Of a DNA stretch of 39,529 nt, positions 1 through 39,529 are shown in pieces. Location: assembly GCA_026982475.1 (NCBI GenBank), contig JALSHB010000212.1:1-39529 (forward strand), written 5' to 3'. The position numbers and the translations under genes were made by a program. Source of the DNA: Chromatiales bacterium. Lineage in GTDB: Bacteria > Pseudomonadota > Gammaproteobacteria > SZUA-152. The stretch's first letter is position 1, and each line of letters opens with the position of its first letter. The notes beneath the pieces are model-generated. The model saw only the letters and a program-made list of their open reading frames with translations. It did no database searches and was not told the origin of the DNA.

Positions 1-131
1 CGGCGCAGCTCGGCGCTGATCCACTCGTAAGCGGCCTCTCGGGCCGGGGTCTCGAAGCCGAGGGCCTGGGTGCCTTCCAGGAAGGCGCGGATTTCCTCCA
101 GAGTCTGGAGCCCTTGGGTCTTTAGGGTCAC
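1..131 (-). CDS. 5' end of an IS transposase/integrase-like gene, cut by the window edge
   Basis: On the minus strand an open frame runs from position 131 off the left edge (43 residues). It begins [20 protein letters not shown] and continues without a stop. I chose the GTG at 131 because a GGAGG (141-145) lies nine bases upstream; two ATGs at 140 and 137 sit too close to it. The N-terminus resembles, from memory, a family of DDE integrase-core transposases common in gammaproteobacteria that start with TLKTQ-LQTLE. The repeats at 171-228 would suit an IS end. The catalytic domain is outside the window, so the assignment rests on a short stretch. Confidence 0.55.
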
Positions 132-170
132 GATCATCATCCTCCGATGATGCCCGTTCCCGGACCCGCC

Positions 171-228
171 TTCAGGCTCATGTCACGTTGGAATCACGCG
201 CCCCTTTCAGGCTCATGTGTCATTGGAA
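171..228. repeat. Two direct repeats, probable IS end
   Basis: Positions 171-193 and 206-228 carry near-identical 23-base repeats: both start TTCAGGCTCATGT and both end TTGGAA, and they differ at a few central positions. They lie between the start of the transposase-like gene and the rplM promoter. Subterminal repeats of this kind are expected at the end of an insertion sequence. I infer that the element ends within about 10 bases of the rplM -35 box. The exact boundary cannot be set without the other end. Confidence 0.5.
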
Positions 229-239
229 AAGGCTCGCGC

Positions 240-268
240 TTGACAGCGGCGCGGTCAATCCGTACCAT
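240..268 (+). promoter_or_regulatory. rplM-rpsI promoter (sigma70 type)
   Basis: A perfect -35 box TTGACA (240-245) is followed after 17 bases by TACCAT (263-268), a good -10. Transcription would start near 275, leaving a leader of about 37 bases before the rplM ATG at 312. The -35 box lies about 11 bases from the IS repeats, so the insertion may have supplied or replaced upstream promoter sequence. Confidence 0.7.
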
Positions 269-311
269 TTTGCGCCTTTTCCAAGCCGATTCTTTTGGAG
301 TACAGGCCGAT

Positions 312-740
312 ATGAAGACGTTTAGTGCGAAACCCGCCGAGGTTGAGCGTGATTGGTACGTGATCGACGCGACAGGCAAGACGCTGGGGCGTATGGCCAC
401 GGAAATCGCCCGTCGCCTGCGTGGCAAGCACAAGCCCGAATACACCCCTCACGTGGACACCGGTGACTACATCGTGGTCGTCAATGCCGAGAAGGTGCAT
501 GTCACTGGCAACAAGGCCAAGAACAAGCTCTACCACCGTTACACCGGTTATGTCGGCGGCCTGCGGACCACTACCTTCGAAAAGCTGGTGGACGCCGCTC
601 CCGAGCGCATCATTCAGTCGGCGGTCAAGGGCATGCTGCCGAAGAACCCGCTGGGTCGCGCCATGTTCCGCAAGCTGAAGGTCTATGCGGGCCCCGAGCA
701 TCAGCACGAAGCCCAGCAGCCGAAGCCGCTGGAAATCTAA
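312..740 (+). CDS. rplM: 50S ribosomal protein L13
   Basis: This is a 142-residue protein, the same length as E. coli L13, and a component of the large ribosomal subunit. The sequence carries the family's typical N-terminal region ([19 protein letters not shown]), a [20 protein letters not shown] segment and a [10 protein letters not shown] motif near residue 115. I place the start at the ATG at 312, where the length matches the family; the longer open frame from 147 only reads through the promoter. A GGAG lies 12 bases upstream of the ATG. It is cotranscribed with rpsI, 24 bases downstream, as in most bacteria. Confidence 0.98.
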
Positions 741-764
741 TTCTCAAAGCGAACAGAAAGCATC

Positions 765-1157
765 ATGGCAGATAAACAGTATTACAGTACCGGTCGTCGC
801 AAGAGTTCCACGGCGCGCGTTTTCCTCAAGTCGGGTTCCGGCAGCATCACCGTCAACGCCCGTCCCCTGGATGAGTATTTCGGCCGCGAGACCGCCCGCA
901 TGGTGGTGCGTCAGCCGCTGCAGGTGGTGGATATGCCCGAGAACTTCGACATCAATGTCACCGTCAAGGGCGGTGGCAACGGTGGCCAGGCCGGCGCCAT
1001 TCGTCATGGCATCACCCGCGCCCTGATCGAGTATGACGAGACCTTTCGTTCGCCGCTGCGTCGCGCGGGCCTGGTGACGCGTGATGCCCGTCAGGTCGAG
1101 CGCAAGAAAGTGGGTCTGCACAAGGCGCGCAAGCGTCCGCAGTTCTCCAAGCGTTAA
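765..1157 (+). CDS. rpsI: 30S ribosomal protein S9
   Basis: This is a 130-residue small-subunit ribosomal protein of the usual length. It begins [20 protein letters not shown] and ends in the conserved basic tail [17 protein letters not shown], which reaches toward the P-site tRNA in known ribosomes. It lies 24 bases after rplM in the same operon. The tRNA-Gln gene follows about 95 bases downstream with no clear terminator between them. In many gammaproteobacteria the petABC (cytochrome bc1) genes follow rpsI; here a tRNA, a porin and the cytochrome locus follow instead. Confidence 0.98.
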
Positions 1158-1252
1158 GTCGTTGCTGTCGCCGGGTCCTGTCAGGGGTCCGGCGGCGCGC
1201 GCCGGAGCTGTTCGGCGCGCTGATGTTGCCGGTTCCTTCCGGCGTCCTTTAC

Positions 1253-1326
1253 TGGCGGATCGTCTAACGGCAGGACAATGGACTCTGACTCCATTAATCT
1301 AGGTTCGAATCCTAGTCCGCCAGCCA
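1253..1326 (+). tRNA. tRNA-Gln (anticodon CUG)
   Basis: A complete 74-base cloverleaf can be folded. The acceptor TGGCGGA (1253-1259) pairs perfectly with TCCGCCA (1316-1322), followed by discriminator G and an encoded CCA (1324-1326). The anticodon stem ATGGA/TCCAT encloses loop CTCTGAC, giving anticodon CUG after U33. The T arm carries GGTTCGAATCC. The acceptor beginning U-G and discriminator G are typical of tRNA-Gln. It reads CAG codons. Confidence 0.95.
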
Positions 1327-1426
1327 TCTTTTTTCTTCCCATATAAAGCTCTCATCATTGCTTTCCGCTTTGCGCGCGCACCTGCCTGCGCGAGTAGAAT
1401 CTTTGCGCTTTATTTGCGCCCGCTGC

Positions 1427-1454
1427 TTGCATCGATGATGGCTGCTGGTATAAG
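1427..1454 (+). promoter_or_regulatory. Porin promoter
   Basis: A -35-like TTGCAT (1427-1432) and a -10-like TATAAG (1449-1454) are separated by 16 bases. Transcription would start near 1461, about 47 bases upstream of the porin ATG at 1508. The stretch from the tRNA end (1327) to here holds no gene. Confidence 0.5.
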
Positions 1455-1507
1455 TTGCCGCGACGGCGGTGCCTTGCGGCGCCCGTGATTCCCAATGGAG
1501 ACATGTA

Positions 1508-2551
1508 ATGGTTGTACGGCACAGGCTTGCTGCCTCAGTTGCTTTGCTTTTCACCCCGCTGGTGGCCCTGTCTGCCGATGTCAGTGTGTACGGTTCCGCC
1601 AATGTGGAGATGGCCTCGTATCAGGACAAGTGGCCGGAGGGCGTGACGAGGGTCGCGGATTATCCGGAGAAGGACGGGCTGCGCCTTGAAGACAATACGC
1701 GTGGTCGTTTCGGCATCAAGGCAGCGGAAGACCTTGGGGGCGGCATGTCCAGTTTTGCCAGGTTCGAGTGGGAGCTGAGCACCGTCACGAATACTTCGCC
1801 GAACGCCGCCGACGGCAGTAATGCGTCATTGACCCGGCGCATGTCCTATGTGGGGCTGGCCGGTGGTTTTGGCGCCGTGATGGCGGGCAACCTGAAGTCG
1901 CCCTACAAGTACACCGGAGGCGTCAAGTATGACCCCTTTGTCACCACATCGCTCGAGGCGCGAGGCAATGGCGGGATGAGTGGCGGGGAGTTCGGCCATG
2001 AAGACTTTCTCGACAGGATGGTTGCCTACGAGTCACCGCGAAGCGGTGCGTTGAGAGGACGCATCGCCTATGGTTTCGAGCGGGAAGACAACGCGCTTTC
2101 GCTGGACCTGCTGTTCAGGCGGGAAGCCTGGGAAGTGTTTGTCGCCTACTTCGATTCGGGCAAGCGGGCGAGGCTCACGGATCCCGCGGATTTGACGTCG
2201 AGCCAGCCGTTTGACTACCGGGCGGCGAAGATCGGCGGCCAGTACCGCAGTGAAAACGAGGCGCACCGGCTTTCCCTGCAATATGAATACATCGAGGATG
2301 CTTCAAGCGGCGTCACAAGCAAGCCCTCGCTGTGGTTTCTGGGCTACCAGTTCAAACTTGGCAAGCTGCTGCTGGCGGTTCAGGGCGGACGTTCGAGTGG
2401 TGCGGCGCTGACGACGCCGGATAGCGATTATGCGGCCGCTGGCGCCATCTACAAGTTCAGTCGCGAGACAAGGATTTATACGGGGTATCGTTACAGCAAG
2501 GATCTTGAGGCCGTCTTCACCTTTGGTCTGCGCAAGGATTTCAGGTCTTGA
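1508..2551 (+). CDS. Gram-negative general porin
   Basis: A 347-residue exported outer-membrane porin of the trimeric 16-strand general porin family (Porin_4 type), expected to let small solutes diffuse into the periplasm. The signal peptide (about residues 1-22, ending ALSA) is followed by the mature start DVSVYGSANVEM, a hallmark of this family. A GRFGIKAAEDLGGG segment near residue 60, RRMSYVGLAG further on, and strand-like alternation to the C-terminal TFGLRKDF support the call. The last residues are RS rather than the usual Phe. The start at 1508 has TGGAG seven bases upstream. It has its own promoter. Its place before the cytochrome locus may be coincidental; it is not the cytochrome conduit type of barrel. 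Confidence 0.85.
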   Translation: MVVRHRLAASVALLFTPLVALSADVSVYGSANVEMASYQDKWPEGVTRVADYPEKDGLRLEDNTRGRFGIKAAEDLGGGMSSFARFEWELSTVTNTSPNAADGSNASLTRRMSYVGLAGGFGAVMAGNLKSPYKYTGGVKYDPFVTTSLEARGNGGMSGGEFGHEDFLDRMVAYESPRSGALRGRIAYGFEREDNALSLDLLFRREAWEVFVAYFDSGKRARLTDPADLTSSQPFDYRAAKIGGQYRSENEAHRLSLQYEYIEDASSGVTSKPSLWFLGYQFKLGKLLLAVQGGRSSGAALTTPDSDYAAAGAIYKFSRETRIYTGYRYSKDLEAVFTFGLRKDFRS

Positions 2552-2631
2552 TTTGTTGGCGGGGGCTGGCGGCGACCGCTGCTGCTTGGTGATACCGGAC
2601 GTCTCGCAATAAATTATCCGGAGTGAAAAGG

Positions 2632-3723
2632 GTGAATCTGCATATGCTGTTTCGTTTGAGTCTGACTCTGGCCTTGCTGGGGCTGCTGGCCGCTTGCACC
2701 ACGGGGGGGGTGAAAGAGAAAGCGGAAAGACTCTACTGGCCCAAGCCGCCGGAGCAGCCACGCTTTGTCTTTGAGGCAAGTCTGAGAAGCGAAAAAAGCT
2801 TGAAGCCTACAAGTGCCGCGGACAGGTTGCGTTACAGAATTTCCGGCTATGTCGAAAAAGACGAGCTGTTCATGAAGCCCTTTGGCGTTGCGGCTCATAA
2901 TGGCTCGGTTGCAGTGACTGACACGGTGTTGAGGCGCGGCTTCATTTTCAATTTCTGGCGCCAGAAGGTTTACACCTTTGGCGTCGTGGGACCGGAAGGC
3001 GTGCTTGTGAAGCCAATGGGCGTGGCCATGGATGCGCAACAGAATATCTACGTGGCCGACACCGGTGTTGGTAGGGTGATGATTTATGACGCCTTGGGGA
3101 TGTATCTGCGCGCCGTGGGGGATGCGGAGGACTTTGACCGGCCTGTCGGGGTTGCGGTCACGGCCGACGGGAGTCGAATCTATGTGATCGATGCTGGCGG
3201 CATTGACAGCCAGCGCCACCGGCTGGTGATTTATGACGGTGAGGGCCGACGGCTGGCCATTGTCGGCAAGCGTGGAGCAGGTGAGGGAGAGTTCAATTTA
3301 CCGACACATGTTGCGGTGGCACCGGACGGCACGGTCTATGTCCTCGACAGCGGCAACTTCCGTATCCAGGCGTTTTCGCCCGACGGCCGGTTTTTGCGCA
3401 GCTGGGGGAAGGTCGGGCGAAATTTTGGTGATCTCGCCCGGCCCAGGGGACTTGCCACGGATGGCGAGGGCAATGTCTATGTAACCGACGCCGCGTTTCG
3501 AAATTTCCAGATATTCAACCCGCGTGGACAGTTGCTGCTCTCTATCGGAGAGGAAGGACTGGAAGACAAGCCGGGTCAGTTCGCGCTACCAGCGGGTATC
3601 GCCGTGGACGAGCGCGGGTTTGTTTATGTTGTGGATCAGCTGTTTCTGAAGATCGATGTATTCCGGCGGGTGCCTGAGCAAGAGGCGCTCAGCATCATGG
3701 CTACCGAGGCTGTTTTTCGCTGA
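2632..3723 (+). CDS. NHL-repeat (six-bladed beta-propeller) lipoprotein 1
   Basis: About 363 residues with a lipoprotein signal ending LLAAC, so probably anchored in the outer membrane. After a short segment with a WPKPPEQPR motif, repeated NHL blades follow, each with the pattern PxGVAVxxxGxIYVxDxxxxRIxxF; five or six can be seen (for example around 3010-3060, 3290-3370, 3450-3500, 3580-3640). NHL proteins are binding scaffolds without a fixed activity. The start is uncertain: GTG 2632 has GGAG eight bases upstream and is preferred; GTG 2623 and ATG 2644 are in frame. Two related lipoproteins occur at 11622 and 12748. Lipoproteins of this build accompany multiheme cytochrome operons in Geobacter-like bacteria, which suits the tetraheme gene downstream. 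The role in assembly or adhesion is inferred. Confidence 0.85.
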   Translation: MNLHMLFRLSLTLALLGLLAACTTGGVKEKAERLYWPKPPEQPRFVFEASLRSEKSLKPTSAADRLRYRISGYVEKDELFMKPFGVAAHNGSVAVTDTVLRRGFIFNFWRQKVYTFGVVGPEGVLVKPMGVAMDAQQNIYVADTGVGRVMIYDALGMYLRAVGDAEDFDRPVGVAVTADGSRIYVIDAGGIDSQRHRLVIYDGEGRRLAIVGKRGAGEGEFNLPTHVAVAPDGTVYVLDSGNFRIQAFSPDGRFLRSWGKVGRNFGDLARPRGLATDGEGNVYVTDAAFRNFQIFNPRGQLLLSIGEEGLEDKPGQFALPAGIAVDERGFVYVVDQLFLKIDVFRRVPEQEALSIMATEAVFR

Positions 3724-3766
3724 TTGTGCTGTAAAAAAGGAGCGGCCTGTTTTTTTATTTTAGTTT

Positions 3767-3782
3767 TGTGACGGGGGTCACA
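3767..3782. promoter_or_regulatory. CRP/Vfr-family operator (TGTGA-N6-TCACA)
   Basis: The 16 bases form a TGTGA-N6-TCACA element whose half-sites match the CRP consensus exactly. It lies just after the NHL lipoprotein gene and about 140 bases upstream of the -35 box of the tetraheme cytochrome promoter, farther than classical activator positions. It could act on a second promoter not recognised here or through DNA looping. Confidence 0.55.
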
Positions 3783-3879
3783 GTTTTGGCAGGGCGGGCG
3801 TGTTGCGAAATGGTGCGGGTTGTATGTAATTAATTGTTTTTCAATGGCTTTTTGGTGGTATTGCATCCTGTCATTTCTG

Positions 3880-3908
3880 CCCGCGCACGCGTGCGGTTTT
3901 TGTCTTTT
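3880..3908 (+). terminator. Possible terminator after NHL lipoprotein gene
   Basis: A 12-base perfect palindrome CGCACGCGTGCG (3884-3895) is followed by a T-rich run (3897-3908). It lies between the NHL lipoprotein gene and the next promoter, where a transcript end would be expected. The stem is short, so efficiency is doubtful. A weaker A/T-rich inverted repeat with a T run lies at 3733-3757. The rest of 3724-4056 holds the CRP-like site, the cytochrome promoter and a leader of about 100 bases; no gene is seen there. Confidence 0.4.
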
Positions 3909-3921
3909 CGGGGCTGTTGTG

Positions 3922-3951
3922 TTGACATGGGTTTTGGCTGCGTGCTAAAAA
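3922..3951 (+). promoter_or_regulatory. Promoter of the tetraheme cytochrome
   Basis: A perfect TTGACA (3922-3927) is followed after 18 bases by TAAAAA (3946-3951). The predicted start near 3958 gives a 5' leader of about 100 bases before the ATG at 4057. The ribosome site is a strong GGGGG run six to seven bases upstream of the ATG. Together with the terminator after the gene, this suggests a separate, abundant transcript. Confidence 0.65.
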
Positions 3952-4056
3952 TACAAACCATTACAGGAGTAGCGTAATAGCCCGTGTCTGGTTGTTTTTT
4001 GTCGCGGGGCCGTTTAATAGCCAAGAAGTAAATTTCGAGACCATAGGGGGTTTCTG

Positions 4057-4971
4057 ATGAAGCAAAGAATATTACTGAAGTCGGTAGTTGCGGGAGCGGT
4101 CTTGGGCTTGACTGCGGTTGCGACGAGCAGCGCGGTCGCCGGGATCGCCAACACCAAGCATAATCTCGGCGCGCAGGGTACCGGTAACAACAGGGTGACG
4201 GACACGGAAGAGATCTGCATCTTCTGTCACACACCACATGGCGCCGACACCGGCAACAATGTCGCCGTGCCGCTGTGGAACAAATCCCTGCGGGATCCGG
4301 CCAGCTACACGACCTATGATGACCTGGGAACTTCCACTTATGATGCGGCACAGGGCCAGATCGGTTCCGTGACGCTGGCCTGTTTGTCTTGCCATGACGG
4401 CACCCAGGCGATCGACAACATCATCAACGCGCCGGGATCCGGCATGTATGACGCGACTGGCGGCGGTGTTGGTGGCAGGGCCTGGACCTGGGAGACGGGT
4501 GCCACTGGCATGACCGTTGACACCACGGGCACGCTGCTCGGTGGCGTAATCACCAACCTCGGTACTGACCTGACCAACGACCATCCGGTCAGTATGCAGT
4601 ATGGCGGTGGTGGTGTTTCCGCAAACAGCACGGGGCCGCTGCGTGACTCGGACTTCGTGATGCCGAAGAGGGTGCCTGGGCTCGATCGGTGGTACATCGA
4701 TAATGATTTCATGGCGACCAACGGCGGCGGTGTTTCTCAGACGGACGTGCTTGATGTGTGGGACTTCAAGCTCTACACCCGAGTTACGCCTGTTGGAAGC
4801 GATGCGAGAGGCGTCGCGTTTGCGGGCGAGGCAGAACCCTTCGTGGAGTGCGGCTCCTGTCATGATCCGCATCTGGAGACGACGACCTTCCTGCGTATTT
4901 CCACCCAGGCACAAGGTGGTGGCATGTCCAATGCTGGAAGTCAGATCTGTCTCGCGTGTCACACGAAATAG
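4057..4971 (+). CDS. OmcE-like tetraheme c-type cytochrome, candidate nanowire subunit
   Basis: A 304-residue exported protein with a signal peptide ending SSAVA (about residue 28). Four CXXCH heme sites are at residues 54-58, 109-113, 265-269 and 298-302. There are exactly eight cysteines and eight histidines: four proximal in CXXCH, and H35, H61, H176 and H272 available as the other axial ligands, so four bis-His hemes fit with nothing left over. The motifs TKHNL, CIFCHTPHG, PLWN, CLSCHDGT and TNDHPVS match the family of OmcE of Geobacter sulfurreducens, which polymerises into a heme-stacked filament using a histidine from the neighbouring subunit. Filament formation here is inferred. It has its own promoter and terminator, suggesting higher expression than the parvulin gene downstream. 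Its fold is repeated as the first part of the 11-heme proteins at 13899 and 18971. Confidence 0.85.
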   Translation: MKQRILLKSVVAGAVLGLTAVATSSAVAGIANTKHNLGAQGTGNNRVTDTEEICIFCHTPHGADTGNNVAVPLWNKSLRDPASYTTYDDLGTSTYDAAQGQIGSVTLACLSCHDGTQAIDNIINAPGSGMYDATGGGVGGRAWTWETGATGMTVDTTGTLLGGVITNLGTDLTNDHPVSMQYGGGGVSANSTGPLRDSDFVMPKRVPGLDRWYIDNDFMATNGGGVSQTDVLDVWDFKLYTRVTPVGSDARGVAFAGEAEPFVECGSCHDPHLETTTFLRISTQAQGGGMSNAGSQICLACHTK

Positions 4972-5001
4972 AGCGGGCTTGATTTGTAGCTGAGTCAATA
5001 A

Positions 5002-5049
5002 GGCTGGCAGCCGTGTGGGGCAACCCGCAGGCTGCCAGCCTTTTCTTTT
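5002..5049 (+). terminator. Strong intrinsic terminator after the tetraheme cytochrome
   Basis: A perfect 11-bp stem (5002-5012 with 5030-5040, GGCTGGCAGCC/GGCTGCCAGCC) continues into a further six pairs, one a G-T wobble (5014-5019 with 5024-5029), closed by a GCAA tetraloop of the stable GNRA class. A TTTTCTTTT run follows (5041-5049). It separates the cytochrome from the parvulin gene. Confidence 0.85.
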
Positions 5050-5081
5050 ACTGTTCAAGAAAATCGATAGTGGGTACAGAC

Positions 5082-6092
5082 ATGTCTGCTCGTTTGCAAT
5101 TTCTTCTTTTGATATGTTCGGCATGGGTGCTGATGGCTTCTTTGGCGCACGCGGCAGATGCCGATGGCAAGGTGTCGCAGGAAGAGGCCGAAAAGGGTGA
5201 GGAAGCGCGGTTGAGCTATCTCGCCATCATTGATGGCGAGGAGATTCCGCTCGGCGAGTACGTGTCTGCGTTGCGCCGCGGGATGCAGGAGCGCTTCTAT
5301 CACGGGACCATTCCGGAGGAAGAGCAGAAGAAATTCTACAAAGAGGTGGCTGATGAATTGATTCAGCAATTTTTGCTGGCAAGGGAGGCGAAAAGGCGAG
5401 GTATTCAGCCGGACTCCGATGCTGTGGAGGCAGCAATAAAACGATACGACGAAAGATTCCAGGACGACCCGGAGTGGGCTGCCGCCAGGGATCAGGTGTT
5501 GCCGCGGGTCCGCGGCAGACTGGAGGCGGAAAGCCTGGTGCAGCGGCTGGAGGAGCAGGTAAAGGTCGTGGAAAAGCCGACCGCGTCGGAATTGAAGGCG
5601 TTTTATGAAGCCAACAAGGATTTGTTTACGACGCCTGAGCGTATAAAGGTATCCCTGATTCTGTTGCGGGTAGATCCATCATCGACCAGCGAGGTTTGGC
5701 GGCAGGCGCGTGAAGAGGCGTCTGCCATTGTGGATCGCCTGAGCAAGGGCGCTGATTTCGCAGAATTGGCGAGGATTCATTCCAGTGACGAGTCCGCCCA
5801 GAATGGTGGTGACATGGGGTATGTGCATGTTGGAATGCTGGGTGACAATGCGCAACAGGTTCTGGATATAATGGAAGTTGGCGATGTTTCGGCGCCGGTA
5901 GTCATGCTGGAGGGGATCGCCATTTTTCGTCTGGAGGATCGGATGAAACCAGAGTTGAATCCCCTTGATGCGGTGCGTGAGCGCGCGGAACAGCTGTATC
6001 TGCGCGAAAAGGGCAAGCAGAACTGGGAAAATCTGGCTGCCGAGTTGCGGGCGAAAGCGGAAATCAAGGTCAATGACGCCCCCTGGCGCTGA
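5082..6092 (+). CDS. Exported parvulin-type (PpiC/SurA-like) folding factor
   Basis: A 336-residue protein with a Sec signal ending AHA (residue 24), so periplasmic. Residues about 45-165 form a SurA-like helical chaperone region, and about 184-287 a parvulin domain ending in GDVSAPVVMLEGIAIFRLEDR-like sequence. Parvulins isomerise prolyl bonds, but both histidines usually seen in the fold are replaced: VSLILL has Leu192 where SHILL is usual, and GIAIF has Ala280 where GYHIF is usual. It may therefore work mainly as a chaperone. The start at ATG 5082 gives a clean signal peptide; the frame is open back to 5013 inside the terminator. Exported PPIases sit beside extracellular cytochrome genes in other bacteria, suggesting a role in folding the tetraheme subunit or the barrel downstream. 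Confidence 0.85.
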   Translation: MSARLQFLLLICSAWVLMASLAHAADADGKVSQEEAEKGEEARLSYLAIIDGEEIPLGEYVSALRRGMQERFYHGTIPEEEQKKFYKEVADELIQQFLLAREAKRRGIQPDSDAVEAAIKRYDERFQDDPEWAAARDQVLPRVRGRLEAESLVQRLEEQVKVVEKPTASELKAFYEANKDLFTTPERIKVSLILLRVDPSSTSEVWRQAREEASAIVDRLSKGADFAELARIHSSDESAQNGGDMGYVHVGMLGDNAQQVLDIMEVGDVSAPVVMLEGIAIFRLEDRMKPELNPLDAVRERAEQLYLREKGKQNWENLAAELRAKAEIKVNDAPWR

Positions 6093-6293
6093 CAGCTCGG
6101 GGTGTTGGTCAAGATGTCTGGTGGGTCGGTGGCGGCTTCGTTGCGGGTACCTGTTGACGATCGATCGCAAATCATAGCCATCCGCTTCCAGGCCTTGGGG
6201 AGGCTTGGGGCGCTCTTGAGTTCATTCGGTTAGCGGGGGGGGGATGTGCCAACTGATCAACAGGGTGCGGCCTGATAATCTCGGGCTTTTTTC

Positions 6294-8069
6294 ATGACTA
6301 GTTACGTGTTGTTTCGTGGCTGCCCTGCTGCGCGCTTTGGGGCCGTGGTTTCCGTGGCGGGCTGTGTGCTTCTGCTCATGGCGCCCTTTGGTGCCGCGCA
6401 GGCAGCTTTTACGTCGTTGATACCGTTGAACTGGGGAGGAAATCTGACATATGGCTATGGCTATGTGAGTGCAGCTTCCGAGTCAGAGCAGATGCAGCTT
6501 CGCGGTACGGTTAATGCGGCGGGATATGTTTGGCAGCCCTGGTTTGCTACCACGTCCGCGACATTGAGTCTTGGCCTGACCAACACGCAGTCCACAACCT
6601 CCAGGAGTGATTCCAGGACGACAACAGGCGCTTTTACCTTCAACGTTTTTCCACATAGCCGTTTTCCTTTCTCCTTGGTATATACGCGCAGCGACAGCCG
6701 CACCGCTGCTTTCTCCGACCTGTCACAGCTCACGGGCAGTGTCTATTACCGACTGTCTCGCTGGTCGCTTCGTCAGTCGTATACCTCGCGCACGGGGGCC
6801 TTGTCCGCTCTCTGGTATTATCGCAGTGACCTTTCCGGACTAACTGGCTCCTCGTTGTCGGAATCCTATGGTATTACCCATCAGGTGAGGTCGGCGCCCA
6901 ATACACTGTCTTTGGCGGCAAATTTCACTACCAGCAAGAGCTCCGAAAGCCGTTCAAAGCCCAAGTCTTCCTCTCTCTCGCTCAATCATATCTACACGCC
7001 TGGGCCAGAAACCGGTGTGACCAATCTGTTGACATATGTGGAGACGGATGCGGGGGATGGCGTTTCGGGTGCAACGATAACTCAAGGCTCGAGTTCCTTT
7101 TACTGGCGTCCGGAGCATCGGGCGCTGTCTGTGTCGGGCGGCGTTCGGGCTTCCAAGTCGGAGCCGGCAGGCAGTGGCTCGGGGCGGCGGAGCCTCAACA
7201 GCAACATCGGTGCCAATTATCGTATAACCCGTCGGGCGAGTGTCCGGGCAGGGTTGACGATTGGGACTGCGGAAAGCGACACCTCTCAGTCATTGACCTC
7301 GAGTCAGTCAGTGGGCGCAAGCTATGCGTCACACCGCTACCCATTGGGCGCCGGGCTTGATTGGATGTGGCAGGCATCAGGAAGTGCTGGCAACAGTTTC
7401 TCGCGGACAGACTCGTTGGGGGTAAAGGAGACGAGCAGTGTTCGCTCGCTCGGCGGTGGTCTTTCTCACAGCCTTGCCGGGCAGTGGGGGTTGGGGCGCA
7501 CCAGTTCGCTGAGCGCCAGCTTCTCCCAGAGTGCTTCGGCTAGCAAGAGTTCTGCTGTCAGTGAGGCAACCCGCACAGTGAGCAATAATCTTAATCTGAG
7601 CAGCAATTATCGCGGCAGGCGGGGCGCCACCTATGGGAGCATTCAAGTGTCGGACTCGCGCTCAACGGGGGCTGGGGCGTCGCAGTTTCAGCGGGCGGCC
7701 TTCACGCTATCGCAGGATCTGGTTATCAATCGTTTGAGCAATCTCATTGCCAATCTTTCCCTTACGGCCAATCGTCAAGAGTTTGAGAACGTGTCTGGCG
7801 GGACGGAGACCGGTTATCGACGCTTTGGCAGTCTCGGACTTTCCTATCGGCACCAGCGTCCCTTTGGCATCTATAATCTGCGATTTCGCTCCCGATTCAG
7901 TGGTAGCAAGGAGATCGGCAATGATATTCCCTCGCAGAGACTGGACTGGGATAACCGTTTTCAATACAGTTTAGGACTTCTGAGCATGTCGGCGGGCTTT
8001 CGCTTGACCCAGTATGGCGACGGTGAGCCCACGAAATCACTGAATTTTCAGGCTACCCGCAGCTTTTGA
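6294..8069 (+). CDS. Large outer-membrane beta-barrel, candidate electron-conduit porin
   Basis: A 591-residue protein with a signal peptide ending AAQA (residue 37). The mature part alternates polar and hydrophobic/aromatic residues throughout, is rich in Ser, Thr, Arg and Tyr, and ends in Phe (FQATRSF), the signature read by the barrel assembly machinery. There are no heme motifs. The length and context (three triheme cytochromes follow) match the barrel of porin-cytochrome conduits such as MtrB/PioB or the Geobacter OmbB/ExtB proteins, but I cannot see a CXXC near the N-terminus and cannot assign a family. It could instead serve in cytochrome secretion. The start at ATG 6294 has no strong ribosome site. 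The 200 bases upstream hold no gene and no convincing promoter. Confidence 0.7.
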   Translation: MTSYVLFRGCPAARFGAVVSVAGCVLLLMAPFGAAQAAFTSLIPLNWGGNLTYGYGYVSAASESEQMQLRGTVNAAGYVWQPWFATTSATLSLGLTNTQSTTSRSDSRTTTGAFTFNVFPHSRFPFSLVYTRSDSRTAAFSDLSQLTGSVYYRLSRWSLRQSYTSRTGALSALWYYRSDLSGLTGSSLSESYGITHQVRSAPNTLSLAANFTTSKSSESRSKPKSSSLSLNHIYTPGPETGVTNLLTYVETDAGDGVSGATITQGSSSFYWRPEHRALSVSGGVRASKSEPAGSGSGRRSLNSNIGANYRITRRASVRAGLTIGTAESDTSQSLTSSQSVGASYASHRYPLGAGLDWMWQASGSAGNSFSRTDSLGVKETSSVRSLGGGLSHSLAGQWGLGRTSSLSASFSQSASASKSSAVSEATRTVSNNLNLSSNYRGRRGATYGSIQVSDSRSTGAGASQFQRAAFTLSQDLVINRLSNLIANLSLTANRQEFENVSGGTETGYRRFGSLGLSYRHQRPFGIYNLRFRSRFSGSKEIGNDIPSQRLDWDNRFQYSLGLLSMSAGFRLTQYGDGEPTKSLNFQATRSF

Positions 8070-8152
8070 TGTGGGGTAACATGCGCGAGTTGCACTGACA
8101 ATAATTATTCGGTTTCTGTATTTTTGATTTAATGACGATGGAGGGAGGCTCT

Positions 8153-8551
8153 ATGTACAAGTCGGCACTTATTGGCTTGCTGAGTATGTTGGCTGCTATG
8201 GTGCTGCCGCAGGCGGCACATGCTGAGTACGGCGATGTGGTTATGAACAACTACTCGGATGCGGCGGGTATGCGCCCCGTGGTATTTCCGCATTGGTATC
8301 ACCGGATTCGCTTTCGTTGCAAGGTCTGCCATGCGGATCTTGGTTTCAAGTTCAAGGCTGGTGGCAACAAGATCACCATGGCCAAGATCATAGATGGTCA
8401 ATTCTGTGGTGCCTGTCACAATGGTGAGATTTCCTGGTCCGTTGAGAACTGCGGCATGTGCCATTCGGGTATTTCCGGGACGCCGACCCATATTGATGGC
8501 AGTACCGTCCAACGACTGGTTGCGCCGACTTATAAAAAGCTCGGCAATTAG
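8153..8551 (+). CDS. Triheme c7-type periplasmic cytochrome 1
   Basis: A 132-residue exported protein with a signal peptide ending AHA (residue 24). Three CXXCH sites are at residues 56-60, 85-89 and 100-104. H47, H50 and H113 are the only other histidines in the mature part, exactly enough for three bis-His hemes. The FPHWYHRIRFRCKVCH segment is typical of the c7-type triheme domain found in metal-reducing bacteria, where such proteins carry electrons across the periplasm. The start at ATG 8153 has GAGGGAGG just upstream and is preferred to the in-frame 8132. It follows the barrel gene by 83 bases and precedes a second triheme gene by 26 bases. Confidence 0.88.
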   Translation: MYKSALIGLLSMLAAMVLPQAAHAEYGDVVMNNYSDAAGMRPVVFPHWYHRIRFRCKVCHADLGFKFKAGGNKITMAKIIDGQFCGACHNGEISWSVENCGMCHSGISGTPTHIDGSTVQRLVAPTYKKLGN

Positions 8552-8577
8552 TAAGCTTACAACGAAGGGTTATTACA

Positions 8578-9240
8578 ATGAAAATGAAACAATTCTTCTT
8601 GGGGGTTGTGGCTTTGAGCGTGTTGCCGGTCGTTGCTGTTCGGGCAGAGGCTGCTCAGCCGCCATTGAAAGAGGTGAAGGCCGCGAAAGGCCATGTAAGC
8701 TCGGCAAACACCTTTAACCGCTTGTTGAAAAAGCCGAAAGCCAAGAATCTGCCGCCCGCAGAGGATGGTATCCACGATCCCGACAACGACAATACGCACG
8801 TCTTGCAGCCGCCGAAGATTGCCTATGATGGCCTGCCGACAACGCCATTCGGCAATTATGTGGACTGGGTGAAGGCGCTGGATGACAACCTTTTGCAGCC
8901 TCGCTATGATCGTTTTGATCCCACGATCGAGCCCTTGGTGATGGATCTGGATATTGTGCGCGAAGTGAAGTCTACGGTGCCGGACGTCGTGTTTCCGCAC
9001 AAACCGCATACGCAGTGGTTGCATTGCTCGAATTGCCACCCGAAGATATTTATCCCCCAGCGCAAGGCAAACGTGATGAACATGTCCGGCATACTGTTGG
9101 GTCAGCAGTGCGGCGTGTGTCACGGTAAAGTCGCTTTCCCTGTGACTACCCAATCGTGCACCAAGTGCCACTCCAAGCCGAAACCGGCCGATTGGAAGCC
9201 GCCGAAAAGTGAGACCAGCCTAAAGAATCCCTGGAACTAA
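8578..9240 (+). CDS. Triheme c7-type cytochrome 2
   Basis: A 220-residue protein with a signal peptide (about residues 1-23). The heme sites are CSNCH (150-154), CGVCH (178-182) and CTKCH (194-198), preceded by FPHKPHTQW, whose two histidines are likely distal ligands. A roughly 120-residue N-terminal extension carries EDGIHDPDND (residues 62-71), an acidic loop that might bind calcium. The same extension occurs in the protein at 11068. An intrinsic terminator follows at 9297. Probable role: electron transfer between the periplasm and the barrel or the cupredoxin protein. Confidence 0.88.
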   Translation: MKMKQFFLGVVALSVLPVVAVRAEAAQPPLKEVKAAKGHVSSANTFNRLLKKPKAKNLPPAEDGIHDPDNDNTHVLQPPKIAYDGLPTTPFGNYVDWVKALDDNLLQPRYDRFDPTIEPLVMDLDIVREVKSTVPDVVFPHKPHTQWLHCSNCHPKIFIPQRKANVMNMSGILLGQQCGVCHGKVAFPVTTQSCTKCHSKPKPADWKPPKSETSLKNPWN

Positions 9241-9296
9241 CCGATCCCGTGTTATGGTGGGGGAGTACTTTGACCAAGTGTTAGCGTAGGTTATAG

Positions 9297-9328
9297 CGGC
9301 GCGAACTATTAGTTCGCGCCGTTTCTCT
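9297..9328 (+). terminator. Intrinsic terminator after triheme cytochrome 2
   Basis: A perfect 11-bp inverted repeat (CGGCGCGAACT at 9297-9307 with AGTTCGCGCCG at 9311-9321) encloses a three-base loop and is followed by TTTCTCT. It closes the barrel/triheme segment before the cupredoxin gene. Confidence 0.8.
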
Positions 9329-9399
9329 AATACGCATGGCATCGCTGTTCATAGTTGCTTCTGTTCTTCGGTTTTTCTAGGCAGGCGGGTATTGTGATT

Positions 9400-10983
9400 A
9401 TGTCGAATTCATCCATTAAAACCATTTCAACCCTTGTGTTTCTTTCAGTGTTTGGCCTTTGGGGCTGCGCGGCCACTGAGACGCGGACAACACCGCCAGC
9501 GGAGGAAGGGGCTACTGCAGATACACCGCTACCTGCAGAGGCTGACATCCAGTCTGCGGAGGTCTTGTCTTCTTCTGAGGGCGGCGAGTCCGCGGCCGCC
9601 GAATCGGACGCTGCGATGGTAGAGACCATGGGAGCAAAGGATGTCCGTGAGCCTGTGATCTCGGTCGAATCCATGCCTGCGGCGGCGACCTCTGGTCGAG
9701 AGGCAGCGGGCGGCGATGTATCGGCCGATGTCGTGACTTCTGCGCCTGCCGCTGCTGATGAACCTATCAAGCCAAGACCCGGCCAACACGTCGTTACACT
9801 GGGCAAGAAGGATCCGAGCCACCCCGCCTATGGCAAGGGGCATGCGATGGGCTTTATTCTTGATGGTGTGCCGGGGAAATCGATCGTCCTCGAACGTGGC
9901 AAGACTTATAGGTTCGTGATAAGAAGCGATCCCAAGCATGATGTCTACCTCTCAAGCAAGGAAATAGGTTGGGGCAGTGCGCCGGTTGTCGACGGCGTGG
10001 AGAGTGCGAACATTTACGAGGGCACGATGACGTTTACCCCCAGCAAAAGTACGCCAGACAAGGTTTATTACGCCTGTCGCAATCATCCCTACATGGGGGG
10101 AACCCTGTATGTCGTTGACCCGGGCGAGACCATTGAAATCGAGACGAGAAAGCCCACTGTAGGGGTCAAAGGGAGTGGCAAAGAACCGCAGGTGTCTGAG
10201 GCCAAGGTTAAGCAAAAGTTGATGTTTGCGGAGATGATGGTCAATGGCAAAGGCGCCAAGAGGGTGCTTGCCAGTAACAACGATGAGGCAAAGCGTTTGC
10301 TGGCCGCTGCAACCAGCGGCCTTGCTGCCAGTCGCGAGAAACTGCAGGCCGGGGCTCTGTCCGAGGCATTGGCCCTGGCGGATAAGGCCGTCAGCGATGT
10401 CGGCACCGCCTCAAGAATGGTGCCCAGCGAGGACGCAGCCGCTCAGCTCTCGCAGCGCCATGACGAACTCTGGCACGAGATCGAGGACTTTGAGGCATCC
10501 TATGAAAGCAATTATGCCCGCATGGCCAAGGCGGGTGGCGTTAGCAAGGATGCCGAATATGACAAGGCCAAGGTTGCCAGCCTGAAGGAAGCCGCGCGTG
10601 CTTTGGCGGCGAAGGGGGACTATGCCAAGGCCAACGCACGGCTTGAACAGGCCCAGGCCATTGTCACCCAAGGGCTGCACAAGATGCTGGATTCAAAAAC
10701 CCTGGTCTATGAGCTGAAGTTCGACTCGCCATCAGATGAATATGAGTATGAGTTGAAGCGGTTCACCGGCTATGAGGAATTGATACCGGTGGCTGTGGAA
10801 ATGAAAAAACCTGCGGCGGGAGCCCTGAAGCTGATGGACAGCTTTCTCGACAAGGCGCGCAAACGTCGTGACGAGGCAAAGGAAAAAGCAAGGCAGGGTG
10901 ACTATGGCGCAGCGGTAGGCATGTTGCAGCAGGCGACAAAGACTGTCCGGCGTGCCCTTCGCATGGTGGGCGTGACACAATAA
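9400..10983 (+). CDS. Cupredoxin-domain lipoprotein with C-terminal helical region
   Basis: A 527-residue lipoprotein (lipobox LWGC, Cys23). A long Ala/Glu/Ser-rich linker (about residues 25-120) leads to a cupredoxin fold (about 140-240). The type 1 copper ligands can be seen as H180 in PKHDVY and C226, H229 and M232 in CRNHPYMGG, the canonical His-Cys-His-Met set, so a blue-copper redox site is likely. The C-terminal half (about 260-527) is charged and helical, with Ala/Lys/Glu repeats and no recognised domain. It sits between two related triheme cytochromes, suggesting a membrane-anchored copper electron carrier in the same chain. The start at ATG 9400 is preferred to upstream 9355 because it places a proper lipoprotein signal at the N-terminus. 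Confidence 0.8.
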   Translation: MSNSSIKTISTLVFLSVFGLWGCAATETRTTPPAEEGATADTPLPAEADIQSAEVLSSSEGGESAAAESDAAMVETMGAKDVREPVISVESMPAAATSGREAAGGDVSADVVTSAPAAADEPIKPRPGQHVVTLGKKDPSHPAYGKGHAMGFILDGVPGKSIVLERGKTYRFVIRSDPKHDVYLSSKEIGWGSAPVVDGVESANIYEGTMTFTPSKSTPDKVYYACRNHPYMGGTLYVVDPGETIEIETRKPTVGVKGSGKEPQVSEAKVKQKLMFAEMMVNGKGAKRVLASNNDEAKRLLAAATSGLAASREKLQAGALSEALALADKAVSDVGTASRMVPSEDAAAQLSQRHDELWHEIEDFEASYESNYARMAKAGGVSKDAEYDKAKVASLKEAARALAAKGDYAKANARLEQAQAIVTQGLHKMLDSKTLVYELKFDSPSDEYEYELKRFTGYEELIPVAVEMKKPAAGALKLMDSFLDKARKRRDEAKEKARQGDYGAAVGMLQQATKTVRRALRMVGVTQ

Positions 10984-11067
10984 ATACCTTGGTTTGTTTC
11001 AGTCTTTGCCAATGGGAACTTGGAGTGTATGGGGACGCCCGTTCAAGCGTGGCGACTGAGTACTGGT

Positions 11068-11661
11068 ATGACTAGGATTATTGCTGACGACTTGTGTGTG
11101 TGGAAGCGCCTGCGGCGTTTGTGCGCTGGCATGGCCGCACCTATGGTGCTCGTGGTGGCGCCGGGGCTGCTTTCCGCCGAGGAAGGTGGCGGCCACTATC
11201 AATTGCATGGTGATGTGGTGGAGATTGCGGAGGATGGCATTCACGATCCTGATAACGATGCCGTCAATACTCTGCAGCCTCCGGCTGATGCCATGAAGGA
11301 CTTTCCTCGCGATTCACGGGGCATCATCAACTGGGTCGAAACGCTGGACCGTGGGCTGATTGCGCCCCGTACTGGAGTGACCGGTGACGAAAAGATGCAT
11401 TCGGTGGATTTCGATGTGATCTTTAAGAATACCGCGTCGATGCCCTATGTGCGTTTTCCGCATTTGCCGCATACCCAGTGGTTGACCTGCACGAATTGTC
11501 ATCCGGCGATCTTTTTGCCCCAGCGAGGCGGAAACTTCGTGACCATGGCGGCGATCATCGAGGGCGAATATTGTGGTGTCTGTCATGGCAAGGTCGCCTT
11601 TCCACCGATGGAGTGTAATCGATGCCACAGCGTCGCCCGGGAAAATGTCGGTTTGCGTTGA
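11068..11661 (+). CDS. Triheme c7-type cytochrome 3
   Basis: About 197 residues from ATG 11068; TTG 11020 and ATG 11029 are in-frame alternatives, and the start is uncertain because the n-region is long. A hydrophobic segment ending LLSA (about residue 37) would be the signal. The heme sites are CTNCH (141-145), CGVCH (169-173) and CNRCH (183-187), preceded by FPHLPHTQW. It is clearly paralogous to the 8578 protein: both share EDGIHDPDND, a NW/DWV-ETLD-like segment and CGVCHGKVAFP. Its last 40 bases overlap the start of the next lipoprotein gene, suggesting translational coupling. Confidence 0.86.
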   Translation: MTRIIADDLCVWKRLRRLCAGMAAPMVLVVAPGLLSAEEGGGHYQLHGDVVEIAEDGIHDPDNDAVNTLQPPADAMKDFPRDSRGIINWVETLDRGLIAPRTGVTGDEKMHSVDFDVIFKNTASMPYVRFPHLPHTQWLTCTNCHPAIFLPQRGGNFVTMAAIIEGEYCGVCHGKVAFPPMECNRCHSVARENVGLR

Positions 11662-12740
11662 TACCGCTGCTCACCCGTAGTCTGCTGCTGAGCGTAATCC
11701 TTGTGCTGCTGGCCGGCTGCAGTGTTGCCGAGCTTGAAAGGATCGCCACAGAGGGAGGCCCACTCAGCGCTTCATCTCCTTCGACCCCCATCCCTGCGCA
11801 GGCTGGCACGGCAGGTGCGCCGCCTTCGTCTGCTGACTCCGGCTTGTTGACCGTCGAGTTAGAGATCTTTCGTGGACAGCAGGATGTGCAGGGCACGATT
11901 GGACAATTCCGGCGGCTGGCGGCGGGGTCTGTCGATGAAGTGGTCTTGCGACAACCCGTGGCCGTCGGTGGTGTCGACAATTTGCTCTATATCGTCGACG
12001 CCATGCTGAAGGCTGTTTTCCGGTATGATCTGACGACCCAACTGTTTCGCCCCATTCTGGAGCTTGGAACACATTTCGTAGGTGATCCTGGCAGTATCTA
12101 TGTCGCCAAAGACCGCTCTTTTTATATCGTGGATACGCTGGGCAAGCAGGTGCTGCATTTTGCCGAGGATGGCGCCCTGCTGACTCGTTTTCAGGATCTT
12201 GCCAATCTGACCCGACCCGTGGATGTGGTGGTCGATGAGTTGACCGGCAATGTGTTCGTGGCTGATGGTTCATTCAGCCATGTTGTCGTCTTCAACTCAT
12301 TTGGCAAGGCCACGCGGGCGCTGGGTCGGCGCGGCTCCGGGCCGGGGCGCTTTCGTGCCATAACCGCCTTGGCGGTCGGCGCGGATGGGCTCTATGTCTT
12401 CGATCGCCTGGAAACGCCGCCGGTTCAAGTGTTGAGCTGGGATGGTTCCTTCCGGTATTCCTTTGGTGAAGATGTGTTGAACTACCCGCTTGCGGCGGTG
12501 GTTGACCGTGATCAGCGCGTCTATGTCAGTGAGCAGTCCGACGATACGTTGCGGGTCTTCCAGGATGGGAAGTTGCTGCTGACATTCGGTGGCGCCGGCT
12601 CGTCCCCTGGACGGTTTCGCATGGCGACCGGGTTGTGGGTCGATGGCGACCGCCTGTTCGTGGCGGACAGCCTCAACCGTCGAGTTCAGGTCCTGCGTAT
12701 AAATCCGGCCGCGGCGCTGCCCGCGGCCGGCGGGGAATAA
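11622..12740 (+). CDS. NHL-repeat lipoprotein 2
   Basis: A 372-residue lipoprotein (lipobox LLAGC, Cys33 from ATG 11622). A Pro/Ala/Ser-rich linker (about 45-70) leads to NHL-type blades with repeated IYVxD, VFVADGSF, LYVFDRL, VYVSEQ and LFVADSLNRRVQVL motifs. The ATG at 11622 has GGAG eight bases upstream but overlaps the triheme cytochrome by 40 bases; a TTG at 11658 overlapping its stop codon is an alternative. It is more divergent than NHL proteins 1 and 3 and lacks their WPxPPExPR motif. It is probably a propeller scaffold at the outer membrane; the partner is unknown. Confidence 0.82.
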   Translation: MPQRRPGKCRFALIPLLTRSLLLSVILVLLAGCSVAELERIATEGGPLSASSPSTPIPAQAGTAGAPPSSADSGLLTVELEIFRGQQDVQGTIGQFRRLAAGSVDEVVLRQPVAVGGVDNLLYIVDAMLKAVFRYDLTTQLFRPILELGTHFVGDPGSIYVAKDRSFYIVDTLGKQVLHFAEDGALLTRFQDLANLTRPVDVVVDELTGNVFVADGSFSHVVVFNSFGKATRALGRRGSGPGRFRAITALAVGADGLYVFDRLETPPVQVLSWDGSFRYSFGEDVLNYPLAAVVDRDQRVYVSEQSDDTLRVFQDGKLLLTFGGAGSSPGRFRMATGLWVDGDRLFVADSLNRRVQVLRINPAAALPAAGGE

Positions 12741-12747
12741 TACAGCC

Positions 12748-13815
12748 ATGCGTCGCTTGTCCCTTTTGTTGCTTGTTCTATTGATCGGCGGTTGCGCAGA
12801 AACCCGACAGGTCATGCGCTTTGGTGAAACCGCGCAGGAACACGTCTGGCCGCCACCGCCGGAAACGCCTCGCTACCGCTTTGTCGGCGAACTGACCGGC
12901 GAGGAGAATTTCGAGGCGAAGGAAAAGGGCGGGGCGGCGAACAAGTTGCGAGGCTTTTTCGGCGCCATCGTTGGTCTGGGGGGCAAGGCCAGCTTGCGGA
13001 ATATTTTGCAGCGGCCGCAGTCGGGGGTTGTCGACGCTACTGGCCGCATCCTGGTGACGGATGCGTCCAGGCTGGCGGTTTTTGTCTTCGACCCGGATGC
13101 CGGGACATTGTCGGTCTGGGATCAGGCAAGCAAGACCGCGAATTTTGCCTCCCCGGTGGGCATTTCCGTGGCGGCGAATGGCGACATTCTCGTTGCCGAT
13201 GCGGAACTGGGCGCGGTATTCCGCTTGAGCCCACAGGGCAAGCCGTTGGCGATCATCGGCCTGGGAGATTTCGGCCGGCCCACGGGCCTGGCGGTCGACC
13301 CCGAGAGCGGCAGGATCTACGTTGCCGACACGGCGGAGCACAACATCAAGGTTTTTGCCGATGATGGCCGTCTGCTGAATATCATAGGTCGCCAGGGTAT
13401 CGGCGAGACGACCTTCAATGCGCCCACCCATCTGGCCTTTCGTGATGGCCGGCTATATGTGACGGATACCTTCAATGCCCGGGTGCAGGTGCTTGACTCA
13501 GAGGGCAACTTCCTTCGATCCCTGGGAGAGCGAGGACTGTATTTGGGGAATTTGGTCAGGCCCAAGGGGGTTGCCGCGGACTCGGATGGGAATATCTATG
13601 TTATTGAGTCCTTTCATGATTATTTGTTAATATATGACCAAGATGGTCGGTTTTTGCTGCCTATCGGGGGTACCGGCTCAGGGATCGGACAGTTTTATCT
13701 GCCTGCCGGGGTCTGGATCGATGGCCGCGACCGGGTCTATATCGCTGACATGTTCAACGGGCGGGTCGTGGTGTTGCAGTATCTGACACACGAATCCGCA
13801 GATTCAAAACCGTGA
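12748..13815 (+). CDS. NHL-repeat lipoprotein 3
   Basis: A 355-residue lipoprotein with a short signal and lipobox IGGC (Cys16). Residues about 33-45 carry VWPPPPETPRYRF, the same motif as in NHL lipoprotein 1. Six NHL-like blades follow, with IYVADTAEHNIKVF, LYVTDTFNARVQVL, IYVIESF and VYIADMFNGRVVVL as clear examples. It begins seven bases after NHL lipoprotein 2 and lies directly upstream of the 11-heme cytochrome, so the three are probably one transcript. The repeated pairing of this lipoprotein type with an OmcE-type cytochrome (here and at 2632/4057) suggests a conserved partnership, perhaps in surface attachment or polymer assembly; that is inference. Confidence 0.86.
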   Translation: MRRLSLLLLVLLIGGCAETRQVMRFGETAQEHVWPPPPETPRYRFVGELTGEENFEAKEKGGAANKLRGFFGAIVGLGGKASLRNILQRPQSGVVDATGRILVTDASRLAVFVFDPDAGTLSVWDQASKTANFASPVGISVAANGDILVADAELGAVFRLSPQGKPLAIIGLGDFGRPTGLAVDPESGRIYVADTAEHNIKVFADDGRLLNIIGRQGIGETTFNAPTHLAFRDGRLYVTDTFNARVQVLDSEGNFLRSLGERGLYLGNLVRPKGVAADSDGNIYVIESFHDYLLIYDQDGRFLLPIGGTGSGIGQFYLPAGVWIDGRDRVYIADMFNGRVVVLQYLTHESADSKP

Positions 13816-13898
13816 ATCGCACAGAAAAATGACTGGATCTCTCATATCCATCCGGCGCGTGCTTGCCGTCGGTGGTACGGGCGGTTCCGAGGGGCGGC

Positions 13899-16583
13899 AT
13901 GAAACAGTTATTTCCCACACGGCATTTTGTTCTTATCTTGTTTGCCGTTTTTCTAGGGGTGGAAAATGCGGCTGCGGGCGCTCTGCCCAGTAGTCGCGTT
14001 TCCGATGTTCGCAATACCAAGCACAATCTTTCGGCCAATCCGAGCGCCGTCAGCCGCAATGTGCAGGCAGACAGCAACAGTGAAATCTGTGTCTTCTGCC
14101 ATACACCGCATGCCGCAAATCCCGGTCAGGGACCGTTGTGGAATCGCCAGTTATCCTCGGCGACCTACGACACCTACAACAGCGGTTCGCTGGACGCCAC
14201 GGGCGAAGGCATCGCCCTGGATCAACCCAATGGGGTCTCCAAGCTTTGTCTGTCCTGTCACGATGGCACCATCGCCATTGGCTCGGTGCGTGTGCTCAAC
14301 GGTACCTGGGCGAGTGGCCCCATCGCCATGAGCGGCACCAACATCGATGGCACCATGCCGGATGGCGGTGTCGGCGCGGAGTCCGGTTATACCCGGCGCC
14401 TGGGTACGGACCTGACCAACGACCACCCCATTTCCTTTACCTATGATACGGCGCTGGCGCTACGGGACGGTGAGCTGCGAGACCCGGCCACGAATCCCCA
14501 TATTGGCAACCGTAGTTCAGGCGACTCACCCCATGTCCCCCTGGACAACGGACAGGTGCAGTGCAACAGCTGCCACGATCCGCATGTCCGAGACGCCGGC
14601 GACCCGGGAAAGAGCATCAAATTCCTGCGCCTGAACCGCTTCCAGAGAGTCTCGCCGCTGACCAATACCTTCAACGAGACCAACGACATCATCTGCCTGG
14701 CCTGCCACGAAAAGGCCGGCTGGGTCGGTTCCGCGCATGCCACGGCCGAGGTGGCCAATGAGGTCTACACCTCTAGCGCCGCCAATCTGCGTGAATTCCC
14801 GGCGGGTACCCAGGTCTGGGAGTCGGCCTGCCTGGCCTGCCACGACACCCACAGCGTGTCAGGCTCTCGCCGGCTGCTGCGCGAGGGTACCGACGGCCCC
14901 ATCAGCGCCAGTGGTGCGCGCATTGGTGGCTCCTCCGCCATCGAAGAGACCTGCTTTGCCTGTCATTCCAGCGATGGTGGGACCCTGACCGCGCAAGGCA
15001 TGAACACGGAAGTGCCGGACATCAAGTCCGATTTCGACTTGCCTTTCCACATGCCGATTCGTGACTCCGAGCAGCTGGCGGGCTATGAAGTGCATGACAT
15101 CGGCACCGTCGGCAGCGACCTTCAGGCGCACGGCCAGCGGGGCAAGGACTTCATCGAATCCCAGGCCCTGCTGGGCAAGGGCCACCCCAACAACCGCCAT
15201 GTGGAGTGTACAGATTGCCACAATCCGCATCGCGTGGTACGCCGTCGCCTGTTCAACGAAAGCAACGTCGGCGGTGTGATGGATGCGGCGGGAACCCACG
15301 ATCACTGGAACACGCCGCATACCAACATTGCCTCCGGCGTGCTGCGTGGCACCTGGGGCGTGGAGCCGGTCTATGCATCCAATGACTTCAATGCCGAGCC
15401 CACGAGCTTCATCGTCAAGCGCGGTGATCCGGGTGAGTCGGCGTCGACGGCCGTGTCCGCGCCGTATGTGACGCGTGAATATCAGGTCTGCCTGAAATGC
15501 CACTCGAACTATGCCTATGACACGCCGCCCATGCTGGGCCTGAGTCCGGTAACGACCCCGAAGGGTGTCAATCACATGGATCAGTACACCAACCAGGCGC
15601 GCGAATACAATTCGCCGGACAGCCATAAGGGGGAGTTCGGTAGTGGCGGCGGTGGCGGCATGGGCGGCGGCATGGGCGGCGGCTGTAGCGGCGGTGGCAT
15701 GGGGGCTGACGGTGGCGCGGCTCCTGCCTTCAATGACTGTAATCACCGCTCCTGGCATCCGGTGATGAACGATACGGGCCGGACCCCCAGCGTGCGCAAT
15801 GCCAGTGCCAACAACTGGACTCCGCCGTTCAATGCCGCGGTGGGCACGCAGACCATGTATTGCACCGATTGTCATGGCTCCGACACACCGCCAGGCACGG
15901 TGGACCCGGATGGGCAAGGCAATGAAAACGGCGCCCCGTGGGGACCACATGGTTCAACGAACTACTTCCTGCTCAAGGGCGACTGGAGCGGCAATGCGCC
16001 GGGTTCGCCGGAGAACGACTTCACCAACCGCCCGGGGACCGGCGATGACGATAGTGGCACTGACACTTCCGATCATCTGTGCTTCAAGTGCCATGAATAC
16101 GAGCAGTACGCGGCGACCACCGGCACCACCCAGCCCAGTGGTTTTTCCGGCATGGGCTGCATGTGTCTCGGCGGGATGGGTGGCATGGGTGGCATGGGTG
16201 GCGGGAATTGGCACCGGGCCCACGAGGCCATCACGAACAACTTTCGCTGCAACCTGTGCCATGTCGCCGTGCCGCATGGCTGGAAGAACAAGAATTTCCT
16301 CGTCAACCTCAACGATGTCGGTCCCGAGGGCGGCCTGCCGCCCGGCACCCAGGTGCGCAACAACACCACCTCGGGCTACGTCAATGGCCCGTACTACAAC
16401 CGTGCCGTGCTCAAGGTTGCCAATTTCGCACGCAGCGGGACCTGGCGGGCCAATGATTGCGGCTCTGTGGGGGCGCCGGGGAATGGCCGGCTGGGGGTGG
16501 GCTGGATGAACGGCGGCATGGGCGGTGGCATGGGCGGTGGCATGGGCGGTGGCGGTTCGGAAGCCTGCAATAATGTGCCCTGA
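13899..16583 (+). CDS. 11-heme extracellular-type cytochrome A (OmcE-like module plus seven-heme extension)
   Basis: An 894-residue exported protein with a signal peptide ending NAAA (residue 26). Eleven CXXCH sites begin at about residues 64, 117, 222, 266, 311, 352, 437, 531, 655, 728 and 784. Residues 35-275 repeat the OmcE-like pattern of the 4057 protein (NTKHNLS, CVFCHTPH, PLWN, CLSCHDGT, TNDHPIS, CNSCHDPH, CLACH) with all four distal histidines; the remaining seven hemes form an added C-terminal region I do not recognise. Three Gly-Met-rich tracts (15639, 16149, 16512) are absent or much reduced in paralog B. A non-heme GCMC pair and a C-terminal NDCGS/SEAC pair may form disulfides or bind metal. 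The start at 13899 is preferred over 13863 because it opens the signal peptide. It pairs with the double-propeller gene downstream. Likely an outer-surface electron-transfer protein; the redox partner is unknown. Confidence 0.85.
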   Translation: MKQLFPTRHFVLILFAVFLGVENAAAGALPSSRVSDVRNTKHNLSANPSAVSRNVQADSNSEICVFCHTPHAANPGQGPLWNRQLSSATYDTYNSGSLDATGEGIALDQPNGVSKLCLSCHDGTIAIGSVRVLNGTWASGPIAMSGTNIDGTMPDGGVGAESGYTRRLGTDLTNDHPISFTYDTALALRDGELRDPATNPHIGNRSSGDSPHVPLDNGQVQCNSCHDPHVRDAGDPGKSIKFLRLNRFQRVSPLTNTFNETNDIICLACHEKAGWVGSAHATAEVANEVYTSSAANLREFPAGTQVWESACLACHDTHSVSGSRRLLREGTDGPISASGARIGGSSAIEETCFACHSSDGGTLTAQGMNTEVPDIKSDFDLPFHMPIRDSEQLAGYEVHDIGTVGSDLQAHGQRGKDFIESQALLGKGHPNNRHVECTDCHNPHRVVRRRLFNESNVGGVMDAAGTHDHWNTPHTNIASGVLRGTWGVEPVYASNDFNAEPTSFIVKRGDPGESASTAVSAPYVTREYQVCLKCHSNYAYDTPPMLGLSPVTTPKGVNHMDQYTNQAREYNSPDSHKGEFGSGGGGGMGGGMGGGCSGGGMGADGGAAPAFNDCNHRSWHPVMNDTGRTPSVRNASANNWTPPFNAAVGTQTMYCTDCHGSDTPPGTVDPDGQGNENGAPWGPHGSTNYFLLKGDWSGNAPGSPENDFTNRPGTGDDDSGTDTSDHLCFKCHEYEQYAATTGTTQPSGFSGMGCMCLGGMGGMGGMGGGNWHRAHEAITNNFRCNLCHVAVPHGWKNKNFLVNLNDVGPEGGLPPGTQVRNNTTSGYVNGPYYNRAVLKVANFARSGTWRANDCGSVGAPGNGRLGVGWMNGGMGGGMGGGMGGGGSEACNNVP
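15639..15704 (+). repeat. Gly-Met tract 1 in cytochrome A
   Basis: Twenty-two codons, mostly GGC/GGT with ATG, encode GSGGGGGMGGGM followed by GGGCSGGGMG. The tract lies between hemes 8 and 9 and contains one non-heme cysteine. Paralog B has only a short HKGGGISLGADGG here. Confidence 0.9.
16149..16205 (+). repeat. Gly-Met tract 2 in cytochrome A
   Basis: Nineteen codons encode GMGCMCLGGMGGMGGMGGG between hemes 10 and 11. It contains a CMC cysteine pair. Paralog B has CGMMC at the same place but no Gly-Met run. Confidence 0.9.
16512..16556 (+). repeat. Gly-Met tract 3 in cytochrome A (12-base tandem units)
   Basis: Tandem copies of a 12-base unit GGCGGTGGCATG encode GGMGGGMGGGMGGGG just before the C-terminal SEACNNVP. 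Paralog B reads only MVGGSEACTNVP here. The exact DNA repetition points to recent growth by slippage. Confidence 0.9.
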
Positions 16584-16619
16584 CCCGCATTTGCCAAGGT
16601 CGGGGCCTGTATCACTCAC

Positions 16620-18815
16620 ATGATGTTGGATGTCCGCATTGCTCTGCCGCAAGGCAGGTGGCAGGTCGTTTGCAGGCGGTTCACGGCGGCTGTCTTGATG
16701 CTGGCGCTGGGGGGCTTGTCCTCGGCGCTGGCCGGTCCCCAGCGGTTTGCCTTCAGCGTCAATAACCTCGATGCCAGCCTGGCCCGCTATACGGTCGATA
16801 CCGAGACCGGCCAGCTGCGCTTTCTCGACTACATGCCGCTCGGCAAATCCACCCCTGAAGTGGTGCTGGACCCCTCGGGACGCTTTCTCCTCGCCACCTC
16901 GCAGTCCATCGACCGCGTGTATGTCTTCCGTCTGGATCACAGCAACGGTGAACTTGCCCCGGTGCCGGGCTCGCCCTTCGACGTCAAGGGCAGGGCGCCC
17001 TTCGCCATCGTCTTCCACCCCTCGGGGCGCTTTCTCTACATGGCGCATCGCTATGCCGGCGTGGGCGCCTATGCCTTCGACGGCGAGACCGGCGCCGTCA
17101 CCCCCTTGCCCGGTTCGCCCTATCCGGCTCAGAGTCATCCCCGCAGTGTGGTGCTGCACCCCTCCAGTCGTTTCCTCTATGCCATGAATGCTTATTCGAA
17201 CAGCATCTCGACCTTTCGGCTGGATCAGGAAACCGGGGTATTGACGGAGATGCCGGGTTCGCCGATCACCGTTGGCGAGATGGGGCAGATCGATTACCTG
17301 GCGCAGCGCATGCAGGATGTGCCGGACAGCGCAGGCGGCCTGCCCTATCACATGACCCTGGATCCGCAGGGGAAGTTTGCCTTCGTCGCCAATGCGGCCT
17401 CCGCCAACATCAGCGTGTTTCGGCTCGATGCGGAGGATGGACATCTGTCCGAGGTCGAGGGCAGTCCCTTCCCCACCGGTTTCAATCCCTACAGCCTGAC
17501 CGTGCATCCCTCCGGCCGTTTCGTCTATGTGGCAAGGCCCCGGGACAACCTGATAGAGGCCCACGCCCTGAACATGCAAACGGGCCGCCTGACACTGCTG
17601 CCGGGCTCGCCCTTTTCCGCTGGTGGCGAGATGCCGGCCGCCATCACCTTCAATGCCGACGGCCGCTATGGCTACGTGATCAACATGCTCACCAGCGATG
17701 TGGTGCAGATGGCGGTGGATCCGGATACGGGGGCGCTGGAAATCCTCGAAGTGGTGCGGACGCGCTCCGCACCCTGGGACTTTACACTGGCGGAAGGCGA
17801 TGAGCCGACGCCCGCCAAGGCGCAGGTATACGCCACCCTGGGGGCGAACGGGCTGAGCCGCTTGCGGATCGGCGCCGATGGTCAGCTGCGCCAGTCTGCC
17901 ACGGCAACCGCCGTCCACGGGGTCGCCGTGGCGGTCACGCCGGATGGCAAACGCGCCTATGTCGCGGATCGTGACAAGGGCGCCATAAACGTGTTCCGCT
18001 TCGACCCGGCGAGTGGCGATTCTCGACCGCTGGCCGAGGGCGTGGTCGAGGCCGGGGCGCTGCCCAGCGATATCGCCGTCGATCTCAACGGCTGGTACCT
18101 GTATGTCACCAATGCCGGCGATAACAGCCTGTCCATCTATTACCTCGATCCCGAGACGGGACTGCCCAAGGCGGTGCGTGGCTCGCCCGTCAGCACCGGC
18201 CAGCGACCCGTGTTTGTTTCCCTGGACCCGGCGTCACGTTATGCCTACGTGGTGAACAATGGCTCCGACAACATTTCCGTCTACCGTTACCGCAACAACG
18301 TGACGCCACTGATCTTCGAGAGCGTAAAGCACGGCTCGCCCTATGCCGCCGGCAAGGCGCCTGTCGCCCTGGCGGTGGACCCCACCGGCCGCTACGCCTA
18401 TGTCGCCAACAGTGGCTCCGATGACATTTCCGCCTATCGCATCCATCACCAGACCGGGGCGCTTTCGGCACTGCCGGGTTCGCCCTTCGGGGCGGGGCGG
18501 CACCCGCTGGCGCTGGCGGCGCATCCCAATGGCCGCTTCCTGTACGTCATCAACCGTGATTCGGCCGACCTGGTCGTCTATCGCATAGAGACGGCCCTGG
18601 GCGCGATTGCGCCGGTGGGGAAACCGCTCAAGCTGCCGTTGACGCCGAAGCGCCTCTGGTTGTCGGCCACGGGAGACGAGGCCTATGTGCTTCCCGCCGA
18701 TGGCAAATACCTGCTGCGCCTGTCTCTCGATGCGGAGAGCGGCGAGGCACGGCTGCGCAGCAGCACGAAGTTGCCCAGCCCCGTTCTCGACCTGACGGTC
18801 GTTTCCAGCCCCTGA
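16620..18815 (+). CDS. Exported double beta-propeller protein A (lactonase/YncE type)
   Basis: A 731-residue protein with a signal peptide ending SALA (about residue 38). The whole mature part consists of repeats of the form HPSGRFLYxxN-xSNSISxFRLD-TGxLxxxPGSPF, the pattern of the seven-bladed lactonase/YncE-like propeller family; the length suits two propellers in tandem (about 39-395 and 400-731). Family members include 6-phosphogluconolactonase, but an exported version beside a cytochrome is more likely a binding partner than a sugar enzyme. It follows cytochrome A by 36 bases. The ribosome site is weak. It is paralogous end to end with the protein at 21599. Confidence 0.82.
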   Translation: MMLDVRIALPQGRWQVVCRRFTAAVLMLALGGLSSALAGPQRFAFSVNNLDASLARYTVDTETGQLRFLDYMPLGKSTPEVVLDPSGRFLLATSQSIDRVYVFRLDHSNGELAPVPGSPFDVKGRAPFAIVFHPSGRFLYMAHRYAGVGAYAFDGETGAVTPLPGSPYPAQSHPRSVVLHPSSRFLYAMNAYSNSISTFRLDQETGVLTEMPGSPITVGEMGQIDYLAQRMQDVPDSAGGLPYHMTLDPQGKFAFVANAASANISVFRLDAEDGHLSEVEGSPFPTGFNPYSLTVHPSGRFVYVARPRDNLIEAHALNMQTGRLTLLPGSPFSAGGEMPAAITFNADGRYGYVINMLTSDVVQMAVDPDTGALEILEVVRTRSAPWDFTLAEGDEPTPAKAQVYATLGANGLSRLRIGADGQLRQSATATAVHGVAVAVTPDGKRAYVADRDKGAINVFRFDPASGDSRPLAEGVVEAGALPSDIAVDLNGWYLYVTNAGDNSLSIYYLDPETGLPKAVRGSPVSTGQRPVFVSLDPASRYAYVVNNGSDNISVYRYRNNVTPLIFESVKHGSPYAAGKAPVALAVDPTGRYAYVANSGSDDISAYRIHHQTGALSALPGSPFGAGRHPLALAAHPNGRFLYVINRDSADLVVYRIETALGAIAPVGKPLKLPLTPKRLWLSATGDEAYVLPADGKYLLRLSLDAESGEARLRSSTKLPSPVLDLTVVSSP

Positions 18816-18970
18816 ACGGGCCTGAGTTATCGGTCCGGCCAGCGAATACTTGGCCGCCTGGCATGTCGTTTTCCGTGATGCAGCCCTCAAGTCATGAACA
18901 AATGCGCCGATAAAGGCTCTGACTCTAGCACTGTCCGCGCCGGGCAGCCGCATTCACCATCCGAGGGGCC

Positions 18971-21595
18971 ATGAAACAGAACTGGAAGCCGGTCGTCCTT
19001 GCCGTATCGTTCGCCGTTACCAGTGTTGTCGCCAGCCTGTGGCCGGAGGCGCTCGAGGCCGGCGGCCTGCCCAGCAGCCGCGTCTCGGACATCCGCAACA
19101 CCAAGCACAACCTCTCCCGTCTTTCGAGCCAGGCCAGTCGGGACGTGCAGGCGAGCACGGAGGATGAGTTGTGCGTCTTCTGCCATACCCCCCACAGTGC
19201 GAACATGCAGGAAGGACCGCTGTGGAACCGCAACCTTTCCACCGCTACTTACGATACCTACAACTCAGGCTCGCTGGACGCCACCGCCGAGGGCGTTGCG
19301 CTGGACCAGCCCAATGGCGTGTCAAAGCTCTGTCTGTCCTGCCACGACGGCACCATCGCCATTGGCGCGGTGCGGGTGCTGAATGGCGAATGGGCCAGCG
19401 GCCAGATCGCCATGACCGGCGTCGAGGCCGACGGCACCATGCCTGCCGCGCTGGGTGAAAATACCGGCTTCACCCGTCGCCTGGGTACCGACCTGACCAA
19501 CGATCACCCCATTTCGTTCCGTTACGACACCGCCCTGGCCACCGCGGACGGCGAATTGCGCGACCCCAATACCTCGCCGCACATCGGCGTGCGCCAGCCC
19601 GGCGTGAACCCGCTGGTGCCGCTGGACAACAACAACGCCGAGGTGCAGTGCAACAGCTGCCACGACCCCCACATCCGCGACGCCGCCGATGCCACCAAGA
19701 GCATCAAGTTCCTGCGCCTGAATCGCTTCCAGAAGGTCTCGCCCACCACCACGGTGTTCAACGAGACCACCGACATCATCTGTCTGGCCTGTCACGACAA
19801 GGCCGGTTGGGTGGGTTCGGCGCACGCCACCGCCGAGGTGGCCAATGAGGTCTATACTGACGCCGCCGCCGACCTGCGCGACTTTCCCAACAGCACCTCG
19901 CCCGACGGCCCCACCGCCGTGTGGCAGAGCGCCTGCCTGGCCTGCCATGACACCCATAGTGTGGCGGGTTCACGGCGCCTGCTGCGCGAGGGCACCGATG
20001 GCCCCATCGGCCCCAGCGGCGAGCGCCAGGGTGGGGCGGCGGCTATCGAGGAGACCTGTTTCGGTTGCCATTCCAGTGACGGCGGCACCCTCACCTCACA
20101 GGGCCTGAATACCGAGGTGCCGGACATCAAGACCGATTTCAACATGGCCTACCACATGCCGATCCGCAACAGCGAGCAGGTGGCGGGGGTGGAGATGCAT
20201 GACATCGGCACCCTGGGATTCGATTCGCGGGCGGTGAGCCAGCGCGGCAAGGACTTCATCGAGTCCCAGGCCGCCCTGGGCAAGGCCAGCCTGGGCGGCA
20301 GCCTCAACAATCGCCACGTGGAATGCACCGATTGCCACAACCCGCACCGCGTGGTGCGCCGGCGCAACTTCTTCGACAGCAATCTCAATGGCGTCATGGA
20401 CGCGGCCGGCACCCATGAACACGACCTGACCAACGGCGCGGCGCACACCAACATCGCCTCCGGCGTGCTGCGCGGCGCCTGGGGCGTGGAGCCGGTGTAC
20501 GCCAGCAATGACTTCAACACCGCGGCGTCGGACTATATCGTCAAGCGCGGCGACCCTGGCACCAGTACCTCGACCCTGGTGACAGAACCCTACGTGACGC
20601 GTGAATATCAGGTCTGCCTGAAGTGCCATTCCACCTATGGCTACGACACCCCGCCCAACCTGGGTGCCAGCGGCGTCACCACCCCGTCGGGCGTGAACAA
20701 CATGAGTCAGTACACCGATCAGGCGCGGGAATACAACTCGCCGGATACCCACAAGGGCGGGGGGATTTCGCTGGGGGCCGATGGCGGCGCCGATCCGCTT
20801 TTCAACACCAACAACCACCGCAGCTGGCACCCGGTCACCAATGACACGGGGCGTACCACCGCGGTTCGCCAGGCCGATGCCAACAACTGGATCACCCCCT
20901 TCAACAATGCGATTGGCACCCAGACCATGTACTGCACCGACTGCCATGGCTCGAATACCGCGGCGGGTACTGTGGACCCGGACCCTGGCCAGGAAAACGG
21001 CGCCGCATGGGGACCGCACGGGTCGAGCAACTACTTCCTGCTCAAGGGCGACTGGAGCGGCAACGCGCCGGGCTCGGCGACCAACGACTTCACCAACCGC
21101 CTGGGCACCGGTGAAGACACGGCGTCCAGAGATCACCTGTGTTTCAAGTGCCACGAGTACGAGCAATACGCCTCCACCGCCGGCGTCACCCAGGCCAGTG
21201 GCTTCGGCGGCTCTTCCTGCGGCATGATGTGCTCGCCGGGCACCACGCGCATCAACATGCACCGCTTCCACGTCGCCCAGGTGACCAACTTCCGCTGCAA
21301 CATGTGTCATGTGGCCGTGCCCCATGGCTGGAAGAACAAGGCCTTCCTGGTCAATCTCAATGATGTGGGGCCGGAAGGCGGTTTCGCCTCCACCGGGAAT
21401 CAGGTGCGAAACAACACCACGGCTGGCTACGTCAATGGCCCCTACTACAATCGCGCCGTGCTCAAGGTGGTGAATTTCGCCAGCAGCGGCACTTGGCGGG
21501 CCAACGACTGCGGTTCCACGGGGGCCCCGGGCAATGGCCGTACCGGTGTGAGCTGGATGGTGGGGGGGTCGGAGGCCTGCACCAATGTGCCTTAG
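18971..21595 (+). CDS. 11-heme extracellular-type cytochrome B
   Basis: An 874-residue exported protein with a signal peptide ending LEA (residue 30). It has eleven CXXCH sites in the same order as cytochrome A (CVFCH, CLSCH, CNSCH, CLACH, CLACH, CFGCH, CTDCH, CLKCH, CTDCH, CFKCH, CNMCH), with the first four in the same OmcE-like framework (NTKHNLS to CLACH). Similarity to A is high over the full length, so the two arose by duplication. It lacks the long Gly-Met tracts but keeps a non-heme CGMMC pair between hemes 10 and 11 and the NDCGS/SEAC pair near the C-terminus. A GAGG lies six bases upstream of the ATG. The 155 bases before it hold no gene and no clear promoter, so it may be read through from cassette A. 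Confidence 0.86.
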   Translation: MKQNWKPVVLAVSFAVTSVVASLWPEALEAGGLPSSRVSDIRNTKHNLSRLSSQASRDVQASTEDELCVFCHTPHSANMQEGPLWNRNLSTATYDTYNSGSLDATAEGVALDQPNGVSKLCLSCHDGTIAIGAVRVLNGEWASGQIAMTGVEADGTMPAALGENTGFTRRLGTDLTNDHPISFRYDTALATADGELRDPNTSPHIGVRQPGVNPLVPLDNNNAEVQCNSCHDPHIRDAADATKSIKFLRLNRFQKVSPTTTVFNETTDIICLACHDKAGWVGSAHATAEVANEVYTDAAADLRDFPNSTSPDGPTAVWQSACLACHDTHSVAGSRRLLREGTDGPIGPSGERQGGAAAIEETCFGCHSSDGGTLTSQGLNTEVPDIKTDFNMAYHMPIRNSEQVAGVEMHDIGTLGFDSRAVSQRGKDFIESQAALGKASLGGSLNNRHVECTDCHNPHRVVRRRNFFDSNLNGVMDAAGTHEHDLTNGAAHTNIASGVLRGAWGVEPVYASNDFNTAASDYIVKRGDPGTSTSTLVTEPYVTREYQVCLKCHSTYGYDTPPNLGASGVTTPSGVNNMSQYTDQAREYNSPDTHKGGGISLGADGGADPLFNTNNHRSWHPVTNDTGRTTAVRQADANNWITPFNNAIGTQTMYCTDCHGSNTAAGTVDPDPGQENGAAWGPHGSSNYFLLKGDWSGNAPGSATNDFTNRLGTGEDTASRDHLCFKCHEYEQYASTAGVTQASGFGGSSCGMMCSPGTTRINMHRFHVAQVTNFRCNMCHVAVPHGWKNKAFLVNLNDVGPEGGFASTGNQVRNNTTAGYVNGPYYNRAVLKVVNFASSGTWRANDCGSTGAPGNGRTGVSWMVGGSEACTNVP

Positions 21596-21598
21596 ACC

Positions 21599-23776
21599 AT
21601 GACGCCGGATTCCTCCCCCCCGGTCCGTTCGTTTCGTCTCGCAAGTACCTGGCGGTGGTTGGCTGTGCTCGTCGGCCTGTTGCTCGTGGCCGGGGCCCAG
21701 GCCGCGCCGGCCCGTTTTGCATTTACCGTCAATGGCCTGGACTTCAGCCTCTCCCGCTACCGGGTCGAGGCCGATGGCGGGCTGCGCCATCTGGGCCACA
21801 TTCCCCTGCCCAAATCACCGCCGTCGGTGGGGGTTGATCCCTCGGGCCGCTTCGTGCTGGCCATATCGAAGGCCGAAGGTCTCATCAACGTCTTCCGGCT
21901 GAACCCCGTCAACGCCGCCTCGACCCCCGTGCCCGGCTCACCCTTCAAGAGCGGGGCCCGCTCTCCCTTCGATATCGTCTTTCACCCCTCGGGCCGCTTT
22001 CTCTACGTGGCGTCGCGCTTCAGCGGCGTCGGTGCCTATGCCTTCGACGATGAGAGCGGCGCCCTCAGCCCCTTGCCAGGCTCTCCCTTCAAGGCCGGCA
22101 AGCGCACCCGCTCGCTGGTGATGCATCCCTCGGGGCGCTTTGTCTATGCCGTCAATGGCTATTCCAACAGCATCTCCGCCTACGCCATCGATGCGCAAAG
22201 CGGCGTGCTGCGTGAGCTGCCGGACTCGCCCGTTACCGTGGCCGAGATGGACGCCATCGATTACCGCGCCCTGAAGATGGAGGATGTGCCTGCCGGTGCG
22301 GGCGGCATTCCCTACCATATCGCGCTGGACCCGGCCGGGCGCTTCGCCTTCGTGGCCAACTGGGCGGCGGCCAGTGTCAGCGTGTTTCGCATCGACGCCG
22401 ACAGCGGCCGCCTGACGGCGGTGGCGGGCAGCCCCTTTTTCACCGGCTTCAATCCCTACAGTATTACCGTGCATCCCTCCGGGCGTTTCGTCTATGTCAC
22501 CCAGTGGTCCAGCAGCGAGATCGCGGTGCATGCCCTCGATCCACGCACGGGCCGGCTCAGCCCCGTGCCGGGCTCGCCCTTCGCCAGCGGTGGCGTGGGG
22601 CCCGTGGCGCTGGTCTTCAACGCCGATGGCAGCCAGGTCTATGTGCCGAACTACGAATCCAATGAGGTGGCCCTGTTGGATGTGGATGAGGCCACGGGCG
22701 CGCTACGGCTGCGGGAGACCATAAAGACCCGCTCCGGCCCCTGGGACCTGACCCTGGCCGAGGGCGAGGCCATGCCGCTGTCGCCGCCCCGTTTGCTTGC
22801 GGCACGGGCCTCGGCCGGCGTGGCCTTGCTCGATCGGCGCCAAGGTCGGCTGTCGGCTGCCGCGACGGCGGGCGAGGAGACTGGGGCCGTGGCGGTGCGT
22901 CCCGACGGCCGCTTCGCCTACGCCGCCAGCGCCGACAGCAGCACCCTCACGACCCTGCGTATCGACGCCGCGGGGCTCGAGGCGGTGGCGGGCGGGACCG
23001 TGGCCACGGGCCGGCGTGCCACGGCGCTGGCCATCGACGTCAACGGCTGGTACCTGTATGCCGTCAACAGCGACGACGACAGCCTGACGGCCTGGTACCT
23101 CGATCCCGACAGCGGCATCCCCCGCCCATTGCGGCGCGCGCCGGCGCGCACCGGCCGGCGGCCCGTGGCGGTGACCCTCGACCCTGCGGCGCGCTACGCC
23201 TTCGTGGTGAATGCGGGCTCCAACAACATTTCCGTGTTCCGCTATCTCACCAGCACCATGCCGCTGCTCATCGACAGCCGCAAGTACGGCTCCCCCTATG
23301 CCGCCGGCCGGGAACCCGTGGCCCTGGCGGTGGAGCCGAACGGCCACTACGCCTATGTGGCCAATGCCGGCTCCGACGACATCTCGGCCTACCGTATCCA
23401 TCATCAGAGCGGCGCCCTCTCGGCCCTGCCCGGTTCGCCCTTCAAGACGGCGAGGCGGCCGGTGGACCTGACCGTGCATCCGTCACGGCGCTGGCTGTTC
23501 GTCGCCAGCCATGAGGACGCGCAAATCTCGGTGTATGGCATCGAAAGGGGCCTGGGGGCGCTGACCCGGGCCGTGTACGAGCTGAAGCTGCCGGTGGCGC
23601 CGAAATCCCTGCGGCTGGCGCCGGCGGGGGACATCCTGTGGGTCTTGTCGGAAGATGGCCGGCGCGTGTTGCGCCTGGCCGTCGACGAGGGCACGGGTGG
23701 CTTGAAGCTGCTGAGCGAAGAGCGCTTGCGGCAGCCTATCGTCGATCTGGCGGTGCTGGCTGGATTTCGCAGGTGA
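21599..23776 (+). CDS. Exported double beta-propeller protein B (lactonase/YncE type)
   Basis: A 725-residue protein with a signal peptide ending AGAQA (residue 35). It has the same tandem lactonase-type propeller architecture as the protein at 16620, with repeated HPSGRFVYVxxxSxSISAYxID and PGSPF motifs and nearly identical stretches such as DDISAYRIHHQSGALSALPG. It starts three bases after the stop of cytochrome B, so the two are translationally linked. Its last 41 bases overlap the 3' end of the methyltransferase gene on the other strand. Function is not known; tight coupling to the cytochrome suggests an equimolar partner or an assembly factor. Confidence 0.83.
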   Translation: MTPDSSPPVRSFRLASTWRWLAVLVGLLLVAGAQAAPARFAFTVNGLDFSLSRYRVEADGGLRHLGHIPLPKSPPSVGVDPSGRFVLAISKAEGLINVFRLNPVNAASTPVPGSPFKSGARSPFDIVFHPSGRFLYVASRFSGVGAYAFDDESGALSPLPGSPFKAGKRTRSLVMHPSGRFVYAVNGYSNSISAYAIDAQSGVLRELPDSPVTVAEMDAIDYRALKMEDVPAGAGGIPYHIALDPAGRFAFVANWAAASVSVFRIDADSGRLTAVAGSPFFTGFNPYSITVHPSGRFVYVTQWSSSEIAVHALDPRTGRLSPVPGSPFASGGVGPVALVFNADGSQVYVPNYESNEVALLDVDEATGALRLRETIKTRSGPWDLTLAEGEAMPLSPPRLLAARASAGVALLDRRQGRLSAAATAGEETGAVAVRPDGRFAYAASADSSTLTTLRIDAAGLEAVAGGTVATGRRATALAIDVNGWYLYAVNSDDDSLTAWYLDPDSGIPRPLRRAPARTGRRPVAVTLDPAARYAFVVNAGSNNISVFRYLTSTMPLLIDSRKYGSPYAAGREPVALAVEPNGHYAYVANAGSDDISAYRIHHQSGALSALPGSPFKTARRPVDLTVHPSRRWLFVASHEDAQISVYGIERGLGALTRAVYELKLPVAPKSLRLAPAGDILWVLSEDGRRVLRLAVDEGTGGLKLLSEERLRQPIVDLAVLAGFRR

Positions 23777-24470
23777 TGTAGGCCTCGCCGGGTACGATGG
23801 CGGGGTCCTCGAATTGCGCCACGATGCGCAGATCGTTGCGCGCCAGCATATCGTGCAGACGCGCCATGTTGCGCTGGAAACCGAACTGGTAATAGATGCG
23901 CCCGCCCGGCTTGAGGTGACGCTTGACCTGCGCGAAGAAGCGTTCGTGAACGTCCCACAGGGCCTGGTCCGCGTCGCTGTTGGGGTATTCGATGTTGAAC
24001 AGGATCACGTCGAAACGCTCCTGCGGGCCGATGGGCGAGAACAGGTCGCCCTGGCGCACGCCGATCTTCTCGGCCAGGCCGAGCCGGCGGGCGTTGTAGC
24101 GGGCATTTTCCACCGCCGCCGGGTTGATGTCCGTGGCCACCACGCGGCGCGCCGTGCGCGCGGCGAAGACGGCCTGCACGCCGGCGCCGGTGCCGATGTC
24201 CAGTACCGTTTCACCGCGGCGGATCCGCGTGTGGCGCAGCAGTGCCAGGCTGTCCGGGGCGGGTTGGAAGACGCCGGGAAAGACCGTGAAGGTCAGGTCC
24301 CGCACCCGGTATTGCATGTTTTTCGGCTGCTCGGGGTCGCGGCCCAGGTAGCTGAGTTCGGGGGCGAGGGTGGGGCCTGCCTGATGGGCGCAGCCACCAA
24401 GGCCGAGGACGAGCAACAGCCACCAGCAGGGGGCAAGGGGAACGGGTCGCCGTCCGTCCATGCGCGCCAT
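23736..24470 (-). CDS. SAM-dependent methyltransferase-like protein with an apparent lipobox
   Basis: A 244-residue protein. Residues about 80-190 form a class I Rossmann methyltransferase fold: motif I VLDIGTGAGVQAV, then ATDINPAAVENARYN, and FDVILFNIEYPN at the position where N-methylases have NPPY. Unusually, the N-terminus (residues 15-27) is a hydrophobic segment ending LGGC, a good lipoprotein signal, which would place a SAM enzyme outside the cytoplasm. Either the start is internal (residue 52, MQYRV, is a possible methionine) or the protein is an exported derivative. It begins two bases after the stop of the membrane methyltransferase gene and overlaps the propeller B gene in convergent orientation. 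Confidence 0.7.
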   Translation of the reverse strand: MARMDGRRPVPLAPCWWLLLVLGLGGCAHQAGPTLAPELSYLGRDPEQPKNMQYRVRDLTFTVFPGVFQPAPDSLALLRHTRIRRGETVLDIGTGAGVQAVFAARTARRVVATDINPAAVENARYNARRLGLAEKIGVRQGDLFSPIGPQERFDVILFNIEYPNSDADQALWDVHERFFAQVKRHLKPGGRIYYQFGFQRNMARLHDMLARNDLRIVAQFEDPAIVPGEAYITCEIQPAPPDRR

Positions 24471-24472
24471 GC

Positions 24473-25735
24473 TCACCACAGTCCCGGGATGAAGCGGTAT
24501 TTCACCTTTTTGCGGTACTCGCGGTATTCGGCGAATTTGGACAGATGGCGTTCCTCGGTGAGGGCGCGCAGCACGTAGATGACGCCCCAGCCCAGGTAGC
24601 CGAAGAGCATTTTTGCGCTCCAGAACTGGCGATAGAAGGCCGATTGCAGCAGCCAGAAAAGCAACTTGGTCGTGGTGCCCGGGTGACGGACGAGGCCGTA
24701 CATGCCGCGGGTCTGCAGTTTCTTCAGGGTGATGTTGGCCACCGAAGGGCCGAGGGAAACGTCCGTGTAGATGTGCACGGAGAGCAGCAGGGCCTCGGCG
24801 ATCTTGAGGGCGTAGAGCAGGCCGACGCTGGCGTAGACCAGATCGCCGGGCTGTCCGCTGGCGACGAAGGGGGCGAAGGCGAACAGGGTGCCGGTGGCCT
24901 CGTTGAGCGGCGGGTAGCAGCTCAGGCACACCAGCCAGCCGCCGATGGTGAGATCGATGGAGCGCGAGCGGTTTTCCAGCCAGCGCGATTCCAGGGCATA
25001 GGCCACGCTGGCGTTGAGGATGTCCATCAGCCACAGCATGGCGATCAGGGCCAGCACCCAGGTGATGAACTGGCCGCCGTCCAGGCCGGCATAGACCGTT
25101 TGCAGGGTGTTGACGCTGGTGGGCGCCACCTGTTCCACCATCACCGGCAGGAAGTAGGCGCGCATCACCAGGTTGAGGAAGACCTTGCGATTGTACGGGC
25201 GGCGCAAGACGCGCAGCGGCGGCGTGGTGTTGTCGCCATAACGCAGCCGCCGCCACAGCTGGTGGCCGATCTGGCGCAGCACGTGCAGCATGCGGATGGC
25301 CGGGTCGTAGAAGTCCTCGCGCCGGGAGGCCTTGAAGGTGAGGGTGAGGGCGAAATAGGGGATGCCGGCCCACAGGTAGACATGCAGGAAATCACCGAAC
25401 AGCTGCTGGGTGGTCTGGTGCTGCCAGTTGTTGTACCAGGGGGTGAAGAGATAGAACTGGTAGCCGCCATAGAGCACCACCAGCCACACCAGATAACGGG
25501 CGATGGCGCGGCGCAGCAGTTGCGCGGGCTCGATGCTGCCGTCGATGTGATAGATGCCGCCACCGCGACACTGGCGGATGAAATAGATCAGGCCGTAAAG
25601 CACCGCCAATGCCAGCACGGGGAGAAAGATAGAGTCCCGCTCCAGTCCCAGCAGATGGAACAGAAGCAGCGACCCGGCGGTCACAAGCAGGGTGGCGGAG
25701 ACATAGAAATGGGGGGAGAGGGCCTGTCGCATCAT
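24473..25735 (-). CDS. Multi-spanning membrane protein, isoprenylcysteine/phospholipid methyltransferase-like C-terminus
   Basis: A 420-residue integral membrane protein with about eight to ten hydrophobic spans. The C-terminal region carries GMYGLVRHPG (an RHP motif) and RALTEERHLSKFAEYREY, matching the SAM-binding C-terminus of the ICMT/PEMT methyltransferase superfamily. These enzymes methylate lipids or prenylated or other hydrophobic substrates at the membrane. The long N-terminal membrane part is not recognised. It forms a two-gene operon with the downstream methyltransferase and is divergent from resB. The substrate is unknown; a link to cytochrome maturation is only suggested by position. 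Confidence 0.7.
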   Translation of the reverse strand: MMRQALSPHFYVSATLLVTAGSLLLFHLLGLERDSIFLPVLALAVLYGLIYFIRQCRGGGIYHIDGSIEPAQLLRRAIARYLVWLVVLYGGYQFYLFTPWYNNWQHQTTQQLFGDFLHVYLWAGIPYFALTLTFKASRREDFYDPAIRMLHVLRQIGHQLWRRLRYGDNTTPPLRVLRRPYNRKVFLNLVMRAYFLPVMVEQVAPTSVNTLQTVYAGLDGGQFITWVLALIAMLWLMDILNASVAYALESRWLENRSRSIDLTIGGWLVCLSCYPPLNEATGTLFAFAPFVASGQPGDLVYASVGLLYALKIAEALLLSVHIYTDVSLGPSVANITLKKLQTRGMYGLVRHPGTTTKLLFWLLQSAFYRQFWSAKMLFGYLGWGVIYVLRALTEERHLSKFAEYREYRKKVKYRFIPGLW

Positions 25736-25818
25736 CGTGGCTGGCGCCGATTCCTGGTTGAACAGTCAGGTTAATGGTGAATTTTCAACGTGATGATACC
25801 GGGTTCGGCGTGACGCGC

Positions 25819-25824
25819 TATACT
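25819..25824 (+). promoter_or_regulatory. Candidate -10 box of the resB operon
   Basis: TATACT lies 29 bases upstream of the resB ATG. No good -35 is seen at the standard distance, so an activator may be needed. The 118-base divergent gap (25736-25853) must also hold the start signal for the minus-strand pair, which I could not pick out. Confidence 0.45.
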
Positions 25825-25853
25825 CCCCGGCCCGACATTTGAATGGCAATCGT

Positions 25854-26861
25854 ATGGTGCGAATTTTACAGGCCCTGGCCTCTCTGAAACTGACCCTGGC
25901 GGGCATGGTGTTGCTGGGCATCGGCGCCGCGCTGAGCTATGGCAACCCTGTGGAGACCTCCATCTGGGTGCTGGTGGCGCCGATGGCCCTCTTGGCCCTC
26001 AATCTTGCGGCGGCAATTCTCACCAACCCGCGCATCAACCGCCAGCCTGGTCTGCTAGTGTTTCATGTCGGCTTGCTGGGGCTGGTGCTGTTGGCGGGCA
26101 TCGGCCGTCTCACTCATCTCGATGCCCATCTGGAGATTGCCCAGGGACAGTCTTTCAGGCCGGAGCTGATGATGGATGTGCGCAAGGGGCCATGGCATGC
26201 CGGGGCGCTGGACAAGGTGGCCTTTACCCAGGGGCGCTTTACTGTGGACTATGCGCCGCAGCTGCGCCGCGGGCTGACCCACAGCCAGGTGTTCGTGCCA
26301 CAGCCGGATGGCACCGTGCTGGAACTCGACGTGGGTGATGACCGTCCGTTGGTGTTGGAGCGTTATCGCTTCTACACCACCCACAACAAGGGCTTCGCGC
26401 CCCTGTTGACATGGATTCCACACGAGGGCGAAGCGGTCACCGGGCTGGTGCACATGCCATCTTATCCCCTGTTCGAATACAAGCAGGACAACCGCTGGAC
26501 ACCGCCCGGCACCGAAGAGGACATCAAGTTCTGGCTGCAGCTGGATACGGGCCTGACCCTGGAGGACTCATGGGTGCTGGATGGTCGGAACTCGCGTGGG
26601 GTGTTGGTGGTCACAAGCGGGGATCAGCGTATTGAGCTGAAACCAGGGGAAGAGGCGCAGTTGCCCCATGGCCGCTTGCGCTTTGAACGCCTGACCACCT
26701 GGATGGGGTATAGGGTATTTTATGATCCCACGATACAGTGGTTGTTCTTCGTCAGCGTTGCCGGTGTCTTTGGGCTGGGGCATTTTTTCTGGAAAAGATT
26801 GAGTCTTGTGGCATGGACAGACGATGACAAGGGTCCAGACAGCAAGGGAGGAACCGCGTGA
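25854..26861 (+). CDS. resB: System II cytochrome c maturation protein ResB (short form)
   Basis: A 335-residue membrane protein, much shorter than typical ResB/CcsB (often over 450 residues). Three spans lie in the first 90 residues and one near the C-terminus, with a periplasmic domain between. In family members a histidine in span 3 and one in the last span handle heme; here H71 (in VFHVGLLGL) and the His of GLGHFFWKR are present. With CcsA it exports heme and attaches it to apocytochrome CXXCH motifs. The ATG at 25854 is preferred over the TTG at 25839. It overlaps ccsA by four bases (GTGA). Confidence 0.82.
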   Translation: MVRILQALASLKLTLAGMVLLGIGAALSYGNPVETSIWVLVAPMALLALNLAAAILTNPRINRQPGLLVFHVGLLGLVLLAGIGRLTHLDAHLEIAQGQSFRPELMMDVRKGPWHAGALDKVAFTQGRFTVDYAPQLRRGLTHSQVFVPQPDGTVLELDVGDDRPLVLERYRFYTTHNKGFAPLLTWIPHEGEAVTGLVHMPSYPLFEYKQDNRWTPPGTEEDIKFWLQLDTGLTLEDSWVLDGRNSRGVLVVTSGDQRIELKPGEEAQLPHGRLRFERLTTWMGYRVFYDPTIQWLFFVSVAGVFGLGHFFWKRLSLVAWTDDDKGPDSKGGTA

Positions 26862-27706
26862 ATAACATCGTTGCCGAGCAACCCTGGTTATGGGCCGGCC
26901 TGGTGGCCTATCTGGTGGCGACCCTGGTGGCCATGTGGGGCTTGTCGCCGCGCCTGGCAGGCGTAGAGGGAGGGGTGGCCCGCCAGCACGAAAAGGTGGT
27001 GCTGGCCTCCATTTCCCTAGGCGTGCTATTGCTGACCATTGCCATCGCCGTGCGTTGGGTGCGCATCGGCCATGGGCCGTGGCTCAATCTGTTCGAGCTG
27101 CTGATGAGTCAGTTGTGGAGCCTGGGATTGATCTATGCGCTGTTGTACTGGCGCCTGCCGGGATTGCGCCCCAGCGCCGCCATCGTGATGCTGGTGATGT
27201 GGATACTGGGCAGTTGGGTATTGTTGCTGGAGCCGCTGCCCAGCCATTTTCCCGCCACTTATTACAATTTCTGGAAGTGGTTTCATGTCGGTTTGGGCAA
27301 GGTCTTTCTTGGTCTGTTGCTGGCTGGTGTCGGACTCGCCGGGGTGATGATCCTGCGCCGCACCGAGCGGGGTCGGCAGTGGTTTCGCGCCATGCCCACT
27401 GACGCCGTGATCGACAGGCTGGCCTGGCGTCTGATGATGCTGGCATTGGTGTTCGATAGCCTGATGCTTATTACCGGCGCGGTTTGGGCGCAGGATGCCT
27501 GGGGTCGCTACTGGGCCTGGGACGCCCTGGAAACCTCGTCCTTTTTCACCTGGCTACTGCTGGCGGTGGGGCTGCATGTGCGACTCAGCTTCAAGCTGCC
27601 GCCATGGCTCAGTGGCGTGATTATCATCAGTATTTTCGTACTGGCGTTTGTCACCTATTTTGGCATTCCATATATCAGCCCCGCGGCACACAAGGGTATG
27701 GTTTGA
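26858..27706 (+). CDS. ccsA: System II cytochrome c synthase component CcsA (ResC)
   Basis: A 282-residue membrane protein of the heme-handling superfamily, with about eight spans. The heme-binding WWD motif is present as WAQDAWGRYWAWDALE (about residues 210-225). Classical CcsA has WDPKE here, so the Pro-Lys pair is replaced by Ala-Leu. Candidate heme-ligand histidines are H72 (RIGHGPW), H143 (KWFHVG) and H278 near the end. The GTG start overlaps the resB stop and has GGGAGGAA just upstream. Together with resB it makes a second maturation system beside the full Ccm operon. Confidence 0.87.
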   Translation: MNNIVAEQPWLWAGLVAYLVATLVAMWGLSPRLAGVEGGVARQHEKVVLASISLGVLLLTIAIAVRWVRIGHGPWLNLFELLMSQLWSLGLIYALLYWRLPGLRPSAAIVMLVMWILGSWVLLLEPLPSHFPATYYNFWKWFHVGLGKVFLGLLLAGVGLAGVMILRRTERGRQWFRAMPTDAVIDRLAWRLMMLALVFDSLMLITGAVWAQDAWGRYWAWDALETSSFFTWLLLAVGLHVRLSFKLPPWLSGVIIISIFVLAFVTYFGIPYISPAAHKGMV

Positions 27707-27719
27707 GGGAACTATCGCA

Positions 27720-28469
27720 GTGACAACCGCAACAAGAAAGAAATTACCCGCGAAACATGACTTCGAGGCGCTGACGGTCATCCTCTCGGTGTCGGCGGTG
27801 CTGTCCGTTGCCGCATTGATTACCACCTTTCCGGGATGGGAAGGTGGCAAGGAGTTGCGCCCGGTAGTGCAGGGCTATTCCATTCCCCCGGCCTTGCAGC
27901 AGTCTCCGCATGCCGGCTTGCCACTGCGCCAGAACCCGCACGAAGCGCCGCCCTCGGTGCTGCCGGCGCCGCCGGCCGATGCCGCGCCAGCGCCGAAAGG
28001 ACCGATGACGGAGCGCGAGCGCCGGCTTGCTATGCGCTTCGATCAGGCCGTCGCCATGTTGCACGCCAAGCAGTACGACTACGCCATCACGGCCCTGGAC
28101 GCAGTGCTGGAAATATCGCCAAACATGCCGGAGGCCTATGTCAATATGGGCTTTGCCTTCATCGGCCTGGAAGAATACGGGCCTGCCACCAAGGCCTTCG
28201 AGCGAGCCATCGATCTGCGCCTGAACCAGTACAACGCCTATTACGGGCTGGCGGTGGCGTTGGAGGGGCTGGGCGAATACGAGGCGGCACTGGGCGCCAT
28301 GCGCAGCTATATCCACCTGGCGCCGCCGGATGATCCTTTCATCATCAAGGCACGCTCCGCGCTATGGGAATGGGAGGCGCAGCTGGGCCGCCTGCCCGGC
28401 GTGCAGCCGGCCCCGGAGGGCGTTGAGCCGGATTCGATCATGCCGCCGTCATGGTCGGAAGGGCACTGA
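27720..28469 (+). CDS. Membrane-anchored TPR protein of the ResB-CcsA operon
   Basis: A 249-residue protein with an N-terminal membrane anchor (about residues 20-40), a Pro/Ala-rich linker (about 60-95) and three TPR units (about 105-220; for example AYVNMGFAFIGLEEYGPATKAFERAI). Such TPR proteins hold apocytochromes or other partners in cytochrome maturation, as the CcmI/NrfG type does in System I. I chose the GTG at 27720, after ccsA ends, with GAGGGAA about nine bases upstream; the frame is open further back into ccsA. Its end overlaps the thioredoxin gene by 19 bases. Confidence 0.75.
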   Translation: MTTATRKKLPAKHDFEALTVILSVSAVLSVAALITTFPGWEGGKELRPVVQGYSIPPALQQSPHAGLPLRQNPHEAPPSVLPAPPADAAPAPKGPMTERERRLAMRFDQAVAMLHAKQYDYAITALDAVLEISPNMPEAYVNMGFAFIGLEEYGPATKAFERAIDLRLNQYNAYYGLAVALEGLGEYEAALGAMRSYIHLAPPDDPFIIKARSALWEWEAQLGRLPGVQPAPEGVEPDSIMPPSWSEGH

Positions 28470-28981
28470 TCGCCTCGCTGCTGCTCGCCCTGCTGGCGGG
28501 CTGTAGCGAGTACGAGGGCGCGCCGCCGCGTCTGCAGCCTGGTGACGTGGCGCCGCCCTTGTCGCTGGTCGATCTCAAGGGGCAGCCGCAGACCCTGCGG
28601 CCCACGCCCGGCAAGCTGATGATGCTCAATATCTGGGCGACCTGGTGCGCGCCCTGTCGTCACGAACTGCCCAGCCTGCAGCGCCTGGCGGCGAAGCTGG
28701 ATCCGGCGCGCTTCGAGCTGGTGCTGTTGTCGGTGGATGACGATGAACACGTGGTGCGCGAATTTCTCATCGAACGGAAGATGCACTTCACCAGCCTGAT
28801 GGATCCGAAGATGGCCGTTGCGGAAGGGGTTTTTGGCGTGCGTCTGTTTCCCTCGACCTATTTCATCCGACCCGATGGCCGCATTGCGTCGCTCATCGAG
28901 GGCGCGCGCGAATGGGATTCACCGGAGGTGCTGGCGGAGATCGAGGCCATGCTCCCCGCGGCGCTGGAGACACATCACTGA
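28451..28981 (+). CDS. TlpA/ResA-like thioredoxin lipoprotein
   Basis: A 176-residue lipoprotein (lipobox LLAGC, Cys18) with a thioredoxin fold. The active site is WCAPC (C66, C69), and the cis-proline is in RLFPSTYFI. Proteins of this type keep apocytochrome CXXCH cysteines reduced for heme ligation (the ResA/CcsX role). It ends the resB-ccsA-TPR operon, which supports this job for System II; a separate CcmG serves System I downstream. Confidence 0.85.
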   Translation: MVGRALIASLLLALLAGCSEYEGAPPRLQPGDVAPPLSLVDLKGQPQTLRPTPGKLMMLNIWATWCAPCRHELPSLQRLAAKLDPARFELVLLSVDDDEHVVREFLIERKMHFTSLMDPKMAVAEGVFGVRLFPSTYFIRPDGRIASLIEGAREWDSPEVLAEIEAMLPAALETHH

Positions 28982-29218
28982 ACAGTGCTAAACTCGGCGG
29001 CTTTCGGCGCCAGGAGCCTGCCGGGTTTGGGATGGGCTGTTGCGCGGGGGGAAGAGCAGTCAAGGCATTCCCGCTTTTTCGTCAAACAGAACCTGGGCCC
29101 GCGAATTCAGGTAGAGCCACCACACGCCTCAAGATCGGAAACATTTTGACTCTTTCTTTCATCATGCTCGCTGCGATTGCCCAACGCCGGCAGGTCCCTG
29201 GCATGGGGGCGTAGCGGG
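28982..29218 (+). promoter_or_regulatory. Region upstream of the ccm operon
   Basis: This 237-base gap holds no gene. The best promoter-like element is an extended -10, TGCTAAACT at 28986-28994, without a good -35. A TTGACT occurs near 29144 but has no matching -10 at 16-18 bases. GCGGG lies just before the ccmA ATG as ribosome site. I could not decide whether ccm is transcribed separately from resB-tlpA. Confidence 0.3.
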
Positions 29219-29845
29219 ATGCTCGAAATCCGCAATCTCGAATGTGTGCGGGGTGATCACCGCCTGTTCACAGGGTTGAATTTTTCCCTGCAGGGCGGGG
29301 AACTCCTGTATCTGCGCGGGTCAAACGGCAGTGGCAAGACCAGTCTGCTGCGCACCGTCTGCGGCCTGCTGGAGCCCGCCGAGGGCGAGGTATTGTGGAA
29401 GGGCGAGAACGTGCGCTCGCGGCGCGATGAATTCAACGCCGAGCTGACCTACCTGGGCCACCTGAATGGCGTCAAGGGCGAACTGACGGCGTTCGAGAAC
29501 CTGCGGCTGGGTTGCGCCCTGTCGGGACTGGCGGTTGCCGAGGACGATATCTACGACGCCCTCGAACGCATCGGCCTCGGTGGCCGCGAGGATCTGCCGA
29601 CGCAAGTGCTGTCGCAGGGACAGAAGCGCCGTGTCGCCCTGGCCAGGCTGTTGCTCAGCAAAGCCAGCCTGTGGGTGCTGGACGAACCGTTCACCGCCCT
29701 GGACGTGGCCGCGGTGGATCAGCTGGCGAAGCTCATCGAGGCCCATCTGCAGAAGGGTGGCATGGCCATGTTCACCACCCACCAGGCGGTGGACATTCGC
29801 GCCGGCGCGGTGGGCGAAGTCGATCTGGATGCCCTGGACGCATGA
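29219..29845 (+). CDS. ccmA: Heme exporter ATPase CcmA
   Basis: A 208-residue ABC ATPase. Walker A is GSNGSGKT (34-41), the signature is LSQGQKRR and Walker B is LWVLDEPFTALD. With CcmB, CcmC and CcmD it drives release of heme-loaded CcmE (holoCcmE) in System I. The ATG at 29219 aligns with the usual MLEIRNLE start; the frame is open back to 29177. It overlaps ccmB by four bases (ATGA). Confidence 0.95.
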   Translation: MLEIRNLECVRGDHRLFTGLNFSLQGGELLYLRGSNGSGKTSLLRTVCGLLEPAEGEVLWKGENVRSRRDEFNAELTYLGHLNGVKGELTAFENLRLGCALSGLAVAEDDIYDALERIGLGGREDLPTQVLSQGQKRRVALARLLLSKASLWVLDEPFTALDVAAVDQLAKLIEAHLQKGGMAMFTTHQAVDIRAGAVGEVDLDALDA

Positions 29846-30537
29846 CGACCGATGTGACACAGGGCGGCCTGTTCGCGGCCTGGCGCTCGATGCTGGTGCG
29901 CGACCTGACCCTGGCCATGCGCCGCCGCGCCGACGTGCTGACCAGTCTGTTTTTCTTCGTCATCGTGGTGAGTCTGTTTCCCCTCGGGGTGAGCCCGGAA
30001 ATGGCGGTGCTGCGCGGCATCGCCCCCGGCGTGATCTGGGTGGCGGCGCTGCTGGCCACCATGCTGTCGCTGGGGCGCATGTTTGCCGACGATCACCAGG
30101 ATGGCAGCCTGGAGCAGATGTTGTTGCTGCCGCATCCGCTGTCCCTGTTGTTGCTGGGCAAGGTGCTGGCGCACTGGCTGGTATCGGGGCTGCCGCTGGT
30201 GCTGTTGTCGCCCTTGCTGGGCATGCAGCTGGGGCTGGGAGGCGAGGCCATTGGCCTGTTGATGGTGACCCTGCTGCTGGGCACGCCGGTGCTGAGCCTG
30301 ATCGGCGCCACCGGCGCGGCGTTGACCCTGGGGGTGCGCGGCGGTGGGGTGCTGGTTTCCCTGCTGGTGCTGCCGTTGTATATTCCTGTGCTGATTTTTG
30401 GCACCGGGGCGGTGGATGCCGGCGTTTCCGGGATGGGTTACGAGGGGCACCTGTCCCTGCTGGGGGCCTTTCTGGTGATCGCGCTGCTGACCACGCCGCT
30501 GGCCACGGCGGCGGCGCTGCGTATCAGCGTTGAATAA
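29842..30537 (+). CDS. ccmB: Heme exporter permease CcmB
   Basis: A 231-residue membrane protein with about six spans, the usual size for CcmB. It has the characteristic FADDHQDGSLEQMLLLPHPL region near residue 80 and a Gly/Leu-rich C-terminal half. It is the membrane partner of CcmA. The start overlaps the ccmA stop. After it comes a 107-base gap with two stem-loops before ccmC, the longest gap inside the operon. Confidence 0.94.
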   Translation: MTTDVTQGGLFAAWRSMLVRDLTLAMRRRADVLTSLFFFVIVVSLFPLGVSPEMAVLRGIAPGVIWVAALLATMLSLGRMFADDHQDGSLEQMLLLPHPLSLLLLGKVLAHWLVSGLPLVLLSPLLGMQLGLGGEAIGLLMVTLLLGTPVLSLIGATGAALTLGVRGGGVLVSLLVLPLYIPVLIFGTGAVDAGVSGMGYEGHLSLLGAFLVIALLTTPLATAAALRISVE

Positions 30538-30542
30538 TAAGG

Positions 30543-30601
30543 CCGGGATCTGCGGATCCGGTTAATAAATTTTCGAATGCTCCTGAATCTACGGATTCAG
30601 G
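30543..30601 (+). other. Tandem stem-loops between ccmB and ccmC
   Basis: Two hairpins share the core ATCTRCGGAT. The first (30543-30561) pairs CCGGGATC with GATCCGG around a TGCG loop, with one bulged base. The second (30582-30601) is a perfect 8-bp stem CCTGAATC/GATTCAGG with a TACG loop, a member of the very stable UNCG class. No T run follows, so they are more likely mRNA stability or processing elements than terminators. Confidence 0.65.
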
Positions 30602-30644
30602 ATAACGTCAGCGGCCTGTCACGGCGGGTTGCGGAGAGTGATCA

Positions 30645-31409
30645 ATGGGTTTGAAGGATTCCATCGCGTGGTACTATTTTTCCGCGCCGAAGAGCTTTTA
30701 TCCGCTGGCCGGTAAGCTGATTCCCTGGTTCTGGGGGCTGGCCATTGTCTTGACCGTGGTAGGCTTGTACATGAGCTTTTTCGTCGCCCCCACGGACTAC
30801 AAGCAGGGGGAAAGCTACCGCATCATGTTCATTCATGTGCCGGCGGCCTGGATGTCCATGCTTATCTATCTGGTGATGGCGATCTACGCCATCATCGGCC
30901 TGGCCTGGAAGGTGCGCCTGGCGGACATGATGGCTTCGGCGCTGGCGCCCACCGGGGCCATGTTCACCTTCCTTGCCCTGTGGACCGGGGCCTTTTGGGG
31001 CAAGCCTACCTGGGGCACCTACTGGGTGTGGGATGCGCGCCTGACCTCCGAGCTTATCTTGCTGTTTCTGTACATCGGTTTCATCTCCCTGCAGTCGGCC
31101 ATCGACGACCCGCGTCGCGCCGCCAAGGCTTCGGGCCTGCTGGCCATAGTCGGCGTGATCAACCTGCCCATCATCTATTTCTCCGTGACGTGGTGGAATA
31201 CCCTGCATCAGGGCGCTTCCGTCAGCCCCACCATGGCGCCGAAGATGGCGAGCATCATGCTCACCACCATGCTGATCATGACCTTTGCCTTCTGGATGTA
31301 CACCATTGCCATCACTTTGATGCGCGTGAGGCGAATTATTTTGGAAAGAGAGCGTCAGACAACCTGGGTGATGGAACTGGTCAGTGACGAGAAAGGTGGC
31401 CGGAAATGA
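30645..31409 (+). CDS. ccmC: Heme handling protein CcmC
   Basis: A 254-residue membrane protein with six spans. The WWD motif WGKPTWGTYWVWDARLTSEL (119-138) and the two heme-ligand histidines H64 (FIHVPAAW) and H188 (WNTLHQG) are present, as required to load heme onto CcmE. GGAGAG lies about nine bases before the ATG. It overlaps ccmD by four bases (ATGA). Confidence 0.95.
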   Translation: MGLKDSIAWYYFSAPKSFYPLAGKLIPWFWGLAIVLTVVGLYMSFFVAPTDYKQGESYRIMFIHVPAAWMSMLIYLVMAIYAIIGLAWKVRLADMMASALAPTGAMFTFLALWTGAFWGKPTWGTYWVWDARLTSELILLFLYIGFISLQSAIDDPRRAAKASGLLAIVGVINLPIIYFSVTWWNTLHQGASVSPTMAPKMASIMLTTMLIMTFAFWMYTIAITLMRVRRIILERERQTTWVMELVSDEKGGRK

Positions 31410-31585
31410 GTGAATTCTTTGCCATGGGTGGTCATGGCTTCTATATCTGGGTTTCCTACGGCGTCACTGCCCTGTTCATGATCATCGAAGTGATTGCCGT
31501 GATGCGTAGCAAGCGCACGGTGGAAAGGCGTCTGGCGCGGCTGGCCCGGGCCGAGGCGCGTACACAAAGAGCACATAAGGATTAA
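31406..31585 (+). CDS. ccmD: Heme exporter small subunit CcmD
   Basis: A 59-residue protein beginning [20 protein letters not shown], with one membrane span (about 13-35) and a basic, Arg-rich tail, as expected for CcmD, which links CcmC and CcmE to CcmAB. The ATG overlaps the ccmC stop and the gene ends five bases before ccmE. It is short enough to be missed by length-limited gene finding. Confidence 0.93.
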
Positions 31586-31590
31586 ATGGT

Positions 31591-32052
31591 ATGAAGACAC
31601 GTCACAAGCGCATGGCATTTATTCTCGTGGGTCTGGCTGGCCTGGCCGTGGCCGCCACTCTGGTGTTGAACGCGCTGAACAGCAATCTGGCCCTTTACAT
31701 CAGCCCCACGGAGGTGCTGGCCGGCAATGCCCCCAAGGATAAGACCTTCCGACTTGGCGGCATGGTGGTGGAAGACAGCCTGGAGCGCGAGGATGACGGT
31801 CTGACCGTGCACTTCAAGGTGACCGACAGCGCCAACACCATCCCGGTGGTATTTACCGGCATCCTGCCGGATCTGTTCGAGGAAGGGCAGGGCGTGGTGG
31901 CGCAAGGGCGCATGAGGGATGGTGTCTTTACCGCCACCGAGGTGCTGGCCAAGCACGATGAAAACTATATGCCAAAAGAGGTGGCCGAAATGATGGAAGA
32001 GGGCGAGAAGCTCAAACAGCAACAACAGACTGGTGCACCGGTCATTCAATAG
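31591..32052 (+). CDS. ccmE: Heme chaperone CcmE
   Basis: A 153-residue membrane-anchored periplasmic protein. The anchor is residues 8-28 and an OB-fold beta domain follows. The heme-binding motif is HDENY (H122, Y126), the classical H-x3-Y type in which the histidine bonds covalently to heme. A Gln-rich tail ends the protein. It carries heme from CcmC to CcmF. Confidence 0.95.
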
Positions 32053-32129
32053 ATGCAACGGCCTCTCCGGGCAGACGCATTCAGTGATTCCAAACAGGCA
32101 ACGCCAAAGCAAGGCGAGGTAACAGACTC

Positions 32130-34142
32130 ATGATTCCGGAAATTGGACATTTCGCGCTCATTTTGGCGCTCTGCGTGGCACTGGTGCAGGGGATTGTTCC
32201 CATCGCCGGCGCCCAGTTGGGAATTCGTTCCTGGATGGCGATGTCGCGGCCGGCGGCACAGGCCTTCTTCGTTTTCATTGCAGTGGCTTTTGGCTGCCTG
32301 ACCTATTCCCACATCGTCAATGATTTTTCAGTGAAATATGTTGCCTCGGTGTCCAATTCCATGCTGCCTCTCCAGTACCGGATTGCAGCGGTCTGGGGCG
32401 GCCATGAGGGCTCCTTGCTGTTGTGGGCGCTGTTGCTGGGTCTGTGGACGCTGGCGGTGTCACGTTATTCGCGCAACCTGCCGCTGGAGATGGTGTCGCG
32501 CGTGATCGGCGTCATGGGTCTGATCTCGGTAGGCTTCGTGCTCTTCATGCTGTTTACTTCCAACCCCTTCGACCGCTTGTTGCCGCCAGCGCTAGATGGG
32601 CGCGATCTCAATCCGCTGCTGCAAGATCCTGGCCTGATCATCCATCCGCCGCTGCTGTATATCGGCTATGTGGGCTTTTCCGTCGCCTTCGCCTTTGCCA
32701 TCGCCGCCCTGCTGGGCGGCCACATGGACGCTACCTGGGCGCGCTGGTCGCGCCCGTGGACCACCGTGGCGTGGGTGTTTCTCACCCTCGGCATCGCCCT
32801 CGGCAGCTGGTGGGCCTATTACGAACTGGGCTGGGGCGGCTGGTGGTTCTGGGATCCGGTCGAGAACGCCTCCTTCATGCCGTGGCTGGTGGGTACCGCG
32901 CTGGTGCATTCACTGGCGGTGACCGAGAAGCGCGGCAGCTTCAAGAACTGGACCGTGCTGCTGGCCATCATGGCCTTCTCCCTGAGCCTGTTGGGCACCT
33001 TCCTGGTGCGTTCCGGCGTGTTGACCTCGGTGCATGCCTTTGCCACCGATCCCGAGCGCGGCGTCTTTATTCTTGGTTTCCTGGTCGTGGTCATCGGCGG
33101 TTCGCTGGCGCTCTATGCCTGGCGCGCGCCGAAGGTGGGCCTGGGTGGACGCTTCGAGTTGGTATCGCGCGAGACCTTCCTGCTGGCCAATAATGTGCTG
33201 CTGGTGGTGGCCTGCGGCGCGGTGCTGCTGGGCACCTTGTACCCGCTACTGCTGGATTCGCTGGGTCTGGGCAAGATCTCCGTTGGCCCGCCCTATTTCG
33301 ATACCGTATTTCTGCCGTTGATGGTTCCGCTGATCTTCCTCATGGGGGTGGGGCCGGTGGCGCGCTGGAAGCAGGCATCGATTCCCGACATGGCGGTACG
33401 GCTGCGCTGGGCGGCAGTGGTCAGCGTGGTGATGGCGATCATCCTGCCCTTTGTGATGGGCGACTGGTCGACGCTGGCCAGTCTGGGCTTTGCCCTGGCC
33501 TTCTGGGTGTTTGCCAGTTCGGCGGCCAACATACATGAGCGCTTGTCCACACTTCGTGCAAAAACGGATGCCGGCTTGCTGAAACGTATCGTCGGTTTGC
33601 CACGTGCCTACCTGGGCATGCATGCGGCGCACATCGGTGTGGGCGTGTTCATTATGGGTGTGACGATGGTGAATACCTATGAAATCGAGAAAGACGTGCG
33701 CATGGATATCGGCGATACCGTGACCCTGGGGCACTACACCTTCCGTTTTGACGGCGTGACCCAGATCGAGGGGCCCAACTACACTGCCAGCCGCGGGCAG
33801 GTGTTGGTGTCGAAGGACGGCAAGCCGATCACCGTGCTGTTCCCCGAGAAGCGCACCTATCTGGTACAGACCATGCCCATGACCGAGGCCGCCATCGATT
33901 CCGGTATTTTCCGTGACCTGTATGTCTCTCTCGGCGAGCCGGTGAGCAACGGGGCGTGGAGTGTGCGTGTCTATTACAAGCCATTCGTTGGCTGGATCTG
34001 GGGTGGTTGCGCCATCATGGCGCTGGGTGGCTTCTTGGCCATCAGTGATCGCCGTTATCGATTGACTGCGCGACGCCGGCGCAAATCCATTACTGGGAAA
34101 GGCTCTGCAAGCGAAGCCGGCTTGGCCACGGAGGAGAAATAA
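32130..34142 (+). CDS. ccmF: Cytochrome c heme lyase subunit CcmF
   Basis: A 670-residue polytopic membrane protein, the normal length for CcmF. The WWD motif WGGWWFWDPVENASFMPW (about residues 235-252) is present, and the C-terminal periplasmic region leads to a last span and basic tail. CcmF, with CcmH and CcmI, joins heme to the reduced CXXCH motif. A 77-base gap separates it from ccmE and three bases separate it from ccmG. Confidence 0.95.
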   Translation: MIPEIGHFALILALCVALVQGIVPIAGAQLGIRSWMAMSRPAAQAFFVFIAVAFGCLTYSHIVNDFSVKYVASVSNSMLPLQYRIAAVWGGHEGSLLLWALLLGLWTLAVSRYSRNLPLEMVSRVIGVMGLISVGFVLFMLFTSNPFDRLLPPALDGRDLNPLLQDPGLIIHPPLLYIGYVGFSVAFAFAIAALLGGHMDATWARWSRPWTTVAWVFLTLGIALGSWWAYYELGWGGWWFWDPVENASFMPWLVGTALVHSLAVTEKRGSFKNWTVLLAIMAFSLSLLGTFLVRSGVLTSVHAFATDPERGVFILGFLVVVIGGSLALYAWRAPKVGLGGRFELVSRETFLLANNVLLVVACGAVLLGTLYPLLLDSLGLGKISVGPPYFDTVFLPLMVPLIFLMGVGPVARWKQASIPDMAVRLRWAAVVSVVMAIILPFVMGDWSTLASLGFALAFWVFASSAANIHERLSTLRAKTDAGLLKRIVGLPRAYLGMHAAHIGVGVFIMGVTMVNTYEIEKDVRMDIGDTVTLGHYTFRFDGVTQIEGPNYTASRGQVLVSKDGKPITVLFPEKRTYLVQTMPMTEAAIDSGIFRDLYVSLGEPVSNGAWSVRVYYKPFVGWIWGGCAIMALGGFLAISDRRYRLTARRRRKSITGKGSASEAGLATEEK

Positions 34143-34145
34143 GTC

Positions 34146-34715
34146 ATGCGCTTCTTGTTGCCGCTGGGACTGTTTTCCGTCATTGTCGGCTTTCTGTGGG
34201 TGGGGTTGAGCCTCAACCCGCAAGAGGTGCCGTCACCGCTCATCGACAAGCCGGCGCCTGACTTTACCCTGCCGCAGCTGCACGATCCGCAGCAGACCTT
34301 CTCCAACAAAGACATGCTGGGCAAGGTGTGGATGCTCAATGTGTGGGCGTCGTGGTGTGTTGCCTGCCGCCAGGAGCACCCGCTGCTGGTGCAGATGTCG
34401 CGCGCAAAGCTCTTTCCGGTGGTGGGCCTGAACTACAAGGATGAGCGCGCGGATGCCCTCCGTTGGCTGCAGCATGATGGTGATCCTTATCTGCTCAGTG
34501 TGATTGATAAGAATGGCAAGGTGGGCATCGACTACGGCGTCTATGGCGTACCAGAGTCCTTCGTCATTGACAAGCAGGGGGTGATTCGTCACAAGGTGAT
34601 TGGGCCCTTGGGGCCGGCGGAGCTGCAGAACTGCGTGATCCCGCTGGTGCGCGAACTGGAAAAGGCCACCGGTGAGAGCCAAGTTTCCGAAGAGGTGAAA
34701 AAAGCATGCGCCTGA
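34146..34715 (+). CDS. ccmG: Thiol:disulfide oxidoreductase CcmG (DsbE)
   Basis: A 189-residue membrane-anchored thioredoxin-like protein. The anchor is residues 3-23, the active site WCVAC (C71, C74), and the cis-Pro region YGVPESFVID is present, as is typical of CcmG. It reduces apocytochrome or CcmH thiols for heme attachment. It overlaps ccmH by ten bases. Confidence 0.94.
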   Translation: MRFLLPLGLFSVIVGFLWVGLSLNPQEVPSPLIDKPAPDFTLPQLHDPQQTFSNKDMLGKVWMLNVWASWCVACRQEHPLLVQMSRAKLFPVVGLNYKDERADALRWLQHDGDPYLLSVIDKNGKVGIDYGVYGVPESFVIDKQGVIRHKVIGPLGPAELQNCVIPLVRELEKATGESQVSEEVKKACA

Positions 34716-35200
34716 TGTCACTTGTGAGTGTGGGGTTTGTCGCCCTGCTGCTGTTGCCTGCGCCCCTGCTGTTGGCCAAGGAGGCGACGCCCATGGCGGA
34801 GGACCCGGTGCTGGAAGAGATGGTCGACGAGATCGCAGACGAACTGCGCTGCCTGGTGTGTCAGAACCAGACCATTGCCGATTCTCACGCCGACCTGGCC
34901 GTCGACTTGAAAAACCAGGTACGGGACATGGTGCGTTCTGGCAAGAGCCAGGAGGAGATTATCGACTACATGGTGGAGCGCTACGGCGACTTCGTTCGTT
35001 ATCGCCCGCCGGTCAAGACCTCCACCTATCTGTTGTGGGCGGGCCCCTTTCTGCTCCTGTTTATAGGCATTGTCGTGCTGATGCAGAACCTGAAAAAACG
35101 TCGCTTGCGGACGGATGAGCAGGAGGTGGCGCTGACGCCAGAGGAGCGTAAGCACCTGGCGCAGTTGTTGAAGTCCGAAGAAGAGAAGAACAAGTCATGA
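34706..35200 (+). CDS. ccmH: Apocytochrome thiol reductase CcmH
   Basis: A 164-residue protein with a signal peptide (about 1-24), the redox motif LRCLVCQNQ (C49, C52) and one membrane span (about 108-128) followed by a charged tail. This is the separate short CcmH (CycL type), not the fused E. coli form, since the TPR part is encoded by ccmI. It overlaps ccmI by four bases (ATGA). Confidence 0.95.
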   Translation: MRLMSLVSVGFVALLLLPAPLLLAKEATPMAEDPVLEEMVDEIADELRCLVCQNQTIADSHADLAVDLKNQVRDMVRSGKSQEEIIDYMVERYGDFVRYRPPVKTSTYLLWAGPFLLLFIGIVVLMQNLKKRRLRTDEQEVALTPEERKHLAQLLKSEEEKNKS

Positions 35201-36462
35201 TGATTTTTTGGTTGGTCGCGGCACTGTTGATTGTCGCTACGTTGCTGTTTTTGTTGCCACCCCTTATCAAGAGCCGCGAAAGCGAGGACGCCCTGGCGCG
35301 TGATGAACTGAACCTGACGATTTTCAAGGATCAGATGAAGGAGCTGGAGGCGGACCTGGCGGCAGGGGTGCTGACGGCGGATCAATATGATGTCGCCCGG
35401 CAGGATCTCGAGCGCGATTTCCTGCACGACAGTGGCGAAGAGGCCGGGAAGGGCGCCGGCCAGTCCGACCGCATCGTCGGCCGCGCCGCCGCGGTCGTCA
35501 TCCTGGTGCTGGTGCCGGTACTGGCGGTGAGCATTTATGGCCTGCTGGGCGCTGGTGCGGCAGGGCTCGATCCCGAGAGCGTCAGGCCCGATGTGCAGGC
35601 CGAGGGCCACCAGGGCACGTTGGAAGAGCAGATTGCCATGCTGCAGGAACATCTGCAGAACAATCCAGAGGACGCCGAGGGTTGGCTGATGCTGGCGCGT
35701 TCCTATTACTTCATGAAGGATTTCGCGGCCGCCAGCAAGGTCTATGAGCGCGCCTCGGCGCTGGTTCAGGATTCCGACCCGAATCTGCTCGCCGACTGGG
35801 CCGATGCCGCCGCCATGGCGCAAAACCGACAGATGGCGGGTAAACCCTACGAACTCGCGAAGAAGGCCCTGAGCCTCCAGCCCTTTCATCAGAAGGCCCT
35901 GTGGCTGGCAGGTACGGCGGCGTTCCAGGCCGAAGACTACAATACCACCCTGGAATACTGGCAGCGGTTGGTTCAGCTGTTCCCGGAGGGCTCTGAGAAC
36001 CATGTGCAGATGCAGCGTAACATCGACGAGATCAAGTCGATGCTGGCAAGCGTGGGCGATGTGCGGACGGCGCCAGCAGCAGCCCCGGAGGCGGCGGGCG
36101 CGTCGTCGACAGAGGGTGTCAGTTTGCACGGCGTAGTGCGATTGTCTGACGACCTGAAGGATCGCGTGTCGCCCGAGCAGGTGGTCTTTGTCTATGCGCG
36201 CGCCCCGAGCGGGCCACGCATGCCGCTGGCTATCGTGCGCAAGCAGGTGAAGGATCTGCCGTTGACCTTTACCCTGGACGACTCCACGGCCATGATGCCA
36301 GCCATGAAGCTGTCTTCCTTTCCCCAGGTTATGGTAGGGGCGCGGATTTCGCAAAGTGGCAACGCCATTTCACAGAGTGGCGACCTTGAAGTCGTCATGG
36401 GCCCTGTTGACGTTGAATCCAGCGGCAACCTGGAACTGGTGATCGACTCGGTGGTGCCGTAA
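35197..36462 (+). CDS. ccmI: Cytochrome c biogenesis TPR protein CcmI (CycH)
   Basis: A 421-residue protein with two N-terminal spans (about 2-22 and 95-115) around a cytoplasmic loop, then TPR repeats (about 145-285; for example AEGWLMLARSYYFMKDFAAASKVYERA) and a C-terminal beta domain (about 305-421, with the PLAIVRKQVKDLP-type segment usual in CcmI). It holds the C-terminus of apocytochromes and delivers them to CcmF-CcmH. It ends the ccm operon proper. Confidence 0.92.
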   Translation: MMIFWLVAALLIVATLLFLLPPLIKSRESEDALARDELNLTIFKDQMKELEADLAAGVLTADQYDVARQDLERDFLHDSGEEAGKGAGQSDRIVGRAAAVVILVLVPVLAVSIYGLLGAGAAGLDPESVRPDVQAEGHQGTLEEQIAMLQEHLQNNPEDAEGWLMLARSYYFMKDFAAASKVYERASALVQDSDPNLLADWADAAAMAQNRQMAGKPYELAKKALSLQPFHQKALWLAGTAAFQAEDYNTTLEYWQRLVQLFPEGSENHVQMQRNIDEIKSMLASVGDVRTAPAAAPEAAGASSTEGVSLHGVVRLSDDLKDRVSPEQVVFVYARAPSGPRMPLAIVRKQVKDLPLTFTLDDSTAMMPAMKLSSFPQVMVGARISQSGNAISQSGDLEVVMGPVDVESSGNLELVIDSVVP

Positions 36463-36546
36463 TATAGAGGTGCTTCGATTGCTGCGGACGATTTGCCGAT
36501 GTGGCGTGGCGTTCGTTGTCATTGAATGATTGGCAGGAGATGCAAC

Positions 36547-36861
36547 ATGGAACACAGAACTGTCTTTTATCGTGCCTTTGTATTTTCTTTGCTGCTGCTG
36601 GCTGCCGCCGTGGCGCAGGCCGGAAATCCCCAGCGTGGACACCAAATCTACCTCGAGCGCTGCGCGGGCTGCCATGGGGTGACAGGTTTCCCCACCATGA
36701 GCGCAGTGCCGGCATTTGGTCGTGGCGAGGGCATGATGAAACCGGATGATGAACTGGTGGCCTTCGTCAAGCGTGGCATGGCGGTCATGCCGGGCTATGA
36801 AGGCATATTGACCGACCAGGAAATCCGCGACACCCTTGCCTACATCAGGACACTGTTTTGA
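36547..36861 (+). CDS. Small monoheme cytochrome c (class I)
   Basis: A 104-residue exported protein with a signal peptide ending AQA (residue 25). The heme site is CAGCH (39-43), and M81 in AVMPGYEG is the likely sixth ligand, giving a His-Met heme as in soluble electron-carrier cytochromes. GDVF-type helices end in IRDTLAYIRTLF. The ATG at 36547 has AGGAGA six bases upstream and is preferred to 36526. It overlaps the next lipoprotein gene by four bases. Confidence 0.9.
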   Translation: MEHRTVFYRAFVFSLLLLAAAVAQAGNPQRGHQIYLERCAGCHGVTGFPTMSAVPAFGRGEGMMKPDDELVAFVKRGMAVMPGYEGILTDQEIRDTLAYIRTLF

Positions 36862-38030
36862 GAAAATCCCATCTTCTTGTTGCAGGGGTTGCCCTGTCGG
36901 TAGCTTTCGGCGTTGCGCTGACGGGTTGCTCTGACGAACAGCCGGCAGCACCTGCCGCGGCGCCTGGGGCCAATGCACCGGTTTCCACCACTGCGCCAGA
37001 AACGCAGGCGGAGGAGAGTGGTTATCACGTCGTCGACACCTTCAATGTGGGTGAATACACCTATGTTCGCTCGCTGGTGCTGGACAAGAAGAAAGGCAGC
37101 GTCTGGGTGGGCACCAGTGTGGGAGCGATGGAGGTGGATGTCGCCACACGCGCCTTGTTGGGAACCTATACCCGTGATGCAGGCCTGGCCAATGAATACG
37201 TGTTCGGCATGCTCGTCGACAGCCAGGGCAATCGCTGGTTCGGCACCAATGGCGGTGGCGTGTCACGGCTTTCCGCGGATGAGGAATGGAAGACCTTCTT
37301 CCCCATGCACGGCCTGGCGGATTACTGGATCTACTCCTTTGCCGAGGGCCACGAGGGCGATATCTGGATCGGTACCTGGGCCGGCCTGAGTCACTTCGAT
37401 CCCAAGACAGAGAAGTTTACTACCTACCTCACTCAGCTGGTAAACGAATGGGTGTATGGCCTGGGCGTCGATTCCAAGGACAATGTCTGGATCGGTACCG
37501 AGGGCGGTGTCAACATGTTCGATGGCAAGCAATGGTATACCTGGACCCATGATGACGGCCTCGGCGCCCGCAATGAAAACAACCTGCCCGTCAGCACCAA
37601 CACCGGCCTGGGTACCCGCTCGCGTCACGACCTCAGCGTCATGGCGGAAGGACAGGCGACCTACAACCCCAACTATATCTTTACCCTGCTGGTCGATCCT
37701 GATGACAGGGTCTGGGCAGGGACCTGGGGCGGTGGCGTGGCCCGCTACGATGGTGAAAAATGGCAAAACTTTACCACCCAGGATGGGTTGGGCGGCAACA
37801 TCGTCTACAGCATTGCGCGCAGTGCCGACGGAACCATGTGGTTTGGCACCAGCGGCGGCTTGTCCGCCTATGATGGCAAGGACTGGCGGTTGTTTACCAA
37901 GCAGGACGGCCTGCTGGATGATCATGTATATGCCATCACCCCGACCGGCAATGGAGAGGTCTGGGTGGGGACCCGATCGGGCGTGAGCCTGCTGGCCAAA
38001 CAGCAGCCGCGCCGCCCGGCCGACAGATAA
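36858..38030 (+). CDS. Exported regulator-type (Reg_prop) beta-propeller lipoprotein
   Basis: A 390-residue lipoprotein (lipobox LTGC, Cys24) with an Ala/Pro linker and at least six blades of the two-component-regulator propeller type, seen as repeated VWVGTxxGxxxxD, WFGTNGGGVSR and VWAGTWGGGVARYDG followed by W-x-TxxDGL. No kinase or other signalling domain is present, so this is a free-standing propeller. The start is a TTG overlapping the stop of the cytochrome gene (TTGA), with no other start nearby; this coupling ties it to the monoheme cytochrome. It is paralogous to the next gene. The role is unknown. Confidence 0.82.
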   Translation: MRKSHLLVAGVALSVAFGVALTGCSDEQPAAPAAAPGANAPVSTTAPETQAEESGYHVVDTFNVGEYTYVRSLVLDKKKGSVWVGTSVGAMEVDVATRALLGTYTRDAGLANEYVFGMLVDSQGNRWFGTNGGGVSRLSADEEWKTFFPMHGLADYWIYSFAEGHEGDIWIGTWAGLSHFDPKTEKFTTYLTQLVNEWVYGLGVDSKDNVWIGTEGGVNMFDGKQWYTWTHDDGLGARNENNLPVSTNTGLGTRSRHDLSVMAEGQATYNPNYIFTLLVDPDDRVWAGTWGGGVARYDGEKWQNFTTQDGLGGNIVYSIARSADGTMWFGTSGGLSAYDGKDWRLFTKQDGLLDDHVYAITPTGNGEVWVGTRSGVSLLAKQQPRRPADR

Positions 38031-38091
38031 TAAAAATGCCGGGCCGGGCTGACTGTGCCGGCAGGCTTGATTCAAGGACTTGGAGAGACTC

Positions 38092-39327
38092 GTGAATATC
38101 AGTTCAAAACATCTGGCGATTGGCGCCATCGTGGTTGGCGGGATCGTTATTGTCGCCTATAACATGGGCGCAAAGAAGGCCGAGGCGCCCGAGCAGGCAG
38201 CCGTCTCCGCGCCAGCGGCGCCATCCGCTGCTCCCGGCCACCCGGGTGGTGTGCCCCCGGTGAGCGACCTGCTTCCCAGTGATGCGCCGACGGCGAAGAC
38301 GGCCGACTTCGCCCATTTCCGCGTCGGCAACCGCAACGTCAAGGGCATGCTGTCCGATGGTGACGAAGTCTGGGTAGGCACTTCCGGCGGGGTGATTCGC
38401 TATGACATTCACAGTGATGACTACAAGCTCTTCGATGTCAAGAACGGCAGCCTCGTGTCCAACGGTGTTTTCCATGTCAGCAAGATTCGCGGCAAGATCA
38501 TGGTCGGCACCTACGGCGGCGGCCTGTCGGTCTATGACCCGGCAACGGATAGCTGGAAGAACTACAATATTCCGGCGGGCCTGGCCGACCAATTCGTCTA
38601 CGACCTTGTCGAGGACAGAAACGGCGATCTGTGGATCGCCACCTGGTCCGGCGCCAATCGTGTCAAGGACGGCAAACTGGACGATGCCGCCAGTTGGGAG
38701 ACCTTCACCGTTGCCAACACCAATGGCGGCCTGCCCAACGACTGGGTCTATGGTATCGACGTCGGCAAGGATGGCGAGATTTGGCTGGCGACCGAAGGTG
38801 GGTTGGCCCGTTTCAAGGACGGCACCTGGACCAACTGGAACCATGATGATGGGTTGGGGGCGAAGTACGAAGTGGTGAAGGACGATATTGCCTTCACCAA
38901 TGATCCGGCTGCGGCCTCCAAGCATCACGCGCGCCAGAAGGAGGAGCAAGGCCTGAGCGATGTAAAGGTTGGCTTCAACCCTAACTACATCGTCTCTATG
39001 GCCGTCGATGAGGACGGGATAGTGTGGGCCGGCACCTGGGGCGGTGGCCTGTCCCGCTTTGATGGCAAGACCTGGAAGACCTATACCGTCAAGGACGGCC
39101 TGCCGGGTAATCACATCTTCATGCTGCACAAGAACCGTGGTGGCCCGCTTTGGATCGGCACCAACAAGGGGCTGGCGCGTTTCCGTCCGGACGGTAGCGG
39201 ATTCATTGTCATGACCCAGGCCGATGGCCTGTTTGCCAACAACGTGTTTTCCCTCGCGGAAGCGAGTGACGGCAGTCTGTGGGTCGGCAGCTTCGGTGGT
39301 GTGGCGAGGATCTTTAATCCGAAGTAA
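38092..39327 (+). CDS. Membrane-anchored regulator-type beta-propeller protein
   Basis: A 411-residue protein with an uncleaved-looking N-terminal anchor (about 8-27), a Pro/Ala linker (about 35-65) and propeller blades like the preceding gene, for example WVGTSGGVIRYD, IWLATEGGLARFKDG and VWAGTWGGGLSRFDGKTW. It differs in having an anchor instead of a lipobox. The GTG at 38092 has GGAGAG about five bases upstream and is preferred to TTG 38080. An intrinsic terminator follows 22 bases after the stop, ending this three-gene group. Confidence 0.82.
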   Translation: MNISSKHLAIGAIVVGGIVIVAYNMGAKKAEAPEQAAVSAPAAPSAAPGHPGGVPPVSDLLPSDAPTAKTADFAHFRVGNRNVKGMLSDGDEVWVGTSGGVIRYDIHSDDYKLFDVKNGSLVSNGVFHVSKIRGKIMVGTYGGGLSVYDPATDSWKNYNIPAGLADQFVYDLVEDRNGDLWIATWSGANRVKDGKLDDAASWETFTVANTNGGLPNDWVYGIDVGKDGEIWLATEGGLARFKDGTWTNWNHDDGLGAKYEVVKDDIAFTNDPAAASKHHARQKEEQGLSDVKVGFNPNYIVSMAVDEDGIVWAGTWGGGLSRFDGKTWKTYTVKDGLPGNHIFMLHKNRGGPLWIGTNKGLARFRPDGSGFIVMTQADGLFANNVFSLAEASDGSLWVGSFGGVARIFNPK

Positions 39328-39349
39328 CGTTTCATCGATGTGAAAAATC

Positions 39350-39386
39350 AGGCCCTGCCCGGTGATTTCGGACAGGGCCTTTTTTA
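39350..39386 (+). terminator. Intrinsic terminator after the propeller genes
   Basis: AGGCCCTG (39350-39357) pairs with CAGGGCCT (39373-39380), followed by a run of T to 39385. This is a good rho-independent terminator closing the monoheme cytochrome and propeller operon, and possibly the whole ccm transcript. Confidence 0.85.
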
Positions 39387-39482
39387 TGGGTAGGTTACCG
39401 CAGCAGCGCTTTTGCTCCACACTATCTGCCGGGCTTGTTCCGGTGTTGGCCTGGTGAGCGGGTGTCGTTGTCCTGAACAATG

Positions 39483-39508
39483 GTAGGAGCGGACCCTTGG
39501 GCCGCGAT
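39483..39508. repeat. REP-like palindromic element
   Basis: The sequence starts with GTAGGAGCGG and contains an imperfect palindrome GCGGaCCC-TT-GGGCCGC with one bulged base, ending GCGAT. This matches the GTAG-headed REP elements common between genes in Pseudomonas and other gammaproteobacteria, which are moved by REP-associated tyrosine transposases. It lies in the gene-free end of the window; 39387-39529 shows nothing else. Confidence 0.6.
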
Positions 39509-39529
39509 GGTTTTCCCACCCTTGGCATC

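Follow-up and report, generated by a model that had tools for sequence, protein, structure and literature searches.

The Uet gene cluster and its surroundings

The analysed window, a stretch of 39,529 nucleotides from a Chromatiales bacterium (GCA_026982475.1, contig JALSHB010000212.1), carries two long open reading frames with exactly 11 CxxCH motifs each (13899–16583, with an alternative start at 13863, and 18971–21595) and a shorter one with four (4057–4971). The genes are arranged in the order tetraheme cytochrome, peptidyl-prolyl isomerase, presumed barrel, three triheme cytochromes together with UetF, two NHL-type proteins, and undecaheme cytochrome, which matches the published Uet cluster. 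The name ('undecaheme electron transfer') was reportedly given by Eddie et al. in 2022. The gene order uetABCDEFGHIJ has been published for Tenderiales and was also found in Gallionella (PMC10734462), and a cluster with the same order is present in Leptothrix (PMC13386937). UetA is described there as a tetraheme, UetDEG as trihemes and UetJ as an undecaheme protein (PMC10734462, PMC13386937). Because both gene order and heme counts agree with PMC10734462, the two 11-heme reading frames are identified as two copies of UetJ in a uetA–J cluster. Uet has been reported from cathode-oxidising and iron-oxidising bacteria, and in Ca. Tenderia growing on a cathode its trihemes rank with the genes of highest expression (PMC5371394).

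All uet genes of the window lie on the forward strand. UetA (4057–4971), named by synteny with the published cluster (PMC10734462), is a free OmcE-type tetraheme cytochrome (7TFS, E = 7e-24) that ends with CLACHTK just past heme 4. Individual Uet genes recur in 28–34 of 34 large Uet loci, a range in which the UetA count is inflated since UetA also matches the head of UetJ. UetB (5013–6092) is a PpiC/SurA-type peptidyl-prolyl isomerase (Rotamase, 4e-16) with a homologue in 28 of these loci. UetC (6294–8069), presumably an outer-membrane beta-barrel, had no match in Pfam or NCBIfam and was named by its position; a homologue is present in 31/34 loci (median identity 27%). The published UetC is a beta-barrel porin (PMC10734462). 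UetD (8132–8551), UetE (8578–9240), and UetG (11020–11661) are c7-type triheme cytochromes of the nanowire_3heme family TIGR04257 (6e-18, 1e-17, and 6e-17, respectively). Between the latter two, UetF (9355–10983) belongs to no curated family and was likewise named by position; its counterpart in Ca. Tenderia is a TPR-type protein (PMC5371394). The NHL-type proteins UetH (11622–12740) and UetI (12748–13815) were assigned by synteny and are each found in 33/34 loci.

The same 11 hemes and the same uetA–J order are thus found here as in the Uet clusters of Ca. Tenderia electrophaga, Gallionella, and Leptothrix. The window differs from them in having two UetJ copies, of which copy 1 matches copy 2 at 76%, in the lactonase/YVTN-type two-domain propeller that follows each copy (16620–18815 and 21599–23776), and in an orphan third UetJ elsewhere in the same genome (G000:C99:12614-15079, L136), which is flanked by unrelated genes outside any Uet cluster. 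Since propeller matches are rare (11 of 80 UetJ loci, 3 of the 34 large ones), UetJ and propeller were probably duplicated as a unit.

Further downstream, also on the forward strand, are genes for a ResB-like protein (25839–26861; 5e-9) and a CcsA/CcmC-type cytochrome c assembly protein (26858–27706; 4e-19). Together with a TPR gene they span positions 25839–28469, and they are conserved 3' of UetJ in the 34 large loci (ResB-like in 33, CcsA-type in 31, TPR in 30). The window additionally contains a System I ccm operon with CcmB, CcmC, CcmF and a CycH-type gene (29512–36462). Uet may be accompanied by a dedicated second set of cytochrome maturation proteins (ResB/CcsA).

The OmcE-type head of UetJ

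According to the initial annotation, residues 35–275 of both 11-heme proteins repeat the motif order of the tetraheme protein. All seven of its motifs are indeed present in all three proteins, and in the alignment the modules of the 11-heme proteins are 39–42% identical to the tetraheme, with NTKH, CHTPH, PLWN, CLSCHDG, LGTDLTNDHP, CxSCHDPH, FLR, and CLACH in register. This head, the first ~240 residues of both UetJ copies, corresponds to a full OmcE module. It comprises heme motifs 1–4 at 14088–14708 in copy 1 and, in copy 2, approximately residues 35–277 (19073–19801), with four CxxCH motifs and four invariant distal histidines. These histidines (46, 75, 179, and 234 of copy 2), whose retention had also been claimed, are conserved in 75/75 relatives and are present in UetA as well. 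As the head is kept in 80/80 full-length copies and its four histidines do not vary, it is under selection.

Over the aligned modules, the head is 37% identical to Geobacter sulfurreducens OmcE (7TFS), with which both the head and the whole of UetA share the four heme motifs, the four distal histidines, PLWN, and NDHP. Identity to 9YUQ, a tetraheme-only 'putative multiheme cytochrome c' of 218 aa solved with 16 chains and having the same four-heme layout, is 37–38%. When the whole 11-heme protein was searched with phmmer, matches were significant only to OmcE (3e-25) and 9YUQ (9e-17), in residues 36–240. A profile built from 91 heads and tetrahemes matched 7TFS end to end (E = 1.9e-40, profile positions 4–236) and 9YUQ with 6e-33, and the next solved multiheme cytochrome was NrfA with 0.002. 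It might be argued that such likeness reflects no more than generic multiheme motif spacing, and masking controls confirmed that multihemes do share similarity driven by CxxCH. That reading is refuted by the profile search, in which OmcE and 9YUQ surpassed all other solved multiheme proteins by 30–40 orders of magnitude, and it leaves unaccounted for the common non-heme residues PLWN, LGTDLTNDHP, and FLR; its probability is negligible.

In OmcE (232 aa), 9YUQ, UetA, and the tetrahemes found beside the compact relatives described below, the chain stops no more than a few residues past heme 4. UetJ, in contrast, runs on at exactly this point for ~600 residues with seven hemes. As judged from sequence, each UetJ consists of a complete OmcE-type module and a conserved body with seven hemes, which is fused to the module directly behind heme 4 on the C-terminal side. 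Its chain does not end after heme 4 as that of OmcE does, so that UetJ as a whole carries an OmcE domain but is not itself an OmcE.

The body, which in copy 2 contains heme motifs 5–11 (19934–21310), had been noted as unrecognised. This holds for its structure, as no solved relative was found, but not for the region itself, which has already been described as part of UetJ (PMC10734462, PMC13386937). In AlphaFold2 models, whole UetJ reached a pLDDT of 66.8, with values of about 70–90 in many stretches of the body and below 50 in the head; modelling of the head with 91 sequences gave 47. Neither model provided a usable head fold (about 30–50 over the head), and at this head confidence Foldseek returned no significant PDB match for either. 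The possibility that hemes 5–8 and 9–12 constitute a second and a third OmcE copy was suggested by a first profile comparison (97%, E = 4e-11). It was rejected, as an unrelated octaheme control scored equally and no signal was left after masking of CxxCH, the sole remaining matches being a 10–12 column overlap of the two regions.

The MtrC/OmcA, UndA, and OcwA types are extracellular terminal cytochromes with 9–11 hemes that act together with a conduit. UetJ is similar to such proteins (PMC12203936) in being extracellular, in its heme number, and in its association with a conduit, but no significant sequence match between UetJ and any of these types was obtained. MtrC/MtrF domain and decaheme models matched UetJ through the heme motifs only. 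The OmcA/MtrC and DmsE models remained far below their cut-offs (34–46 bits against a cut-off of 192 for DmsE-type TIGR03508), and TIGR03507 gave no match.

Eleven hemes need eleven distal ligands. Outside the heme motifs, UetJ has 15 histidines that are invariant in 75/75 sequences; the head contributes four of these and the seven-heme body 11. In OmcE, heme 2 is ligated by a histidine of the neighboring subunit (PMC12203936). As 15 exceeds the 11 required, the count is compatible with a heme 2 site filled either from inside UetJ or by a neighbor. An invariant Met-Pro lies between hemes 6 and 7 of UetJ (Met396 of copy 2, 20156–20158), preceded by a His that varies to Arg, whereas the compact and intermediate relatives have an invariant His-Pro at this position. 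Met396 is thus a candidate for a His-to-Met axial-ligand switch; by raising the potential, a His/Met heme would be well suited to the uptake of electrons from a cathode.

Spread, compact relatives, and pairing with a free tetraheme

When a single genome of each species was scanned, the seven-heme body was found to have at least 488 relatives, and the best 80 of these loci were examined. They span Gamma-, Beta-, and Alphaproteobacteria and include the named isolates Ramlibacter alkalitolerans, Ramlibacter albus, and Noviherbaspirillum denitrificans. Within the best 80 loci, all 80 full-length UetJ reading frames have 11 motifs and the OmcE head, and shorter ones end at contig ends; the search for other proteins with a 4+7 layout thus found it in every full-length relative examined. 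This uniformity indicates that the layout is a fixed and old architecture. Stand-alone C-terminal halves seen in some genomes all run into contig ends and were discarded as assembly fragments, and a search of plasmids revealed no UetJ. Upstream of UetJ in N. denitrificans, the usual Uet trihemes are replaced by a protein in which at least 22 CxxCH motifs were counted (L105:2-2728).

UetJ has further relatives that share its OmcE head and the order of its 11 motifs: a compact family of nine proteins of about 560–600 aa, and five intermediates that come from one other family. An additional C-terminal CX3CH motif is present in 9/9 compact proteins and a canonical twelfth CxxCH in 3/5 intermediates; near this site UetJ has one invariant cysteine (847) without the following CH. 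All nine compact-type loci with enough flanking sequence contain NHL genes and, upstream, an OmcE-like tetraheme that ends just past heme 4. Most lack the trihemes, in whose stead genes for an octaheme and for a NapC-like multiheme protein are found. In loci L115–L122, the compact 12-motif protein is usually followed by the octaheme and a NapC-like seven-heme protein with the motif CLMCHKYP. The compact loci look like an alternative conduit around the same pair of tetraheme and long protein. No compact-family match was found in 399 genomes sampled across the phylum, a sample that holds no known positive and is thus uninformative.

A free OmcE-like tetraheme and an OmcE-headed 11- or 12-heme protein are hence linked in the genome across differing conduits, and because this pair is kept while the conduit changes (barrel and trihemes versus octaheme and CLMCHKYP protein), we regard the two as constant partners at the level of gene linkage, from which physical contact does not follow. 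The seven-heme part was found in 42 of 369 genomes of the class. A close UetA is present in 39 genomes, every one of which also has UetJ, so that 39 of the 42 UetJ genomes contain both. An OmcE module of any kind was found in 51 genomes of this sample, accompanied in 50 by an OmcE-headed long protein (in one of these cut off by the contig end after six hemes); only one genome differs, its divergent tetraheme being encoded on a contig of 3.5 kb.

In a phylogenetic tree, the heads of UetJ cluster with those of the compact family (support 99/95), apart from UetA; deeper branches are weakly supported, in particular the placement of OmcE and 9YUQ. Because the two groups of heads form this common cluster, UetJ and the compact family probably go back to one ancestral, old fusion. 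A recent origin of the UetJ head as a copy of the adjoining uetA was rejected, as UetA is placed with five-heme paralogues in another part of the tree. These five-heme OmcE-like proteins, whose additional CxxCH is inserted between hemes 2 and 3, form a separate branch near UetA. Their genes occur in the same genome as the window (L135:6307-7497) and at L138:3989-5041 and 6320-7249. In relatives, two of them flank an NHL gene and adjoin two 3-heme proteins.

UetJ as a possible end-piece of UetA wires

To our knowledge, cytochrome nanowires are known as homopolymers. Tip proteins have been mentioned as a possibility (PMC9473688). Starting from the observed module homology, fusion point, pairing, and synteny, we tentatively prefer a model in which UetJ is an adaptor or cap at the end of UetA wires, while regarding it as somewhat less than probable. 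UetA would polymerize extracellularly like OmcE, and at the filament end the OmcE-type head of UetJ would replace one UetA subunit, docking through the OmcE-type contact between a histidine and the heme of its neighbor. The seven-heme body would then fill the place of the next subunit, so that the wire stops and an electrical contact is formed. This contact could be located at the base, where the wire would be joined to the UetC barrel and the UetDEG trihemes, or at the outer tip, where it would meet an electrode or mineral. Since Uet has been reported from cathode-oxidising and iron-oxidising bacteria, electrons would most likely flow inward. The earlier proposal that the 11-heme proteins cap, branch, or join a wire is indirectly supported by the near-constant pairing with a tetraheme across unrelated conduits.

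Three findings count against an end-piece. No UetA filaments are reported in the literature surveyed. The orphan third UetJ lies outside Uet clusters, which suggests that UetJ can be produced independently of UetA, and because invariant histidines outnumber hemes, the lent-ligand site of the head could be filled within UetJ. The latter two would fit a monomeric extracellular terminal cytochrome of the MtrC/OcwA kind, in which one of the 11 body histidines supplies the lent ligand and UetA acts separately. Published work indeed treats UetJ as the extracellular component of a porin-cytochrome complex (PMC10734462). We consider a monomer a serious, if rather doubtful, alternative, for it accounts neither for the retention of all OmcE interface motifs nor for the free OmcE-type tetraheme that is found with OmcE-headed proteins across different conduits. 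The pairing data favor the end-piece, and the surplus histidines and the orphan copy keep the monomer alive.

UetJ might also polymerize with itself into a new type of wire whose 11-heme subunits are joined via the head, which has everything an OmcE subunit needs; the duplication in the window and the third copy in the genome would be in line with this. Yet the body of ~600 residues, which sets in precisely where the heme 4 region ends, may leave no room for a following subunit, and the constant free tetraheme would have no explanation, which makes a homopolymer improbable. Even less likely is that UetJ branches UetA wires or bridges them laterally instead of ending them, as nothing in the sequence of hemes 5–8 points to another OmcE-like interface: they did no better than the octaheme control, and nothing remained after CxxCH masking.

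In its widest form, the end-piece model would make UetJ a dedicated nanowire end-piece and the OmcE-like wires of Pseudomonadota heteropolymers with a specific base or tip, with one heme retuned by the His-to-Met switch for high-potential uptake; this combination we put forward with considerable reservation. If UetJ is an end-piece, the uetA/uetJ pair makes testable how cytochrome nanowires start, end, and connect to their conduit, and the Uet system for electron uptake, which until now has been classed as a porin-cytochrome complex, would gain a connection to OmcE-type wires. Neither the locus nor the protein class is new, and we claim no priority for the OmcE link, which is not mentioned in PMC10734462, PMC13386937, or PMC5371394. 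For the constant tetraheme pairing, the compact 12-motif relatives, and the ResB/CcsA neighbors no prior description was found either; the naming paper of Eddie et al. (2022) lay outside both comparisons. The pair is present in the culturable species R. alkalitolerans, R. albus, and N. denitrificans.

A recurrent feature of these extracellular multihemes, in both the UetJ and the compact families, is the occurrence of Gly/Met-rich, Cys-containing low-complexity loops or tails at variable positions. In UetJ copy 1 (13899–16583) they include GGGGGMGGGMGGGCSGGGMG and MGGMGGMGGG, and in the compact family such stretches are found at the C-termini of the proteins from L116, L120, and L121.
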